Assembly: GCF_017592825.1 (NCBI RefSeq)
Contig: NZ_JAGFMD010000003.1
Location: forward strand, 248,001 to 312,000
DNA: 64,000 nt
Reading direction: 5' to 3'
Origin: Roseivirga sp. E12
GTDB taxonomy: Bacteria; Bacteroidota; Bacteroidia; Cytophagales; Cyclobacteriaceae
Each line of letters starts with the position of its first letter. Positions within the stretch are counted from its first letter, which is position 1. Shown piece after piece: positions 1 through 64,000 of the stretch. Below the pieces are notes generated by a model that was not told the DNA's origin, did no database searches, and saw only the letters and a list, made by a program, of their open reading frames with translations. A program made the position numbers and the translations under genes.

Positions 1-674
1 TAAATAATGGTCAACAAATAAAGTATGAAGGAGGCGGAGGTCTATTTTCTTTCGGAGGGAAGAAAAAGGAAAGAGAAGCTGCTGCTGCAGCCGCTGATGC
101 AGGACCTGTCCTTGGTGCTGTTGGACCAGCTGGTACAGCTAACGGAGCTGCTGCAAGCACTTTTGTAGATACTTCCCCAATCGAAACTAGATATCCTGAC
201 TTTAGACTACCTACTGAAGCGGAGTGGGAATATGCCTCTAGAGGCGGTAGAGAAATCGTTAAGTACCCTTGGGGTAATCCTTATACCAGAAATAAAGATG
301 GCTGTTTCTTGGCCAATTTCAAGCCTGGTAGAGGTGCTTACGCTGATGACGGCTATCCCTATACCGCACCTGTGAATGCCTTCTTGCCGAACCCATTCAA
401 CCTCTACAATATGTCAGGTAATGTTGCAGAATGGTGTAGAGATGATTTCTCACCGGTTTATAATCCATTGGTTTGGGATTTGAACCCAATGTTTACCTAC
501 AACCCAGAAACAGATAGCGATAGCCCACACTTTGGTAAGAAAGTGGTGAGAGGTGGTGCATGGAACGATGTATCCTACTATTTGCAGACGGGAACAAGAT
601 CTTTTGAATATCGTGATGTGGCTTCGGCTTCTATCGGTTTCAGATGTGCCATGGACTACCTTGGCCAACAGTAA
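1..674 (+). CDS. gldK: GldK, C-terminal part (gliding/T9SS lipoprotein)
   Basis: Only the last 224 or so codons are in the window; the reading frame is open from base 3, so the gene begins upstream. The protein has the formylglycine-generating-enzyme (FGE/SUMF1) fold signature: RLPTEAEWEYASRGG, then NMSGNVAEWCRDDF, then VVRGGAWND and a final GFRCAMDY. In gliding Bacteroidota this fold lies just upstream of gldL only in GldK, an outer-membrane lipoprotein that forms the periplasmic ring of the type IX secretion system with GldN. A linker rich in Gly, Ala and Lys (about bases 30-180) interrupts the fold before RLPTEAEW. It is 46 bp upstream of gldL and probably in the same operon. Identification rests on the fold and the gldLMN neighbours; GldJ shares the fold but not this position. 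Confidence 0.9.
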   Translation, partial: NNGQQIKYEGGGGLFSFGGKKKEREAAAAAADAGPVLGAVGPAGTANGAAASTFVDTSPIETRYPDFRLPTEAEWEYASRGGREIVKYPWGNPYTRNKDGCFLANFKPGRGAYADDGYPYTAPVNAFLPNPFNLYNMSGNVAEWCRDDFSPVYNPLVWDLNPMFTYNPETDSDSPHFGKKVVRGGAWNDVSYYLQTGTRSFEYRDVASASIGFRCAMDYLGQQ

Positions 675-720
675 TTTCACCTAATGAATAATTTGAACTT
701 CAACCTAACTAAGAAAAAAA

Positions 721-1527
721 ATGGCTAGTAAATTCGTTAACAACTTTTATGGCAACGTAATGCCCAAGATCTATGGTCTTGGTGCTTCTGTAGTAATTGT
801 TGGTGCTATGTTTAAGCTTGAGGGCTGGGCAGGTGCAACGGTAATGCTTGTTACAGGTCTAAGTGTGGAAGCACTAATTTTTGCTTTCTCTGCATTTGAA
901 CCTAAGAGTACTGATTATACCAAACTACTATACGATCATTCCAAAGACAGCAATGGAGCGGCATCTGACAAGGGAGACATCTCTTTGCAGAAAATGCTTA
1001 AAGAAGCAGCCATGAATAAAGAAGGCCTTCAAAACCTGAAAGCAGGAATGGACAACTTGGCTAATAATGCTAAGCAAATGGCTAGTATGTCTAATGCATC
1101 TGTGGCCACGGATGAGTACACCAAAAATGCAAAAACTGCAGCAGCTTCTTTAGCTAGAATTGACCAATCAAGTGCGCAGGCAGCTACTGCCTTTAGTGAA
1201 GTAGCCAATACTGTGAAAGGCTCTGGTTCAAATCAAACACAATTAAAAGCGGCAACTGAAGCTTACCAAGCGCAGTTGAAAGATGCTGCTACTCAACTTC
1301 AGGCTTTGAGTGGTGCATATAAAACGGAATTAGCAGATACTGAATCTGTAGCAAAATATATGAAAGGCTACCTATCGAACATGGAAACCATGATCAAAGG
1401 AGCTATGAATACCGCTAAGCAAACAGAAGAGTTCCAGGATCAAATGGCGAAACTGAATTCGAATGTTACTTCGCTTAATAAGGTATATGGAGCGATGTTA
1501 TCTGCAATGAAACAGACTAACTCTTAA
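721..1527 (+). CDS. gldL: GldL, inner-membrane motor protein of T9SS/gliding
   Basis: 268 residues. Two N-terminal transmembrane helices (about residues 17-32 and 37-56) are followed by a long Ala/Gln/Lys-rich helical cytoplasmic region with coiled-coil character. GldL and GldM form the proton-driven rotary motor that powers secretion and gliding. Acidic residues E34 and E50 lie in or beside the helices; E50, inside the second, is the best candidate for the conserved proton-carrying glutamate of the family. The start ATG follows an A-rich leader, usual in this phylum. The gene is 11 bp upstream of gldM. Family assignment is firm from topology and the gldK-L-M-N order. Confidence 0.93.
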   Translation: MASKFVNNFYGNVMPKIYGLGASVVIVGAMFKLEGWAGATVMLVTGLSVEALIFAFSAFEPKSTDYTKLLYDHSKDSNGAASDKGDISLQKMLKEAAMNKEGLQNLKAGMDNLANNAKQMASMSNASVATDEYTKNAKTAAASLARIDQSSAQAATAFSEVANTVKGSGSNQTQLKAATEAYQAQLKDAATQLQALSGAYKTELADTESVAKYMKGYLSNMETMIKGAMNTAKQTEEFQDQMAKLNSNVTSLNKVYGAMLSAMKQTNS

Positions 1528-1538
1528 GCTGAAGGATA

Positions 1539-3344
1539 ATGGCAGGAGGTAAAGAAACCCCACGGCAGAAGATGATTGGCATGATGTATCTCGTGCTAAC
1601 AGCTCTTCTTGCCCTACAGATTAAGGACTCCGTACTGGAGAAATTCGTATTGATGGAAAGTGGTTTGGAAGTTTCAAACGCATCTTTCTTAGACTATAAC
1701 CAAACGATTTTATCGGATATTAAATCGGATGTTGTCAATCAAGGTGACAAGGCGGGTGACCAGGCTGTTGCAGCAGTTGCTCAAGGCGTAAGAGACTATA
1801 CAAATGGTCTTGCTGCTTATTTAGATAATCTAAAGTATGAACTCGGCAAAGCTTCCACAGGAGGTGATACGGCCAAGCTTAGAAAAAGATCGACACTGAA
1901 GAAATACGAGGAGCCATCTAACTATTTGGTGAATCAGGGGTTCGCAGATGAGTTGAAAGAAAAGCTCGATGCATATCCAGAACAGGTGAATGCATTAATC
2001 AACTATCTTGAAAAGGGTGGTATGAACACTGAGTGGATGGAGTCTATTGCCTTAAAGGCAGATGACATTAAGATGTATGAGAACAATCAAGAGGAGAAAA
2101 AGAAAGACTATGCACACTTTAACTTCTATAAGGCACCTTTGGCCTCAGTTCTTGCACAGTTAACTTTTTATAAAAATCAAATTTATAGTAAAGAGGCTGT
2201 GGCACTTAACAAGTTGAAGTCACTCGTTGGAACGGCTGTTTCAGTTGATCCTAATGGCGTTCCTCAAATTGGAGGTTTGGCTTCTGTTGCACCAACTCAA
2301 TCTGAAGAGCCTGCAGCTACTGATGACAATGTTACCAATACTCCACAGACAACTCCAAACAGACCATCAGCCACAGCGGATGGTGCAATTGATCCTGAAG
2401 ATTTCTTGACTGGAGCTTTTGCAGGTATTGATTATGCCCAAGCTACAGTACTTTCAGAGTCTAACATTATCACAGCTGGTCTCGAGTTTAATGCGCAAGC
2501 CTTCTTGACACTTGGTAATTCTTCGCTTCAACCGACAGTGAAGATTAACGGTCAGGAAATTGACGTGGTTAATGGTAGAGGTATTGTAAACTTTAAGGCT
2601 TCAGCAGGGGAAAGTGAATATGATGCGAATGGACTTGCTGAAAAATCTTTTGAGGTAGAAATTACTGCTGATGATGGTACTGGTAGTCAGATTACTAGAA
2701 CCACCACCCACCCTTATTCTGTAGCCAGACCCGTAATTGATGTAAGGTCTCAGTCTGTTGACGTACTATACCTAGATTGTGCAAATGCCTTAACGATTAA
2801 TGTGCCGGCTCTCGGGCCAGCTTATCAGCCTAGTTTTACTGTCACTGGTGGAACATATACTCAAGGGTCTCAAAAGGGCCAAGTGAGTATTGACCCTCAA
2901 CAAAGAGAAGTGAAGATTGATGTATCAAGTGCAGGACTCTATATCGGTCAAAGACAATATGAAGCGCGCAGGGTGCCTAATCCAACTTTTGATGTAAGGC
3001 CAGATAATCAGGCCTACAATGCAAATGCAGGTTTAGATAGAATGCCTACAAGTCTACAAATTGTATTGGCCGCTGATCCGAACTTTGCAGAAAGATTCCC
3101 TGAAGATGCGACTTTCTTGGTAAGCAAAGGGGAAGTTATTCTTTCAAGAGGTAAGACCCGAAAGAGAAGTATCCCTATTGCGACTAATGGTCCTACAAAT
3201 CGCATTGACCTTAGTGCAATTAGAAGCCTAATGGCTTCAGGAGATAGAATAGTCGTGTCAATCGAAGAGATTGTAAGGATAAATTACGCTGAGAAACTTA
3301 TTCCAATTCAGTTCTCAGGTAATAAAACCATGAATATTAACTAA
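1539..3344 (+). CDS. gldM: GldM, periplasmic shaft of the T9SS/gliding motor
   Basis: 601 residues, somewhat longer than the roughly 515 usual in flavobacteria. It starts with the family signature MAGGKETPRQKMIGMMYLVLTA, in which one membrane helix (about residues 11-28) anchors the protein. The rest is periplasmic: a helical region to about residue 235, a Thr/Pro/Asn-rich linker (about 240-285), then beta domains, matching the known four-domain dimeric shaft that connects GldL to the GldKN ring. The extra length appears to lie in the linker. It is 7 bp upstream of gldN, so translation is probably coupled. Confidence 0.95.
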   Translation: MAGGKETPRQKMIGMMYLVLTALLALQIKDSVLEKFVLMESGLEVSNASFLDYNQTILSDIKSDVVNQGDKAGDQAVAAVAQGVRDYTNGLAAYLDNLKYELGKASTGGDTAKLRKRSTLKKYEEPSNYLVNQGFADELKEKLDAYPEQVNALINYLEKGGMNTEWMESIALKADDIKMYENNQEEKKKDYAHFNFYKAPLASVLAQLTFYKNQIYSKEAVALNKLKSLVGTAVSVDPNGVPQIGGLASVAPTQSEEPAATDDNVTNTPQTTPNRPSATADGAIDPEDFLTGAFAGIDYAQATVLSESNIITAGLEFNAQAFLTLGNSSLQPTVKINGQEIDVVNGRGIVNFKASAGESEYDANGLAEKSFEVEITADDGTGSQITRTTTHPYSVARPVIDVRSQSVDVLYLDCANALTINVPALGPAYQPSFTVTGGTYTQGSQKGQVSIDPQQREVKIDVSSAGLYIGQRQYEARRVPNPTFDVRPDNQAYNANAGLDRMPTSLQIVLAADPNFAERFPEDATFLVSKGEVILSRGKTRKRSIPIATNGPTNRIDLSAIRSLMASGDRIVVSIEEIVRINYAEKLIPIQFSGNKTMNIN

Positions 3345-3351
3345 GAAGATC

Positions 3352-4392
3352 ATGAGAATACGAATTGCGACCTTATTGATGCTTTTTGCTGTGACATTAG
3401 TCTCGGCACAAGAAGAAGGGACTGGCGTAGACCCTGCTAAGTTTCTAGAAACTATCGAAAGCACTACCAAGGTTGCAGGGCTAAATAGTGCTCGTAAGCG
3501 TAACAATGAATTTTCTATTCGTCCAATTCGTGACGAAGATGTAATGTTTAGCATTCGTCTTTGGTCGAAAATGAATTTTAACGAAAAGCAAAATTCAAAT
3601 TGGAATGCAAAAGAATCTCGTGTTACCAAGATTATTCTTGAGGGTATTGAAGCTTACTACAGTGCTCAAAACGAGGCATTAGATCAGGTTGTAGGCATTA
3701 CACCTTATGTGACTTTTGAGGCAGGTTCTAAGTCTTTTGATGAAGACGCAATTCTTTTGGAAGAGGATTATAGAAACAACTTGAAAGATTTCTCCACTGA
3801 TCAAGGAAACTATGATGAAAATCTGAGACCATCGGATAGAGCAGAGTTGAAATTGAGAAATGGGGGCCAATTCAATGGCTACTCTGATGCAAGATTAGAT
3901 TCGATCATTGATACTGAATTTGCTAGAAACTCTTCAGCTAAGGCTCTGGATCCTACCAATAAGGGAGATCTTGATGTGTTACTGTTAGAGGAAGACTTGC
4001 TCTTCGATAGAAATCAGTCATTGGCAAAATGGGATATTGTTTCCATTACGCTAATTGCTCCACCGAAGGCATCTGTTGATGGTTCTGAGAGAGAGATCGT
4101 TAGAATTAAATTCCAAGAGTTCAAGGCTTATGTAGATAAAGTCTATGGCGATAGTAATAAGGATGCTGCCTATTGGTATAACGATCGTAACCCTCGAAAT
4201 AAGGAGTTGAGCTTCTCACATGCTTTTGACTTGCGATTGTTCAGTACCTATATCACTAAGTTCCAGAATATTGGAGATGATAACATCCAGACGCTTTATG
4301 GAAAAGCAGATTATGACTATTCAATTATTGAGCAGGCCATGAAGAAGCGTTTCGAACTGTTAGAGAAAATGCACAACCTCTGGGAATACTAG
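3352..4392 (+). CDS. gldN: GldN, periplasmic ring component of T9SS
   Basis: 346 residues with an N-terminal signal peptide (hydrophobic residues 5-18, cleavage near VSAQ-E). It is recognised as GldN/PorN from its place after gldM, its length and conserved stretches such as IRPIRDEDVMFSIRLWSK near the N-terminus and KRFELLEKMHNLWEY at the C-terminus. In the family it binds GldK to form the periplasmic ring and contacts the GldM shaft. It is the last gene of the operon, with a strong terminator about 20 bp downstream. Confidence 0.93.
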   Translation: MRIRIATLLMLFAVTLVSAQEEGTGVDPAKFLETIESTTKVAGLNSARKRNNEFSIRPIRDEDVMFSIRLWSKMNFNEKQNSNWNAKESRVTKIILEGIEAYYSAQNEALDQVVGITPYVTFEAGSKSFDEDAILLEEDYRNNLKDFSTDQGNYDENLRPSDRAELKLRNGGQFNGYSDARLDSIIDTEFARNSSAKALDPTNKGDLDVLLLEEDLLFDRNQSLAKWDIVSITLIAPPKASVDGSEREIVRIKFQEFKAYVDKVYGDSNKDAAYWYNDRNPRNKELSFSHAFDLRLFSTYITKFQNIGDDNIQTLYGKADYDYSIIEQAMKKRFELLEKMHNLWEY

Positions 4393-4411
4393 AAAGTGCC
4401 TAATGATAAAT

Positions 4412-4441
4412 AAAAAGGAAGCTATTTAGCTTCCTTTTTTT
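4412..4441. terminator. bidirectional terminator between gldN and uvrC
   Basis: A perfect 12-bp inverted repeat (4413-4424 and 4427-4438, loop TT; half-site AAAAGGAAGCTA) with T-runs on both strands. It serves the convergent gldN and uvrC transcripts. The uvrC stop codon (4422-4424) lies inside the left arm. Confidence 0.9.
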
Positions 4442-6230
4442 GTTGAAAGAAGTTCTTGATAAGTCGGGTTCTGGCTTCTCCTACTAGCTCGTTTAGTTCG
4501 GCCTCAGAGGCGGCTTCTATCTTGCTCATGGTTTTGAACTCCTTGAGAAGCTTACTTACCGTGACTCGCCCGAGACCCTTGACATTCTCCAGTTCAAAGT
4601 TGAAGCTGTTCTTGCTCCTAAGGTCGCGGTGGAAGGTGATCGCAAACCTGTGAGCTTCGTCTCGTAGTTTTTGAATAAGCCTTAATGACTCTGATTTTTT
4701 GTCTATATGAAGGGCGAATTGATCGCCAGGAAAATAGAGCTCTTCCAATCGTTTGGCGATACCTATTATTGGGATAGTTCCGTAGAGGCCGAGTTCTACT
4801 AAGGCGTCACATGCGGCATTTAATTGTCCTTTACCCCCGTCAATAACAATTAGCTTAGGCAGAGGGGCTTTTTCCTCTAAAAGGCGCTTATACCTTCTTC
4901 CAACGACTTCCTTCATCGATCCAAAGTCGTCTGGCCCCACAACTGTCTTGATCTTATAGTGCCTATAATCCTTCTTAGAAGGTCTCCCCATTTTGAAACA
5001 GACCATAGAGGCCACTGGATTGGTGCCTTGAATATTAGAGTTGTCAAAGCACTCGATATGGGTAGGAAGTTCTTTTAATTGGAGATCGTTTTGAAGCTGC
5101 TTTAAGACTCTGTTTCCCTTGTCTTTTACATTTTCCAGAGAAGCGTATTTCTCTTTCTTGGCAAAGAGCGCGTTTTTGAGCGAAAGATCAATGAGCTTCT
5201 TTTTGTCTCCTATTTGAGGTTGAATGGTTTTGAAATTGTCCGATACAAAGTCAATGGGCTTGTTCACCAAGACTTCTTTCGCGCTGCTCTGATATTGATC
5301 ACGCAGCTGAATTAAAATGAGCATGAGAATGTCTTCGTCAGACTCATCAAGCCTTTTCTTCACCTCTGAAGTTTGAGATAGGTTGATGGTTCCGTTTTTA
5401 ATCCGCAGGTAGTTGACAAAGGCCCACTTTTCATCTGTAATGATTGTGAATACATCCAGATCAGCAATCTTTGGACTGACCACTATAGATTTCGACTGGA
5501 AGAGATCTACCATGTCCAGTTTTTCCTTGAACTTCTGAGCCTGCTCAAATTCTAGGTTTTCAGCGGCAGTACTCATTCTTTCTTTGAAATACTGCTTAGG
5601 AACAGCTAGACTTCCTTTGAGTATGTTGATCGCCTGATCGATGTCTCTTAGATAATCCTCTTCCGTTTGCAGTCCTTCACAGGGACCTTTGCAATTGCCA
5701 ATATGATATTCGAGACATATTTTGAACTTGCCTTTCGCTATGTTCTCTTCAGACAGATCGAAGCGACAGGACCTTAATGTGAACAGATTATTAATCAGTC
5801 TGAGCACATTGTTCATCACCTTTACATTGGCGTAAGGGCCAAAGTATGTTCCATTAGAAGGAATGAACTTTCTGGTGCTATAAATTCTCGGGAATCGCTC
5901 GTTCGATACGCAGATATAAGGGAATGTCTTATCATCCTTTAGTAAGATGTTATACTTCGGTTGATTCTGCTTGATAAGATTGTTTTCCAACAGCAGGGCA
6001 TCAAACTCTGAATTAACTAGTGTGATCTCAATTTCTTTGATTTCGCTAACAAGCCTTCTGGTCTTGCGATTGACTCCTGCATTCTTATTAAAGTAGCTGG
6101 AAACCCGTTTTTTAAGACTTTTTGCCTTGCCCACATAGATAAGAACCCCTTCTTCGTTGAAGTAGCGGTAGACGCCTGGACTATCAGGGAGCTTTAATAT
6201 TTCGGATGGGTTAAACCGGGCGACCTCCAT
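4422..6230 (-). CDS. uvrC: UvrC, excinuclease ABC subunit C
   Basis: 602 residues, full family length. Domains in order: GIY-YIG nuclease (about residues 14-95, with DSPGVYRYF and LIYVGKAKSLKKR), which makes the 3' incision; a Cys-containing region (about 155-185); a UVR motif for UvrB binding (about 205-240); an RNase H-like 5' nuclease domain (about 380-540, with ECFDNSNIQG and IVIDGGKGQLNAA); and a C-terminal helix-hairpin-helix (LENVKGLGRVTVSKLL). It acts with UvrA and UvrB in nucleotide excision repair. The ATG start is 9 bp after the stop of the penicillin-binding protein gene, so both are probably co-transcribed with the SprE-like gene. Confidence 0.96.
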   Translation of the reverse strand: MEVARFNPSEILKLPDSPGVYRYFNEEGVLIYVGKAKSLKKRVSSYFNKNAGVNRKTRRLVSEIKEIEITLVNSEFDALLLENNLIKQNQPKYNILLKDDKTFPYICVSNERFPRIYSTRKFIPSNGTYFGPYANVKVMNNVLRLINNLFTLRSCRFDLSEENIAKGKFKICLEYHIGNCKGPCEGLQTEEDYLRDIDQAINILKGSLAVPKQYFKERMSTAAENLEFEQAQKFKEKLDMVDLFQSKSIVVSPKIADLDVFTIITDEKWAFVNYLRIKNGTINLSQTSEVKKRLDESDEDILMLILIQLRDQYQSSAKEVLVNKPIDFVSDNFKTIQPQIGDKKKLIDLSLKNALFAKKEKYASLENVKDKGNRVLKQLQNDLQLKELPTHIECFDNSNIQGTNPVASMVCFKMGRPSKKDYRHYKIKTVVGPDDFGSMKEVVGRRYKRLLEEKAPLPKLIVIDGGKGQLNAACDALVELGLYGTIPIIGIAKRLEELYFPGDQFALHIDKKSESLRLIQKLRDEAHRFAITFHRDLRSKNSFNFELENVKGLGRVTVSKLLKEFKTMSKIEAASEAELNELVGEARTRLIKNFFQQKKEAK

Positions 6231-6239
6231 GGGTCGAAA

Positions 6240-8555
6240 TTAATAAATCTCGTCATCAAAAATGATGGTACTATCAGATGTACTAAGGACATCAGTGAAT
6301 TTTTGACAATCAATTTCCATGCTCAATTCAGCGGGTCTGTCAAAGAAGGATTTTTCAATGCCTAGGGTAGTGTCTGCATAGACTTTTTGCATAAATAACC
6401 CAACGATGGGCATCGCAGTTCTTGCTCCTTGTCCATTAGCCCAGTACTTAAAACGTATGGATCTATCATCGCCACCGACCCAAGCGCCTGCTATTAAATC
6501 TTTAGTAATAGCCATAAACCAACCGTCTGATGCATTTTGTGTGGTTCCTGTTTTGGCTCCAATTTCGTTTTTCTCTTGTTTAGCGTCAACTAGTCCATAC
6601 GTATGATAAAGTCCTCTTCCCGATCCTGATTTAGCCGTTTCTTGCAACATATTGAGCATTACGTAAGCCACGTCTTCACTGATGGCTCTACTCTTTCTTG
6701 GGGGTTCATTGTAGATAACATTTCCAAACCTATCCTCGATTCGACTTACGTAATAAGGTTCGATATGCACCCCTTTGTTCACGAATGTTCCATAAGCACC
6801 AACGAGTTCATGTAAGGAGGCTACTTCTGTTCCTAGTGCGATAGAGTAATAAGGAGGGATGGTACTTTTGATTCCAACTCTCTTGGTCATGTCTACCACC
6901 TTTTCAGGTTTTACAATATTCATAACTCTTGCGGTGACTGAGTTTACCGATTTAGCCATCGCTGTCTTTAGCGTCATGTCCTCACCACTGAATCTGTTTT
7001 CAGCATTTTGCGGACTCCAAGGCTCATCTTGAAAAGGAATATCGATTGATACTGCTTCATCTTTGAAAGTATAACATGGTGAGTAGCCTTGTTCCACGGC
7101 TGTGGCATACACAAATGGCTTGAATAGAGAGCCTGGTTGTCTTTTCCCTAAGCGCACGTGGTCATACTGAAAGTGAGTATAATTGATTCCGCCTACCCAG
7201 GCTTTTATTGCACCAGTTTTCGGGTCGGTAGCCATAAAACCACTTTGAAGAAACTGTTTATAGTATAGTATGGAATCTACCGAACTCATTACTGTATCAA
7301 TATCTCCATACCATGAAAAGACTGACAGTTTTTTCTTCTTGTTCATATAGTAGTCAACAGAATCAGACTCTTCACCAAACTGTTTGACTAAGTTTCTGTA
7401 GGCTTTGGTACGAGGGATTACATTGTCTTCTAAAAATCCATCAATATCTCTGTTCTTGGAGTCAATCCAGAGGCTTCTATCTTCCACTGATAATAGTGAA
7501 TCAAACCGATGCTGCAATGTCCGCATGGCACTATCCGTGGCCTGTTCAGCATAGGCTTGCATTCGGCTATCTATGGTAGTATAAATCTTTAAACCATCAG
7601 CATATAGATCATAACCCAACTCACGAGCCAACCTTCTCAGGTCGCCTCCGGCTACCCCTCTAAAATATTGGGCAAGCCCTGCATTTTGATCCTGCTGCTT
7701 TAAGGTAAGTTCAATGTCTTTTACTTTCAGTGTATCATAGACTGTCTGATCTAGAAAGCCATACTTTACCATCTGACTCATCACGATATTCCTTCTACGC
7801 TTAGAGTTTTCAGGGTTGTTATCAGGTCTGTAAGTGGTAACTCCCTTTTGCATTCCTGCCAATACGGATGCTTCGGGAACGGTAAGTTGACTCGGTAGTT
7901 TGTTAAAATAGGTCTTTGCTGCTGACTTAATTCCATAGGCATTATTACCAAACTCAACCGTGTTATAGTACATGGCCATTATCTCCTGCTTGGTGTATGA
8001 CTTTTCAAGTCGAACAGAAAGGATCCACTCTTTAGTTTTGTAGATAAGCTCGTCAAGCATTCGGTTCTTACCTTCCAGTTTGCCTTTTTCTCTTTCGGCT
8101 AATACCCGCGTAGAGAAAAGCTGCTTGGCTAATTGCTGACTGATGGTACTACCTCCACCTTTACGGTTGAATGTAAGGACCCCATAAGCTACTCGAAACA
8201 TACTTTCGAGGTCAATACCTGAATGCTTTTCAAAGCGAATGTCTTCAGCGGCCAATAACGCGTTGACCAAGTTTTCACCCAACTCATCATAGGTTACTGG
8301 GTTTCGATTATCTCTAAAGTAACCAGAACCCAATTGTACACCATCGGAAGTATATAGAGTAGAGGTCAGGTTTTGTTCAGGGTTTTCCAATTGAGAGTAT
8401 GAAGGAAGCTCACCGAACCAATTATTCATATTGGAACTGACCGCCCATATGTAAGTTGGTAGGCCAACCACGCCTAATACAAAAACCGCCCAAGCTGCAA
8501 TTGTCAGCTTTCTTAGCAGGGGTCGATTTTCGGCTATTTTACTTTTTAGGCTCAT
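6240..8555 (-). CDS. class A penicillin-binding protein (PBP1A-like)
   Basis: 771 residues; a bifunctional peptidoglycan synthase anchored in the inner membrane. One N-terminal membrane helix (about 17-39) is followed by the glycosyltransferase domain (family 51) with LLAAEDIRFEKHSGID containing catalytic E104, then the transpeptidase domain with serine S476 in PGSLFKP, S536-V-N538, and K668-T-G. All catalytic motifs are intact, so both polymerisation and cross-linking are expected. The stop codon of the SprE-like gene directly abuts this ATG and uvrC follows 9 bp downstream, indicating one operon. No gene letter is given because Bacteroidota PBP1 names are not standardised. Confidence 0.94.
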   Translation of the reverse strand: MSLKSKIAENRPLLRKLTIAAWAVFVLGVVGLPTYIWAVSSNMNNWFGELPSYSQLENPEQNLTSTLYTSDGVQLGSGYFRDNRNPVTYDELGENLVNALLAAEDIRFEKHSGIDLESMFRVAYGVLTFNRKGGGSTISQQLAKQLFSTRVLAEREKGKLEGKNRMLDELIYKTKEWILSVRLEKSYTKQEIMAMYYNTVEFGNNAYGIKSAAKTYFNKLPSQLTVPEASVLAGMQKGVTTYRPDNNPENSKRRRNIVMSQMVKYGFLDQTVYDTLKVKDIELTLKQQDQNAGLAQYFRGVAGGDLRRLARELGYDLYADGLKIYTTIDSRMQAYAEQATDSAMRTLQHRFDSLLSVEDRSLWIDSKNRDIDGFLEDNVIPRTKAYRNLVKQFGEESDSVDYYMNKKKKLSVFSWYGDIDTVMSSVDSILYYKQFLQSGFMATDPKTGAIKAWVGGINYTHFQYDHVRLGKRQPGSLFKPFVYATAVEQGYSPCYTFKDEAVSIDIPFQDEPWSPQNAENRFSGEDMTLKTAMAKSVNSVTARVMNIVKPEKVVDMTKRVGIKSTIPPYYSIALGTEVASLHELVGAYGTFVNKGVHIEPYYVSRIEDRFGNVIYNEPPRKSRAISEDVAYVMLNMLQETAKSGSGRGLYHTYGLVDAKQEKNEIGAKTGTTQNASDGWFMAITKDLIAGAWVGGDDRSIRFKYWANGQGARTAMPIVGLFMQKVYADTTLGIEKSFFDRPAELSMEIDCQKFTDVLSTSDSTIIFDDEIY

Positions 8556-11120
8556 CTATTGATAAAATTTGTCATGAAAAATCATGTACTCGTCAATCTT
8601 CTCGCTATCAAACAAGAACTGTAAGTTGTCGATAGAGATAGCAAAATTATGAAAATTAGTGTCTTCTTGATTAATCGCCTCTGACAAGACTTCAGATAAC
8701 ACATCTCTATAACGCTGAGATGCGGATTTAGTCTTAAAAGAGTTGATATAAAGTATTTCTAAGTTCTCATTCTTTTTTAAAGTGAGATTGCCAATAGAAA
8801 GCCTTTGGTTTGGAAACCTTTCACTGTTCAATGCATTGATCGCAGCTTTTATTTCTTCAGCATCATTCAGCGTTTTATCAATTGTTATTGCCACGAGGTG
8901 TTGTTGCTGAAAGTCTTCGCTGAAGTCGAAGCCTCGGTCGGAGAGGATCTCATCTTTGGCTGGTTTTAATGCCGAGAGCAAACTGTTGGCGTAATCGAAA
9001 AGCGGCCCTTCTGTATACTTAGCGGTAAAGTCTTCCAATGCCTTTTCATACGGAAAAAGTCCTTCTGTTTTGGCTTTCAGTATTGCCGATAAGAGCTCAA
9101 CAGTCGGTAGAAAGTCTACATCTTCAAACGAAGCTAGGGCAGCCTTTAACATTTGATCAGCTTCTACATAATTGCCGGCCTCATATTGGGTGTAAGCATC
9201 TGCATACTGCTGTTGTAACCTTAAGTTTCGTGCTTCCTTTTCCTGAACATAGTTGGGATTAATAAGCACTTTGGCTGTCAGACTTTCTGGAAACTCGGCT
9301 ATGATAAGCCGCTTGTAATCCTCAGCTCTGCCAGGGTCTGTGTTTTCGAAAAGTGTATAGAGCGCAAAAAGTGTCTCTAAGCGAAATTCGGTTTTTGGGA
9401 ATCTACTTAACAGGGTTTCATAGCTGTTGGCAGACTCACTATTTCTTTTTAGGCCAAACCTATAGATACGACCTAGATTAAAGAAAGCCTCTTCGATTTC
9501 AGCATTTGCTACTGCCTTCTGTTCAGCAGATCTGGGTATGGTTTCAAGAAGCTTTTGTTTTTCTGCTGCTGAACCGCCATCTCCTGATCCAGACCCTCCA
9601 TTTCCTTGACTTTCGTTTGGGTTATTGTCGGATAACAATGATGGGTCTATTCCAACAGCAACTGTAGTCTTACTAGATCTTCTCCAGTTATCTTCAAGGG
9701 GTCTGTTGCCCCAAACTCTTTGAAACTCTTGTTCCCCTTGACTGATGGCCACTTGGTTATAGAAGTACCAAGTATCATCATCCGAAATGTCTGTATTGGT
9801 ATTTGTAACCGATGGGTTAATAGGGTTGCCTTTCCTCTTTTGCCTGTCGAGCTCCTTCTGTTTTTCTGCTTGAGCACTTAGGTATTGGTCTAGAAAAGCA
9901 TCTAGGGAAACGGGATTCATCTCGGCAAGATTGAGAAGACTATCATTTCGTGAGATCGTATTTAACTGAGTCACAAAGTCTTTCAAAATCCCCTGCTTTT
10001 CAACAATGGCCTCATAGTTCTCAATGTCTTCAGGCAACTTTGTTATTGCGCTATCATAGTATCTGCTTGAAAGCTGATAGTTTTCATAAGGGTCAAAATA
10101 GATTTCTCCCAATTTCAAGAAATTCAATCCCTGCTGGCGCTGATCAGGTTGTGTTACCTGAGTTCCTGTTCGGTAATTCGTGATGGCGTTCAGTAATTTG
10201 CCTCGTTGTTCTTCCAACTGGCCCATTACATAGTAGATTTTATCCTGATACTCGAGGTTCTTCCCATCCTTTAGCATTTTATCAAAGGTTTTGTACACCT
10301 TTTCAATTCTGTCGGGGCTGGACTTAGAATAATCGGTCAAGGCCATTTTATTCAACTCAGAATGAAACACTAACTCGTAAGGAGGATTGCCCTTAAGTGC
10401 CAGATCGTAGTAATCAAAGGCCTCTTGTCCTTCACCATTTTTCTGAGCGATTTGGCCGAGGATAAAATTGGTTCTGGCTTTTTGATCCCGGTTGCTGATC
10501 AATTCATTAACCTCCTGAAGGGCTGTGGCTATGCCGGCTTCATTACCCTGTCGCTGGTGATAGTAAGCGAGCAAAACTTTATAGTCTAGGTTGTTTTCAG
10601 GTGTCAACTCTTCTTCTAAGGTCAAATAATTCGAAACGTCTGTCGCATTGTCCATGTCGCCCATATCCATATAAGTGCGCATTAGGGCGATCAAAGCTTC
10701 TTGCCGAGCGCCATCATCTTTACTGGTTTGATTGACAAATTGAAAAGTCTCGATTGCGTATTGGAACTGAGCCCTTAGATGCCTGATTTTGCCTATGAGT
10801 ATGTAGCTGTCATCTACCCAGTCGCTGGTTTTGTACCATTCTATTACTTGAGAAGCCTTTTTGAAAGCATCATCAAGCTTTTCTTCATTGCCCTGAACAG
10901 TGCCTGAATCTATGTCTGGAAAGACTTTAAGAATATCATTGAAATTGTAGTCGTATTTGTCTTCCAGGCTTTGATAAACCTCGTCTATGTATTGGTTGGC
11001 GTAGAAATACCCATTATAGCGGGCATTCATGTTCTGATAGCCTTTAGAATTGCAACCGACCAGGCCTACGACTAGGAGAAGACAAAAAAATCTTTTGATA
11101 TGTAAATTGCTGATTTTCAA
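8556..11120 (-). CDS. SprE/PorW-like TPR lipoprotein (T9SS accessory)
   Basis: 854 residues. It has a lipoprotein signal peptide (hydrophobic residues 9-22, lipobox LVGC at about 20-23), then many tetratricopeptide-like helical repeats through about residue 730, interrupted by a Gly/Ser-rich linker near 545-560, and a C-terminal alpha/beta domain. The start NSKGYQNMNARYNGYFYANQY after the lipobox is typical of SprE/PorW, an outer-membrane lipoprotein linked to the T9SS translocon and needed for gliding. The start codon is TTG; no ATG lies near, and this start gives a proper signal peptide with Lys2. The TTG sits in the loop of a small hairpin (11110-11125). The divergent M23 gene begins 106 bp away. 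Assignment to SprE is by architecture and N-terminal motif, so moderately sure. Confidence 0.72.
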   Translation of the reverse strand: MKISNLHIKRFFCLLLVVGLVGCNSKGYQNMNARYNGYFYANQYIDEVYQSLEDKYDYNFNDILKVFPDIDSGTVQGNEEKLDDAFKKASQVIEWYKTSDWVDDSYILIGKIRHLRAQFQYAIETFQFVNQTSKDDGARQEALIALMRTYMDMGDMDNATDVSNYLTLEEELTPENNLDYKVLLAYYHQRQGNEAGIATALQEVNELISNRDQKARTNFILGQIAQKNGEGQEAFDYYDLALKGNPPYELVFHSELNKMALTDYSKSSPDRIEKVYKTFDKMLKDGKNLEYQDKIYYVMGQLEEQRGKLLNAITNYRTGTQVTQPDQRQQGLNFLKLGEIYFDPYENYQLSSRYYDSAITKLPEDIENYEAIVEKQGILKDFVTQLNTISRNDSLLNLAEMNPVSLDAFLDQYLSAQAEKQKELDRQKRKGNPINPSVTNTNTDISDDDTWYFYNQVAISQGEQEFQRVWGNRPLEDNWRRSSKTTVAVGIDPSLLSDNNPNESQGNGGSGSGDGGSAAEKQKLLETIPRSAEQKAVANAEIEEAFFNLGRIYRFGLKRNSESANSYETLLSRFPKTEFRLETLFALYTLFENTDPGRAEDYKRLIIAEFPESLTAKVLINPNYVQEKEARNLRLQQQYADAYTQYEAGNYVEADQMLKAALASFEDVDFLPTVELLSAILKAKTEGLFPYEKALEDFTAKYTEGPLFDYANSLLSALKPAKDEILSDRGFDFSEDFQQQHLVAITIDKTLNDAEEIKAAINALNSERFPNQRLSIGNLTLKKNENLEILYINSFKTKSASQRYRDVLSEVLSEAINQEDTNFHNFAISIDNLQFLFDSEKIDEYMIFHDKFYQ

Positions 11121-11199
11121 ATCAGAGTGATTTCTGAATAGGAACGAACAATAAGCCGCAATTAATACAATAAAAGGTATCTGGTTAGGTTTTAATCAA

Positions 11200-11207
11200 T
11201 ATTTTTG
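11200..11207 (+). promoter_or_regulatory. possible Bacteroidota -7 element for the M23 gene
   Basis: TATTTTTG fits TAnnTTTG and lies 19 bp before the GTG start of the M23 peptidase gene. No clear -33 TTTG is seen at the right distance, so this is a weak call. Confidence 0.35.
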
Positions 11208-11226
11208 TTTCCCTTGATTTTTTATT

Positions 11227-12081
11227 GTGGCAAGATTCAAGAAGACCCTTTCTAACTGGTTAAATACCAGACATATTTTCATCGTTCAGAATGAGGAAGA
11301 CTTTTCTGAGAAAGCCACCTATAAGTTTACCTATGCAAAAATAGCCTTCTTTGGTTTTTTGGCCTTTTTGGTCGTTCTCACAATCAGTATTTATCTAGTC
11401 AATACGGTCCTTGCGCAATGGTTTGATCCTCGTTATGCCGAACAAGAAACTAGGAAAGACTTAGTTCAGATGAGCATATCTCTCGATTCGTTGACACAAG
11501 AGCTAGAAAGTAGAGATCAATTCATTACGAGTTTTAAGAAGATAATGGAGGGAGATGTAACTTCAAATGAAGTACCAGAATCCCAAGCCGCACAACCGCG
11601 TGTTCCGGGAAATGCAGAGCAGTTAGCAATTACCGATTCAGTGTTCAAAACCGAATTTGAGAGAGGAGGGGACTTTCTTTTAACTGGAGAAATACAAAAC
11701 GATGAGCTAAGGCAGCTTTATTTCTTTTCACCCTTTACGGGCTATATTTCGGAACCCTTCAACGCTCAGACTGAACATTATGGAATTGATGTGGTTGCTA
11801 AAAAGGATGAGCCTGTCAAGAGCATTGCAGATGGTACGGTGATTCTGGCCAGTTGGACCCAATCTGAAGGTAATGTGATTGCGGTTCAGCACAGAGAGAA
11901 TTTAATCTCGATATATAAACACAACTCTACACTCACTAAGGAAGTGGGTGATTTTATTACAGCAGGTGAAATTGTGGCCATTATTGGTAATACGGGAGAA
12001 CTGACTTCCGGCCCACACTTACACTTTGAACTTTGGTACAATGGTTCGGCCGTAAATCCGGAAGAATTCATTTCGTTTTAA
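11227..12081 (+). CDS. membrane-anchored M23 (LytM-type) peptidase
   Basis: 284 residues: a short cytoplasmic N-terminus, one membrane helix (about 37-60), a coiled-coil-like stretch (about 72-110), a linker, and a C-terminal M23 domain. The zinc and catalytic residues are present: H184 and D188 (HYGID), and H264-L-H266 (GPHLHFELW), so this looks like an active endopeptidase cutting peptide cross-links in the periplasm. The start is GTG; no ATG is available upstream of the membrane segment. It is followed after 20 bp by a bactofilin gene, a pairing found in many bacteria where the bactofilin positions the peptidase to shape the cell. Confidence 0.9.
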   Translation: MARFKKTLSNWLNTRHIFIVQNEEDFSEKATYKFTYAKIAFFGFLAFLVVLTISIYLVNTVLAQWFDPRYAEQETRKDLVQMSISLDSLTQELESRDQFITSFKKIMEGDVTSNEVPESQAAQPRVPGNAEQLAITDSVFKTEFERGGDFLLTGEIQNDELRQLYFFSPFTGYISEPFNAQTEHYGIDVVAKKDEPVKSIADGTVILASWTQSEGNVIAVQHRENLISIYKHNSTLTKEVGDFITAGEIVAIIGNTGELTSGPHLHFELWYNGSAVNPEEFISF

Positions 12082-12101
12082 TCAGAAAAGCAGATTCAGC
12101 C

Positions 12102-12524
12102 ATGTTTTCAAAAGAGGAAAAAAAATCATCAGAAGAGCTTAGCCAGACCAGTAATATCATTGGTAAGGAAACAGTGCTTGAAGGTAGCATTGAGTCAGCC
12201 GGTAACATTCGAGTCGAAGGTAAGGTGTACGGCAATGCCAAAGCGAAGGCCAAATTTGTGATGGGGTCGGATGCATATGTTGATGGAAACGTGGTAGCAA
12301 GATCTGGTGAAGTTGCAGGTAACATTAGGGGGAATATTGAGATTTCGGAATTATTGATTTTGAAACCAACTGCTGTAATTAACGGTGACATTCTTACCAA
12401 TCAATTGGTCGTAGAGCCAGGAGCAACTTTTAATGGTGGCTGTAAAATGGGTCACTTGGCAAAGGATATTGTAATCAGTCTACCTCAGAGCCGCGCCTCA
12501 GAAAAAATCGTCAAAAGGGCCTAA
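12102..12524 (+). CDS. bactofilin (polymer-forming cytoskeletal protein)
   Basis: 140 residues. The repeating short beta-strands with conserved glycines (TVLEGSIESAGNIRVEGKV, then VDGNVVARSGEVAGNIRGN) are the bactofilin (DUF583) beta-helix. The family polymerises without nucleotide into membrane-associated filaments. The frame is open back to 12033, inside the M23 gene, but the ATG at 12102 is chosen because it lies 20 bp after the M23 stop and gives the usual bactofilin N-terminus (MFSKEEKK). Co-transcription with the M23 peptidase suggests joint function in wall remodelling. Confidence 0.92.
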   Translation: MFSKEEKKSSEELSQTSNIIGKETVLEGSIESAGNIRVEGKVYGNAKAKAKFVMGSDAYVDGNVVARSGEVAGNIRGNIEISELLILKPTAVINGDILTNQLVVEPGATFNGGCKMGHLAKDIVISLPQSRASEKIVKRA

Positions 12525-12541
12525 GGCTATTAATATAACTA

Positions 12542-12572
12542 TTTGATTAGTTAAGGGTGTTCTCTACCTTTA
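12542..12572 (+). promoter_or_regulatory. Bacteroidota promoter directly before the TlpA-like gene
   Basis: TTTG (12542-12545), 19-bp spacer, TACCTTTA (12565-12572, one base from TAnnTTTG). The -7 box ends only 4 bp before the ATG at 12577, so the predicted transcript start falls at or next to the start codon (leaderless). Confidence 0.6.
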
Positions 12573-12576
12573 GCAC

Positions 12577-14142
12577 ATGTCCAATATCAGAACAGCTCAT
12601 AAACAAATTCGTCAGTTAAGGGAAGGGGTTCTGGGGCCTGCATTAATTTGCGCGATACTTTTAGCCTTCCTGTGCATTTCTTGCGCTTCTGATCCTCCTA
12701 TAGAAGAAGCTGTTGATCAGGAAATCCCTAAGTCCATTTGGGTAAGCCTGAACAACGATACCTCCGCGCCCATAAGCTTAAATTTTCAAGTAGGAATCAA
12801 TGATACTATACAGCAACAGTTCATAAGCTCAAAAAGTAAGGACACGCTAATTATCTCATTATCGGAAGAGCGGCTATTAACCATAGCGAATAAACTGACA
12901 CTGAAACAAGACTTGATTGTCTCGCCAGGAGATTCCTTGTTTTTTCATTTCAATGGGGAGGGTATAGTGCTAAAATCTATTCCCGAGAGGCAGTTTGTAA
13001 ACGTGCTCAAAAGCCAATTCCCTTCTGATCGATCGATATCACAAGATTCATTGTATGACCTGCTTGTGTTTACTGATAGTGCGCAGAAAATGACGGCCTC
13101 GAATGATTTTTCAAGAACAGAGATTTATCCCATCTTCTTTCAAAAGGACTTCTATAAGGCCAATCCAGAAGCACTAAAGCAGTTTTCCGATGTAACCTAT
13201 ACAGAGATAGAGAGCATAACCAACAAACTAAACTTAGAGGGTAACCCAGAAGAAGCTTTCAGTTTGAGTTTAATGGAAGAGTTTGAGTTAAAAAGACATT
13301 ACTTAAGGCTTTCGTTTCTCGCGAGAAGAGTGGGCGATAAGTCTTATTTAAGAGAACTATTAGAGAGCTCTCTTTTTGAAGAGGATTTCATCTTGAATAG
13401 TCGGTATGGTAAAACCTATCTGTACTTCTATATTACTGAGGGTATTCTGTTAGGAGAGAAGACGAGAACATCTAACAAGTTATATATTGATTACCCGAAG
13501 GCATACGATTTGTTAGATCAGCATTTTAAAGGAGCACTTTTGGCTAAGGCCAAGTGGTTTTGTCTTGAAAAGATGGTGGATTCAAATGAATCTTATGAAA
13601 CAATCTCTGCCTATGCGACTGATTACCAAAATACATTTCCAGAGGATACTTTGTTTACCCAGAGATTTCAGGAAGATTTTCTAATCAACCGAGAGGCGCT
13701 GGTTCAAAGCAGCATTGGTGTTAATCTCCTGCAAGAAGACGGCAGCACAAACATGTTGACAGGCCTACTCAATAAACTCGAGGGGAAGGTGATCTATGTA
13801 GACTATTGGGCCAGTTGGTGCGCACCCTGTCGACAAGCCATGCCAAGCTCTGAGCTGTTAAGAGATAGGTTCAAAGAAGATGACGTGGCCTTTGTTTATT
13901 TTTCGATAGACAATAAACAAGATGCCTGGAGGCGCGCGAGTGTGTCAGATGGACTCAGAGGCTATATACATAACTACCTTGTGCTTAATCATGAGAAGTC
14001 AGAGATGAAAAAGAACCTCGGAATGGATGCGATACCTAGGTACTTAATCTTTGACAAGAAAGGTCGTTTGGCAGAACCGAATGCTCCTGGACCAATGAAT
14101 GCTAGCCTAGAGTCCGTACTAATGAAGTATATTGGCCAATGA
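12577..14142 (+). CDS. TlpA-like thioredoxin-fold lipoprotein
   Basis: 521 residues. An N-terminal signal segment (hydrophobic about 19-35, Cys33/Cys36 as possible lipid sites), a helical middle region (about 130-390), and a C-terminal thioredoxin domain of the TlpA/AhpC-TSA class. The active site is WCAPC (Cys415 and Cys418) in VDYWASWCAPCRQAMP, and the cis-proline loop is seen in DAIPRYLIF. It is probably a periplasmic thiol-disulfide reductase; the partner is unknown. It is separated by only 3 bp from atpZ, so its transcript may run into the ATP synthase operon. Its -7 promoter box ends 4 bp before the ATG. Confidence 0.82.
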   Translation: MSNIRTAHKQIRQLREGVLGPALICAILLAFLCISCASDPPIEEAVDQEIPKSIWVSLNNDTSAPISLNFQVGINDTIQQQFISSKSKDTLIISLSEERLLTIANKLTLKQDLIVSPGDSLFFHFNGEGIVLKSIPERQFVNVLKSQFPSDRSISQDSLYDLLVFTDSAQKMTASNDFSRTEIYPIFFQKDFYKANPEALKQFSDVTYTEIESITNKLNLEGNPEEAFSLSLMEEFELKRHYLRLSFLARRVGDKSYLRELLESSLFEEDFILNSRYGKTYLYFYITEGILLGEKTRTSNKLYIDYPKAYDLLDQHFKGALLAKAKWFCLEKMVDSNESYETISAYATDYQNTFPEDTLFTQRFQEDFLINREALVQSSIGVNLLQEDGSTNMLTGLLNKLEGKVIYVDYWASWCAPCRQAMPSSELLRDRFKEDDVAFVYFSIDNKQDAWRRASVSDGLRGYIHNYLVLNHEKSEMKKNLGMDAIPRYLIFDKKGRLAEPNAPGPMNASLESVLMKYIGQ

Positions 14143-14145
14143 ATA

Positions 14146-14349
14146 ATGAAAGAAAAGAACCCAAATGACTATTTGAAATACTCCCAGTTGGGTATTCAAC
14201 TGTTCCTCACCATTGGCATTTGTGGCTGGCTCGGATATAAAATGGATGAGTGGTGGAATTCAGGCAAACCCTTGTTCATTATTCTGATGATTTTAGTGGG
14301 AACAACCGGAGCCATTTATATGCTCTACCGATCGTTGCCAAAGGACTAG
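14146..14349 (+). CDS. atpZ: AtpZ/AtpI-like small membrane protein
   Basis: 67 residues with two membrane helices (about 15-31 and 41-60), the second with Gly-rich LVGTTGAIYMLYRSL. The segment YSQLGIQLFLTIGICGWLGYKMDEWW is typical of the small AtpZ (AtpI-related) proteins encoded at the front of ATP synthase operons, implicated in c-ring assembly or Mg2+/Ca2+ transport. It begins 3 bp after the thioredoxin gene. The exact family label (AtpZ or AtpI) is by size and position. Confidence 0.8.
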   Translation: MKEKNPNDYLKYSQLGIQLFLTIGICGWLGYKMDEWWNSGKPLFIILMILVGTTGAIYMLYRSLPKD

Positions 14350-14378
14350 TTAACTATTGCATCTTTTTTACTACTAAG

Positions 14379-14410
14379 TTTCTTCTCTAGTAATCAAAGA
14401 ACTACCTTTG
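14379..14410 (+). promoter_or_regulatory. Bacteroidota promoter inside the head of the atp operon
   Basis: A perfect -7 element TACCTTTG (14403-14410), with TTTC (14379-14382) 20 bp upstream as an imperfect -33. The element ends 4 bp before the ATG at 14415, as in the promoter of the TlpA-like gene, so transcription would start at the codon itself. Confidence 0.55.
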
Positions 14411-14414
14411 CGGC

Positions 14415-14822
14415 ATGCAAAGCTTAGGCAAGCAAATCGCCATATCAATAATCGTTTCGCTAGTACTAACCGCTGTCGTTTTCGGCTTGCAGCAAATGGA
14501 AAGTAGCGCACAGTTTATTCACGAAAAAGTGTGGTCTATTGTCATTTTTTCTGCAATTCTAGGGTTGATAGTCGTCATTATTGGTGATTGGGGCATCAGG
14601 AATATGGATGCGCAAAGCAGACCAAATCTCTTCTTGGGTTTAACCGTTTTGAGATTGCTTTTAAGCATGGGTTTTGTAGGTATTGTACTCTTCGTTGGAA
14701 TCGAAGACAGAATCATTTGGGTGGCCAACTTTTTCGCTGCCTATTTATTCTACTTAGTATTTGAAATATATAGCATTCTGTCTAACTTGCGCGCGATTTC
14801 GACAGAGGCCGAAAAGACATGA
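14415..14822 (+). CDS. four-helix membrane protein of the atp operon
   Basis: 135 residues with four predicted membrane helices (about 7-25, 41-59, 71-92, 98-121) and a charged C-terminus. It lies between atpZ and atpB and overlaps atpB by 4 bp (ATGA-type junction), so it is translated with the synthase. I recognise no catalytic motif; its position and topology recall AtpI-like or atp-associated assembly proteins, but the sequence is not clearly AtpI. A leaderless promoter is predicted directly before it. Confidence 0.75.
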   Translation: MQSLGKQIAISIIVSLVLTAVVFGLQQMESSAQFIHEKVWSIVIFSAILGLIVVIIGDWGIRNMDAQSRPNLFLGLTVLRLLLSMGFVGIVLFVGIEDRIIWVANFFAAYLFYLVFEIYSILSNLRAISTEAEKT

Positions 14823-15934
14823 TGAAAAATAACAGAACTAACTTTCCCAATTTACTGATCATAAGCCTCTTAATAATGCTTTTCAGTATTTCAAACAGTT
14901 CAAATTTATTTGCCGCTTCAGGCAGCGGAGACGAAGAAAAAGAGGAAGGAAGCACAGACTTCATCATGCATCACATTGCCGATGATTACCAATGGCATAT
15001 TGTGACCATCGGACATACGCATGTAACCATTCCTCTGCCAATGATTATTTACGATCACGGTGAGTTGAAATTCTTCATGTCATCTGACTTTTATGACGAG
15101 CATCATGAGCCTATTGCACATGATGGTTATATGATCTCTCATGGTAAACTGGTAAGAGCTGGGGCTGGTCATGGTGAAAGTGCAGGACATGAAACTGATG
15201 ATGCTCATGGAGCACCAACAGCTGACGATCATGAGGAGGCACAAGCCGACTTCTTAAACCTTTCCATCACTAAGAATGTAGCATCACTTTTTCTAAGTGT
15301 GTTCTTAATGTTGATCACATTCCTTACCATCGCAAAAAGATATAAGAGTGGTGTTGCTGCTCCTAAGGGACTTCAATCACTATTTGAGCCAATCATCGTT
15401 TTCATTAGAGATGATATAGCTAAGACTAACATTGGAGAAGACAAGTATCAGCGCTTTATGCCATTCTTGTTGACAATGTTCTTCTTCATTCTATACAATA
15501 ACTTATTAGGGCTTACTCCTGGTGCTGCTAACCTTTCGGGTAACATTGCGGTGACTTTGAGTCTGGCCTTGTTTACATTCTTCATCACACAGTTTAATGG
15601 TAAGAAAGCTTACTGGGGTCACATATTTGCGACTCCTGGTGTACCGCTTCCTTTGAGGCCAATTATCCTTGTGGTGGAAATTATCGGAATTTTCACTAAG
15701 CCTATTTCACTTACCCTACGTTTGTTTGCTTCAATTACAGCAGGTCACATTGTAGTATTAAGTATTGTTGGTTTAGGTTTTATACTTAATAGTGTAGCTG
15801 TGGGAGTTGTGGGAACACTCTTCTCTGTAGTGATCACTTTAATTGAAATATTGGTGGCTGTGATTCAGGCATATGTCTTTACACTGTTCTCTTCGATGTA
15901 CATCGGGCAGGCGGTTGATGACGGACACCATTAA
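14819..15934 (+). CDS. atpB: ATP synthase F0 subunit a, with His-rich extension
   Basis: 371 residues, about 100 more than the E. coli protein. The C-terminal two thirds is a normal subunit a with five or six helices; the essential arginine is R301 in ISLTLRLFASITAGH. The N-terminus carries a signal-like hydrophobic segment (about 11-33) and then a periplasmic-side extension (about 35-143) with 14 histidines and many Asp/Glu, for example HGESAGHETDDAHG. An extended N-terminus occurs in other Bacteroidota AtpB; the His count suggests metal binding, which is inference. It starts at ATG 14819, overlapping the previous stop. Confidence 0.95.
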   Translation: MMKNNRTNFPNLLIISLLIMLFSISNSSNLFAASGSGDEEKEEGSTDFIMHHIADDYQWHIVTIGHTHVTIPLPMIIYDHGELKFFMSSDFYDEHHEPIAHDGYMISHGKLVRAGAGHGESAGHETDDAHGAPTADDHEEAQADFLNLSITKNVASLFLSVFLMLITFLTIAKRYKSGVAAPKGLQSLFEPIIVFIRDDIAKTNIGEDKYQRFMPFLLTMFFFILYNNLLGLTPGAANLSGNIAVTLSLALFTFFITQFNGKKAYWGHIFATPGVPLPLRPIILVVEIIGIFTKPISLTLRLFASITAGHIVVLSIVGLGFILNSVAVGVVGTLFSVVITLIEILVAVIQAYVFTLFSSMYIGQAVDDGHH

Positions 15935-15975
15935 TTAGTTAGAATACCATTGTTTCATTTATAACAAACATAATT

Positions 15976-16236
15976 ATGTTATCTATTTTATTAACTGCTG
16001 GTTACGCCCTTATGGGAGCTGGTATTGGTGCTGGTCTTGTTGCGATAGGCGCAGGTCTTGGTATCGGAAAAATTGGTGCTTCTGCTATGGAAGGTATGGC
16101 ACGTCAACCTGAAGCTGCAGGTAAATTGCAGTCTGGTATGTTGATTATTGCTGCACTTATCGAGGTAATTGCGCTTTTCGGTGTGGTAGCTTGTTTCTTG
16201 CTTGCAACTAACAACAGCATCGTTTCAGCACTTTAA
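15976..16236 (+). CDS. atpE: ATP synthase F0 subunit c
   Basis: 86 residues forming a helical hairpin. The glycine-rich first helix (AGIGAGLVAIGAGLGIGKIG), the polar loop ARQP, and the second helix with proton-binding E63 in LIIAALIEVIALFGVV are diagnostic. The residue after E63 is Val and the first helix lacks the Gln of sodium-binding c subunits, so H+ coupling is expected. A terminator-like hairpin follows (16250-16287). Confidence 0.97.
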   Translation: MLSILLTAGYALMGAGIGAGLVAIGAGLGIGKIGASAMEGMARQPEAAGKLQSGMLIIAALIEVIALFGVVACFLLATNNSIVSAL

Positions 16237-16249
16237 GAAGTATTTGAGA

Positions 16250-16290
16250 AGTTTCAGACTTAGCATTAGGCTGGTCTGAAGCTTTTCTTT
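16250..16290 (+). terminator. attenuator-like hairpin between atpE and atpF
   Basis: A 10-bp stem with one G-U pair (16250-16259 and 16274-16283), 14-nt loop, then TTTCTTTT. It looks like a leaky intrinsic terminator after the c-subunit gene and before atpF. Confidence 0.6.
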
Positions 16291-16303
16291 TAAAAAAAGA
16301 GAC

Positions 16304-16798
16304 ATGGAGATTTTATTACCAGATACCGGCTTATTTATTTTTCAATCATTAGCATTCCTATTGCTAATTTTTGTGCTAGGTAAATTTGCTTGGAAGCCGA
16401 TTTTAAGTGGGCTAAAAGAAAGAGAAGAAACTATTGAAAACGCTTTACTTTCTGCTGAGCAAGCAAAAAGTGAGATGGAAGCGCTTAATGCTGACAATGC
16501 TAAACTGATGGCAGAGGCTAGATCTGAGCGTGACGCGATGTTAAAAGAAGCAATGGCCGCGGCAAATACCATCAAAGAAGAAGCGAAAGAGGAGACTGGC
16601 AAGATCACTGCTAAGATGCTCGAAGATGCCAAAGCAGTAATCGAAAATGAGAAAAGGGCGGCATTGGCTGATGTTAAGACATTAGTGGCCTCACTTTCAT
16701 TAGAGATCACTGAAAAAGTACTTCGCAAAGAATTGAGCGACAAAAAAGCGCAAGAGTCTTTGGTAGACGAATACGTAAAAGATTTGAACTTAAACTAA
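16304..16798 (+). CDS. atpF: ATP synthase F0 subunit b
   Basis: 164 residues: a single N-terminal membrane helix (about 8-27) with the family start LLPDTGLFIFQSLAFLLLIF, followed by a long charged, Ala-rich helix (SAEQAKSEMEALNADNAKLM) that dimerises into the peripheral stalk. It is 9 bp upstream of atpH. It is preceded by a terminator-like hairpin that may lower its transcript relative to atpE. Confidence 0.95.
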   Translation: MEILLPDTGLFIFQSLAFLLLIFVLGKFAWKPILSGLKEREETIENALLSAEQAKSEMEALNADNAKLMAEARSERDAMLKEAMAAANTIKEEAKEETGKITAKMLEDAKAVIENEKRAALADVKTLVASLSLEITEKVLRKELSDKKAQESLVDEYVKDLNLN

Positions 16799-16807
16799 TT
16801 CTGACGA

Positions 16808-17365
16808 ATGTCTGAATATAGAATTGCTTCCAGATACGCCAAATCCTTGTTAGACCTTGCGGTTGAAAAAGGACAGTTGGAAGAGGTGAATAAAGATATG
16901 TTGATGTTTTCTAACCTTGTGGAAGAAAACAGAGATTTACTCTTGATGCTAAAGAGCCCGGTTATTACTCCTGACAAAAAGTTGGGAATATTGAACATGG
17001 TGTTTGAAGGAAAAGTGAACGACTTAACTTTGGCAATCTTTCAAATTTTGACAAGGAAGCATAGAGAGATGTACCTCGATCAAATTGCGGTGGAGTTTCA
17101 CCATCAATACAATGCCAATCAGGGCATCGAGGAAGCAACCATTACAACAACTTTCGCACTGGATGCTAAGACAAAAGCCGAGTTCGAAAATATTGTTACC
17201 CAGATTTCTGGGAAGAAAGTAGAGTTGACAGAAGTTATTGACGAAGAGCTTATCGGAGGATTCATCCTTAAGATTGGCGATCGTCAGATTGATGATTCTG
17301 TAAGCTCAAAGTTGAAAGCGCTTAAGCTAGAGTTCACTAAGAACTACTACGAAAAAGCATTTTAA
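16808..17365 (+). CDS. atpH: ATP synthase F1 subunit delta
   Basis: 185 residues. The N-terminal helical domain opens with the signature ISRYAKSLL-like SRYAKSLLDLAVEKG, and the C-terminus has IDEELIGGFILKIGDRQIDDSV, the conserved end of the OSCP/delta family. It links the peripheral stalk (subunit b) to the top of F1. It lies between atpF and atpA with short gaps (9 and 30 bp). Confidence 0.96.
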   Translation: MSEYRIASRYAKSLLDLAVEKGQLEEVNKDMLMFSNLVEENRDLLLMLKSPVITPDKKLGILNMVFEGKVNDLTLAIFQILTRKHREMYLDQIAVEFHHQYNANQGIEEATITTTFALDAKTKAEFENIVTQISGKKVELTEVIDEELIGGFILKIGDRQIDDSVSSKLKALKLEFTKNYYEKAF

Positions 17366-17395
17366 AGAAGATTTAAACATTAACTATAATATAAA

Positions 17396-18970
17396 ATGGC
17401 AGACGTAAGACCTGATGAAGTATCAGCAATATTGAGAGAGCAGCTCTCAAACTTCAAATCAGAAGCCGAATTAGAAGAAGTAGGAACAGTACTTCAAGTA
17501 GGTGATGGTGTAGCCAGAATCTACGGACTATCAAAAGCACAGTCAGGTGAGCTCTTAGAGTTCGAAAATGGCTTGAATGCTTTGGTACTTAACTTGGAAG
17601 AAGACAATGTAGGTGCCGTACTTCTTGGTGACTCTGCAGGAGTAAAAGAAGGAGATACAGTAAAAAGAACTGGTCGAATTGCTTCTGTAAATATCGGTGA
17701 AGGTGTCGTTGGTCGTGTAGTGGATACCTTAGGTAACCCTATCGATGGTAAAGGCCCTATCCAAGGCGAGACTTACGAGATGCCATTGGAGCGTAAAGCC
17801 CCAGGTGTAATTTATCGTCAGCCGGTAAATGAGCCATTACAAACAGGTATCAAGGCGATTGACTCAATGATTCCAATCGGAAGAGGTCAGCGTGAATTAG
17901 TAATTGGTGACCGTCAGACAGGTAAAACTGCAGTAGTTATCGATACTATCTTGAACCAAAAAGAATTTTATGATGCTGGAGAGCCAGTATTCTGTATCTA
18001 TGTGGCCATCGGTCAAAAAGCATCTACAGTTGCTGGTGTGGTTGCAGCTCTTGAAAAAGGTGGTGCAATGGACTACACAGTAGTTGTTTCTGCTTCTGCT
18101 GCTGACCCTGCTCCAATGCAATTCTTTGCTCCATTTACTGGTGCAGCGATTGGTGAGTACTTCAGAGATACGGGACGCCCTGCATTAGTGGTATATGATG
18201 ACCTTTCTAAGCAAGCGGTTGCTTACCGTGAAGTTTCTCTTTTATTGAGAAGACCTCCGGGACGTGAGGCTTACCCAGGTGATGTATTCTATCTTCACTC
18301 AAGATTATTGGAAAGAGCTGCAAAAGTGAATGACAATGATGACATCGCTGCAGCAATGAATGATTTACCTGAGTCTCTAAAAGGTAAAGTAAAAGGTGGC
18401 GGTTCATTAACTGCCCTTCCTATTATTGAGACACAAGCTGGTGACGTTTCTGCTTATATCCCTACCAACGTAATTTCAATTACTGATGGTCAGATTTTCC
18501 TGGAAACTAACCTATTTAACTCTGGTGTACGTCCTGCAATTAACGTGGGTATTTCAGTATCTAGGGTAGGTGGTTCTGCACAGATTAAGTCAATGAAGAA
18601 AGTAGCTGGTACATTGAAACTAGACCAAGCACAGTTCCGTGAATTGGAAGCCTTTGCTAAGTTTGGTTCTGACCTTGATGCTGCAACGCAGTTGACTATT
18701 GATAGAGGTAGAAGAAACCAAGAAATATTGAAGCAAGCACAATTCTCACCTGCTGCTGTTGAAGACCAAGTAGCCATTATCTACGCTTCTACAAAAGGTT
18801 TGATTGACAAAGTGCCTGTAGACAAAGTGAAAGAATTCGAGAATGAGTTCATTACTGTGTTGAGAGCTACTCATGCAGATGCAATGAATGACTTGAAAGC
18901 TGGTAAACTATCTGATCAAGCAGTTGATGCTTTGAAGAAGGTTGCGAAAGAGTTGTCTTCTAAATACTAA
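17396..18970 (+). CDS. atpA: ATP synthase F1 subunit alpha
   Basis: 524 residues, full length. The N-terminal beta-barrel (about 25-95), the nucleotide-binding domain with Walker A GDRQTGKT (171-178) and the Walker B region [10 protein letters not shown], the alpha signature [17 protein letters not shown] and a helical C-terminal domain are all present. It forms the non-catalytic sites of the F1 hexamer. The ATG follows an A/T-rich leader. The beta subunit gene is not found in the window. Confidence 0.98.
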
Positions 18971-19006
18971 TTAATAATAGGGCTTTAGCCCATTTAATAA
19001 TAGCCT

Positions 19007-19885
19007 ATGGCAAGCTTAAAGGAAGTAAAAGAAAGGATTGTTTCGGTCAGTTCTACTCAACAGATTACCAAAGCCATGAAGATGGTTGCGGCTGCTAAGT
19101 TGAGAAGATCACAAGAGCGAATCACCCAGTTACGCCCTTACTCTGAGAAATTAGGAGCCTTATTAGCCAATGTCTCTTCTGGAAATTCAGAAGAAGGCAT
19201 GAATGCATATGGCGAAGTAAGAGAGGTAAAGCGAGTGCTTTTCGTTCCTGTAACTTCAGATAGAGGATTGTGTGGTGCTTTCAATTCCAATGTTTTTAAA
19301 GCAGTGAGAAATGCTTTGACTACAGATGAGTATGCCAATGCTGAAGTAGAGATTTTGCCTATCGGTAAGAAGTCCTTCGATTTCTTTAAGAAAAAGAGCG
19401 ATCCGGTGAATGATAAGCACTGGGGAGCCTTTGGTGATCTTTCTTTTGAGGTGGTAAAAGCAGCTGCTGAAGAAGCCATGGAAGGTTTCGAATCAGGTAA
19501 GTATGATAAGGTAGTATTGGTCTACAATGAGTTTAAAAACGTGGCGACTCAGATCGTAAGAACTGAGCAATTCTTGCCAATCGTTGAAAACGAAGTAGAT
19601 GCAGAGTCTACAACGAATACTGATTATATCTATGAACCGTCTAAGGACTTTATTATAGACGAATTGATTCCAAAGTCATTGAAGATTCAATTCTATAAAG
19701 CAGTATTAGAGTCTAATGCTTCTGAGCATGGTGCTCGAATGACGGCAATGGGTAAAGCAACCGATAATGCTGGAGATTTATTGAAAGACCTTCGATTGAC
19801 TTACAACAGAACACGTCAGGCTGCCATTACTAAAGAGATCCTTGAGATCGTTGGTGGTGCAGAGGCTTTGGCTGCTGATAGTTAA
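19007..19885 (+). CDS. atpG: ATP synthase F1 subunit gamma
   Basis: 292 residues. The N-terminal helix MASLKEVKERIVSVSSTQQITKAMKMVAAAKLR and the C-terminal helix with RQAAITKEILEIVGGAEAL are the coiled-coil ends of the gamma rotor shaft; the Rossmann-like middle contains VTSDRGLCGAFN. It is the last gene of the operon: a terminator follows and atpD and atpC are absent. Confidence 0.98.
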   Translation: MASLKEVKERIVSVSSTQQITKAMKMVAAAKLRRSQERITQLRPYSEKLGALLANVSSGNSEEGMNAYGEVREVKRVLFVPVTSDRGLCGAFNSNVFKAVRNALTTDEYANAEVEILPIGKKSFDFFKKKSDPVNDKHWGAFGDLSFEVVKAAAEEAMEGFESGKYDKVVLVYNEFKNVATQIVRTEQFLPIVENEVDAESTTNTDYIYEPSKDFIIDELIPKSLKIQFYKAVLESNASEHGARMTAMGKATDNAGDLLKDLRLTYNRTRQAAITKEILEIVGGAEALAADS

Positions 19886-19909
19886 GATTAATCTGAAACT
19901 AGATATATT

Positions 19910-19938
19910 GAAACCCTGACGAGAGTCGGGGTTTTTTT
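19910..19938 (+). terminator. intrinsic terminator after atpG, abutting the next start codon
   Basis: Stem ACCCTGAC / GTCGGGGT with one G-U pair and loop GAGA, followed by seven T. The T-run ends at 19938 and the ATG of the next gene is 19939-19941. Confidence 0.85.
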
Positions 19939-20751
19939 ATGGAAAAGATCATAGCCTTTGTACAAAATTTAAGCCTTGATATCACTGCGGGCGCGGTGAT
20001 TTCAAGCCTTTACCTTGCAAAGGTTTTCAATGTCGAGCTGTCAAATGAAATAGTCTTGGGCTTGGCGGTTGCCATATGGTTAATTTATACTGTAGATCAC
20101 TTATGGGATGCTGATCGTGTTAAAGGAGAGGCCATAAACCCACGCCATGCATTTCATGAGCGGTACTTTAAGCTAATCTTGGGAATTGCCCTTGCTGTTT
20201 TTGGTTTGGGCATTTACAATGCTTTCCAATTGCCATCCGACACGATACGCTTTGGCTTTGGGCTTGTGGCTTTAACCTGTTTATATTTTCTCTATCTCAA
20301 AGTCAGTCAGGTTCACAGACAAAAAGAGCTCTTTGCGGCCTTTGTTTACGTGGCAGGTATTTTTGTTGGGCCATTAAGCATGTTAGAAAATTGGGATTGG
20401 ATGTATTTGGTTCTCTTTGTACAATTTTTCCTTCTGGCCTACGTGAATCTTCTGTTATTCCCCTTATTCGAAATGGATACTGATAATCGGCAAGGAATGA
20501 CATCCATTGCCTTAAATAGAGGACCTAGCTCTACCAAGAAGCTTATCCGTTTAGCTTCAATCGTTAATGAGATTATCATTGTTATTTGCATAGGCTTTGG
20601 GTTTAATGATAACAAGGCTCAATTCATGATTTTAGCCATGTCGCTTAGTCTGTTGCTACTGCTACAGGCTCCTGCTTTTCTAAAAAGGTATAATCTATAT
20701 CGTATCATCGGAGACGGCATCTTCTTCTTACCAGGTCTTGCGCTGCTATGA
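19939..20751 (+). CDS. UbiA-like prenyltransferase family membrane protein
   Basis: 270 residues, with about seven or eight membrane helices. The motif TVDHLWDADRVKG (about 50-62) resembles the Asp-rich NDxxDxxxD prenyl-diphosphate site of UbiA enzymes; a second site could be FEMDTDNRQG (about 178-187). Such proteins transfer prenyl groups to aromatic or other acceptors in quinone, heme or lipid synthesis. The substrate cannot be read from sequence. The gene overlaps the following methyltransferase by 4 bp, and a prenyltransferase-methyltransferase pair would suit quinone-like lipid modification (inference). Its ATG immediately follows the T-run of the atpG terminator, so expression must come from readthrough or a nearby start. 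Confidence 0.6.
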   Translation: MEKIIAFVQNLSLDITAGAVISSLYLAKVFNVELSNEIVLGLAVAIWLIYTVDHLWDADRVKGEAINPRHAFHERYFKLILGIALAVFGLGIYNAFQLPSDTIRFGFGLVALTCLYFLYLKVSQVHRQKELFAAFVYVAGIFVGPLSMLENWDWMYLVLFVQFFLLAYVNLLLFPLFEMDTDNRQGMTSIALNRGPSSTKKLIRLASIVNEIIIVICIGFGFNDNKAQFMILAMSLSLLLLLQAPAFLKRYNLYRIIGDGIFFLPGLALL

Positions 20752-21359
20752 AGAACGACTTCGATAAGATAGCTCCTCTTTACGACCTATTGGCAAATTT
20801 GGCCTTCGGCAAGACATTGGAAAGGGCGCAGAAAACCTACCTGCATAAAATTGAGCCTGCCTCGAAGTTGCTGATCGTAGGTGGGGGAACGGGAAAAATT
20901 ATACAATGGATTCCTGAGGGGCTTGACCTAAAGATTGACTATGTGGAGTTGTCAGGAAGGATGTTGGACAGGGCAAGATCAAGGCTTTCCAAGGGAAATG
21001 AGATTGATTTTGTCCATGGAGACGCTAGAGAACAGGAGGGTAGTTATGATGTGATCATTGCTAATTTTTTTCTTGATTGTTTTTCAACATCTCAACTTGA
21101 GCAGGTATTGATGCATGTGAAAAACCAGCTTAATTCGGCAGGAAGCCTCCTTATCACGGATTTTTACCCAAGCGATCGGCCGAGGCATAAGCTTCTTTTA
21201 AAAACGATGCATTGGTTTTTCAGGGTAATAAGCCAGTTGGATGCTGACGGACTGATTAACATTCATGAGCAGACTAAGCTCGCAGGTTTTGAACCTTCCG
21301 ACATTCAGTTTTTCAGGAAGGGGTCCGTTTTCTCAGCGGTTTATGAAAGGTCTACCTAA
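20748..21359 (+). CDS. class I SAM-dependent methyltransferase
   Basis: 203 residues. The SAM-binding motif I is LLIVGGGTGKIIQWI (about 38-52), followed by an acidic motif II (DYVELSGRML), motif III (VHGDARE) and motif IV (YDVIIANFFLDCF). The fold is that of small-molecule methyltransferases; the substrate is unknown. Translational coupling to the UbiA-like gene (ATGA overlap) suggests a shared pathway. Its 3' end overlaps the end of the convergent giant gene by 8 bp. Confidence 0.82.
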   Translation: MKNDFDKIAPLYDLLANLAFGKTLERAQKTYLHKIEPASKLLIVGGGTGKIIQWIPEGLDLKIDYVELSGRMLDRARSRLSKGNEIDFVHGDAREQEGSYDVIIANFFLDCFSTSQLEQVLMHVKNQLNSAGSLLITDFYPSDRPRHKLLLKTMHWFFRVISQLDADGLINIHEQTKLAGFEPSDIQFFRKGSVFSAVYERST

Positions 21360-24300
21360 CCAAAACCTTGAGTGTGACTACCTGCTGGTTTTCGTCAAGT
21401 ATGCGAATTAGGTTCAGTCCTTTTTGGAAGGCCTTGGTTGAGATCTCGATATACTCAGCACTTGAGAGGGCCTGTTCTTCTTTTCTAAGAACCATTTGAC
21501 CTTTTGAGTTGAGGACGGTAAGCCGTAGGGTTTGATCTCTTTCTATGCTATAGGATATGCGTAAAGTCTCCCCTTGTAGAACGGGATTAGGATAAGCTTT
21601 ATAAGAGGATTTAAACTCAGACTTTATTCTGACTGACCTCATTTCAGAGACATCGAATTTGCCATTGAAATCTGTCTGCTTTATTCGATAGAAAGAGAGC
21701 CCATTCACCGGTTTGGTATCGATGTATGTATAATATAGAAGAACATCGCTGTTACCAGCTCCATCAATTCTACCAACAGTCTCAAAGTCAGTTCCATTAG
21801 TACTTCTTTCAATAGTGTAGAATGCATTATTGACCTCTGAAGCTGTTACCCAGTCTAGTTTGACCTGATTGCTATTATGAACTGTTGCTTCAAATGATAT
21901 AAGGGTAATCGGTAAGGCTGCAACCTCAATAGAACCTAAAGTGTAATACTGCCCATTGGTAAAGTCCACATCGAAGGTTGCTGTGTTTTCCGAACCATTG
22001 ACCGCGCTTGGGGAGATTAGTGTTGTCCCTCCGTTGGAAAAATCGCCATCATCATCTACCATGAGCCTTAATTGCGTCAGGTTGTTGGTGCCAACTCCCA
22101 ATGGTCCGGTAATGGTAGAGAGATCATAGGTGAGTTCAATTGTTCCAACTGTACCAGATTCCTGGACACGCCATTCTCTATTAAGTCTACTGTTAATTGA
22201 GGCAGGCCTTTCATTATTCCCTTCCTGTTCAATTGCGGCATTGTCATTTCCTGATAGGATGAATGAATCGTTGGTATCAAAACCAAGGGGAAGATTAAAA
22301 TCTACCAAGGCATCACTATTTTCACTCTTCGACCTGGTTTGTTCAAAGCATGAGAGGTCATCTCTACCAATGCCGAAGATGTCATTGTAATAAGTGGTGC
22401 CCTGACCGTCATAATCCCAAATTATTGCTCCGTCTGCTGCGAGATAATCCTGCTCTACTGCAGGTAAAGAGGCTACATCTCTTGTAATACCGTATTTAAT
22501 GCCCAAGTAAGATTCAACTCTTGTTCGCTCGTTAGCGTTTAATGCGCTTGAGAAAACAATCGTTTCTGCGATATCTCCAGCATACTGTGCCTGTACGTCT
22601 CCGTCACTATGGTTGCCTATGCCAAATGAAGTAGGTCCTGATAATGCTGTGGTAACACCTGTGCCAGAGGCAGCCGAGGCTCCGTCAACGAAAATATTGA
22701 CAGCCCCACCAGTCTGTACTCTTGTGGCAAGGGCTATATGAGGTAAGTTATCATTGTAAGTTGAAGGCGTTTCAGCGTCAAAACCGGTTCCTGTATTGGC
22801 GTTAATCCATATCGTGCCATTTTCCATACCTAATCCATAGTCTGCTGTACTGCTCGTTTCACTGGCGCCAATCAGTGCAGGTGAGTTGACAAAATCTCCA
22901 GCTGTGCCATCTACCTGCCCCGTTTTGAAGACTGAGATTAGGGTCATATCACCGCTTACCGTATTTGTAGTAGTTTCTATATAGGCAGCGTTGTTTGAAT
23001 TTGGATCCGAGAACCTTAGTGCGGGGTTGAAGTTGATTTCATTCGTTTCAAAAGTAGGCTCAACCGGATTGGCACCTGCTAGGTTTGACTCAGAACCATT
23101 GTCTTGAGGTGAGCTCTGATCATTCCACTGTTGAACATCATTACCATCTACGGCAGCTGTTACACCTACATCGGAGAACACTTCAAGGTCAGCACGGAGC
23201 CAAAGTGCTATGTTAGTGTTTACTCCACCAGGACCACAGGTTTCGAAAGCTGTACCTATTGTAAAGAATTGCCCGTCCGTAAGATCAACACCGCTGAATG
23301 ACAGAACATCTCCATTAAATGTACCTCCAGTGACTATGGTAGCATCGGCCATTGTAGCTGTATTGCCAATAAGCAATGAGTAAGCACTGGCATCAGCAGT
23401 ACTATATCCTAGTGCTGCTAGGTCAAATTGTAATTCAGTACTACCTACTGTACCGTTATCTTGAACCTTCCAAATTCGTTCCATTCTACTTGCCAAGGAA
23501 GAAGGGATGTCAGAAGTATTATCATTTGCTTGGTTTGTCGAACCACCATCATTACCCCAAATTAGGTAGTCTCCATCGTCAGTAAATGAGTTGACATTGC
23601 TTGCATTATCTACAGCCACAGAGCCTAGACCGACAGTTAGTATATCATCTGTATTGATACTTGCGGATTGTTTTTGGCTGAAACATGAGGCATCATCTCT
23701 ACCAATTCCCGCAATATCATCATTGTATGCAGTGTTAGTAGTGGCATTCCAAATCACGGTAGACCCATCTGAGAAAAGATAATTTGTTGCACTTGTCTGG
23801 TCTATAGTAACCCCATACTTAATGGCTAAGTAGGTCTCAATTTGCTGCCTTTCTGTTCCTGTGAATGAACCTTGATAGGCAATCACATCTCCCAAGAATC
23901 CTACAAAGTCGTTTCCTCCGGTATCATCATCCCCGAGGGTATAATTATAAGTACCTAGGCCTGCATCTGAAGAATTTGCGTTATAACTAGACTCAAACGA
24001 AGCACCATTCTGAAAGAGGTTGGCAGTATTTCCTGATGGGTGATCTACTGACCAAATATTCCATGCATCTTCATTAAAATTGCTGGAGTAGGCGGTGTTG
24101 CCACCATATCTCGAGTTGATAAGGAAACTTCGATCATCAGAAGTTCCTCCTCTGAATTCAAACAGAGCATCGTCTGTTCCGGAGGTACTATTGATAAAAC
24201 CAGCTGTAATAAAACTAAGTCCAGCTGCCGTAGTGGTTATAGAACCCTCTAGAGATGTTGCGTCATTGTTGAATTCAATCGCAGGATTGAAGTTGACGGT

Positions 24301-27300
24301 GTTGGTTTCGAATGTTGTCAGGTTAGAAGGGTCTGTAGCATCTGCACCGCTAAGGCTTTGATCTGCCCAAGTGGCTATTGTTTGCCCATCAGTTGCCTGA
24401 GTTGTTCCAGTATTGTAAACCTGAAGGTCGGCCCTCAGCCATAGCTCTAGGTCAGCAGTTACTCCGCCAGGCCCACATTGTTCTCTTCCTGTAGCTAAAG
24501 TAAAGAATTGACCATCAGTAAGGTCTACACCAGTAAAAGTCACCGTATTTGTTCCTACATCGTAGCTAGCCGCAGGAATTGTAGTACCAGATGCCATTGT
24601 TGCACTGTTGGAAACTATCAGCTGGAAATCGGTAAGGTTTGTTCCATAACCCAAGCCAGTGAGGTCGAATGATATTTCGGTGCCTCCAACAGCACCGGTA
24701 TCATCCACTCTCCAAATGCGTTCCATTCTTTCGGTAACACTTGCTGGAAGGTCGCTAGTATTGGCATTTGCTTGGTCGGCAAAGTCGCCATCGTTACCCC
24801 ATACTAAGAAGTCACCATCATCATCAAAGGTATTTGCATTGCTCGCGTTGTTAGCCTCGATTGTATTAAGCCCCATTTTCACGATGCTTCCTGTGTTTTC
24901 ACTTTGAGATTGCTTCTGGTCTAGACAGGCATCATCGTCTTTACCGATTCCCGCGATATCATTGTTGTAGGTAGCGTTGGTTGTGGCATCCCAAATGGTG
25001 GTTGCATCGGATCGGGTGTAGTTGGTAGCTGAGGTTTGATCAAGTGTAATACCATACTTAATGGCCATACTAGTTTCTATTCTATTCCTGTCTGTGGCTA
25101 GGTAGGAGGATGGAGAATCATAATAGCTTATTTCGGAAATAAAACCATCGAAAGAGCTGGCACCCGAGGTTGAGCCATCATCATATCTAGAAGCACTATT
25201 TTCATCTCCTAAGCCTATAGCATCAGTATGTCCATACAATCTTCCCACGTTGGCAAGTGGTGTTCCAAAGCTTTGGCCATTTAAGTAACCGGTAATTGTC
25301 CCAGTAATAGCATCATTACCTGCGTAATCAAAAGTGAGTACATAAGAGGTATTGGAAGCAATGTTAGTTGTGTTTACAGTAGCAATTGCTCCTGCAGTAT
25401 TCCATGGTGCTCCTATACCATCACCTGCGGCCTGATTCCAACCAGAAATGTGAAGGGTACTAGAAACTATATAGACATTGAGCCCCCTGGTTGCACCACC
25501 TTGTTCATATATCACCTGTCTTGTGGCTGAAGTTATGTCCCCTGTTCTGAAGGCAATTGTAAATTTTTTGGAAAGGGATTCCCCACTATTGATTCCTGTA
25601 ACCACACCTCCTCCGATGGTAAGCCCTGTGCTGCCTGTGCTAAAATCGATAGTCGGGTTGTCGTTGATGAGGTTAGTGGTGGCTCGATAAACAGGTGAAG
25701 TTATGTTTGAACCATTATTTCCTGCAGGAGTTTGGTCTACCCATGCTGTGACATTCGCACCTTCGGTTGCTGTAGTAACCCCCTCGTCAGCACGAAGCCA
25801 TGTAAGAATACCATCGTTGTAACGGCCAGGTGTACAAAAGAAGAAGGCTGTTCCTAAGGTAAAGTATTGCGCGTCATCGAGATCAACACCTGTAAAAGTG
25901 ATTACACTGCCGTTAAACGTTCCGCCCGATAGGACAGTGGCATTGCTAAAGTCTGCACCTGAACTATTGGAAGCCACCAATAAACTAAAATCTGCCGCAT
26001 CTGTGCTTAAGCCAAGGCCGGTTAAGTCGAAAGAAACTGAAGTTGTTAGTACTTCATTTCTCTCCGCCACTCGCCAAACGCGTTCTAACCTTGTATCAAT
26101 ATTGCTTGGTGAACTAACGGATGCGCTTTCAGTTAATGCTCCAGCATCATTTCCCCAGATTAACCATGTATCATCTGTTGAGATGGTTGCACCTCTATCA
26201 ATAGTCACTAAGCTTCCTGTATTTTCACTTTTAGAAGCAGGTTGGTCAAGCTCAGAATTATCGTCTCGACCTATGCCAGCAATGTCATTATTGTATTCCA
26301 AGAACCCACCTAAGGATGCGTTTTGAGTAGTGTTGAAAATGATTGTTCCATCAGAGTTGACATAGTTGATTGGTGTCGATTGATCCAATGTGATGCCATA
26401 TTTGATGGCCAGGTAGCTTTCAATTCTTTGTCTTTGCGAAAGAGGGAATGATCCTGGTTCGTTGCAGTAGATAAATTCCGATATTTCTCCATAAAATGAT
26501 GCAGCGGCCGTTGTATTATTATGGTACCTAGACCCACCATCTTGATCTCCAAGTCCAATATCGTTTCCATGAGAGTAGAGTAAGCCCACAGAACTGAGGG
26601 TGCCGAAACTCTGTCCATTTAAGTAAAAAGTAATTGTTCCTGTGGAACTACTACTGCCATCAAACTCCATAGTAAGAATGTACTCTGTGTCTGTGCCAAT
26701 TGAGGTGCTTACAAAATTAGTAGGTGTACCATCATTCCAAGGGGCTCCAGAGCTACCTGAGTTTCCTCTATTCCAAATAGCACCATAGAGCATCCCTCCG
26801 TCTATGTATATGCCTAATCCGTTTGTTCCTCCGCCTTCTTCGAAAAGCTGTTGACGTGTGCTTACATCTGAGCTTTCAGTGCGGAAGGCTATGTTCAACC
26901 CTTTACGTGTAAAAGGACCACCTGTGTTATAATCATTGTTATCGCCTAATTGTAGACCCCGTTCTGTGGCACTGATAAAATCGACTGAAGGATTAAAGTT
27001 TATGCTGCTCGTACTACTTCTAAATGTAGGCGCAGTGGTGAGTGTGGTGAAATCATAATTACCTACTGATTGATCTTCCCAAAAACCTACATTGGTTCCT
27101 TCAGTTGAAGCAGCTCCTCCGTTGCTTACAAAGGCTCCATCATTGGCTTTTAACCATGTTGTCAAGGCAGCTTTGTAGCCACCAGGCCCTACCGTTTCAA
27201 TTAGATTGTCATCACTGGCTACGGCTGCTGAAACTCCTGCAACAAGGTCCAAACCAGAAACGGAAGAAAGGGTATTAGACGGGAAAGTAGTGATATCAGA

Positions 27301-28200
27301 AAGTGTTACGCCAGCTGCAATGGCAGGAGCACCACCTACACCTTCAACGTCCGAGGCAAAAAGGGAATAACCGAAAATACTTTGACCTGCACTAATACCG
27401 AGCTCTGAGAAGCTAACCGCTACACCTTGAACGACTTGTGATCCGATTTCGATCAATGGGATTGGGTCATCCCCAACAGCTTGGCGTCTGAGGATTACAT
27501 AATCACTAAATGTTTGACCCGTTCCAGGCCAGTCAGAGGACGCAATTCCAACTAGAGTGCCATATGAAGCAGGATCGCCATTGGAGTCTAGAGACGTAAT
27601 TGCTGCGATGGCGATATTATCATTACCGCCCCGCTCAATCACTGGAAATACAGAAGTTGTAGGATCTGAAGTTTGAATCCCCGAGTACCATATGACATCG
27701 ACCCTTTCTGTTTCTACTTCAATACTTCCAGAGGCCAAGTCATCATCATTTACCAGAATGTTGTCATATCCAGCATTTAAGTTGCCTGATAGGTATATAG
27801 CGTCTGCTTCAGCTACAATGTCTGGGTCAATATCTATCGCGTCTGGGTTGGGCGCTGTATTGATCTGGTTAAGCTGATACCAGATGTTGACTAATCTGTC
27901 TGTAGATACTCGCCTAAGTAGAACAAGAGTGTCTGGTGCAAGAAAGCGATCATAAGTTGTGGCACCTACCACATATGAGCTAACAGCTACATTATTTCCT
28001 TGACCATAATTGATATTGTATTGTGCATTGGGAATGATACTGTTGCCCGCATCACTCGGAGCTGTAACTAGTGTAGTTGTAGTAGTACCTGTAGAAGTGG
28101 AGGTATTGATGGTAGAGATACCCGTCTGACCACTGACACTCGGACGTAGGACGAGCATTAGCGCACAGCATAGAAGGACTATGTGAAGTCTAGTTTTAAT
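21352..28200 (-). CDS. giant secreted T9SS cargo protein, paralogue 1
   Basis: About 2282 residues. After a signal peptide comes an N-terminal region, then four modules of about 410-455 residues beginning near 27195, 25845, 24480 and 23240. Each module has a GPGG-type opening, a LWLRAD/WxDQS motif, a LamG-like beta domain, ESYLAIKYGIT, DDIAGIGRDD, WLIWGND, RxWRV and YFTLGT. A fibronectin-like domain (SFEATVHNSNQVKLDWVTAS) and a T9SS type A sorting domain (AYPNPVLQGETLRISY, ending LKVLVR) close it. It should be exported by Sec, then T9SS, and fixed at the cell surface; LamG-like folds suggest carbohydrate or matrix binding. The first in-frame ATG (28158) lies inside the signal peptide. The frame is open to 28225 and the only sensible start is ATT at 28200, giving Lys2 and a 25-residue signal ending SGQ. 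Confidence 0.85.
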   Translation of the reverse strand: MKTRLHIVLLCCALMLVLRPSVSGQTGISTINTSTSTGTTTTTLVTAPSDAGNSIIPNAQYNINYGQGNNVAVSSYVVGATTYDRFLAPDTLVLLRRVSTDRLVNIWYQLNQINTAPNPDAIDIDPDIVAEADAIYLSGNLNAGYDNILVNDDDLASGSIEVETERVDVIWYSGIQTSDPTTSVFPVIERGGNDNIAIAAITSLDSNGDPASYGTLVGIASSDWPGTGQTFSDYVILRRQAVGDDPIPLIEIGSQVVQGVAVSFSELGISAGQSIFGYSLFASDVEGVGGAPAIAAGVTLSDITTFPSNTLSSVSGLDLVAGVSAAVASDDNLIETVGPGGYKAALTTWLKANDGAFVSNGGAASTEGTNVGFWEDQSVGNYDFTTLTTAPTFRSSTSSINFNPSVDFISATERGLQLGDNNDYNTGGPFTRKGLNIAFRTESSDVSTRQQLFEEGGGTNGLGIYIDGGMLYGAIWNRGNSGSSGAPWNDGTPTNFVSTSIGTDTEYILTMEFDGSSSSTGTITFYLNGQSFGTLSSVGLLYSHGNDIGLGDQDGGSRYHNNTTAAASFYGEISEFIYCNEPGSFPLSQRQRIESYLAIKYGITLDQSTPINYVNSDGTIIFNTTQNASLGGFLEYNNDIAGIGRDDNSELDQPASKSENTGSLVTIDRGATISTDDTWLIWGNDAGALTESASVSSPSNIDTRLERVWRVAERNEVLTTSVSFDLTGLGLSTDAADFSLLVASNSSGADFSNATVLSGGTFNGSVITFTGVDLDDAQYFTLGTAFFFCTPGRYNDGILTWLRADEGVTTATEGANVTAWVDQTPAGNNGSNITSPVYRATTNLINDNPTIDFSTGSTGLTIGGGVVTGINSGESLSKKFTIAFRTGDITSATRQVIYEQGGATRGLNVYIVSSTLHISGWNQAAGDGIGAPWNTAGAIATVNTTNIASNTSYVLTFDYAGNDAITGTITGYLNGQSFGTPLANVGRLYGHTDAIGLGDENSASRYDDGSTSGASSFDGFISEISYYDSPSSYLATDRNRIETSMAIKYGITLDQTSATNYTRSDATTIWDATTNATYNNDIAGIGKDDDACLDQKQSQSENTGSIVKMGLNTIEANNASNANTFDDDGDFLVWGNDGDFADQANANTSDLPASVTERMERIWRVDDTGAVGGTEISFDLTGLGYGTNLTDFQLIVSNSATMASGTTIPAASYDVGTNTVTFTGVDLTDGQFFTLATGREQCGPGGVTADLELWLRADLQVYNTGTTQATDGQTIATWADQSLSGADATDPSNLTTFETNTVNFNPAIEFNNDATSLEGSITTTAAGLSFITAGFINSTSGTDDALFEFRGGTSDDRSFLINSRYGGNTAYSSNFNEDAWNIWSVDHPSGNTANLFQNGASFESSYNANSSDAGLGTYNYTLGDDDTGGNDFVGFLGDVIAYQGSFTGTERQQIETYLAIKYGVTIDQTSATNYLFSDGSTVIWNATTNTAYNDDIAGIGRDDASCFSQKQSASINTDDILTVGLGSVAVDNASNVNSFTDDGDYLIWGNDGGSTNQANDNTSDIPSSLASRMERIWKVQDNGTVGSTELQFDLAALGYSTADASAYSLLIGNTATMADATIVTGGTFNGDVLSFSGVDLTDGQFFTIGTAFETCGPGGVNTNIALWLRADLEVFSDVGVTAAVDGNDVQQWNDQSSPQDNGSESNLAGANPVEPTFETNEINFNPALRFSDPNSNNAAYIETTTNTVSGDMTLISVFKTGQVDGTAGDFVNSPALIGASETSSTADYGLGMENGTIWINANTGTGFDAETPSTYNDNLPHIALATRVQTGGAVNIFVDGASAASGTGVTTALSGPTSFGIGNHSDGDVQAQYAGDIAETIVFSSALNANERTRVESYLGIKYGITRDVASLPAVEQDYLAADGAIIWDYDGQGTTYYNDIFGIGRDDLSCFEQTRSKSENSDALVDFNLPLGFDTNDSFILSGNDNAAIEQEGNNERPASINSRLNREWRVQESGTVGTIELTYDLSTITGPLGVGTNNLTQLRLMVDDDGDFSNGGTTLISPSAVNGSENTATFDVDFTNGQYYTLGSIEVAALPITLISFEATVHNSNQVKLDWVTASEVNNAFYTIERSTNGTDFETVGRIDGAGNSDVLLYYTYIDTKPVNGLSFYRIKQTDFNGKFDVSEMRSVRIKSEFKSSYKAYPNPVLQGETLRISYSIERDQTLRLTVLNSKGQMVLRKEEQALSSAEYIEISTKAFQKGLNLIRILDENQQVVTLKVLVR

Positions 28201-28514
28201 TACCGCGATGTTTAGGTGTAGAGCTTATTAGCTCAATTGTACTTTAATGATAGTACAAATTAATGGCATCACCACCCTACTTTTTATTTTTTTGTTCGAA
28301 AAAAGTGTTTGATAATGGTGTTTTGTACTGTGATGAACGGTATGTGACTGATACGCATGTTGCTCTTCTTTATAACTATTTCAATAAAACTGAATGTCTA
28401 AAAAAGACTTGAATGCCATCAAATAGTATTTGAAAACCAAATATTTAGATGTGTATCGCAGATAAAGAATAATAGTGTTTCAGGAGAAGGGCTCTAAAAT
28501 TGCATTTAGAGGGG
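28201..28514. other. intergenic region between giant genes 1 and 2
   Basis: 314 bp with no coding sequence I can support. It holds the small hairpin near the start of paralogue 1, a second weak stem (GTACT/AGTAC, 28238-28255) and T-rich tracts near 28280-28300. No clear terminator follows the stop of paralogue 2 and no convincing promoter box is visible. Confidence 0.5.
28221..28234 (-). promoter_or_regulatory. leader hairpin upstream of giant paralogue 1
   Basis: 5-bp stem GAGCT/AGCTC with a 4-nt loop, 20 nt upstream of the ATT. Paralogues 2 and 3 have longer hairpins 17 nt upstream of theirs. Confidence 0.35.
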
Positions 28515-31500
28515 CTATCGAACGAGAATTTTGAGAATAGTTGCATTGTTATCTCTGTCCAATATTCTTAATAGGTTGAGACCTTTTTTCATTTGACCTG
28601 TCGCCATCTGGAAGAAACCTTCAGACGCTTTTATTTCCTTTTCTTGTTTTAGGATGACCTGCCCTGTGTTATTGAGCACAATGACTTGCAAAGTTTGATC
28701 TGATCCAACCGCATAAGAAATTTTCAAATATTCTCCTTTGACCACTGGGTTAGGGTATGCATTGAAGGTAGCTTGGAACTGTCGTTCTACTTTTACAGAT
28801 CTGATTTCCGAATAGTCGAACTCCCCACTGAAGTCGGTTTGCTTTAACCTATAGAATGAAATTCCATTGACTGGATTTGCATCTACGAATGAGTAGTAAA
28901 GAAGGTCGCTGCTGTTACCAGCACCATCGAGTGTGGCTATAGTTTCAAAGTTTACCGCATCGGTACTTCTTTCAATAGTATAGAAGGCATTGTTGACTTC
29001 AGAGGCCGTAACCCAATCCAGTTTGACTTGATCTTCTTTGTAAGTATTGGCCTCGAAAGAGATTAGAGTGATGGGTAGTGCATCATTTTCGATAGAACCT
29101 AATGTATAGTACTGTCCATCAGTAAAGTCTACATTAAACGTTACTGTCTGGCTACCACCATTTGTAGCACTAGGAGAGATGATTGTGGTACCTCCATTAG
29201 AGAAGTCACCATCATCATCAACCAGCAATCTTGTTTGTGTTAGGTTATTACTACCAGAGGCTGTACCGGTCACCCCAGTAAGGTCAAAAGTCAATTCAAC
29301 CGTACCTACTGTACCAGTTTCTTGGACTTGCCACTCTCTGTTAAGTCTACTGTTGATGGTGGCTGGTCTTTCAGGGTTTCTTGTTGCCTCAATGGCTGCA
29401 TTATCATTACCAGATACTAACCAAGAATCGTCTACACTAAACCCTCCAGTATTGTTGATAGTTACCATTGCATCACTATTAGCACTTTGAGATTGTGTTT
29501 GATCCAGACAAGACAGATCATCTCTACCGATACCGAAGATGTCATTAGAGTAAGTAGTCTTATCACTGTAGTCCCAAATGGCACCACCATCACCAGCTCT
29601 ATAGTCTCTTTCATCTACTGATCCAGTAGCTCCGTCATCGGCACCAGCAAGGGTGATTCCATACTTGATGGCTAGGTATGATTCTACCCTGTTTCTTTGA
29701 TCAGAATCTAATACCTGATTATAGGCAATAGTTTCAGCAATGTCTCCAGCATACTGGGCGTCAACATCAGAAGTAAAGTGATTACCTATACCAAACCCAC
29801 CATCGGCATTGGTTAAATCTGTAGTAATCCCTGTGGCAGTAGCACTTTCAGCGGCATCTACATAAATGGTAAGATCACCCGGGTCATCATCCCTTACCCC
29901 AATAGCAATGTGCGGAAGGTTATTGTTATAAGCGTTAGAAGTTTCGGCCTCAAAGGCAGCATCTGAATCTGCATTAACCCATATGGTACCATTATCAAGG
30001 CCAATGGCATTATCAAGACCAGAGCCTGATCTGGTACTGAGTAGGGCGGGAGAGTTCACATTGTCATTGGCAGTACCTGATGTTTGACCAGTTTTAAAGA
30101 CTGAGATAAGCGTGAAGTCATTTTGACCTGTGTTGGCAGGGACGCTAAAGGCATCGTCAGTTTTAAAATAAGAGTTATTGGTAGAGCCGGGATCAGTGAA
30201 GTTTACAACCGGATTGAAGTTGATCTCGCTGGTTTGAAAGGTTGGCTCAATTGCATTAATTCCTCCTCCAAGATCCACTTCTTCCATATTGTGACCTTGA
30301 GCACCTTGATCATTCCAGAACAGTGCGTTGTTCCCGTCAGTTGCAGCTGTTGATCCAGGGTTGTTTGAAAATACTTCGGCATTAGCCTTTACCCACATGG
30401 CAATATTAGTATTGACTCCACCAGGTCCACAAATGGTAATGCCTGTGCCTATTGTAAAGAACTGACCATCGGTAAGGTCTACTCCTGTGAAGGATAGCAC
30501 ATTACCGTTTAAGGTTCCTCCGGAGATTACTGTGGCACCAGCCATTGTAGCCGTGTTACCCACAAGCAAGCTGAAAGCAGTAGCATCGGCCACAGAGTAG
30601 CCAAGGCCAGTCAGGTCGAATTGTAATTCTGTTTCACCAACAGTACCAGTGTCCTCAACCTTCCAGATACGTGTCATACGCTCAGAGACAGAGTTAGGCA
30701 CATCAAGAGTGTTTTTACTTGCCTCAGCAGTAGCGCCATTATCATTACCCCAAACTAGATAATCTCTATCGTCAGTAAAAGTATTGGCATTGGCCATGTT
30801 ATCCGTTGCCACAGCACCCAATCCGACTGTCAGAATATCATCAGTACCATCGGCAGTTGCCTGCTTTTGGCTAAAACATGAGAGGTCATCCCGGCCAATC
30901 CCGGCCACATCATTGTGGTAAGTAGAGTTGGCAGAATAGGTCCAAATGATGGTAGTACCATCAGAAGAGACATAGTCTCCCTCCCTAACACTACCAGAGA
31001 TTATCTCATTGGTAGTAGCATCATTGTCATTATCATTAGTTAGAGTGATACCATATTTGATGGCTAAATAACTGTTGACTTGTAACTCTTCAATTGGTGT
31101 AAGATCTGAGCTGTAGGCGATGACTTCGGTAATTTTACCACCATAAAAAGAACTTGTCCCTCTGAAGCCTAAATAGTCTTGCTGCGTACCAGTCAGCTGA
31201 ACTGTATTAGCATTAGTAACTGTTGAAAAACCACCATTTCTAGTTTCTTCCAAGGCATGCCCTGAACTATTTAGTTCGCCAAATAAAAGGTATGGAGAGG
31301 CATTCGGAGAGTTAAAGGCATCAAGCGTGCTACTATTTAAGTCATTACCAAACTGGGCAAGAGTGGCTTGGGTGTTTGTTCTATACCCAAAATGTATGAT
31401 TGTGTTATTGACTTCTCCGGTTCTATCAGCTCCTAGAATATAATTGTCGGCATTACCATCTGCTCTTTCGCCCGTTGCAACAAGTGCATAATTGGTATTT

Positions 31501-34500
31501 TTAATACCACTCAAGTCTATGGCCAGACGATCATTGGTTCCATCAAATTCCATAATTGGATTGAAGTTGATATTGTCTGTAGCATTGTTGTGATAAACTG
31601 GCGGGTTGCCGTCTGTCGTACCACTATTTGAATTACCAGATTGATCGGCCCAAGTGGCCACAGTTTGTCCATCAGTTGCTTGTGTAGTACCTGTATTGAA
31701 AGCATCTACGTCTGCTCTTAGCCATACATCTAGATCAGTACCTACGCCACCTGGGCTACAAGTAGACCTGGCCGTACCTAGTGTAAAGAAGTCTCCATCG
31801 CTAAAGTTTACCCCTGTAAAAGTGACAGTGTTACTACTGAATGAAGCAGCAGGAGTAATTGTACCACTGGCCATAGTAGAAGTACTTGAAGTAATGAGGT
31901 TAAAGTCAGAAGCTGAAGTTCCAGTATACCCTAAGCCGGTGAGGTCAAAAGTCACCGTAGTAGCACCAACAGTTCCTGTTTCCTGAACATGCCAGATGCG
32001 TTCCATTCTTTCGGTAATGATGCCTATAACATCAGAAGTATTCGCATTGGCTTGGGCGGTGAAGTCGTTGTCATTGCCCCAAACCTGGAAGCTGTTGTCA
32101 GCTGTGAAAGAATTGGCATTGGTGGCATTGCTCGAAGCAATTTCTCCAAGTCCCATGGTTACCAGGCCATCAGAGTTTATACTTGAGGATTGTTTTTGCA
32201 CAAAGCATTGTGCATCATCACGACCAATACCTGCAATGTCACTGTTATAGCCTGATGATTGATCGGTGAAGTCCCATATTACGGTACCCTCAGAATCTCT
32301 ATAATCTCTTTCATCAACTGAACCGGTAGCCCCATCATCGGCACTGTTTTTAGTTATACCATACTTGATGGCTAGGTAGGTTTCAACTCTATTTCTTTCA
32401 TCTGATGTCAAATCATCAGAAAAGACAATCGCCTCGGAGATGGTGCCAGCGAATTGGCCGTCCCAGAAGTTAAAATCATCCCTTAGATGGTTACCAATAC
32501 CAATACCATTATTGTCATTTAATGAGTTTAAGTCTGATACTGCCGATCCGTCACTAGCTCCATCTAAATAGAGCTGAATTGATCCTGCAGCTGTGGATTG
32601 AACCCTTGTAGAAAGGGCCATATGAGGTACTCCGTCATTATAGGTGCTAGTGCTCTGGGCACCGAAACCGGTTCCAGCTATGAGGCTTGAGTGAACCTGG
32701 CCACCTGAGTGCCCTAGTGCATAGAGATTTCCACCACCTCCGTCTTCATTGCTCAAGAATGCAGGTGAGTCGAAGGTAGCACTGAAGCCACTGGCATCAG
32801 ACTGTGTTGTTGTAAATACAGCGATGAGGGACATGTCGTCTGTCGCTGGGTTAGTAGAGGTCGTTAGCCATGAATTAGTGGAGTTCCCCGATCCTTGGTC
32901 TGTGAAAGACACAGCAGGGTTGAAGTTTGTGCTGACTGATGTAAACGTTGGCGGTACTGGCGTACCCCCTCCATTAGTTTCTGTGGCGTTGTATCCATTT
33001 AGTGATTGGTCTGCCCAAGTAGCCACATTTTGTCCGTTTGTTGCCTGGGTAGTTCCCGTATTGAACACTTCAACATCTGCTCTTAACCATAATGCCAAGT
33101 CGGCTTCCACCCCACCAGGAGCACAGGTTTCAAAGTCAGTGCCTAGGGTAAAGTATTGACCATCTTCTAGGTCTATGCCGGTGAAGGTGATGATGTTACC
33201 ATTAAATGTTCCACCGCTTACTACAGTGGCATTGCTAAAGTCTGCATCGTTTCCACTGACAGTTACTGCATTAGTACCTGCTATCAATAAGCTGAAATTG
33301 GCTGCATTGGAGCTTAATCCTAAACCTGTTAAATCAAAAGAAACGGAGGTGGTCTGTACTTCTTTTTCCTCAGCCACACGCCATACTCTTGTAAGTCTTG
33401 CGTCAATGGTATCAGGCATGGTGAGGGCAGTGGTTTCGGTCAATGCGCCATTATCATTACCCCAGATTAACCAGGAGTCATCCGTTCCGATGGTGCCTCC
33501 TCTGTCAATGATGACTATACCATCCGAGTTTTCACTTCTTGACTTGGGCTGGTCTAGCTCGGAGTCATCATCTCTACCTATACCAGCAATGTCATTATTG
33601 TATTGCTTGTATCCTCCTGCAGTCTCATCATTAGTAGCATCGAAGATTACGGTTCCCCCTGAGTTGACATAGTTTTTTGCAACACTCTGATCTAGAGTAA
33701 TACCATACTTAATGGCGAGGTAACTTTCTATTCTATTTCTTTGTGCAGAGGTAAATGAACCCGGCTCATTACAGTAGATCAACTCAGAGATTTCACCTTC
33801 AAAAGAATTGGTACTTGCATTGGTGCCGTCATCGTACTGGGTGGAACCATCAGAACCACCAAACTCGATACCATCGGTATCAGAAAAGAGAAGCCCTACA
33901 CTAGATAGGGTACCAAAGCTTGCTCCATTCAAGTAAGGGGTTAATGTACCGGTTGTGCCACTGTTTCCGTCAAGTTCTAAGGTTAGAATGTATTCAGTAT
34001 TTGTGCTCACAGCAGTACTGACTGTGGTGATGTTTGTTCCATTATTCCAGGGAGAACCACTGCCGTCATTATTTCTATTATAAGCAGAGACGTGCAAGTT
34101 TCCAGCACGGATATAGACAATAATACCTCTGGTATTACCACCTTGCTCATAGATGACCTGACGATCAGTCACATCGGTAGTGCTGGTTCTAAAGGCAAAG
34201 TTTAAGCCTTTGTTAGTGTATGAGGCAGCAGTGTTGAAATCAGTATTGTTGGCAATGGTAAGGCTTGTAGCACTGGCTGTAAAGTCAACAGTAGGGTTAA
34301 AGTTAATGGCACTAGAAGTACTTCTATAAGTCGGGGCAGTTGTACCAGTAGTAGCATCATGGTCACCGATCCAGTGATCTTGCCAATCAGTGACAGTAGA
34401 CCCATCAGTGGAAGTGGTCACATCATCAGCCTCATTGGCCTTTAACCAAGTAGAAAGCGCGGCTTTATACCCTCCAGGGCCCTTATTCTCGACTATTATG

Positions 34501-35519
34501 TTGGTGGTACTGGCTACTCCTGCAGCTACTCCAGCTACAAGGTCAAGCCCTGAATCGGAAGAGAGTGTATTGGTAGGGAAGGTTGTAATATCTGTTAAAT
34601 CAACCCCAGTTTTAAAGACGGTGATTGCTCCTGAGGTAATGACATCATCTGTATTGGTTGTAAACTCATCGGCAATGTCAGCAGGAAAGATAGAATAGCC
34701 GAAGATGGACTGGTCAGCTGCTACTCCCATATCAGAGAAGCTGACTCCTACACCCTGAACAACCTGACTAGTAATATCCAATAAGGGAATAGGGGCAACA
34801 CCTACAGTTTCTCTTCTGAAGATAACATAGTCAGTATAGGTTTGTCCGGTACCAGGCCAAAAGGTTTCTCCTATGCCAATGGCAGTACCATAAGAGGCAG
34901 GATCACCATTGGAATCCAGACTCAAAATAGGTGCAACAATAATGTTATCGTTTCCGCCTCTTTCAATAATTGGGAAAATGGCCTGAGCAGGAATGGCCGT
35001 TTGAATGCCTGAATACCAGATGACATCTACTCGCTCGGTTTCTACTGAGATACTTGACGATGATAAGTCATCATCATTTACTAAGATATTGTCATAACCT
35101 GCATTGAGCGTACGTGAAAGATAAATTGCATCAGCCTCGGCTACTTCCTCGGGGTCTATGGTGATTACATCACCAACATTATCGATACCACTGTCTTCAT
35201 ACCAGATATTTACCCTTCTTGAGCTAGATACTCTACGCAACACTAGGGTATCTGGGCTCACGAAGTTACTATAGGTTAAACCTCCTGAGATATAGGATGT
35301 GACAGCAACTTGGTTCCCTCTACCATAGTTGACTGTGTAGAGTGTTGAAGCATCAATATTTATTGTAGCATCACTTGGGGAAGTTACTGATGCGTCTGAA
35401 TCGGTAGCAGCTGTATTGGATATAGATATAGTGGTGATAGTCGTCTGGGCATATAGCGAAGGCGATAGTATAAGCATGAGCATAAAGCCCAGCAAGCCTA
35501 TGGGTTGTTTAAGTTTAAT
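28515..35519 (-). CDS. giant secreted T9SS cargo protein, paralogue 2
   Basis: About 2334 residues, with the architecture of paralogue 1: signal peptide, N-terminal region, four LamG-like modules (openings near 34480, 33120, 31760 and 30430), fibronectin-like domain and T9SS type A sorting domain (AYPNPVVKGEYLKISY, ending LKILVR). Module 3 carries a LamG-like domain unlike the matching module of paralogue 3, with its own motifs (FNPIMEFDGTNDRL, YLLFGELNSSG). Long stretches are otherwise nearly identical to paralogue 3 at DNA level. No ATG, GTG or CTG lies between the upstream stop and the signal peptide; TTG 35495 and ATG 35483 lie inside it. ATT at 35519 gives Lys2, Lys4 and a 25-residue signal ending YAQ. 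Expected at the cell surface; ligand unknown. Confidence 0.86.
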   Translation of the reverse strand: MKLKQPIGLLGFMLMLILSPSLYAQTTITTISISNTAATDSDASVTSPSDATINIDASTLYTVNYGRGNQVAVTSYISGGLTYSNFVSPDTLVLRRVSSSRRVNIWYEDSGIDNVGDVITIDPEEVAEADAIYLSRTLNAGYDNILVNDDDLSSSSISVETERVDVIWYSGIQTAIPAQAIFPIIERGGNDNIIVAPILSLDSNGDPASYGTAIGIGETFWPGTGQTYTDYVIFRRETVGVAPIPLLDITSQVVQGVGVSFSDMGVAADQSIFGYSIFPADIADEFTTNTDDVITSGAITVFKTGVDLTDITTFPTNTLSSDSGLDLVAGVAAGVASTTNIIVENKGPGGYKAALSTWLKANEADDVTTSTDGSTVTDWQDHWIGDHDATTGTTAPTYRSTSSAINFNPTVDFTASATSLTIANNTDFNTAASYTNKGLNFAFRTSTTDVTDRQVIYEQGGNTRGIIVYIRAGNLHVSAYNRNNDGSGSPWNNGTNITTVSTAVSTNTEYILTLELDGNSGTTGTLTPYLNGASFGTLSSVGLLFSDTDGIEFGGSDGSTQYDDGTNASTNSFEGEISELIYCNEPGSFTSAQRNRIESYLAIKYGITLDQSVAKNYVNSGGTVIFDATNDETAGGYKQYNNDIAGIGRDDDSELDQPKSRSENSDGIVIIDRGGTIGTDDSWLIWGNDNGALTETTALTMPDTIDARLTRVWRVAEEKEVQTTSVSFDLTGLGLSSNAANFSLLIAGTNAVTVSGNDADFSNATVVSGGTFNGNIITFTGIDLEDGQYFTLGTDFETCAPGGVEADLALWLRADVEVFNTGTTQATNGQNVATWADQSLNGYNATETNGGGTPVPPTFTSVSTNFNPAVSFTDQGSGNSTNSWLTTSTNPATDDMSLIAVFTTTQSDASGFSATFDSPAFLSNEDGGGGNLYALGHSGGQVHSSLIAGTGFGAQSTSTYNDGVPHMALSTRVQSTAAGSIQLYLDGASDGSAVSDLNSLNDNNGIGIGNHLRDDFNFWDGQFAGTISEAIVFSDDLTSDERNRVETYLAIKYGITKNSADDGATGSVDERDYRDSEGTVIWDFTDQSSGYNSDIAGIGRDDAQCFVQKQSSSINSDGLVTMGLGEIASSNATNANSFTADNSFQVWGNDNDFTAQANANTSDVIGIITERMERIWHVQETGTVGATTVTFDLTGLGYTGTSASDFNLITSSTSTMASGTITPAASFSSNTVTFTGVNFSDGDFFTLGTARSTCSPGGVGTDLDVWLRADVDAFNTGTTQATDGQTVATWADQSGNSNSGTTDGNPPVYHNNATDNINFNPIMEFDGTNDRLAIDLSGIKNTNYALVATGERADGNADNYILGADRTGEVNNTIIHFGYRTNTQATLAQFGNDLNSSTLDAFNSPNASPYLLFGELNSSGHALEETRNGGFSTVTNANTVQLTGTQQDYLGFRGTSSFYGGKITEVIAYSSDLTPIEELQVNSYLAIKYGITLTNDNDNDATTNEIISGSVREGDYVSSDGTTIIWTYSANSTYHNDVAGIGRDDLSCFSQKQATADGTDDILTVGLGAVATDNMANANTFTDDRDYLVWGNDNGATAEASKNTLDVPNSVSERMTRIWKVEDTGTVGETELQFDLTGLGYSVADATAFSLLVGNTATMAGATVISGGTLNGNVLSFTGVDLTDGQFFTIGTGITICGPGGVNTNIAMWVKANAEVFSNNPGSTAATDGNNALFWNDQGAQGHNMEEVDLGGGINAIEPTFQTSEINFNPVVNFTDPGSTNNSYFKTDDAFSVPANTGQNDFTLISVFKTGQTSGTANDNVNSPALLSTRSGSGLDNAIGLDNGTIWVNADSDAAFEAETSNAYNNNLPHIAIGVRDDDPGDLTIYVDAAESATATGITTDLTNADGGFGIGNHFTSDVDAQYAGDIAETIAYNQVLDSDQRNRVESYLAIKYGITLAGADDGATGSVDERDYRAGDGGAIWDYSDKTTYSNDIFGIGRDDLSCLDQTQSQSANSDAMVTINNTGGFSVDDSWLVSGNDNAAIEATRNPERPATINSRLNREWQVQETGTVGTVELTFDLTGVTGTASGSNNLTQTRLLVDDDGDFSNGGTTIISPSATNGGSQTVTFNVDFTDGQYYTLGSIENDALPITLISFEANTYKEDQVKLDWVTASEVNNAFYTIERSTDAVNFETIATLDGAGNSSDLLYYSFVDANPVNGISFYRLKQTDFSGEFDYSEIRSVKVERQFQATFNAYPNPVVKGEYLKISYAVGSDQTLQVIVLNNTGQVILKQEKEIKASEGFFQMATGQMKKGLNLLRILDRDNNATILKILVR
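28738..29835 (-). repeat. near-identical block shared with 36118-37215
   Basis: C-terminal part of module 4 plus the fibronectin-like domain. It aligns to paralogue 3 at a constant offset of 7380 bp with only scattered substitutions and no indel that I can see. Confidence 0.85.
33110..34485 (-). repeat. near-identical block shared with 40457-41832
   Basis: All of module 1. It aligns to paralogue 3 at a constant offset of 7347 bp with few substitutions and no visible indel, far more alike than the flanking sequence. Confidence 0.85.
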
Positions 35520-35536
35520 AGTAGTAGTGTCTGTAA

Positions 35537-35552
35537 GAAGGCCCCAGCCTTC
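35537..35552 (-). promoter_or_regulatory. leader hairpin upstream of giant paralogue 2
   Basis: GAAGGC-TGGG-GCCTTC read on the minus strand: 6-bp stem, 4-nt loop, ending 17 nt before the ATT codon. The same position in paralogue 3 has a related stem with changed bases that still pair. Confidence 0.55.
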
Positions 35553-35820
35553 AAATAAAATTTGTGTTAAACGCTATCCGCTAATTGTGATAGTGAGAAG
35601 TGCTTAGATGAAAGTAAAGGGATACTTCTGAGTCTTCTGAATTTGAGAAGGTGAGAGAAGTGCATTGAGCAGTTAGGGGATGCAAAAATCGACTATTTGG
35701 GCAAACTGACAACAATTCGTAGACAAAATCCTTCACAATCGCAGAAAAGTGATACGATCTGTTATTAAAATACAGAAAAAAGAATTTGACATATATGAAT
35801 CTGTCGTTCACATGACTTTT

Positions 35821-35847
35821 TATGTTTGCTTACAATTGGCAAACATA
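35821..35847. repeat. 9-bp perfect inverted repeat
   Basis: TATGTTTGC and its complement separated by 9 bp, between the end of giant gene 3 and the upstream region of giant gene 2. No T-run follows on the minus strand, so it is not a typical terminator; it could be an operator. Confidence 0.5.
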
Positions 35848-35894
35848 ATCTTACCATAAACTGAAGGTCTAGCTTTGGGACGAGGTCAAATCCT

Positions 35895-38800
35895 CTACCT
35901 GAGAATTACTTTGAGAGTGACAGTATTGTTGTTTTGATCTAGTATTCTGATGAGGTTAAGGCCCCTATCTAGTTTACTAGTTTCAAGCTCCACATAGTCC
36001 TGAGTGACCAGCACATCTTTACGTTCAGAAAGAATCACTTGCCCTCTGGTATTTAGGACGGTGAAGCTTAGGGTCTGATCTCTATCTACTTTGTAGGATA
36101 CTCTAAGTTTGTCTCCTTTGACCACCGGGTTAGGGTATGCATTGAAGGTAGCTTGGAACTGTCGTTCTACTTTGACAGATCTGATTTCCGAATAATCGAA
36201 CTCTCCACTGAAGTCGGTTTGTTTTAACCTATAGAATGAGATTCCATTGACTGGATTTGCATCTACAAAAGAGTAGTAAAGAAGGTCGCTGCTGTTGCCA
36301 GCCCCATCAAGTGTGGCTATAGTTTCAAAGTTTACCGCATCGGTACTTCTTTCAACGGTATAGAAAGCATTGTTTACTTCAGAGGCCGTGACCCAATCTA
36401 ACTTGACTTGATCTTCTTTGTATGTGTTTGCCTCGAAAGAGATTAAAGTGATTGGTAGTGCATCATTTTCGATAGAACCTAATGTATAGTACTGCCCATT
36501 GGTAAAGTCTACATTAAACGTTACTGTCTGGCTACCACCATTTGTAGCACTAGGAGAGATGATTGTAGTACCTCCATTAGAGAAGTCACCATCATCATCA
36601 ACAAGCAATCTTGTTTGTGTTAGGTTATTACTACCAGAGGCTGTACCGGTCACCCCAGTAAGGTCAAAAGTCAATTCAACAGTACCTACTGTACCAGTTT
36701 CTTGGACTTGCCACTCTCTGTTAAGTCTACTGTTGATGGTGGCAGGTCTTTCAGGGTTTCTTGTCGCCTCAATGGTTGCATTATCATTACCAGATACTAA
36801 CCAAGAATCGTCAACACTAAAACCTCCAGTATTGTTGATAGTTACCATTGCATCACTGTTAGCACTTTGAGATTGTGTTTGATCAAGGCATGAAAGATCA
36901 TCTCTACCAATACCAAAGATGTCATTAGAGTAAGTAGTCTTACCACTGTAGTCCCAAATAGTACCACCATCACCCGCTCTATAGTCTCTTTCATCTACAG
37001 AGCCAGTAGTCCCGTCATCAGCACCAGCAAGAGTGATTCCATACTTGATGGCCAGGTATGATTCTACCCTGTTTCTTTGATCAGAATCTAATACCTGATT
37101 ATAGGCAATGGTCTCCGCAATGTCACCAGCATACTGAGCATCAACATCAGAAGTAAAGTGGTTTCCTATACCAAACCCACCATCGGCATTGGTTAAATCA
37201 GTAGTAATTCCTGTGACCTGTGTAGCTGCAGTGGCAGCATCTACATAAATATTTAGATTGCCCGTGGCATCGTTTCTTACCCCCGTTGCTATATGAGGAA
37301 GGTTATTATTATAGGTTGAACTAGTTTCTATTTCGAATGCTGCATCTGAATCTGCATTAACCCATATGGTACCATTTTCCATACCAATGGCATTGTCAAG
37401 GCCAGAGCCCGACCTGGTACTGAGTAGGGCAGGAGAGTTCACATTATCATTGGCAGTACCTGATGTTTGACCTGTTTTAAAGACAGAGATAAGTGTAAAG
37501 TCATTGTTGACGGTACCAGCAGATGCTGCACCAGTTCTCATATAAGAGTTATTGGTAGAGCCAGGGTCAGTGAAGTTCACCACAGGGTTGAAGTTGATCT
37601 CATTGGTTTGGTAGGTAGGCTCGATTGGTCCACCACCACCAAGGTCTATTTCTGAGGCGTTAAGATTGGCAGTACCTTGGTCATTCCACTGGATGGCATT
37701 ATTACCATCAACAGCAGCAGTAACCCCAGCATCAGAGAACACTTCAGTATTTCCTTTCAACCAAAGGGCAATATTGGTATTGACCCCACCAGGTCCACAA
37801 ATGGTAATTCCTGTACCGATTGTAAAGAACTGCCCATCGGTCAGATCTACTCCTGTGAAAGATAGGATACTACCGTTTAGTGTACCTCCCGAAATAACTG
37901 TGGCATCAGCCATAGTGGCTGTGTTACCGACAAGCAGCGTAAAAGCAGTAGCATCAGCAACCGAATAGCCAAGGCCGGTCAGGTCGAATTGTAGTTCAGT
38001 TTCCCCGACAGTGCCAGTGTCCTCAACCTTCCAGATACGTGTCATACGCTCAGAGACAGAGTTAGGCACATCAACAATGTTTTTACTTGCCTCAGCAGTA
38101 GCACCATTATCATTACCCCATACCAAATAGTCCCCATCGTCAGTAAATGTATTTGCATTGTCAATATTACTTGCGGCCACCTCGGTCAATCCAATGGTAA
38201 GAATGTCATCTGTATTTTCACTACTTGACTGTACTTGCATAAAACAACCATCATCATCGCGTCCAATTCCAGCAACATCATTATGGTAAGTTGAATGAAC
38301 TGAATAATCCCAAATTACAGTCCCGTCTGCGCTTCTATAATCTCTTTCGTCAAAAGAAACGGTCCCAATATCATCTCCATCTGCAATACTTCTTGTGATA
38401 CCATATTTTATGGCCAAGTAAGTTTCAACTTTAGTTCTTTCATCTGAGGTTAGGATATCACTGAATATGATTACTTCAGGAATATCACCTGCAAATTGTG
38501 CTCCAGTTACAGGGTCCACGTGATTTCCTATACCAACACCAGCAGGGTCAATTAAAGCAACGTTATCTGAAGTTCCAGAAGTTACATTTTCAGCATCGAT
38601 ATAAAGTTCCAAAGGACCAGAAGCAGCTTGTTGTCTTGTTGCCATTGCTAAATGGGGAATCCCATCAGCATAAGTAGGGCTGACTGAACTTCTTGTTCCA
38701 AGCCCGTCTCCGGCAGCAATTTTTGCATGAACTCTGCTTCCTGAAATCCCTAGTGCATAATCATTCCCTGTCCCACTTGATTCAGCACCTATGATAGCTG

Positions 38801-41800
38801 GAGATGACCAAAACTCTGTTGTTCCATCGGTTTGAGAAGTAGAGAATATTGATATTAAGGTCATGTCACCTGAAGCAGGATTAGAGGAAGTTTCTAGATA
38901 AGAGTTCGAAGTAGTACCTGGGTCAGTGAACCTGACAGTAGGGTTGAAATTAATCGCAGATGTTTGATATGTTGGTTCCTGAGGAGTACCTCCTTGGTTT
39001 ACCTCTGCTGCGTTTCGAGCATTTCCGCTTTGATCTGCCCACGATGTCACATCAGCCGCATTGACAGTGGTATTTGTTCCTGCATCAGCTTTTAGCCATA
39101 GTCCAAGGTTATCAGTTACTCCCGCCGGTCCGCAAGTTGATCTAGCAGTGCCTAAAGTGAAGAAGTCTCCATCGCTAAAGTTTACCCCTGTGAAAGTAAC
39201 AGTGTTACTACTGAATGAAGCGGCAGGAGTAATTGTACCGCTCGCCATGGTAGAAGTACTTGAAGTAATCAAGTTAAAGTCAGAAGCCGAAGTTCCGGTA
39301 TACCCTAGACCTGTAAGGTCAAAGGTAATTGTCGTTTCTCCAACAGTTCCTGTTTCCTGAACATGCCAAATTCTGTCCATACGCTCAGTAATAATCCCTG
39401 GCACATCTACTGTTTCTGCACTCGCCTGTGCCGTGGCTCCATTGTCATTCCCCCAAACTTGGAAGCTGTTGTCAGCAGTGAAAGAGTTGCTATTGGCAGC
39501 ATTTGTAGCTTCTATACTTCCTAATCCCATGGTCACGAGTCCATCGGTATTAATGCTTGAAGACTGTCTTTGCTCAAAGCATTGGGCATCATCTCTTCCA
39601 ATACCGGCAATATCATTGTTATAGCCTGAAGATTGATCTGTGAAGTCCCAAATTACGGTACCTTCTGCATCTCGATAGTCTCTTTCATCGACAGACCCAG
39701 TAGTCCCATCATCGGCACTGTTTTTAGTGATTCCATACTTGATGGCTAAATAAGTCTCTACTCTGTTTCTTTCATCTGATGTTAGGTCATCAGAGAAAAC
39801 AATTACTTCAGAAATGGTTCCTTGCAGTTGACCATCATTGTTAAATGGTTGATAATGATTACCAATTCCGATACCAGTACCTAAGTTGAGGGCAGCAACA
39901 TCTGAAACCGCTGAAGCTTCATTGTTTCCATCGATATATAGTTGAACTGAACCGGCAGCGGTTGATTGTACTCTGGTGGCCAGGGCAATATGAGAATTCG
40001 CATCATTGAATGTACCAGTGGTTCGTGCACCATACTGGTCACCAGTGATTATTTTGGCATGAACGCGTCCTGCTGACTGACCAAGTGAGTAATTAGCTCC
40101 AGGGTTACTGTCATCTGTACTAACTAAGGTAGGAGCATCATAGGCTGCGGTATTACTACTTGCGTCTGTTTGGCTACTGGAATAGACCGCAATTAATGAC
40201 ATGTCTCCAGTTGCCGGGATAGTTGATGTTCTGAGCCAAGAGTTGTTGGTATTACTTTGGTCGGTAAATGAAATTGTGGGGTTAAAGTTTGTGCCTGATG
40301 TCACAAAGGTCGGTTCTACTGGTGTCCCTCCGCCATTGGCTTCAGCGGCATTGGTTCCATTTAAAGATTGATCTTCCCAAGAAGTAACATTCGCACCATT
40401 GGTGGTGGTGTTGGTACCTGAGTCAGCTTCAAACCACAGTGCCAAATCGGCCTCAACTCCGCCAGGAGCACAGGTTTCAAAGTCAGTGCCGAGTGTAAAG
40501 TACTGCCCATCTTCTAGGTCTATGCCTGTAAAAGTGATGATATTACCATTGAATGTTCCTCCGGTTACTACTGTGGCATTGCTAAAGTCTGCATCGTTTC
40601 CACTGACAGTTACTGCATTAGTACCTGCTATCAATAAGCTAAAATTGGCTGCATTGGAACTTAATCCTAAACCTGTTAAATCAAAAGAAACGGAGGTGGT
40701 CTGTACCTCTTTTTCTTCTGCCACGCGCCATACTCTTGTAAGCCTAGCGTCAATGGTATCAGGCATGGTGAGGGCAGTGGTTTCGGTTAATGCGCCATTA
40801 TCATTACCCCAGATTAACCAGGAGTCATCTGTTCCGATGGTACTTCCTCTGTCAATGATGACTATACCATCCGAGTTTTCACTTCTTGATTGTGGCTGGT
40901 CTAGCTCGGAGTCATCATCTCTACCGATACCAGCAATGTCATTGTTGTATTGCTTGTATCCCCCTGCAGTCTCATCATTAGTGGCATCAAAGATTACAGT
41001 TCCCCCTGAGTTGACATAGTTTTTTGCAACACTCTGATCTAGAGTAATACCATACTTAATGGCCAGGTAACTTTCTATTCTATTTCTTTGAGCAGAGGTA
41101 AAGGAACCAGGCTCATTACAATAGATCAGCTCAGAGATTTCACCTTCAAAAGAATTGGTACTTGCATTGGTGCCATCATCATACTGGGTGGAACCATCAG
41201 AACCACCAAACTCGATACCATCAGTATCAGAAAAGAGAAGCCCTACACTAGAAAGTGTTCCAAAGCTTGCTCCATTCAAGTAAGGAGTTAAGGTACCGGT
41301 TGTGCCACTGTTTCCGTCAAGTTCTAAGGTTAGAATGTATTCAGTATTTGTGCTAACAGCAGTACTGACTGTGGTGATGTTTGTTCCATTATTCCAGGGA
41401 GAACCACTGCCATCATTATTTCTATTATAAGCAGAGACATGCAAGTTTCCACTACGGATATAGACAATAATACCTCTGGTATTACCGCCTTGCTCATAGA
41501 TGACCTGGCGATCAGTCACATCGGTGGTACTGGTTCTAAAGGCAAAGTTTAAGCCTTTGTTAGTGTATGAGGCAGCGGTATTGAAATCAGTATTGTTGGC
41601 AATGGTAAGGCTTGTTGCACTGGCAGTAAAATCAACCGTAGGGTTAAAGTTAATGGCACTAGAAGTACTTCTATAAGTAGGAGCAGCCGTACCAGTAGTT
41701 GCATCATGATCACCGATCCAGTGGTCTTGCCAATCAGTGACAGTAGACCCATCAGTGGAAGTGGTCACATCATCAGCTTCATTAGCCTTTAACCAAGTAG

Positions 41801-42857
41801 AAAGCGCTGCTTTATATCCTCCGGGGCCTTTATTTTCCACAATCAAATTACCTGAGCTTGCCACACCAGCAGCCACACCAGCTACAAGGTCAAGTCCTGA
41901 ATCAGAAGATTTAGTAGTAGTAGGAAAAGTAGAAATATCTGCCAAGTCGATTCCACCAGCAATAGTTACTTCGGGAGGTGTTGTGTTCAGTGCGGTACCT
42001 GAGGTATATCCATTTACTACATCGGCAGGGAAAATAGAATAACCGAAGATTGTTTCATCAGCGGCAATGTCTAAGTTGGTAAAGCTAACAGCCACTCCTT
42101 GAACAGTTTGGCTACCAATATCCAAAAGAGGGATAGGGTCAACACCGACAGTTTCCCGTCTTAAGATGATATAACCTGTATAGGTTTGTCCAACCCCTGG
42201 CCAATCATTTTCACTAATACCAATAGCAGTACCATAGGTTGCAGGATCACCGTTGGCATCTAAAGACAAAATAGGAGCAACCACGATATTGTCATTACCT
42301 CCTCTTTCTATAATTGGGAACACGGCTTCATCAGGATCAGGCGTCTGAATTCCTGAATACCAGATGACATCCACTCTTTCTGTTTCCACCTCGATACTAC
42401 CAGAGGCAAGATCATCATCGTTTACAAGGATATTGTCATAGCCGGTGTTCAAAGAGTTGGACAGATAGATTGCATCTGCCTCGGCTACCTTGGTGGGCTG
42501 GATAGTTACCACACTGGCAGTGACTCCATTATCTTGATACCAAATATTTACTAGCCTCGATGAAGAGATTCTACGAAGTATTAGTGTATCTGGAGCTACG
42601 AAGTTGTTGTAAGTAAGTCCTCCAACAGTGTAAGATGTTACTCTTACATCATTACCAGAACCGTAATTAAGTGTATAAGCGGCACTAGCACTAACTGAAT
42701 TAGATGCATCACTCGGAGAGGTGACATTATCCGTAGAGCTTGTAGCAGTTTCATTGGTAACCGTAATAGCAGTAATATCCGACTGCGCATGAAGCGTAGT
42801 GGATAGTATAAGCATGAGCATACAGCCCAGCCAACCTATGGGTTGTTTTCTTTTAAT
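35895..42857 (-). CDS. giant secreted T9SS cargo protein, paralogue 3
   Basis: About 2320 residues: signal peptide, N-terminal region, four LamG-like modules (openings near 41830, 40470, 39135 and 37800), fibronectin-like domain, and T9SS type A sorting domain (AYPNPVVKGDKLRVSY, ending LKVILR). It is the closest relative of paralogue 2; modules 1 and 4 and the fibronectin-like domain are nearly identical, while the LamG part of modules 2 and 3 and the sorting domain differ. The frame is open to 43010 with an ATG at 42920, but that start would put a 21-residue tail before the signal peptide. By alignment with paralogues 1 and 2, the start is ATT at 42857, giving residues KRKQP and a 25-residue signal ending HAQ. 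Role as surface binding protein is inferred from LamG-like folds. Confidence 0.86.
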   Translation of the reverse strand: MKRKQPIGWLGCMLMLILSTTLHAQSDITAITVTNETATSSTDNVTSPSDASNSVSASAAYTLNYGSGNDVRVTSYTVGGLTYNNFVAPDTLILRRISSSRLVNIWYQDNGVTASVVTIQPTKVAEADAIYLSNSLNTGYDNILVNDDDLASGSIEVETERVDVIWYSGIQTPDPDEAVFPIIERGGNDNIVVAPILSLDANGDPATYGTAIGISENDWPGVGQTYTGYIILRRETVGVDPIPLLDIGSQTVQGVAVSFTNLDIAADETIFGYSIFPADVVNGYTSGTALNTTPPEVTIAGGIDLADISTFPTTTKSSDSGLDLVAGVAAGVASSGNLIVENKGPGGYKAALSTWLKANEADDVTTSTDGSTVTDWQDHWIGDHDATTGTAAPTYRSTSSAINFNPTVDFTASATSLTIANNTDFNTAASYTNKGLNFAFRTSTTDVTDRQVIYEQGGNTRGIIVYIRSGNLHVSAYNRNNDGSGSPWNNGTNITTVSTAVSTNTEYILTLELDGNSGTTGTLTPYLNGASFGTLSSVGLLFSDTDGIEFGGSDGSTQYDDGTNASTNSFEGEISELIYCNEPGSFTSAQRNRIESYLAIKYGITLDQSVAKNYVNSGGTVIFDATNDETAGGYKQYNNDIAGIGRDDDSELDQPQSRSENSDGIVIIDRGSTIGTDDSWLIWGNDNGALTETTALTMPDTIDARLTRVWRVAEEKEVQTTSVSFDLTGLGLSSNAANFSLLIAGTNAVTVSGNDADFSNATVVTGGTFNGNIITFTGIDLEDGQYFTLGTDFETCAPGGVEADLALWFEADSGTNTTTNGANVTSWEDQSLNGTNAAEANGGGTPVEPTFVTSGTNFNPTISFTDQSNTNNSWLRTSTIPATGDMSLIAVYSSSQTDASSNTAAYDAPTLVSTDDSNPGANYSLGQSAGRVHAKIITGDQYGARTTGTFNDANSHIALATRVQSTAAGSVQLYIDGNNEASAVSDVAALNLGTGIGIGNHYQPFNNDGQLQGTISEVIVFSDDLTSDERNRVETYLAIKYGITKNSADDGTTGSVDERDYRDAEGTVIWDFTDQSSGYNNDIAGIGRDDAQCFEQRQSSSINTDGLVTMGLGSIEATNAANSNSFTADNSFQVWGNDNGATAQASAETVDVPGIITERMDRIWHVQETGTVGETTITFDLTGLGYTGTSASDFNLITSSTSTMASGTITPAASFSSNTVTFTGVNFSDGDFFTLGTARSTCGPAGVTDNLGLWLKADAGTNTTVNAADVTSWADQSGNARNAAEVNQGGTPQEPTYQTSAINFNPTVRFTDPGTTSNSYLETSSNPASGDMTLISIFSTSQTDGTTEFWSSPAIIGAESSGTGNDYALGISGSRVHAKIAAGDGLGTRSSVSPTYADGIPHLAMATRQQAASGPLELYIDAENVTSGTSDNVALIDPAGVGIGNHVDPVTGAQFAGDIPEVIIFSDILTSDERTKVETYLAIKYGITRSIADGDDIGTVSFDERDYRSADGTVIWDYSVHSTYHNDVAGIGRDDDGCFMQVQSSSENTDDILTIGLTEVAASNIDNANTFTDDGDYLVWGNDNGATAEASKNIVDVPNSVSERMTRIWKVEDTGTVGETELQFDLTGLGYSVADATAFTLLVGNTATMADATVISGGTLNGSILSFTGVDLTDGQFFTIGTGITICGPGGVNTNIALWLKGNTEVFSDAGVTAAVDGNNAIQWNDQGTANLNASEIDLGGGGPIEPTYQTNEINFNPVVNFTDPGSTNNSYMRTGAASAGTVNNDFTLISVFKTGQTSGTANDNVNSPALLSTRSGSGLDNAIGMENGTIWVNADSDAAFEIETSSTYNNNLPHIATGVRNDATGNLNIYVDAATAATQVTGITTDLTNADGGFGIGNHFTSDVDAQYAGDIAETIAYNQVLDSDQRNRVESYLAIKYGITLAGADDGTTGSVDERDYRAGDGGTIWDYSGKTTYSNDIFGIGRDDLSCLDQTQSQSANSDAMVTINNTGGFSVDDSWLVSGNDNATIEATRNPERPATINSRLNREWQVQETGTVGTVELTFDLTGVTGTASGSNNLTQTRLLVDDDGDFSNGGTTIISPSATNGGSQTVTFNVDFTNGQYYTLGSIENDALPITLISFEANTYKEDQVKLDWVTASEVNNAFYTVERSTDAVNFETIATLDGAGNSSDLLYYSFVDANPVNGISFYRLKQTDFSGEFDYSEIRSVKVERQFQATFNAYPNPVVKGDKLRVSYKVDRDQTLSFTVLNTRGQVILSERKDVLVTQDYVELETSKLDRGLNLIRILDQNNNTVTLKVILR
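36118..37215 (-). repeat. near-identical block shared with 28738-29835
   Basis: Partner copy of the block in paralogue 2, constant offset 7380 bp. Confidence 0.85.
40457..41832 (-). repeat. near-identical block shared with 33110-34485
   Basis: Partner copy of module 1 in paralogue 2, constant offset 7347 bp. Confidence 0.85.
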
Positions 42858-42874
42858 AGTAGTCGTGTCTCTTT

Positions 42875-42891
42875 GAAGGTCCAAGACCTTC
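42875..42891 (-). promoter_or_regulatory. leader hairpin upstream of giant paralogue 3
   Basis: GAAGGTC-TTG-GACCTTC read on the minus strand: 7-bp perfect stem, 3-nt loop, ending 17 nt before the ATT codon, the same spacing as in paralogue 2. Confidence 0.55.
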
Positions 42892-42917
42892 ACCCCTTTA
42901 ATAAATGTGTATAACCC

Positions 42918-42943
42918 CATCAAGGAGAATACCCTCCTTGATG
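42918..42943. repeat. 10-bp perfect hairpin in the leader of giant paralogue 3
   Basis: CATCAAGGAG and its complement with a 6-nt loop, about 60 nt upstream of the ATT codon. No T-run directly follows on either strand. It could be a leader structure; paralogues 1 and 2 lack an obvious equivalent. Confidence 0.5.
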
Positions 42944-43413
42944 TCGAGAAATTTTTTAAACTTTTTTTGTGTAGTTTTTTCACGGCCTTTTTCCAATGGA
43001 GTATAACCATTAGTCAAGATCGTGCCAGAGAGTTCTGAATGTTGATTGGGATGCGAAAATCGAGCTTTTTAACGAATCTGCAAGAAGTTCAGCAAGATAT
43101 TTATTCCCATTTTGGGAAAACCTAGGCTAGGAGTGAGAAAACGCATAAAATTGTTTTTCACATCATTGAATTTGTTGTTGGAATATATTTTTAAGAAATC
43201 TGAGATTTATGAATACGAACATAAACCCGACTTATCGGGTGATAAATCGCTTGGTAATAGACCTTTGGTTATCAACCATAATTCCTACTGACTATCACCC
43301 TTCAATCGACCTACTCGGAATATAAATTTTATGCTGAGTTGGGTATTAAAAATGATCACCATATTGGTGGATACTTATGTCCTACTTGTCTATTGTGACG
43401 ACCTATCCTGAGT
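42944..43413. other. intergenic region between giant gene 3 and purM
   Basis: About 470 bp without a gene I can support. It contains the 16-bp box at 43048-43063 shared with the upstream region of paralogue 2, and a short hairpin ACCCGA-N4-TCGGGT (43225-43240) that could be a weak purM terminator. Confidence 0.5.
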
Positions 43414-44577
43414 CTAGTATTCGTGCTTACCCGACTTGGCAAAAATAGAAAGCTGCTTTTTTTCTGACGCTTCTACCCGGCCTACGACTTGTGCTGGAAT
43501 GCCGAATGCATTCGAAATAGAAATTATCTCGTCTGAAAGACTCTCGTCTACATAGATTTCCATCCGGTGACCCATATTGAAAACTTTGTACATTTCCTTC
43601 CAATCTGTGTCACTTTCCTGCTGAATTAATTTGAAAAGAGGTGGTATTTCGAAGAGATTGTCTTTGATGATGTGAAGATTATCAATGAAATGGAGGATTT
43701 TAGTCTGAGCACCTCCACTACAATGAATGATTCCACCAATTTGACTTCTGAATTTCTTAAGGATTTCAACCATGACTGGTGCATATGTTCTGGTAGGAGA
43801 AAGTACCAGCTTGCCAGCATCAATTGGTGATCCTTCAACTGAATCAGTCAATTTTTTTGAACCAGAATAGACAAGATCATTTGGTACACTTGGATCGAAG
43901 CTTTCGGGGTACTTTTCTGCTAGGTACTTGTCAAAAACATCGTGCCTTGCAGAAGTAAGGCCGTTAGAACCCATACCCCCATTATATTCAGTTTCATAGG
44001 TAGCCTGGCCGTATGATGCCAAGCCAATAATTACTTGTCCCGGGCGAATCTTCTCATTGGTGATGACATCTTCTCGCTTCATTCTAGCAATGACCGTACT
44101 GTCAACGATCACGCTTCGCACAAGGTCACCAACATCGGCAGTCTCTCCTCCTGTGCTGATAATGTTCAGGCCATTATCTCGTAGCATTTGCAACACTTCT
44201 TCGGTACCGTTGATCAAAGCCGAAATTACTTCACCAGGAATCAGATTTTTATTTCTACCAATAGTAGATGATAACAAAATGTTGTCCGTGGCACCCACGC
44301 AAAGCAGGTCATCAATATTCATGATGATGGCATCTTGTGCAATACCTTTCCAAACACTGATATCACCCGTTTCCTTCCAATACATATAGGCGAGTGATGA
44401 TTTGGTGCCGGCACCATCGGCATGCATGATATTACAGTAGGCATCATCGCTGCCCATGAAATCGGGAACTACCTTACAGAAAGCTTTTGGGAACAATCCT
44501 TTATCAAGGTTTTTGATGGCATTGTGTACATCTTCCTTTGAGGCAGAAACCCCGCGTTGCATGTATCGGTCGTTCAT
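43414..44577 (-). CDS. purM: PurM, phosphoribosylformylglycinamidine cyclo-ligase (AIR synthase)
   Basis: 387 residues. It makes aminoimidazole ribonucleotide from FGAM and ATP, the fifth step of purine synthesis. Family features: an N-terminal RGVSASKEDVHNAI segment, HADGAGTKSSLAYMYW (PurM-type nucleotide and metal-binding strand), ISTGGETADVGDLV, GLASYGQATYETEYNGGMGSNGLT and C-terminal FNMGHRMEIYV. The frame is open to 44616, but that start would lie in the terminator of the next gene; ATG 44577 (MNDRYMQRG) is chosen. A TATTTTTG box 18 bp upstream (44596-44603) could be its -7 promoter element, overlapping the upstream terminator's T-run. Confidence 0.9.
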   Translation of the reverse strand: MNDRYMQRGVSASKEDVHNAIKNLDKGLFPKAFCKVVPDFMGSDDAYCNIMHADGAGTKSSLAYMYWKETGDISVWKGIAQDAIIMNIDDLLCVGATDNILLSSTIGRNKNLIPGEVISALINGTEEVLQMLRDNGLNIISTGGETADVGDLVRSVIVDSTVIARMKREDVITNEKIRPGQVIIGLASYGQATYETEYNGGMGSNGLTSARHDVFDKYLAEKYPESFDPSVPNDLVYSGSKKLTDSVEGSPIDAGKLVLSPTRTYAPVMVEILKKFRSQIGGIIHCSGGAQTKILHFIDNLHIIKDNLFEIPPLFKLIQQESDTDWKEMYKVFNMGHRMEIYVDESLSDEIISISNAFGIPAQVVGRVEASEKKQLSIFAKSGKHEY

Positions 44578-44600
44578 CTTCAGAATATTATGGCACAAAA

Positions 44601-44632
44601 ATAAGAAAGCCTCCAAATAAGGAGGCCTTTGA
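44601..44632 (-). terminator. terminator after the PorE-like gene
   Basis: Stem AAAGGCCTCC / GGAGGCTTT with one bulged base and loop TTATTT, then TCTTATTTTT on the minus strand. It separates the PorE-like gene from purM. Confidence 0.75.
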
Positions 44633-44663
44633 TGTATCTTAACTTTAAAGTTCTATCGAAATA

Positions 44664-46733
44664 CTAGTTTTGATCCACTTCGATTACCTTAAACTCAGTT
44701 CTTCTATTTTTTTGATGTTCCTCTTCAGAACATTCCACATCATTAGTACAGCCATTTACTAATTGTGACTCGCCATAACCTTTGGCCACAAGACGATCCA
44801 TTGCAATCCCTTTGGAAATGATATAGTCAACCGCTGCCTGAGCCCTTCTTTGCGACAGATCCATATTGGCATCGTCAGCATCTCGGGAATCTGTATGAGC
44901 GCTTATCTCAATTTTGATTTCAGGATTATCATTAAGCAACTGAACTAATTTGTCAAGTTCAAGGGCAGCATCCGAACGGATATCAGCCTTGGCCAGATCA
45001 TAATAGATATTCTCTAACAGGATCACTGCATCCAATACGATTGGGTCCAGCGTTACATCTTCGTTAAATACTTTTTCAGTAAACCTTTCTACTAAGTCCT
45101 CTTGAGCGATACCTTGACCCACGGTTGTAAAGATTTTTCTAGCAGTAAAGAATGCGTCCTTTTCCCCCAACAAGGTATATTCCTTCTCAGGGTCAACCGG
45201 GAAGCTATAAGAGCCACCGCGACTACTTAAAACATCATCTATAAGCTGTCCATCGGCATCCAAAAGCTTCACACGAACGTCTCCCAGAATCACCTGGGTA
45301 CTATCATCATTTCTTTGGTAAGTAGTTCCACGAAGTACATAAGTGATTTTTTTGAGGTCACTTGAATTATCTACAAAACTATAGAGATCGTCCCCTCCCT
45401 GACCGCCTTCTCGATTAGAGGTGTAAAAACCTTCGAAAGGAAAGTCAGAGTAAATAAGTCCAAAGTCATCGGCAGATGAGTTGAAAGATGGACCTAAGTT
45501 CCTTATGGTTATGTTCCCTCCTTTATTTTCAGCAGAAAATAAGTCTAGCATACCGAAACCGGCATGTCCATCAGAGGCAAAGTAAAGTTTATTGTCAGGA
45601 GCCACATAAGGAAAAACTTCGTCTCCTGCTGTATTGATTGAAGGGCCCATGTTAGCCACGTTTGCCCATCTACCTCGGTCGTTCAATGTTGCACGGTAAA
45701 TATCAGAACCTCCAAAACCTCCTGGTCGATCTGAAGCAAAGTACATGGTGGTACCTGCCAGGTTGAATGAAGGGGAAGTGTCCCAATACTCAGGGCTATT
45801 AATAGACATGGAAACAGGAGTGCTCCATCTGCCATTCTTCTTTGTGGAAATAAAAAGATCTACACTTCTTCTGCTTTTCTTCTCATCGGTATTTCCTTTA
45901 GCAAAAACCATAGTATTGCCATCAGGAGAAAATGCCACCGAACCTTCATTGATCCCCTGAGAATTAAACAATTCAGGCAATTGACTGAGGGTTGATGCAT
46001 CCGGAGTGAGTCCATCCAAGCCTACTTTATATAGGTCACTGTAAGGTATATTATACCTGCTGAAAGTCTCTGCTTCACGGGTGCTTGAAAAGTATAATTC
46101 GTTGTTAAAAAAAGTAGGACTGTATTCTGCCTGTGGCGTGTTCACACCATCGAGGGGAGTTAAATCAACATTTCTGACATACAGACTAATGCTATCCAGC
46201 TTTTCTAAGTTCTTAATTTCTTGTTCAGCTCTTTCTTTATATACCTCTATAGTTGAGAAATTCGCATACTCCGCCAAGACTTGTTTAGCCTCATCATATT
46301 GCTCGTTTGCCTTTAATGCTAGGGCATAATTCAATTCTAATTCGCCATTGTCGAAACCAGCAGCAATAGCCTTTGCATAGTAGGGTATTGAGGCCTTAGG
46401 GTCACCTAATTTTCTATAAGACTCTGCTGTGTAATAGTTGATGTCTCCAGCATCAGGGTTAGTCTCTAATTCTTTTTTGAAGTCTTCAATCGCCTGAACG
46501 TAGTTTTGATCTTCAACATAGCTCTTCAACACCTTCGGTGTTTTCTTTTCTTCTTCTTTGTCAGCTGTGATGATTTTCGCAGCATTTTGAGTAGGTCCTA
46601 TAGACGGGCTGCTTGGGGCAGGGGCGGTTTTTTTAGGTTCTTCCTGAACTCCCAAAAAATTGGTCTTTTGCGTTGCACAACCACTTGCGTAGAGCAAAAG
46701 AGTAATAAATAGTAATGAATAGAGCTTCTTCAT
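44664..46733 (-). CDS. OmpA/PD40 lipoprotein, PorE-like
   Basis: 689 residues. Lipoprotein signal (hydrophobic 5-17, lipobox ASGC at about 16-19); TPR-like helices (about 70-180); a WD40-like/PD40 beta-propeller (about 195-460) with repeats such as AFSPDGNTMVFAKG and YFASDRPGGFGGSDIY; a small carboxypeptidase-regulatory-like beta domain (about 470-560); and a C-terminal OmpA peptidoglycan-binding domain (AHTDSRDADDANMDLSQRRAQ). This order matches PorE of Porphyromonas, a T9SS-associated outer-membrane protein that binds the wall. Several Bacteroidota paralogues share the architecture without a proven T9SS role, so the PorE label is tentative. Confidence 0.8.
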   Translation of the reverse strand: MKKLYSLLFITLLLYASGCATQKTNFLGVQEEPKKTAPAPSSPSIGPTQNAAKIITADKEEEKKTPKVLKSYVEDQNYVQAIEDFKKELETNPDAGDINYYTAESYRKLGDPKASIPYYAKAIAAGFDNGELELNYALALKANEQYDEAKQVLAEYANFSTIEVYKERAEQEIKNLEKLDSISLYVRNVDLTPLDGVNTPQAEYSPTFFNNELYFSSTREAETFSRYNIPYSDLYKVGLDGLTPDASTLSQLPELFNSQGINEGSVAFSPDGNTMVFAKGNTDEKKSRRSVDLFISTKKNGRWSTPVSMSINSPEYWDTSPSFNLAGTTMYFASDRPGGFGGSDIYRATLNDRGRWANVANMGPSINTAGDEVFPYVAPDNKLYFASDGHAGFGMLDLFSAENKGGNITIRNLGPSFNSSADDFGLIYSDFPFEGFYTSNREGGQGGDDLYSFVDNSSDLKKITYVLRGTTYQRNDDSTQVILGDVRVKLLDADGQLIDDVLSSRGGSYSFPVDPEKEYTLLGEKDAFFTARKIFTTVGQGIAQEDLVERFTEKVFNEDVTLDPIVLDAVILLENIYYDLAKADIRSDAALELDKLVQLLNDNPEIKIEISAHTDSRDADDANMDLSQRRAQAAVDYIISKGIAMDRLVAKGYGESQLVNGCTNDVECSEEEHQKNRRTEFKVIEVDQN

Positions 46734-46759
46734 TGAGTGTAAATTAGCAAAATGCTACT

Positions 46760-47263
46760 TTATAATACGCTTTTCGCGGCCTGAAAGTATCTCTTAAGCC
46801 AACTTTCCTCTGCTTTAACGATCCAGCTTTTATCAAGTTCTAATTTAGTGGTCAGATTGTTATCAAAGAATAAGGAGGTGCCGTGTACATTACCCAATTC
46901 AATGGATGATTTCAAGTCTTTCATGTTTATGAACCGTACCTGATCATCTAACAAAAAAGCGAGATTGGCTCGATCAAAGAAGTTGATACCAAGTTTACTT
47001 CCAATTTCCTGTACAAAACGGAAAGAACTATCAATGGAACAACCACTGGCCATATTAAAGCCCTCATCAGTTGCAATGATGAGAAAATGGTCATGTTTGA
47101 CCGTGGCGGAGGCCATCAATGCCTGACCATGAGCGGCCCACTGTTGCAGGAATTCCTCAGAAGCTGTTAGTAAAGCCTTTTGTTCTTCTTGATCGAGGGC
47201 TCTATCGGCCTGATAAATCCAAATTCTGGATGCAGCACTTAGTTCTTCAAATGGGCTTAGCAT
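46760..47263 (-). CDS. conserved Bacteroidota protein of unknown function
   Basis: 167 residues, soluble, no signal peptide. It has SRIWIYQADRAL near the start and a conserved centre IATDEGFNMASGCSIDSS. I recall relatives labelled 'ABC transporter ATPase' in databases, but there is no Walker A, Walker B or LSGGQ motif here, so that label should not be carried over. It is 26 bp upstream of the PorE-like gene on the same strand and may be co-transcribed with it. Function is unknown. Confidence 0.7.
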   Translation of the reverse strand: MLSPFEELSAASRIWIYQADRALDQEEQKALLTASEEFLQQWAAHGQALMASATVKHDHFLIIATDEGFNMASGCSIDSSFRFVQEIGSKLGINFFDRANLAFLLDDQVRFINMKDLKSSIELGNVHGTSLFFDNNLTTKLELDKSWIVKAEESWLKRYFQAAKSVL

Positions 47264-47475
47264 AGGGCTTATCTTTTATCGAGTTGATATTCGACTAGTA
47301 TTTTACATCAAATGTCGTGTCGTAGTCCTTTGTAACCAATTAGTTGGCACAAAAATTCAACTGAATTGTTTCATAAGTATTATCCGCAAAAGTAAAAATC
47401 GCATAATGAGGCACATTGTTGACTTTTCCGTGACACTTCTGTGATGAATGAACGCTAATCTTACCGCTTATTATT

Positions 47476-48186
47476 ATGAATAAGAAAGTACTTATAGTCG
47501 AAGACGATGCCGATATCAGTGGTCTTATAGAGATTCACCTGAAAGATATGGGCTTTGACACCTTGATTGCCGATCGTGGTGACACGGCTTTGGAAATTGC
47601 GCTTACGGAGGCTTTTGATTTTATCATTCTGGACATTATGCTTCCGGGAAAAGATGGTTTGGAGGTTTGTCGGGAACTGCGTGCTTCTAAACTAAAAACT
47701 CCCATTCTGATGCTCACAGCGAGATCTGAAGAAATCGACAAGATATTGGGTCTAGAAATGGGAGCAGATGATTACCTGACCAAACCCTTCAGTATTCGGG
47801 AGCTAACAGCTCGTGTAAAAGCCATTCTTAGGAGAACTGAAGACCAGTCTGATAGCGGATCAGTATCACGAGAAATTCTTCGTTATGGAGAACTCGTTGT
47901 CGACAAAGACAAGCGGAAGGTCCTATTGAGAAATGAACGAGTTGACTTGACACCCAAGGAGTTTGATCTTTTAGCCCTAATGGCTGAAAACCCTGGGAAG
48001 AGCTATAGTCGGGAGAGTCTTTTGAATATAGTTTGGGGCTATGAGTTTGCTGGCTATGAACATACTGTTAACTCTCATATCAATAGACTAAGAAGCAAAA
48101 TTGAAGTAGATCTTTCTACCCCTAAATATATTCTGACCTCATGGGGTGTGGGCTATAGGTTCAATGACGAATTAAATCAAGACTAA
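47476..48186 (+). CDS. OmpR/PhoB-family response regulator
   Basis: 236 residues. Receiver domain (about 3-120) with the acidic pocket VEDDAD, phosphoacceptor D53 in IILDIMLPGKDG, Thr in MLTAR and Lys in YLTKPFS; winged-helix DNA-binding domain (about 138-232) with RVDLTPKEFDLLALM and EHTVNSHINRLRSKI. It overlaps the histidine kinase by 1 bp, so the two form a matched pair. Targets are unknown; the downstream DM13 and barrel genes are natural candidates for the regulon. Confidence 0.95.
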   Translation: MNKKVLIVEDDADISGLIEIHLKDMGFDTLIADRGDTALEIALTEAFDFIILDIMLPGKDGLEVCRELRASKLKTPILMLTARSEEIDKILGLEMGADDYLTKPFSIRELTARVKAILRRTEDQSDSGSVSREILRYGELVVDKDKRKVLLRNERVDLTPKEFDLLALMAENPGKSYSRESLLNIVWGYEFAGYEHTVNSHINRLRSKIEVDLSTPKYILTSWGVGYRFNDELNQD

Positions 48187-49670
48187 TGAGTGAATCGAAA
48201 AATTTGAAGGGTGGGATCAGCCTGTTTTGGAAGCTCTCTGCTACTTTTCTCGTTTTATTGTTGATGGTTGGTGCATTTCATATTGTGCTATCAATATCAA
48301 CAAGTGAGAAATACTATTTGGAAAGAAACCAAAGGTTGAATGCCAATATTGCTCAGAGCATTATCCAAGAAGTGAAACCTTTTATCGATGGAGAGCTGAG
48401 TGAAACTGCCACAGATGATATTATGCATCATATGATGGCTGTGAACCCAAGCATTGAAGTTTATCTTTTGGATAAGGAAGGGGAAATCCTCAATCATGTA
48501 GCGCCATACAAAAAGGTAAAACTCACAGAAGTTAGCCTAGAACCGATTAAGGAGTTCATAGAGACTAAAGGCGAGGTATGCGTGATGGGTGATGACCCAC
48601 GAAAGCCAGGCGAAGAGCAAATATTTAGTGCAGCTCCCATTATGGAGGGCGAAACTCTTCAAGGGTATGTCTATGTCGTGTTGGCCGGTGAAGATTACTA
48701 TGCTGTAGCGTCCAATCTTTGGAATGACTACATCACTGCTCTTGGAGGAGGCACTATGATAGCCATACTTATTGCCGCCTTGATTGTCGGCCTGATCGCC
48801 ATATGGTTTATCACCAGAAATCTCAGAGGCATTATTGATACGGTAAGACGTTTTCAAGATGGTGATTTGGAGGCTCGGATAGAGACCAAATCTGGTAAGG
48901 AGTTCAATACCCTTGGTGTGGCTTTCAATGAGATGGCAGATACTATAGTAGGTAATATTGAAAACCTTAAGTCGATGGAAAACCTGAGACGAGAATTAGT
49001 TGGCAATGTGAGTCATGATTTAAGAACACCATTGGCAGTTATACATGGGTATATAGAGACCTTAATGATCAAGAAGGATAATCTAAAACCTGAGGAGCGA
49101 GATAAATACCTGGACATTATTCTTCAAAGTACTGAGAAATTGAAAACTATGGTTTCTGAGCTGTTTGAGCTTTCGAAACTTGAGTCAAAACAAGTTCACC
49201 CAAAGAAGGAGCCGTTTTTTGTCAATGAGTTGCTACAAGATGTAGTTCAAAAGTATCTAATACTTGCTCGTAAAAAAGGCGTACTGATTCAGTCCGTCAT
49301 TTCAAATAATATTGACCTGGTTAACGCTGATATTTCTTTAATAGAAAGAGTCTTGCAAAACCTGATTGATAATGCACTCAAGTTTACACCTGAAGGTGGA
49401 ACCATCACAATCAAGACCAATGAACTTGACGATGCGGTTGAAATTCAGGTAAGTGACACCGGGGTGGGGATTCCTGAAGAGCAAATTCCATTTGTGTTTG
49501 ACAGGTACCATATTGGAGACAAAAGAATTGGTTTGGATAAAAACAATACTGGTCTTGGTCTGGCTATAGTTAAGAAGATTCTAGAAATCCATGATGCCAC
49601 CATCCGTCTCACAAGCAAACTAAATCAAGGGACGTCATTTTCATTTGAACTACCATATCATCAAGCATGA
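48186..49670 (+). CDS. sensor histidine kinase
   Basis: 494 residues. Membrane helix 1 (about 14-37), a periplasmic sensor region of about 140 residues (38-180), membrane helix 2 (about 186-209), HAMP domain (about 210-262), HisKA domain with phosphorylated H277 in VGNVSHDLRTPLAV, and an ATPase domain with N396 in NLIDNALKF, DTGVGIP and GLGLAIVKKI. It should phosphorylate the response regulator encoded just upstream. The sensor region has mixed alpha/beta character, perhaps PAS-like; the stimulus is unknown. It overlaps the DM13 gene by 4 bp (ATGA). Confidence 0.94.
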   Translation: MSESKNLKGGISLFWKLSATFLVLLLMVGAFHIVLSISTSEKYYLERNQRLNANIAQSIIQEVKPFIDGELSETATDDIMHHMMAVNPSIEVYLLDKEGEILNHVAPYKKVKLTEVSLEPIKEFIETKGEVCVMGDDPRKPGEEQIFSAAPIMEGETLQGYVYVVLAGEDYYAVASNLWNDYITALGGGTMIAILIAALIVGLIAIWFITRNLRGIIDTVRRFQDGDLEARIETKSGKEFNTLGVAFNEMADTIVGNIENLKSMENLRRELVGNVSHDLRTPLAVIHGYIETLMIKKDNLKPEERDKYLDIILQSTEKLKTMVSELFELSKLESKQVHPKKEPFFVNELLQDVVQKYLILARKKGVLIQSVISNNIDLVNADISLIERVLQNLIDNALKFTPEGGTITIKTNELDDAVEIQVSDTGVGIPEEQIPFVFDRYHIGDKRIGLDKNNTGLGLAIVKKILEIHDATIRLTSKLNQGTSFSFELPYHQA

Positions 49671-50344
49671 AAAGGATAAAAACATATGCAATCTTACTGC
49701 TGGCCGGCATGGGGCTAGTGAGCTGTATCGGCACTGATGTAGTCGAAGATATAATAGTAGAACAGACAGTATCGATTAGCCAAAGGCTAGAGACATTGGC
49801 CGTAGGAGATTCATATCAATTTGAAGCAAATTTCTTCGATGAGATGGGAGAGCAGTCTTCTACAGAAATAACATGGACTTCAAATAATGAAGCGGTAATG
49901 TCTATCACAACTTCCGGGTTAGCGACAGGGGTAGCCGAGGGTAATGTTTGGATCAGTGCAATGTCTGGTGCAGCTCGAGATTCCGTAATGGTTTCTGTTG
50001 GACAAAATACAGTCCTCGCGGCAGCTGAGAGATCAGGATCTTTTGTTGGCTTGAGGGATTACAATGTAAGCGGAAATTTTACCCTCACTGAAGACGGGGA
50101 CAATTTAGTGCTCACTTTCTCGTCCAATTTTGTGGCTTCAAGAGGGCCAGGCTTATTCGTTTACTTGAGCAATAATGCCACTAGAGTGACTGGTGGGGTT
50201 GAGATGGGTCAACTGATGCAAAATTCAGGTGCGCAGACCTATACCATAGCTCTGACAGAGGCTCAATTAGATACTTACAATCACGTACTGATTTACTGCA
50301 GGCCATTCGGTGTTGCTTTCGGAACAGGTCAATTTGATAATTAG
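49667..50344 (+). CDS. lipoprotein with BIG2-like and DM13 domains
   Basis: 225 residues. Lipoprotein signal (hydrophobic 8-17, lipobox LVSC, Cys20); a BIG2-like immunoglobulin domain (about 33-110, with TWTSNNEAVMSITTSGLATGV); and a C-terminal DM13 domain (about 118-222) with GSFVGLRDYNVSGNFTL, ASRGPGLFVYLSNNA and the near-invariant Cys in HVLIYCRPFGVAFG. DM13 has been proposed to be a redox domain using that cysteine. It is translated with the histidine kinase (4-bp overlap), suggesting that the two-component system and this surface or periplasmic protein work together. Confidence 0.82.
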   Translation: MKRIKTYAILLLAGMGLVSCIGTDVVEDIIVEQTVSISQRLETLAVGDSYQFEANFFDEMGEQSSTEITWTSNNEAVMSITTSGLATGVAEGNVWISAMSGAARDSVMVSVGQNTVLAAAERSGSFVGLRDYNVSGNFTLTEDGDNLVLTFSSNFVASRGPGLFVYLSNNATRVTGGVEMGQLMQNSGAQTYTIALTEAQLDTYNHVLIYCRPFGVAFGTGQFDN

Positions 50345-50346
50345 AA

Positions 50347-51201
50347 ATGAAGAGTACTAATCACATAATTTTATCTGGCCTGCTGATGCTGATGACCAGC
50401 AGTGTTTTTGCAGGTGGAGGTTGGCCCACCCCTAAGGGAAAAGGTTACTTCAAATTAAGCCAGTATGTGCTTCAAGCCAATCAATATTATTCTCCTAGCG
50501 GAGAGATTATTGATATTGCCACGGCTGGTATTTACATCAGTAGTATTTATGGTGAATATGGTCTTACCGATCGCTTGGGTGTATCGGCATATGTACCATT
50601 CTTTTCAAGAGCAACCCTGAACGAACAGGTCTCTAGCTCAGGAACCCTATTGGCTGAAGGGGATGCAGTTAATTCTCTCGGTGATTTTGATATTTCATTT
50701 AAATATGGACTGATTGTCAATAAACCAATAGTCGTAAGTGCAAGTCTTACACTGGGTTTGCCTTTCGGCAATCCAAGTGGAGGAAGTACAGAAATCCTGC
50801 AGACCGGAGATGGGGAATTTAACGTGATGCTAAGTCTTGAAGCAAGTCGCAGCTTTAATGGAGGTAAGGGCTATATAAATACACTATTAGCCTTCAATAA
50901 TCGTAGCGAGAATTTCAGTGATGAATTAAGATTAGGCATAGAAGTAGGCTACAATATTGCTCCCAAATGGAATGCTGCTTTGAAGGTACTTAGTGTCAAT
51001 TCGTTGAACAATGGGAGTGATCTTGAAACACCGGCAAATGGCATCTTTTCAAATAACATCGAGTATTTAGCAATTACTCCAGAAGTCAATTATTCCTTAA
51101 ATGAAAGGTTTGGGGTTTCTGGAAGTATTGGTTTTGCCGCCTCTGGTCGAAGAGTCTTAGCGAGACCAGCGTATTCTCTGGGCGTGTTTATGAAGCTATA
51201 A
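50347..51201 (+). CDS. outer-membrane beta-barrel protein
   Basis: 284 residues. Signal peptide (hydrophobic 8-20, cleavage near VFA-GG), then alternating amphipathic strands with aromatic girdles: YFKLSQYVLQANQYY, IYGEYGLTDRLGVSAYVPFF, FDISFKYGLIVNKPIVV, ending in LGVFMKL, a typical barrel closing strand. The segment YGLTDRLGVSAYVPF recalls transporter-like barrels of the phenol-degradation MetA type. It begins 2 bp after the DM13 gene stop and is last in the two-component operon. Substrate is unknown. Confidence 0.75.
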   Translation: MKSTNHIILSGLLMLMTSSVFAGGGWPTPKGKGYFKLSQYVLQANQYYSPSGEIIDIATAGIYISSIYGEYGLTDRLGVSAYVPFFSRATLNEQVSSSGTLLAEGDAVNSLGDFDISFKYGLIVNKPIVVSASLTLGLPFGNPSGGSTEILQTGDGEFNVMLSLEASRSFNGGKGYINTLLAFNNRSENFSDELRLGIEVGYNIAPKWNAALKVLSVNSLNNGSDLETPANGIFSNNIEYLAITPEVNYSLNERFGVSGSIGFAASGRRVLARPAYSLGVFMKL

Positions 51202-51222
51202 GAAATTTTAATGGGGAGAGGT

Positions 51223-51255
51223 AAAAGGGACCCTGATTAGTCGGGGTCCCTTTTT
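51223..51255. terminator. bidirectional terminator
   Basis: Perfect 11-bp stem AAAAGGGACCC / GGGTCCCTTTT (51223-51233, 51244-51254) with a 10-nt loop, between the barrel gene and the convergent iron-sulfur gene. Confidence 0.88.
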
Positions 51256-51258
51256 AAT

Positions 51259-52056
51259 TTAAAGCCCTTCGTTTTTGGCAATTAACTCAGCTAAGTCCAT
51301 CACTTCAACACTGTCTTCTTTCTCTTTGGTTTTTACGCCATCGCGCATCATTGTCATGCAGAATGGACAACCAGCTGCTATGATATTAGCACCAGTCTCC
51401 AAAGCTTCTTCTGTACGCTCGATATTGACTTCTTTGTCTCCAGGCTCAGCATCTTTAAACATCTGCGCACCACCGGCACCACAGCAAAGGCCTTTAGTCC
51501 GGCAGCGCTTCATTTCTACAAGTTCGGCATCCAGTGCTTCAAGGACTTCTCTTGGTGCATCGTAGATATTATTGGCTCGGCCTAAGTAGCAGGAGTCATG
51601 ATAGGTAATTTTCTTACCCTTGAATTCTCCACCGCCTTTTAAACCTACTTTACCCTCGTTAATCAGTTGCTGTAGAAAAGTAGAGTGATGAATTACCTCA
51701 TAATTGCCACCCAATTCTGGGTATTCGTTTTTGAGTGTATTAAAGCAGTGTGGACAAGCGGTTACAATCTTTTTGACATTGTAGCCATCCAATACTTGAA
51801 TGTTGGCGATGGCCTGCATTTGGAAAAGAAACTCGTTGCCGGCTCTCCTTGCTGGGTCTCCAGTACATGTTTCTTCTTCCCCCAATACAGCATAAGAGAT
51901 ACCTACTTTATTCAATATTTTGATAAAAGCTAGCGTCACCTTTTTGTATCTATCGTCAAACGAACCCGCACAACCTACCCAAAATAATACTTCTGGAGAT
52001 TCTCCTTTAGCCGTCATTTCGGCCATGGTTGGCACTTGGTTAATATTATCACTCAT
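51259..52056 (-). CDS. (Fe-S)-binding protein with two CCG-type domains
   Basis: 265 residues with the two-domain cysteine-rich fold of heterodisulfide reductase HdrB, LutA/GlpC-like and related proteins. First domain: C29, C64, C101-x2-C104; second domain: C156, C191-C192-G, C230-x2-C233. The second has the full CCG pattern, the first has a single Cys (TCTGD) in place of CC. Such domains bind a non-cubane [4Fe-4S] cluster and handle thiol-disulfide or quinone redox. The partner is likely the membrane Fe-S protein at 52644-53969, with the DUF1287 gene between. Electron donor and acceptor are unknown. Confidence 0.88.
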   Translation of the reverse strand: MSDNINQVPTMAEMTAKGESPEVLFWVGCAGSFDDRYKKVTLAFIKILNKVGISYAVLGEEETCTGDPARRAGNEFLFQMQAIANIQVLDGYNVKKIVTACPHCFNTLKNEYPELGGNYEVIHHSTFLQQLINEGKVGLKGGGEFKGKKITYHDSCYLGRANNIYDAPREVLEALDAELVEMKRCRTKGLCCGAGGAQMFKDAEPGDKEVNIERTEEALETGANIIAAGCPFCMTMMRDGVKTKEKEDSVEVMDLAELIAKNEGL

Positions 52057-52065
52057 CTTTTTTAA

Positions 52066-52641
52066 TTATCGCTTGAAAGAATAATGTCCTATGATTTTGT
52101 AAGAAAATAAACAGTCAGATAGCTCCTGTCCATTACCAATGTTGTGAGAAATCAAGTATCTCTCATTATCATTGGATTTTTTGTTTACCACAATTCCAAT
52201 ATGCGTAGTACCACCTCCCAAGTTCCAACATACAATGTCCCCTGGTTTATAATCTTCTGGTTTTGAAGAAATGGCTTTAACAGTGCCATGTCGCTCAAAA
52301 AACTTCATCAGATTGGGTACTCGTCTATGGTCAATGTTTTTATCAGTCCTACTGAGACCCCATAGTTTCGGATACTCATTGAAATGAGCGGCCATATCCT
52401 CATGAACTTCCTTCTGAAGGTCAATGGCCAATTGTCTATAGGCCCTAATAATAACATCAGTACAAACACCTTTGTCTTTGGGTACATCACCATTTGGGTA
52501 GGCTATTGAAAAGTAGCTAGGGTCATATGTTACAGCGTCACTGGTCAATGCGATTGCGGCATCTGAAAGCTTCTGTGTAAAGCTTTCTTGCCCCAATAAA
52601 CCTATCGGAATAAAGAACAATATGAGTATGGCTTTCTGCAA
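52066..52641 (-). CDS. DUF1287 family secreted protein
   Basis: 191 residues. A signal peptide (hydrophobic residues 3-16, ending LLGQE) precedes a DUF1287 domain with GVCTDVIIRAYRQL and GDIVCWNLGGGTTHIGIVV. The conserved Cys and His are those expected of an NlpC/P60-like cysteine hydrolase, so a peptidase or amidase role is plausible but unproven. The open frame reaches TTG 52674, inside the upstream gene. I prefer the TTG at 52641: it lies 2 bp after the upstream stop, has AAAAAAGGA about 10 bp ahead, and gives a compact signal peptide. The position inside an iron-sulfur gene pair is odd. Confidence 0.78.
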   Translation of the reverse strand: MQKAILILFFIPIGLLGQESFTQKLSDAAIALTSDAVTYDPSYFSIAYPNGDVPKDKGVCTDVIIRAYRQLAIDLQKEVHEDMAAHFNEYPKLWGLSRTDKNIDHRRVPNLMKFFERHGTVKAISSKPEDYKPGDIVCWNLGGGTTHIGIVVNKKSNDNERYLISHNIGNGQELSDCLFSYKIIGHYSFKR

Positions 52642-52643
52642 TC

Positions 52644-53969
52644 TTATGATTCCTTTTTTAAGTCCTGTGCCCAATTGAACCTATCGGTTGGTGCGAATTT
52701 CCATGGAGAGAAACTCGTCTCAATATTTTGAAACATCCCATTCCATGAAGCAGGAGCTGCCGATTCTTCCATTGAAACGTACCGTCTCATTTCTAAGATG
52801 ATTGATAATGGGTCAATATTGATTGGACAAGCTTCCACACAAGCATTACAGCTGGTGCAAGCATTAATTTCTTCCTTGATAATAAAATCACCTAGTAATG
52901 ACTTACCGTCTTCTAAACCCTTGCCTCCTTTAGCCAGGCTAGCCCCAACTTCCTCGGCACGGTCTCTCGTAGCCATCATGATTTTACGTGGGGATAGTTT
53001 TTTGCCGGTCATGTTAGCTGGGCATTGAGAAGTACAACGGCCACACTCGGTACATGAATAGGCATTCATAATGTTCACCCAACTTAAGTCGTTGACATCC
53101 TTCGCTCCGAATCTTGCTATTTCAGCAGGAGGCTCATTGACTCCCTCTGTCGGCATACCCAGCATCATCTTGACTTCATTGGTAACAACAGGCATGTTTT
53201 CAATTTTGCCTTTCTGCTCCAAGTTTGAATACCATGTATTGGGGAAGGCCATTGCAATGTGCAAATGCTTAGAGTAAGTCACGTAGATGGCGAAGCCTAG
53301 AATACCTATTATATGGAACCACCAAGCAAAACGCTCGACAAAAATCAATGTCGAAACACTCATTCCTTCAAAGAGTGGAATGAGAAAACTGCTAAAGAAG
53401 AAAGTTCCGGTTTGAGCATAGTGATCATCCTGACCTTGAATCAGCGAATCCGTGGCATTCATGGTTAGGATTGCAAACATCAAGATGATTTCAATCACCA
53501 AGATCAGGTTGGCATCCAGTGTAGGCCATTTACGCATTTCTTCACCAGAAAAGCGCTTGACTTTCATCACATTTCTACGAATCAGGAAGGCAAAACAAGA
53601 GAAGAGGACAGCTACAGATAGAAATTCGAATATGTTAATCAAAACTGTATAAAAGTCGCCCAGGTAGGGGGCAAAAATTCGATGTGTACCTGCCAACCCA
53701 TCAATCACAAATTCTAAAACCTCAAGGTTGATAACCAAAAAACCAGTGTAAATCAATAAGTGAAGAAACGCTGGTACAATGCGCTTGAACATCTTTTGTT
53801 GACCAAATGCTACCAACAGCATTGTTTTCCATCTTTCATAGGTATTATCGGTTCTACCTGCAGGTTTTCCTAAGAAGATATTCTTCCGTATTTGGGTAAT
53901 GCGTTTATAAAGAAAAAACGATGCGGTGGCAACAATAATTAGAAATGCTATTTGAGGCAGAAACTCCAT
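52644..53969 (-). CDS. membrane Fe-S oxidoreductase (HdrC/DsrM-like fusion)
   Basis: 441 residues. The N-terminal half has about five membrane helices (near 3-20, 66-85, 104-130, 152-171, 205-232) and histidines H70, H219, H235 and H237 that could bind heme b, as in nitrate-reductase-gamma or DsrM proteins. The C-terminal half has two [4Fe-4S] ferredoxin motifs: C306-C309-C312-C316P and C371-C374-C377-C381P. This suggests electron transfer between the quinone pool and the soluble CCG protein encoded two genes downstream. The pair is common in Bacteroidota but I cannot name the reaction. Confidence 0.88.
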   Translation of the reverse strand: MEFLPQIAFLIIVATASFFLYKRITQIRKNIFLGKPAGRTDNTYERWKTMLLVAFGQQKMFKRIVPAFLHLLIYTGFLVINLEVLEFVIDGLAGTHRIFAPYLGDFYTVLINIFEFLSVAVLFSCFAFLIRRNVMKVKRFSGEEMRKWPTLDANLILVIEIILMFAILTMNATDSLIQGQDDHYAQTGTFFFSSFLIPLFEGMSVSTLIFVERFAWWFHIIGILGFAIYVTYSKHLHIAMAFPNTWYSNLEQKGKIENMPVVTNEVKMMLGMPTEGVNEPPAEIARFGAKDVNDLSWVNIMNAYSCTECGRCTSQCPANMTGKKLSPRKIMMATRDRAEEVGASLAKGGKGLEDGKSLLGDFIIKEEINACTSCNACVEACPINIDPLSIILEMRRYVSMEESAAPASWNGMFQNIETSFSPWKFAPTDRFNWAQDLKKES

Positions 53970-54024
53970 ATTATACGCTAGTAAGTGTTGGTCTTATTCC
54001 TAGTTTTGAATTTATCAAAAATGT

Positions 54025-54055
54025 TTTGCACGGTTTAACTTTTTATATACTTTTG
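54025..54055 (+). promoter_or_regulatory. Bacteroidota promoter of tRNA-Phe
   Basis: TTTG (54025-54028), 19-bp spacer, TACTTTTG (54048-54055): a full match to TTTG-N19-TAnnTTTG, 13 bp before the mature tRNA. Confidence 0.8.
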
Positions 54056-54068
54056 TGCTCCATTTCAG

Positions 54069-54141
54069 GGTGCTGTAGCTCAGTTGGTAGAGCATCGGAC
54101 TGAAAATCCGTGAGTCGGTGGTTCGAATCCACTCAGCACCA
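54069..54141 (+). tRNA. tRNA-Phe (anticodon GAA)
   Basis: 73 nt. The acceptor stem GGTGCTG/CAGCACC pairs fully, the D arm is GCTC...GAGC, the anticodon loop CTGAAAA gives GAA for Phe, the variable loop is GAGTC, and the T arm is GGTGG-TTCGAAT-CCACT. CCA is not encoded (A, then CA). It has its own promoter and terminator. Confidence 0.97.
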
Positions 54142-54145
54142 CATC

Positions 54146-54175
54146 AAAGGCCTCTCTTTTCGAGAGGCTTTTTTT
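54146..54175 (+). terminator. terminator of tRNA-Phe
   Basis: Stem GCCTCTC / GAGAGGC, extended by AAAG/TTTT pairing, loop TTTTC, then a T-run, starting 5 bp after the tRNA. Confidence 0.88.
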
Positions 54176-54231
54176 GTTATTGGATATTGAAATCGTTTGC
54201 ATAAGCCTTGCTAATATAAGGATGAAACATA

Positions 54232-54255
54232 AAATAGTATGCATGCATACTATTT
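54232..54255. repeat. 24-bp perfect palindrome at the end of the rluB-like gene
   Basis: Half-site AAATAGTATGCA, no loop. It includes part of the stop codon of the pseudouridine synthase gene. It may be a weak terminator or a dimeric protein-binding site. Confidence 0.7.
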
Positions 54256-55057
54256 ATTTTAACCAAAGAACCTCTTTTTCAGTCAGAAATCGCCATTTAC
54301 CTCTTGGGAGATCTTTTTTGGTAAGCGAGCCGTAAACCACACGATCAAGTTTTGTAACAGTATAGCCAAGGTGCTCAAACAGCCTCCTTACCACACGGTT
54401 CTTACCCAGATGGAGCTCAATTCCTATTGTAGAATTATCTCCATCTACTATAGCTAGATCATCCACGAAAACCTTTTCATCATCTAAAGTGATACCATCC
54501 AGTATACTCTCAAAATCACTCTTGGTAATGGGCTTATTCAAGCCGACCTGATAGATTTTTTTGATTTGATGCTTGGGTTGAGTGAGCTTCTTCGAAAGTT
54601 GGCCATCATTGGTAAAAAGGAGAAGCCCGGTGGTAGATCGATCAAGACGGCCCACTGGAAAAATTTGCTCAGGGCAAGCTTTGGCTACCAGTTCCATGAC
54701 TGTTTTGCGCCCATCTGGGTCCGTGGTGGTGCTTAAAAAGCCCTTTGGCTTATTTAGCAATATATAGACTTGCTTCTCGGGCTTGAGTACATTTTTTTCG
54801 TGAACCACAACCTGTCCTGGTTGTACTTTGAACCCAAGCTCCTTAATCACCTCGCCATCGACAGTGATTTCTCCTTTTTCAATGAGTTTATCGGCTTCAC
54901 GCCTTGAACAAACGCCCGAATTAGCGATGTATTTATTCAGCCTAATGGCCTCTGTTTGTTCTTTTGGTTGTTGAAGTGACTTATGATTGTACTCAGGCTT
55001 CTTGCTCACCTTAGCACTACTTCGCTTCTTCTTGGGGTTGAAATTCTTCTTTGCCAT
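54254..55057 (-). CDS. RluB/RsuA-family pseudouridine synthase
   Basis: 267 residues. A basic tail (MAKKNFNPKKKRSSAK) is followed by an S4 RNA-binding domain (about 38-85, RLNKYIANSGVCSRREADKLI) and the catalytic domain with D139 in PVGRLDRSTTGLLLFTNDG. It should make a pseudouridine in 23S or 16S rRNA; RluB-like is most likely from the length and the S4 sequence. The frame extends to a TTG at 55090 but ATG 55057 is a better start. It is downstream of scpB, a frequent neighbour of rluB in many bacteria. Confidence 0.9.
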   Translation of the reverse strand: MAKKNFNPKKKRSSAKVSKKPEYNHKSLQQPKEQTEAIRLNKYIANSGVCSRREADKLIEKGEITVDGEVIKELGFKVQPGQVVVHEKNVLKPEKQVYILLNKPKGFLSTTTDPDGRKTVMELVAKACPEQIFPVGRLDRSTTGLLLFTNDGQLSKKLTQPKHQIKKIYQVGLNKPITKSDFESILDGITLDDEKVFVDDLAIVDGDNSTIGIELHLGKNRVVRRLFEHLGYTVTKLDRVVYGSLTKKDLPRGKWRFLTEKEVLWLK

Positions 55058-55100
55058 ATGAGATGGAGTATCCCTACTCGATTTCGACAAAGGTAGCTAA

Positions 55101-55685
55101 TTAATCAGGGCTTGTAGTCTCCCCTTGTTGATCAGGAGATCCTATTTCGTTATCTGGTGTCGCGAAGTCTTTGGGGGTGGGTAAGTCCTTAAGATCGTTG
55201 ATTCCAAAATAGTCCATAAACATATCCGAGGTGCCGTAAAGCAAGGGCCTTCCTACGTTTTCAGATTTCCCTTTAATCTCGATGAGTTCTTTTTCTAGAA
55301 GTTTTTGAACAGAGTAGTCACAATTCACTCCTCGAATTTGTTCAATCTCTGATTTAGTGGTGGGTTGTTTATAGGCAATAATGGAGAGAGTCTCTAATGC
55401 CGAAGTCGAAAGCCGCTTTTTAGATTGTTGCTTTAACAGAATGCCAATACTGGCCTGATAAGATGGCTTCGTCAGAAACTGATACCCACCACCACTTTTG
55501 ATCAATTCAAATGAAAAAGTATCGGCACTGAATTTCTCCGTCAATTGCTCTATGGCTTTCTCAATATCCTTTTCAGGAACATCAGCCTCAAACATTTCTG
55601 AAAGACAGGCTTTTAATTCAATAAGTCTGATAGGTTTTTGCGCACAGAATATTAGTGCTTCAATATGCTGAGCTAGAAAATCCAC
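55101..55685 (-). CDS. scpB: ScpB, chromosome segregation/condensation protein B
   Basis: 194 residues with the two winged-helix domains of ScpB: HIEALIFCAQKPI at the start, then LSTSALETLSIIAYKQPTTKSEIEQIRGVNCDYSVQKLLE, the most conserved part of the family. It acts with SMC and ScpA in chromosome condensation. The start is GTG, overlapping the TAG stop of the DksA-like gene by 1 bp, so translation is coupled. The acidic tail (about 165-194) is likely disordered. Confidence 0.93.
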   Translation of the reverse strand: MDFLAQHIEALIFCAQKPIRLIELKACLSEMFEADVPEKDIEKAIEQLTEKFSADTFSFELIKSGGGYQFLTKPSYQASIGILLKQQSKKRLSTSALETLSIIAYKQPTTKSEIEQIRGVNCDYSVQKLLEKELIEIKGKSENVGRPLLYGTSDMFMDYFGINDLKDLPTPKDFATPDNEIGSPDQQGETTSPD

Positions 55686-56071
55686 TACTTTCTTTGGGAA
55701 AGTTTAGCGGCAATAGAATGCATTGTATGTGGTACGGCCTTCAGTCTTTCCTTAGATATTAATTTGCCGGTATCAATGCAGATGCCATATGTGCCATTTT
55801 TAATTCGAATGAGCGCGTTTTCCAAGTTGTTGATAAACTTTTGTTGTCTAGCCGCTAACTGATTCAGATTTTCTTTCTCCATGGTGTCGGCACCATCTTC
55901 TAATACTTTAGTAGAGTTGTTTGTGATGTCGTCACCAGTATCACCACTTTTAGTTAAACTGCGTTTTAATTCTGTTAACTCAACTTTTGCTTTATCAATT
56001 TTTTCAAGGATAAGTGCCTCAAATTCTTGAAGCTCATTCTCAGAATATCGTGTCTTCTCCGCAGTACTCAT
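55685..56071 (-). CDS. TraR/DksA-family protein with degenerate zinc finger
   Basis: 128 residues. A long N-terminal coiled coil (about 10-90) is followed by the TraR/DksA C-terminal motif NGTYGICIDTGKLISKERLKAVPHT. The normal four-cysteine zinc finger keeps only one Cys (C98); the others are Thr, Ser or absent, so zinc is probably not bound in the usual way. The family acts in the RNA polymerase secondary channel or in related roles. It heads an operon with scpB and the pseudouridine synthase. A 10-bp palindrome CGAACGTTCG lies about 100 bp upstream (56172-56181). Confidence 0.85.
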   Translation of the reverse strand: MSTAEKTRYSENELQEFEALILEKIDKAKVELTELKRSLTKSGDTGDDITNNSTKVLEDGADTMEKENLNQLAARQQKFINNLENALIRIKNGTYGICIDTGKLISKERLKAVPHTMHSIAAKLSQRK

Positions 56072-56249
56072 ATGATTTCGATTTGATTAGTTGAGAAAAA
56101 AATTTGCGCTAAAATAAGGCTGCGCTAGTCATTTGCAAAGTAATAAGATGTTTTTTGATTGTATTACTATCCGAACGTTCGTTTGGTAAAAAACACTTTA
56201 CTAGGCAAAGATATTCTGAGTACACGGATTTTTGCGAAACGTGTTCATT

Positions 56250-56281
56250 TAAAAAAGAAAAGACCCCAATGGGGTCTTTTA
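56250..56281 (-). terminator. terminator of the 50-codon gene
   Basis: Perfect 10-bp stem AAAAGACCCC / GGGGTCTTTT (56258-56267, 56271-56280), loop of 3, then TTTT-C-TTTTTT on the minus strand. It begins 5 bp after the stop codon of the small reading frame. Confidence 0.85.
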
Positions 56282-56285
56282 AATC

Positions 56286-56438
56286 TTAGTAGTTGATGTT
56301 CATTAATTGCATTCTTTTGGTCAGTGCTGATGCCTCAATGCTCACTCGATATCGCATCCGCATATATCGAGCAATGACATCAACTTTCCGACCTCTTCGC
56401 AAGTAACGGTCAACAGTTTCATTAATTAAGCAATTCAT
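56286..56438 (-). CDS. small basic protein, 50 residues, unknown
   Basis: Starts ATG (MNCLINETVDRYLRRGRK) and ends KRMQLMNINY. It is strongly basic (ten or more Arg/Lys) and largely helical in appearance, with RYLRRGRKVDVIARYMRMRYR in the middle. It does not match a family I can name. Support for a real gene: a strong terminator 5 bp after its stop, an AT-rich leader with a -10-like TATATTATG about 40 bp upstream, and otherwise empty sequence on both sides. The alternative is a small RNA whose coding capacity is chance. It could bind nucleic acid; this is inference from charge. Confidence 0.55.
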   Translation of the reverse strand: MNCLINETVDRYLRRGRKVDVIARYMRMRYRVSIEASALTKRMQLMNINY

Positions 56439-56598
56439 TTCAGTAGTCTCTTAGATTGTAGTTGTGGTCTTAACCATAATATAGCCAAGAATGTTTTAAT
56501 TTTGGTAACGTTTGCGCAACAATTGTAACCTAGGTTGCCAAATATGTTCGAATTAATTTGGTAACCAGAAAATCTTGTAGACAAACCGTGGACATTCG

Positions 56599-59500
56599 CT
56601 AAAAAAATGTTCCAATCGCAACCTTGCTTCGTGAATATCTAATGGCTCCCTGGGGTGATATGATTTCTATTAAAACCATGTAGTATCCAACACGCGCTTT
56701 CTTTAATTGGTCGGTGGTACCATCCCAAGTGAGGAAGCCTTCACGACCCGCAATTATATTTTGCCCTAGTGCTTTGATTTTTTTTCCATTTGAATCAATA
56801 ATGCTGACATTAAGGGTATTCCCAAGACTTTTGAAAGCGTAATTTATTGTAGTGAAATTATTTCCTCGTGATGATTCTGGCGCGAAAGTGAGTGGTGATA
56901 CCTTGATTTCTCCCGACTGTGAGATTGATGGGTGTGACTGAGAGTTTTCATATCCAGGTGTCGCAGAAAACTCTGTTGAGGAAGCTGAAAACCAATTTTC
57001 TGGGTCATTGGATTGTGAGGTATAGCGAATTCTTTCAAGCGAAACGCCCTTGCTATCTGTGATAAGTGGAGAATGATAATCTTCACTGTAGGAGAATTCA
57101 TCGATCTTAAGCTGCTTAGAATTTAGCAAAGTGACTGTTCCCGTATCTGAGGGTAGACTAGGCATAGCCGTTAATTCTATAAATGAGTCTGATCTGGCAT
57201 TTGGATATTGTGCTTTTAATACTCTTGAATCATCAGAAACCGTATAGAACTGTCTTGGTGCTATGAAGAAGTTATCCATAGTGATTATGCGAGTGTTAGT
57301 ATTTCCCTGAAGCTTCCAGTTCTTAAGGTTAATATACTTCGCTGAATTATTGTAAATCTCTACAAATCGAACTCCACCTGATCTTGGATTGAATAAGATT
57401 TCGTTGACAATGACATCTTGGGGAGCGGCTTGTCCAGAGACGACTAATTCGATTGAGCTGTCGTTTTGGCCAATGAGGTTTCCGCTACAATCGGTGAGAT
57501 TACTAGCATAGATAGTATAGACAGTGTTTTCAGTAAGGTCATCTAAGCTTGTGAGCTGAATTGTCTTTCCATCTTCATTTACGATCGCAGCAATAAAGCT
57601 TAACCCATAGTTTCCAGTAAAACGGGTAGGCTCAATTGTCGAAGGGTTGAGCTTCTCGTTAAAGTGTAGCATGATAGTAGAAGGATCAATGGTCACAGCC
57701 TTCAAGAGTTTAGGCCCTACCATATCAGGGTTTTCCCCTTGGACAGAATTGGGTTGGCCAGGAGAGCCTCCCATTGAACTGGTGGAGGCTGTCCAATTGG
57801 TTTCTTCCAGACATGGAAAATTAGGGTCTATCATCTCGAGTGAAAAGCCACCCACTGCTTTCGATGAGGATCGATACCAAGTATCTGAATAGCTAACAGA
57901 ATGAACGGTGCTGCCGATTGTGTTAAAAATAGATAGCTGATCTTCGCTATTGTTTAGACTTACCCAATTGCTTACACCTAAAACCGATCCAATGCTTTCA
58001 AATTCTTGAGTAGCGCTATTCGCTGTCAATATGAGATATTGATCGGGCCAAAGAGCGAAATCTTCTAAGGTGGTGGAGTTATTGGCATCAGCCAGAATTG
58101 TTCCTGCCATCTGAAGAATCCTGTCTGACCGGTTGTAGACTTCAATGTATTCGGCCTCGGGCAAACCTTGAGAGGGGGTGGGTGATGCCATGATTTCAGT
58201 GATGATCACATCATTTGGAGCTGGAGTCGCCCCAATATAGAAGTCATATGTGGATTCTGGTAAAAGGTTTCCTGAGCAATCTCTCAAATTCGAAAGCCGG
58301 ATGTTATGCAACAAGCCTTCTATTGGCTTCCCGGACAAATGGATTTCGACTTCAGTCCCAAGACTGTTGGACACATAGAGTTCCTTGATGGAGTTTCCCT
58401 GAGAAAGAGCAAAGTTGTTTTCTCTTAGTGTGCTTAGCTCCATGGCTTCATTGAAGCTGAACAGAAGTGTGGTATCATTTGCCAGGCGAAACTCAATGAC
58501 CTGAGGACTGACAATGTCTGGAATAGGGTTGTAAATAGAGTTTTCCTCACCCGGAGAGCCTCCTAATTTGTCAATGGAGCTACTCCAATTGTGAGAACCA
58601 ATACAAGATGGGTTTGGGTTGACTAACTCAATAGACCAGCCACCATCGGATTTGTCCAGGTCATTGTACCATGATTTGTCATAAGTCAAGCTGTCGACTA
58701 AATATCCGAGATTGTCATAGAGTACTATTCGTTCCCCATTATTACTCAGACTGTTCCAAGATGAGACGCCAACGGTGTTTCCAAATACCTCAAACTTCTC
58801 TACGTTATTTCGGGCCGTCAGGATAACATAGTCCTTTGGCATTAACACAAGTTCGCCTATAGTACCCCCTGTGAGTTGAAACCCGGTAATATCAATGGCA
58901 CTGAGTGTGTTATTGTATAGTTCAACATATTCATCTCGGCTGTCATTTGGAAGCACTGTGGGATTTGGTTCATGATCGCCTGAAGGATCGGCAAAAATCT
59001 CATTGATCAAGATCTGTCTTGGAAGGGTAGGCGTATCATTTTTGAATTCCGTTTTGATGTTTTCAGCGATTGCATTACCACTTAGATTAACGACATCATT
59101 GATGGCGAGCGTGTAAGTATTGTTAACAAGCGATCGATTGAGTTTCAGGTTGGCAATGCTATCAAAAAGACTAATGAAGATGGGTTTTACATCAAAGTCG
59201 AAGGCATAACTATCCAACATTTGAGCCCTACTAACATCTACTTTCTGATTGAAAGTAAGTTCGATCTCCGTTGGAGTAATGACCAATAGATTGGATACTT
59301 CTAATGGTAAATAATCAAAATTTTGCGTTAAATCCTTTGCTATGGCCAAACCAGATTTGTCTCTGATTCCATTAATAACCAGTTCGTAAGATTCCTTTCG
59401 GAGTTCCGTTGGTAGAGTAAGTAAAACCTGATTATGGAACTGACTATCGAGTCTTGCTCTTATGGGGCCTCCAATGCCTGATGAGATAATGTAATGGTCT

Positions 59501-60450
59501 GATACTTCGGCTAAAGAATCCGCTAGATTCAGGTTAAATTCTAGAAGGAGTGAACGCTTGTCAAGGACCCTAATATCCTGTATTTGTAAAGGCTCGATAA
59601 AGGTAAAATCACCCACAAATGATCCTGCTGGAACATTTGCGGACAAGGCCTTAAGACCTGTGGCGCTGATTTGGTAGGTGCTGTTCTCAAGTGAAGAAGT
59701 TGATAGTGTGACAGTGGTAGAACTCGACAGCACCACATCATGTATGATTATACCATTGTTAATAGAATAGTTTTTGACTTGCTGAACGGATGATTCCTCA
59801 AGGGGTTGATTAAAGACTATTTTGACAGAATTCTTAGAGTTCGTTTCAATTGAGACAATTTCCAATGGAAGGATCTGACTTTCAATGGTAAGGTCATCCA
59901 AAACTAATTCAGCCGATGAACCGGACCCATTGCCTCTTTCAGCCACCAGCTTCACTCTTACCTGCTCTTTTCCGCTGGCTTCAAACGGCAATTCATAAGT
60001 GTAACGGGAATATGATGTGGAGTCGTTGTTTGGGAAAGTCTTTTCATTACCGATTTGAATGCTTGAAGAATAATTGAGGCCTCCGTCAATAGACGTTGAA
60101 ATTGACAGCAATACAGGCCTACTGCTAGAGGATGAGCCATTTTTCTTAGAGAAGGCATAGAACGAGATTTTGGGATTATTGATTTTCCTTAGGTCTAAAG
60201 AGATTTCAATGGTGCCATTGAAACTAGAAGTGGGAATTATATTAAGAGATTGATTACCTGTTCGAGGGTCACTTCCTACAAAGATTCTATTCCTCGTGCC
60301 GATCGTATTGCCGAGCCAATTCGGAATAAAGTCGATATTTGAGCCAATTTTGAATGCTTGTTCGAAACTTTCTGTATATGGAAAACTGTTCACCTGACTT
60401 AGCAGTATATTTGTGCAAAGCAAGCAAAGGGTGCTCAGTATAAATTTCAT
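56599..60450 (-). CDS. large secreted lamin-tail-domain protein
   Basis: 1283 residues with a signal peptide (hydrophobic 4-17, cleavage near LLSQ-V). An N-terminal jelly-roll-like region (about 20-195), Ig-like repeats each opening with a LEIV/LEVS motif (about 195-480), then three lamin-tail domains: ILINEIFADPSG (about 485), VIITEIMASPTPSQG (about 750) and VIVNEILFNPRSGG (about 1010), alternating with Ig-like domains. The C-terminus (WDGTTDQLKKARVGYYMVLIEI) resembles FlgD-type Ig domains used as sorting or anchoring ends in Bacteroidota rather than the usual T9SS type A domain. It is likely exported to the surface or medium. Ligand or activity is unknown. Confidence 0.82.
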   Translation of the reverse strand: MKFILSTLCLLCTNILLSQVNSFPYTESFEQAFKIGSNIDFIPNWLGNTIGTRNRIFVGSDPRTGNQSLNIIPTSSFNGTIEISLDLRKINNPKISFYAFSKKNGSSSSSRPVLLSISTSIDGGLNYSSSIQIGNEKTFPNNDSTSYSRYTYELPFEASGKEQVRVKLVAERGNGSGSSAELVLDDLTIESQILPLEIVSIETNSKNSVKIVFNQPLEESSVQQVKNYSINNGIIIHDVVLSSSTTVTLSTSSLENSTYQISATGLKALSANVPAGSFVGDFTFIEPLQIQDIRVLDKRSLLLEFNLNLADSLAEVSDHYIISSGIGGPIRARLDSQFHNQVLLTLPTELRKESYELVINGIRDKSGLAIAKDLTQNFDYLPLEVSNLLVITPTEIELTFNQKVDVSRAQMLDSYAFDFDVKPIFISLFDSIANLKLNRSLVNNTYTLAINDVVNLSGNAIAENIKTEFKNDTPTLPRQILINEIFADPSGDHEPNPTVLPNDSRDEYVELYNNTLSAIDITGFQLTGGTIGELVLMPKDYVILTARNNVEKFEVFGNTVGVSSWNSLSNNGERIVLYDNLGYLVDSLTYDKSWYNDLDKSDGGWSIELVNPNPSCIGSHNWSSSIDKLGGSPGEENSIYNPIPDIVSPQVIEFRLANDTTLLFSFNEAMELSTLRENNFALSQGNSIKELYVSNSLGTEVEIHLSGKPIEGLLHNIRLSNLRDCSGNLLPESTYDFYIGATPAPNDVIITEIMASPTPSQGLPEAEYIEVYNRSDRILQMAGTILADANNSTTLEDFALWPDQYLILTANSATQEFESIGSVLGVSNWVSLNNSEDQLSIFNTIGSTVHSVSYSDTWYRSSSKAVGGFSLEMIDPNFPCLEETNWTASTSSMGGSPGQPNSVQGENPDMVGPKLLKAVTIDPSTIMLHFNEKLNPSTIEPTRFTGNYGLSFIAAIVNEDGKTIQLTSLDDLTENTVYTIYASNLTDCSGNLIGQNDSSIELVVSGQAAPQDVIVNEILFNPRSGGVRFVEIYNNSAKYINLKNWKLQGNTNTRIITMDNFFIAPRQFYTVSDDSRVLKAQYPNARSDSFIELTAMPSLPSDTGTVTLLNSKQLKIDEFSYSEDYHSPLITDSKGVSLERIRYTSQSNDPENWFSASSTEFSATPGYENSQSHPSISQSGEIKVSPLTFAPESSRGNNFTTINYAFKSLGNTLNVSIIDSNGKKIKALGQNIIAGREGFLTWDGTTDQLKKARVGYYMVLIEIISPQGAIRYSRSKVAIGTFF

Positions 60451-60527
60451 GTAAATTTATTATTACTTTAATATAATGAATTTGCATTATACTGTCTAAT
60501 AAATGATTTAGAGATAAATAGAGAAAA

Positions 60528-61520
60528 ATGAAAATTGCCGTTGTTGGAGCAACAGGACTGGTAGGAGGAGAGATTTTAGAAGTCTTAGACGAAAGAAATG
60601 TTCAATTTGATGAGCTGTATTTGGTAGCTTCTGCCAGATCAGCAGGTATAAAGAAGACATTTAAGGGCAAGGAGTATACAGTTATTACCATGGAGGAGGC
60701 TCTGGCTCTTGCACCTGACTTTGCGATATTTTCTGCAGGAGGAAGTACCTCGCTGGAATGGGCACCAAAGTTTGCGGCTGTTGGAACCGTAGTTGTTGAC
60801 AACTCATCAGCATGGCGCATGAGCCCTGAGCATAAACTAATTGTTCCAGAGATAAATGCGGATCAACTAACAGCTGATGACAAGATCATCGCGAACCCGA
60901 ATTGCTCTACTATTCAAATGGTTGTGGCCTTGGAACCACTTCGTCAGCAATACGGAATTAAAAGAATTGTGGTATCTACTTATCAGTCAGTTACTGGCTC
61001 TGGTAAGGCTGCTGTTGATCAATTGATGAACGAGCGGAGTGGTGAAGGCGGAGACATGTGTTATCCTCACAAAATTGATATGAATGCGCTGCCACATATC
61101 GATGTCTTCCAAGACAATGGTTATACCAAAGAGGAAATGAAGATGATCAACGAAACAAAGAAAATCTTCAGTGATGACTCTATTGCCATTACGACAACAA
61201 CTGTCCGTATCCCTACCATTGGAGGGCATTCTGAGGCAATTAACGTAGAGTTTAAGAAAGACTTTGAGTTGAATAGTGTGAGACAGATTCTGAGCGATAC
61301 AGAGGGAATAATTATTCAGGATGATCCAAGCCAGAATTTATATCCAATGCCTTTGACAGCGCATAAGAAAGATGAAGTCTTTGTAGGAAGACTAAGAAGA
61401 GACGAAAGTCAAGCCAATACTTTGAATATGTGGGTGGTGGCAGATAACCTTCGTAAAGGTGCGGCTACTAATGCTGTTCAAATTGTTGAATATTTGCAGA
61501 AGCAAATGCAAACCGTTTGA
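60528..61520 (+). CDS. asd: aspartate-semialdehyde dehydrogenase
   Basis: 330 residues. NADP-binding start VVGATGLVGGEILEVL, substrate region DNSSAWRM, catalytic C126 in ANPNCSTIQM, and GGHSEAINVEF with the base histidine. It reduces aspartyl phosphate to aspartate semialdehyde on the path to lysine, diaminopimelate, threonine and methionine. The start ATG follows GAGAAAA. It overlaps the next gene by 2 bp (TTG start within TTGA). Confidence 0.96.
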   Translation: MKIAVVGATGLVGGEILEVLDERNVQFDELYLVASARSAGIKKTFKGKEYTVITMEEALALAPDFAIFSAGGSTSLEWAPKFAAVGTVVVDNSSAWRMSPEHKLIVPEINADQLTADDKIIANPNCSTIQMVVALEPLRQQYGIKRIVVSTYQSVTGSGKAAVDQLMNERSGEGGDMCYPHKIDMNALPHIDVFQDNGYTKEEMKMINETKKIFSDDSIAITTTTVRIPTIGGHSEAINVEFKKDFELNSVRQILSDTEGIIIQDDPSQNLYPMPLTAHKKDEVFVGRLRRDESQANTLNMWVVADNLRKGAATNAVQIVEYLQKQMQTV

Positions 61521-62704
61521 TCTCAACGCTTACCAAACCAGAAATCCAAGAGTTTATAAAGGATCATCTCTATGATGACCCTGCTTCGCTAATGCTTAAA
61601 GCCAATCAATATCCAGATTGGCCCATGAGGCTGATTGTCGAGCAGATACAATCTAGGCGTAAGGCCAAAATTAAACTACCCTCATGGTTTAAAAGGGAGG
61701 AGATAATTTATCCTCCCATGTTGTCAATGGAGCAATGCTCCTCTGAACTCACAGCCCTATTTAAAGCCAACCTCATCCCTGATGGGGAAAGCATGGTAGA
61801 CCTTACTGGTGGTTTTGGTGTTGATTTTGCTTTTTTATCAAGCAGATTTTTGACCAATCATTATGTGGAAAGACAAGAGGTCTTGGTGAGCAAAGCACAG
61901 CACAACTTTGGACGACTGGGCCTCTCTGGTGTGCAAATTCACCACATGGATTCTGAACATTTTCTTGCGGAAGAAATCAGATGTGATTTGATTTATTTAG
62001 ATCCTGCAAGACGAGGTGATCATAATGAGAAAGTGGTGAGACTTGAAGACTGTGAGCCTAATGTGATTGATCTCTTGCCGAAGCTCTTGTCAAAGTCGAA
62101 GCGAGTGATGCTCAAAACATCTCCATTGCTAGATATAAAGGGGGCTGTCCGTCAATTACAATCTGTGGAATCGGTCCACATAGTAGCGGTATCAAATGAA
62201 GTTAAAGAACTCATCTTCTTACTCAGTGAAAACGCAGATATTCGACCCAAAATCTACTGTGTCAACATAAAAGACAAGGATACGGAGAGCTTTGAATTCA
62301 CCTTCGAGCAGGAGGAAACAAACACTGTGAACTTCAGCCAAGTTCAAGACTTCTTATATGAACCGAATGCTTCCATTTTAAAGGCAGGCGCGTTCAAGAC
62401 TATCGGTAACTCATTTGGGCTAAGCAAGCTTGAAGTTAATTCTCACCTGTATACTTCTTTAGAACTTATTGAAGGTTTTCCGGGCAGAGCCTTTCGAGTG
62501 ATTGATAAAATCTCATTGAATAAGAAAGTGCTTAAACGATACTTTCCGGAAATGAAGGCCAATATTACGACTCGAAACTTTCAAATGACGGTAGCTCAAA
62601 TCAGGCAGAAGAGTGGATTGAAAGAAGGAGGTAATCAATACTTGTTTGGCACAACCGACCAAGCAGGACGTCAGTTGATTTTATGCGAGAAAATAGATCG
62701 TTAA
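61517..62704 (+). CDS. class I SAM methyltransferase with THUMP-like domain
   Basis: 395 residues. SAM motif I is MVDLTGGFGVDFAFLS (about 93-108), followed by YVERQEVLVSKAQHN and LIYLDPARRG, an [ND]PPY-like position read DPAR. The C-terminal part (about 290-395) matches the THUMP-like RNA-binding domain seen in the PG1098-type proteins of Bacteroidota. It probably methylates an RNA. The start is TTG, overlapping the asd stop, so it is probably translated together with asd. Its 3' end overlaps the small membrane protein on the other strand by 24 bp. Confidence 0.82.
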   Translation: MISTLTKPEIQEFIKDHLYDDPASLMLKANQYPDWPMRLIVEQIQSRRKAKIKLPSWFKREEIIYPPMLSMEQCSSELTALFKANLIPDGESMVDLTGGFGVDFAFLSSRFLTNHYVERQEVLVSKAQHNFGRLGLSGVQIHHMDSEHFLAEEIRCDLIYLDPARRGDHNEKVVRLEDCEPNVIDLLPKLLSKSKRVMLKTSPLLDIKGAVRQLQSVESVHIVAVSNEVKELIFLLSENADIRPKIYCVNIKDKDTESFEFTFEQEETNTVNFSQVQDFLYEPNASILKAGAFKTIGNSFGLSKLEVNSHLYTSLELIEGFPGRAFRVIDKISLNKKVLKRYFPEMKANITTRNFQMTVAQIRQKSGLKEGGNQYLFGTTDQAGRQLILCEKIDR

Positions 62705-62851
62705 CAGAATCAATAACGGGATTCCATAATACTGTAAGACTAAAAGTCGGTTCTGTTTGCTCATCCACCAGAGTGCGCGCCATGGACTAATTAGTCCGAG
62801 TAGAAGCCCCGAGATATTTAGTCCTAATACAATCAATAAGATATTTTCCAT
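62681..62851 (-). CDS. small membrane protein, 56 residues
   Basis: Starts ATG (MENILLIVLGLNISGLLLGL), with two hydrophobic helices (about 3-20 and 38-55) separated by SPWRALWWMSKQNR, a basic loop. I do not recognise a family. A longer frame back to 62884 would run through the infB terminator, so ATG 62851 is preferred. This ATG directly follows the T-run of that terminator. It overlaps the end of the convergent methyltransferase gene by 24 bp. Confidence 0.6.
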   Translation of the reverse strand: MENILLIVLGLNISGLLLGLISPWRALWWMSKQNRLLVLQYYGIPLLILLTIYFLA

Positions 62852-62882
62852 AAAAAAACCCCGACTCAAAAAGTCAGGGTTC
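62852..62882 (-). terminator. terminator after infB, abutting the next start codon
   Basis: On the minus strand, stem AACCCTGAC / GTCGGGGTT with a 7-nt loop, then seven T running directly into the ATG at 62851. Confidence 0.85.
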
Positions 62883-62902
62883 AATATATCGATTTAGAAC
62901 TT

Positions 62903-64000
62903 TTATAAAGTTCTCTTCACTTCTTGTATTTCGAATCCTTCGATCACGTCACCAATTTTAATGTCGTTGAAGCTCTTAATACTCAGTCCACATTCGTAAC
63001 CTGACTTAACTTCGTTTACATCATCCTTGAAACGTTTCAATTGTCCGATATCTCCAGTATAAGCTACAATACCATCTCTGATCAATCGGATCTGATTGTT
63101 TCGTTTCACAAAACCATCAGTCACGTAACAACCGGCAACTGTACCAACTTTGGAAATCTTAAAGACTTCACGAACTTCGATGTTACCAGTGATAACCTCT
63201 TTCTCAGTTGGTTCGAGTAGACCTTCCATCGCATCCTTGAGCTCATTAATGGCGTCATAGATGATGGAGTATAGCCTGATCTCGATTTCTTCGGTTTCAG
63301 CAATCTTTCTTGCCCCTCCCGAAGGTCTTACCTGGAATCCAATGATAATTGCATCTGAGGCAGTCGCTAATAACACATCAGATTCTGAAATCTGACCTAC
63401 TGCCTTATGAATAATATTCACTTGAACTTCTTCTGTAGAGAGTTTCAGTAAAGAATCACTCAAGGCTTCAACGGAACCATCCACATCGCCTTTTACGATA
63501 ACATTAAGTTCCTTAAAGTTTCCTACTGCAAGACGTCTACCAATTTCATCAAGTGTGATGTGTTTCTTGGTACGAACGCTTTGTTCACGAAGTATCTGCT
63601 CACGCTTAGTGGCTATTTCTCTAGCCTCGCGATCGGTATCCATTACGTTAAAACGATCACCCGCTTGAGGAGCTCCATCCAACCCAAGCATTTGAACTGG
63701 AGTGGCCGGTCCTACTACTTCAAGTCTGTTTCCTCTATGATCGTACATGGCTTTCACCTTGCCGAAATGAGATCCTGCTAAAACAACATCTCCAATCTTC
63801 ATTGTACCACCTTGAACCATTACTGTCGATAGGTATCCTCTTCCCTTATCAAGAGAGGCTTCAATTACAGTACCAACAGCGTTTTTATCAGGGTTAGCTT
63901 TAAGCTCAAGAAGTTCAGCTTCAAGTAATACCTTTTCTAATAGTTCATCAACGCCTTGTCCCGTTTTTGCAGAAACTTCCTGGCATTGATATTTACCTCC
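62903..64000 (-). CDS. infB: translation initiation factor IF-2, C-terminal part
   Basis: 366 codons lie in the window and the N-terminus is beyond its end. Visible parts are the end of the G domain ([27 protein letters not shown]), domain II ([25 protein letters not shown]), domain III ([20 protein letters not shown]) and the C-terminal fMet-tRNA-binding domain ([23 protein letters not shown]). IF-2 brings initiator tRNA to the 30S subunit. The CDS is open from 64000 without a stop. It ends 20 bp before its terminator. Confidence 0.97.

Follow-up and report, generated by a model that had tools for sequence, protein, structure and literature searches.

Near-cognate start codons probably used by giant secreted-protein genes of Roseivirga, and a conserved RNA as their candidate regulator

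Three giant genes of Roseivirga sp. E12 are likely to be translated from near-cognate start codons rather than from ATG, GTG or TTG. Comparison with related genomes also points, with somewhat less confidence, to an undescribed RNA acting as a small RNA (sRNA) regulator of these giants. The genes lie in a stretch of 64,000 nucleotides (G000:C29:248001-312000, here called the window) of a genome of 4.70 Mb.

A family of giant T9SS-type proteins in Roseivirga

The window's three copies, on the minus strand, each encode a giant repeat protein that has a signal peptide and ends in a T9SS-type tail:

21352..28200, minus strand: giant paralogue 1 (L038), 2282 aa from ATT, with signal peptide and T9SS C-terminal sorting domain
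28515..35519, minus strand: giant paralogue 2 (L033), 2334 aa from ATT
35895..42857, minus strand: giant paralogue 3 (L034), coding from ATT; the in-frame stretch reaching up to ATG 43010 looks non-coding

The sorting domain of paralogue 1 scored 28.8 bits against Pfam PF18962, above the cut-off of 27, and had no match in NCBIfam. Paralogue 3 scored 26.9 in Pfam against the cut-off of 27 and 23.3 in NCBIfam against a cut-off of 23, and paralogue 2 scored 21.4 (PF18962) and 22.8 (NCBIfam) against the same two cut-offs. A sorting domain and a signal peptide are common to the giants and to other T9SS C-terminal sorting-domain proteins (PF18962 / TIGR04183), but the giants exceed 2000 residues, contain internal repeats and carry an N-terminal domain that matches no solved structure. 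The predicted fold of this domain (pLDDT 86.4) had no PDB match at E < 0.001; the alignment of the domain took in 28 of the 51 known copies. Sec export is required for T9SS cargo, and the tail on the giants thus implies that they are exported by Sec.

The family was confined to one genus, being found in 16 of 99 genomes searched, the source genome counted. These 51 copies are spread across 16 of the 19 Roseivirga genomes. Among 36 giant loci in a named collection, 28 were filed under Roseivirga and 8 were MAG records labelled Rhodospirillaceae (3), Cyclobacteriaceae (3) or Cytophagales (2).

Near-cognate codons occupy the proposed start position

The preliminary description of this DNA had proposed that all three giants start at an ATT codon. 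We confirmed its observations on the start regions. In each of the three paralogues ATT is followed by AAA (28200, 35519 and 42857, minus strand) and stands exactly 24 codons before the cleavage-site Q, residue 25. Paralogue 1 has no in-frame ATG, GTG, TTG or CTG between the upstream stop and the hydrophobic core, and paralogue 2 has none of the four upstream of a TTG at residue 9.

28198..28200, minus strand: proposed start ATT of paralogue 1; no ATG, GTG, TTG or CTG from the upstream stop to the core; orthologues have ATC (G001) and ATT (G011)
35517..35519, minus strand: proposed start ATT of paralogue 2; the first standard start codon is the TTG at residue 9
42855..42857, minus strand: proposed start ATT of paralogue 3; ATT also in G001

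Paralogue 3 lay outside the earlier claim that standard starts are missing; it has an in-frame ATG upstream at 43010, followed by GTG, TTG, ATG, GTG and TTG. A mechanical ORF finder places the three starts at ATG 28158, TTG 35495 and ATG 43010. The lack of a standard start is more than a chance effect: in the 358-kb contig that holds the window, a crude rule recognised a signal-peptide-like start in 82 of 215 ORFs of at least 200 aa, and only four of the 82 lacked an ATG, GTG or TTG within 25 codons before the last K or R. Paralogues 1 and 2 are among these four; the other two are taken for membrane proteins or false positives. Paralogues 2 and 3 are closely related duplicates of each other, so the window offers about two independent cases, to which copies L039 (ATT) and L043 (ATA) are added from other genomes.

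We listed the starts of all 51 copies, counting as usable any in-frame ATG, GTG or TTG that keeps a K or R before the hydrophobic core. A crude rule gave six copies without a start, from which L054 and L060 were removed by hand, each having an ATG; L060 has no charged residue by the crude signal-peptide rule. The four that remain without a usable standard start have ATT (L033, L038 and L039) or ATA (L043) at codon -24 from Q. A usable ATG was present by this rule in 37 of the 51 copies and absent from 13; L034 (paralogue 3), with an ATG in the leader only, was set aside. The only starts of L034 and of L035 from G001 are located in the leader.

Near-cognate codons were found in relatives from three genomes: ATT in L035 and ATC in L037 (both G001), ATT in L039 (G011) and ATA in L043 (G002). 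L037, the G001 orthologue of paralogue 1, reads ATC AAT with the ATC at -23, and it carries a GTG two codons ahead of that ATC. A second near-cognate candidate, an ATC three codons upstream within the leader motif described below, is present in L037, L038 and L043. In L039 a stop two codons before ATT makes an upstream start impossible. At the matching place (-23), L040, L041, L049 and L050, from G008 and G010 and of the same subclade in the tree, have ATG, and L036 reads ATT ATT AAG with an ATG three codons further on, at -21. The homologous start position is therefore filled by ATG, ATT, ATC or ATA. The codon after it is AAA (Lys2) in the three window copies and L035, AAT in L037 and L039, and CTT in L043. 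At the level of the sequence, both the absence of standard starts and the homology of the ATG and ATH codons (H = A, C or T) are plain.

These comparisons uphold one part of the original proposal and narrow another. A near-cognate start is the best reading for the three window genes and four relatives in three genomes, with ATH in G001, G011 and G002. A non-AUG start conserved throughout the family does not stand, given that G008 and G010 carry ATG at the corresponding codon, and given the number of copies with a usable ATG. Orthologues with ATG had been named beforehand as evidence that would speak against the proposal; they exist, but their ATG occupies the homologous position, as would fit ATG and ATH replacing each other at a true start. 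We regard initiation at AUU, AUC or AUA within one subclade as the best reading, and a likely one. Frameshifting from an overlapping upstream frame was rejected: within 200 nt, no such frame ran past the codon in L034, L035, L037, L038 or L043, and short TTG-started frames reached beyond it in L033, L036 and L039.

Probable initiation at near-cognate codons in the lineage

Non-AUG starts as such are already known, from infC and from Staphylococcus aureus. In Roseivirga, infC has ATC 5 nt after a perfect Shine-Dalgarno (SD) sequence, AAGGAGG, in 13 of the 13 genes read, and its first ATG lies three codons after the ATC. Loci were available for 30 of 38 infC matches, one of which could not be parsed. 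The 16 parsed loci from other genera were read as starting with ATT or ATA (8), ATC (3) or ATG (2), with three ambiguous, and several of the 16 had no ATG. The ATC of Roseivirga infC suggests that this lineage probably uses near-cognate AUH codons as starts, making AUH initiation plausible for the giants. Like infC, the giants would have AUU, AUC or AUA start codons that are likely sensitive to IF3, but infC has a perfect SD sequence, whereas the giants have none and encode secreted products. In E. coli, infC is autoregulated.

In the eight giant copies examined, the 20 nt before the codon contained no AGGA, GGAG, GAGG or AAGG. The nucleotide at -3 is A in L033-L035 and L043 and G in L037-L039. 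According to the portion of PMC6847099 consulted, Bacteroidota hardly use SD sequences and tune initiation by low structure and by upstream A, such as A at -3. Low-efficiency non-AUG starts resembling those proposed for the giants are described in the excerpted text of PMC13009471, which reports AUU and AUA starts in S. aureus: those of cvfC1 (AUU) and ccpN (AUA) limit expression, and a title cited there says the same of the AUU start of E. coli pcnB. The S. aureus genes differ from the giants in having extended SD motifs, and that excerpt mentions neither an sRNA site nor a giant secreted product for them.

A conserved RNA gene matches a motif in the giant leaders

Many giant leaders have CACCUAAACA in common, in differing reading frames. 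Near the start, the best match to the 10-nt motif CACCTAAACA was perfect in 13 copies and had a single mismatch in 7 when 51 copies were scanned for the best match irrespective of mismatches; another scan used a 2-mismatch cut. The motif CACCTAAACA is read as HLN, as SPKH or out of frame, and its occurrence in different frames marks it as a nucleic-acid signal. Neither this leader motif nor the RNA that matches it figured in the preliminary description.

The pattern CACCTAAACAY occurs five times in the source genome (a reversed control pattern, seven times), and at one of the four other sites its reverse complement lies directly 5' of an intrinsic terminator. A 13-nt target sequence was not enriched genome-wide over its reversed control. 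The RNA gene at that terminator, located at G000:C31:158689-158812 on the minus strand, was found in 19 of 19 Roseivirga genomes, the weakest best match having an E value of 4.1e-27. Its core of about 105 nt, comprising a hairpin, a linker and the terminator, is nearly identical among Roseivirga genomes. Of the 19 genomes, 18 share the linker AGGTGTTTAGGTGAAAGGGAGTCGCTCC without a change and have the terminator hairpin with its T run; in G009 the linker deviates and the run is broken. The gene downstream of the locus varies among genomes. The RNA gene is thus free-standing and conserved and has an intrinsic terminator, as expected of an sRNA. By eye, 12 of 18 aligned genomes have a TAnnTTTG-type box, a possible promoter element, roughly 100-125 nt 5' of the linker; the other six differ there. 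Only one locus per genome matches strongly; G004 and G007 also contain RNA-like genes in which this linker precedes unrelated terminators. The RNA shows little covariation, with two-sided changes in 3 of 35 pairs.

A search of the window against Rfam 15 at the gathering threshold returned one tRNA only. With E <= 10, two matches came from 20 of the 51 leader loci (E 1.9 and 2.1) and three from the RNA locus (E 2.7-8.7), none at the gathering score; a known RNA family was rejected on this result. When 148 genomes of the taxonomic family were searched with a covariance model, five matched, three of them strongly and from Roseivirga; the two weak matches outside the genus look terminator-only when inspected. 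In G009, G015 and G017 the RNA was present and no giant copy was found. Two of these genomes are 80-84% complete and the third is in about 540 contigs; the RNA may have other targets there, or giant copies may lie in gaps.

The RNA linker is complementary to giant leaders

The linker is predicted to pair with the leaders of two of the window's giants:

28208..28218, minus strand: predicted sRNA pairing site CACCTAAACAT of paralogue 1; -22.1 kcal/mol, 10-nt exact complement, core ending 8 nt before ATT
35598..35613, minus strand: predicted sRNA pairing site TTTCATCTAAGCACTT in the paralogue 2 leader; with G-U pairs, -25.8 kcal/mol

The energy at the paralogue 2 site is the lowest of 50 giant leaders, L078 being excluded from the complementarity counts as it lies at a contig end; the longest exact linker complement in this leader is only 7 nt and falls outside the predicted site. 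As controls we used 203 ORF starts of contig C29, with the window's three giants still included. An exact complement of at least 9 nt to the linker was present in 24 of the 50 giant leaders and in 5 of the 203 controls, leaving 26 leaders without one; 300 shuffled linkers gave a mean of 0.77 per 50 leaders and a maximum of 13. Median duplex energies were -20.7 kcal/mol for the giants and -16.8 kcal/mol for the controls, against -15.1 to -19.2 kcal/mol for 100 shuffled linkers, and energies of -20 kcal/mol or lower were reached by 29 of 50 giants and 26 of 203 controls. At a looser cut of -16 kcal/mol, the 44 of 50 giants that passed were within the range of the shuffled linkers (median 37, maximum 49). 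L034, L035 and L036 (-15.8, -15.5 and -14.4 kcal/mol) have no strong site and are weaker than the control median. The Fisher value of 3e-15 for complementarity overstates the case, because related copies are not independent. Synonymous sites between the copies are saturated, so that retention of complementarity is hardly inertia. Judged from sequence comparison, then, the RNA gene is conserved and its complementarity to giant leaders exceeds that of the controls.

The linker stretches that are matched differ by copy, CACCUAAACAC near the start and CCUUUCACCUAAA far upstream, and some copies have the complementary site 150-260 nt upstream of the Q codon. This variety bears on the reading that CACCTAAACA is a site for a protein, either a translation repressor or a DNA-binding factor, to which the RNA is complementary by coincidence. 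In favour of a protein site, the motif is conserved whatever the reading frame, and Bacteroidota employ RNA-binding proteins such as RbpB (in the part of PMC11697453 consulted). Matches to different stretches of the same linker are, however, what pairing would produce, and the same-linker genes before unrelated terminators in G004 and G007 also speak against a protein site, which we consider rather unlikely. Pairing of the RNA with the leaders is the reading that we carry forward.

Where coding begins

The first in-frame standard start codons of paralogues 1 and 2 lie inside the signal peptide, at residue 15 of paralogue 1 (ATG) and residue 9, 13 or 15 of paralogue 2 (ATG or TTG), and translation from them would give a short uncharged leader. 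The earlier statement that such starts cost the positive N-region was borne out for both paralogues, no K or R being left before the core. In paralogue 1 the internal start would leave ten residues before Q, four of them a hydrophobic run. A leader of this kind conflicts with the Sec export that T9SS cargo needs, and the relatives with ATT, ATC, ATA or ATG at the start position have a K or R between that position and the core. An internal start is therefore improbable.

Equally improbable, in our view, is that paralogue 3 starts at the upstream ATG 43010, or at a GTG or TTG, which would leave paralogues 1 and 2 as the only unusual ones. The frame of paralogue 3 does stay open for 51 codons upstream of ATT, with ATG, GTG and TTG codons in it. 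Against the G001 orthologue, however, differences at the three codon positions numbered 9/9/11 over the 120 nt preceding ATT and 20/2/125, biased to the third position, over the 697 nt following it (Fisher p 4.7e-7 for position 3, upstream versus downstream), although the boundary is blurred for about 90 nt after ATT, where differences are few. This flat upstream pattern indicates that the frame beginning with ATG 43010 most likely belongs to the leader, and on these codon-position differences we rejected upstream coding. The frame also closes shortly upstream in L036 and L033, and the upstream stretch of paralogue 3 contains hairpins that covary by eye. The leaders of the three copies contain these hairpins:

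42919..42942, minus strand: ATCAAGGAG-GGTATT-CTCCTTGAT, paralogue 3 leader; two stem pairs are G-C instead of A-U in G001/G011, both sides having changed, by eye
42875..42891, minus strand: GAAGGTC-TTG-GACCTTC, paralogue 3, just 5' of the start region, by eye
35537..35552, minus strand: GAAGGC-TGGG-GCCTTC, paralogue 2 leader, before ATT
28221..28234, minus strand: GAGCT-AATA-AGCTC, paralogue 1 leader, adjoining the pairing site on its 5' side; pair changes against G001 and G011 by eye
28237..28258, minus strand: TTGTACT...AGTACAA, paralogue 1 leader

In the first of these, AUCAAGGAG-GGUAUU-CUCCUUGAU as RNA, the arms are AUCGAGGAG/CUCUUCGAU in G001 and AUCGGGGAG/CUUUCCGAU in G011 (pairs by eye). 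TGGCAC-type boxes seen by eye in the leaders were considered as sigma-54 elements, a reading that was dropped because the -12 element is inconsistent.

The giants are under purifying selection: dN/dS was 0.076 for paralogue 3 against G001 and 0.186 for paralogue 2 against paralogue 3, and paralogue 1 against G001 gave a dN of 0.085 with a pS of 0.76 (synonymous differences per site, saturated). The genes are thus not silent, which disfavours pseudogenes. Phase-variable surface proteins are common in Bacteroidota and the giants are tandem paralogues without AUG, yet it is very improbable that they are silent alleles that have lost their start codons and are expressed only after recombination with an ATG-bearing leader, given this strong selection, the conservation of giant leaders and start codons between species, the grouping of copies across species in the tree and the absence of inverted repeats of at least 25 nt in 21000-44700. 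We return to near-cognate starts as the preferred reading.

A model for expression of the giants

We propose that AUU here, and AUU, AUC or AUA in close relatives, would serve as start codons, the initiator tRNA reading AUH codons despite the third-position mismatch. With this tolerance the proteins would begin fMet-Lys with a normal Sec signal peptide of 24 residues. The 30S subunit would settle on a weak AUU in a leader without an SD sequence, and IF3 proofreading would hold output low, making expression sensitive to IF3 by analogy with infC. In paralogues 1 and 2, and in roughly half of the family, the leader would pair with the single-stranded RNA linker AGGUGUUUAGGUGAAAGG, in many cases over the start codon or immediately 5' of it. 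When made, the putative sRNA would probably block or tune ribosome loading. Some sites lie well upstream of the start, and so the RNA may activate rather than repress. A non-AUG start combined with sRNA pairing in the leader suggests that output of the giants is probably kept low and regulated at translation.

The nearest parallels are FopS and GibS of Bacteroides thetaiotaomicron. In the part of PMC11697453 consulted, these sRNAs, likewise from Bacteroidota, pair with the start regions of outer-surface-protein mRNAs, and FopS-10 blocks loading on a susC mRNA. FopS has 14 paralogues in that account, whereas the Roseivirga RNA has one strong locus per genome, and the targets are susC mRNAs rather than the giant T9SS proteins proposed here. 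A full-text search of a limited literature collection found no paper on a Roseivirga start codon or small RNA.

More speculatively, the giants may be under a double translation lock, in which near-cognate starts without SD sequences are tied to the state of IF3 and a genus-wide sRNA, perhaps also pairing with ftsZ mRNA, acts over the initiation site. The sRNA of this tentative scheme has same-linker siblings in some species.

Gene finders may put the starts of such giants at the wrong place. Near-cognate starts in the compared cases, infC and those of S. aureus, accompany strong SD sequences, whereas the giants are 7-kb secreted genes that have none. In a phylum that hardly uses SD sequences (PMC6847099, in the portion consulted), near-cognate codons on such genes would show what else directs the ribosome to AUU. 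For Roseivirga, the RNA offers a specific candidate regulator that can be tested. If true, the double lock would couple the costly display of giant proteins to growth and division.

Apparent non-standard start codons

The apparent start codon of infC is ATC, 5 nt past a perfect AAGGAGG, in Roseivirga sp. E12 (L089 and L214, contig C11 at ~321.7 kb) and at 12 other Roseivirga infC loci. At the infC start position, other genera of the same order often have ATT or ATA. One further open reading frame in the window begins with a hydrophobic segment and was listed as follows.

11218-12081, + strand: no standard start within the 25 codons 5' of the last K/R

This is perhaps a membrane protein with a start further upstream.

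N-terminal domain and candidate upstream signals of the giant genes

The N-terminal domain of the giants (~260 aa after the cleavage-site Q) was confidently predicted to be mostly beta (pLDDT 86.4), and a search of solved structures with this model gave no match at E < 0.001. By eye, and uncounted, we observed a palindrome like TTCCCAnnnTGGGAA upstream of many giants, at 43104-43118 in the window and in the leaders of other copies; it is possibly an operator. Also by eye, upstream of paralogue 1 (L038), its G001 orthologue (L037) and a G011 copy (L039), GTAGGGT was seen some 10-20 nt before TTTGTA(C/G) or a box much like it, and boxes resembling this pair occur upstream in L069 and L079. These boxes are possibly an alternative-sigma promoter.

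Other occurrences of the putative sRNA linker and its predicted target

A complement of the linker lies within the ftsZ coding region in E12 (L177), G001 (L176), G017 (L181) and G018 (L240); of these loci, L240 was the one checked for FtsZ domains with Pfam. In E12, a near match to the linker complement, CTTTCAACTAAACA, sits immediately 5' of the apparent ftsZ ATG.

L200, ~1480-1515: ftsZ-associated linker-complement entry
L257, G004:C45:94389 and 94889: RNA-like genes with the linker TGTTTAGGTGAAA directly 5' of unrelated terminator hairpins
L265, G007:C54:60453: RNA-like gene with TGTTTAGGTGAAA directly 5' of an unrelated terminator hairpin

These further RNA-like genes in G004 and G007 are possible sibling sRNAs. 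A terminator-like hairpin stands immediately 3' of the target sequence CACCTAAACA in E12 (L085), G018 (L259), G010 (L243) and G003 (L244), with a zinc-ribbon-like gene downstream in at least three of these four species. This element may be a sponge RNA.
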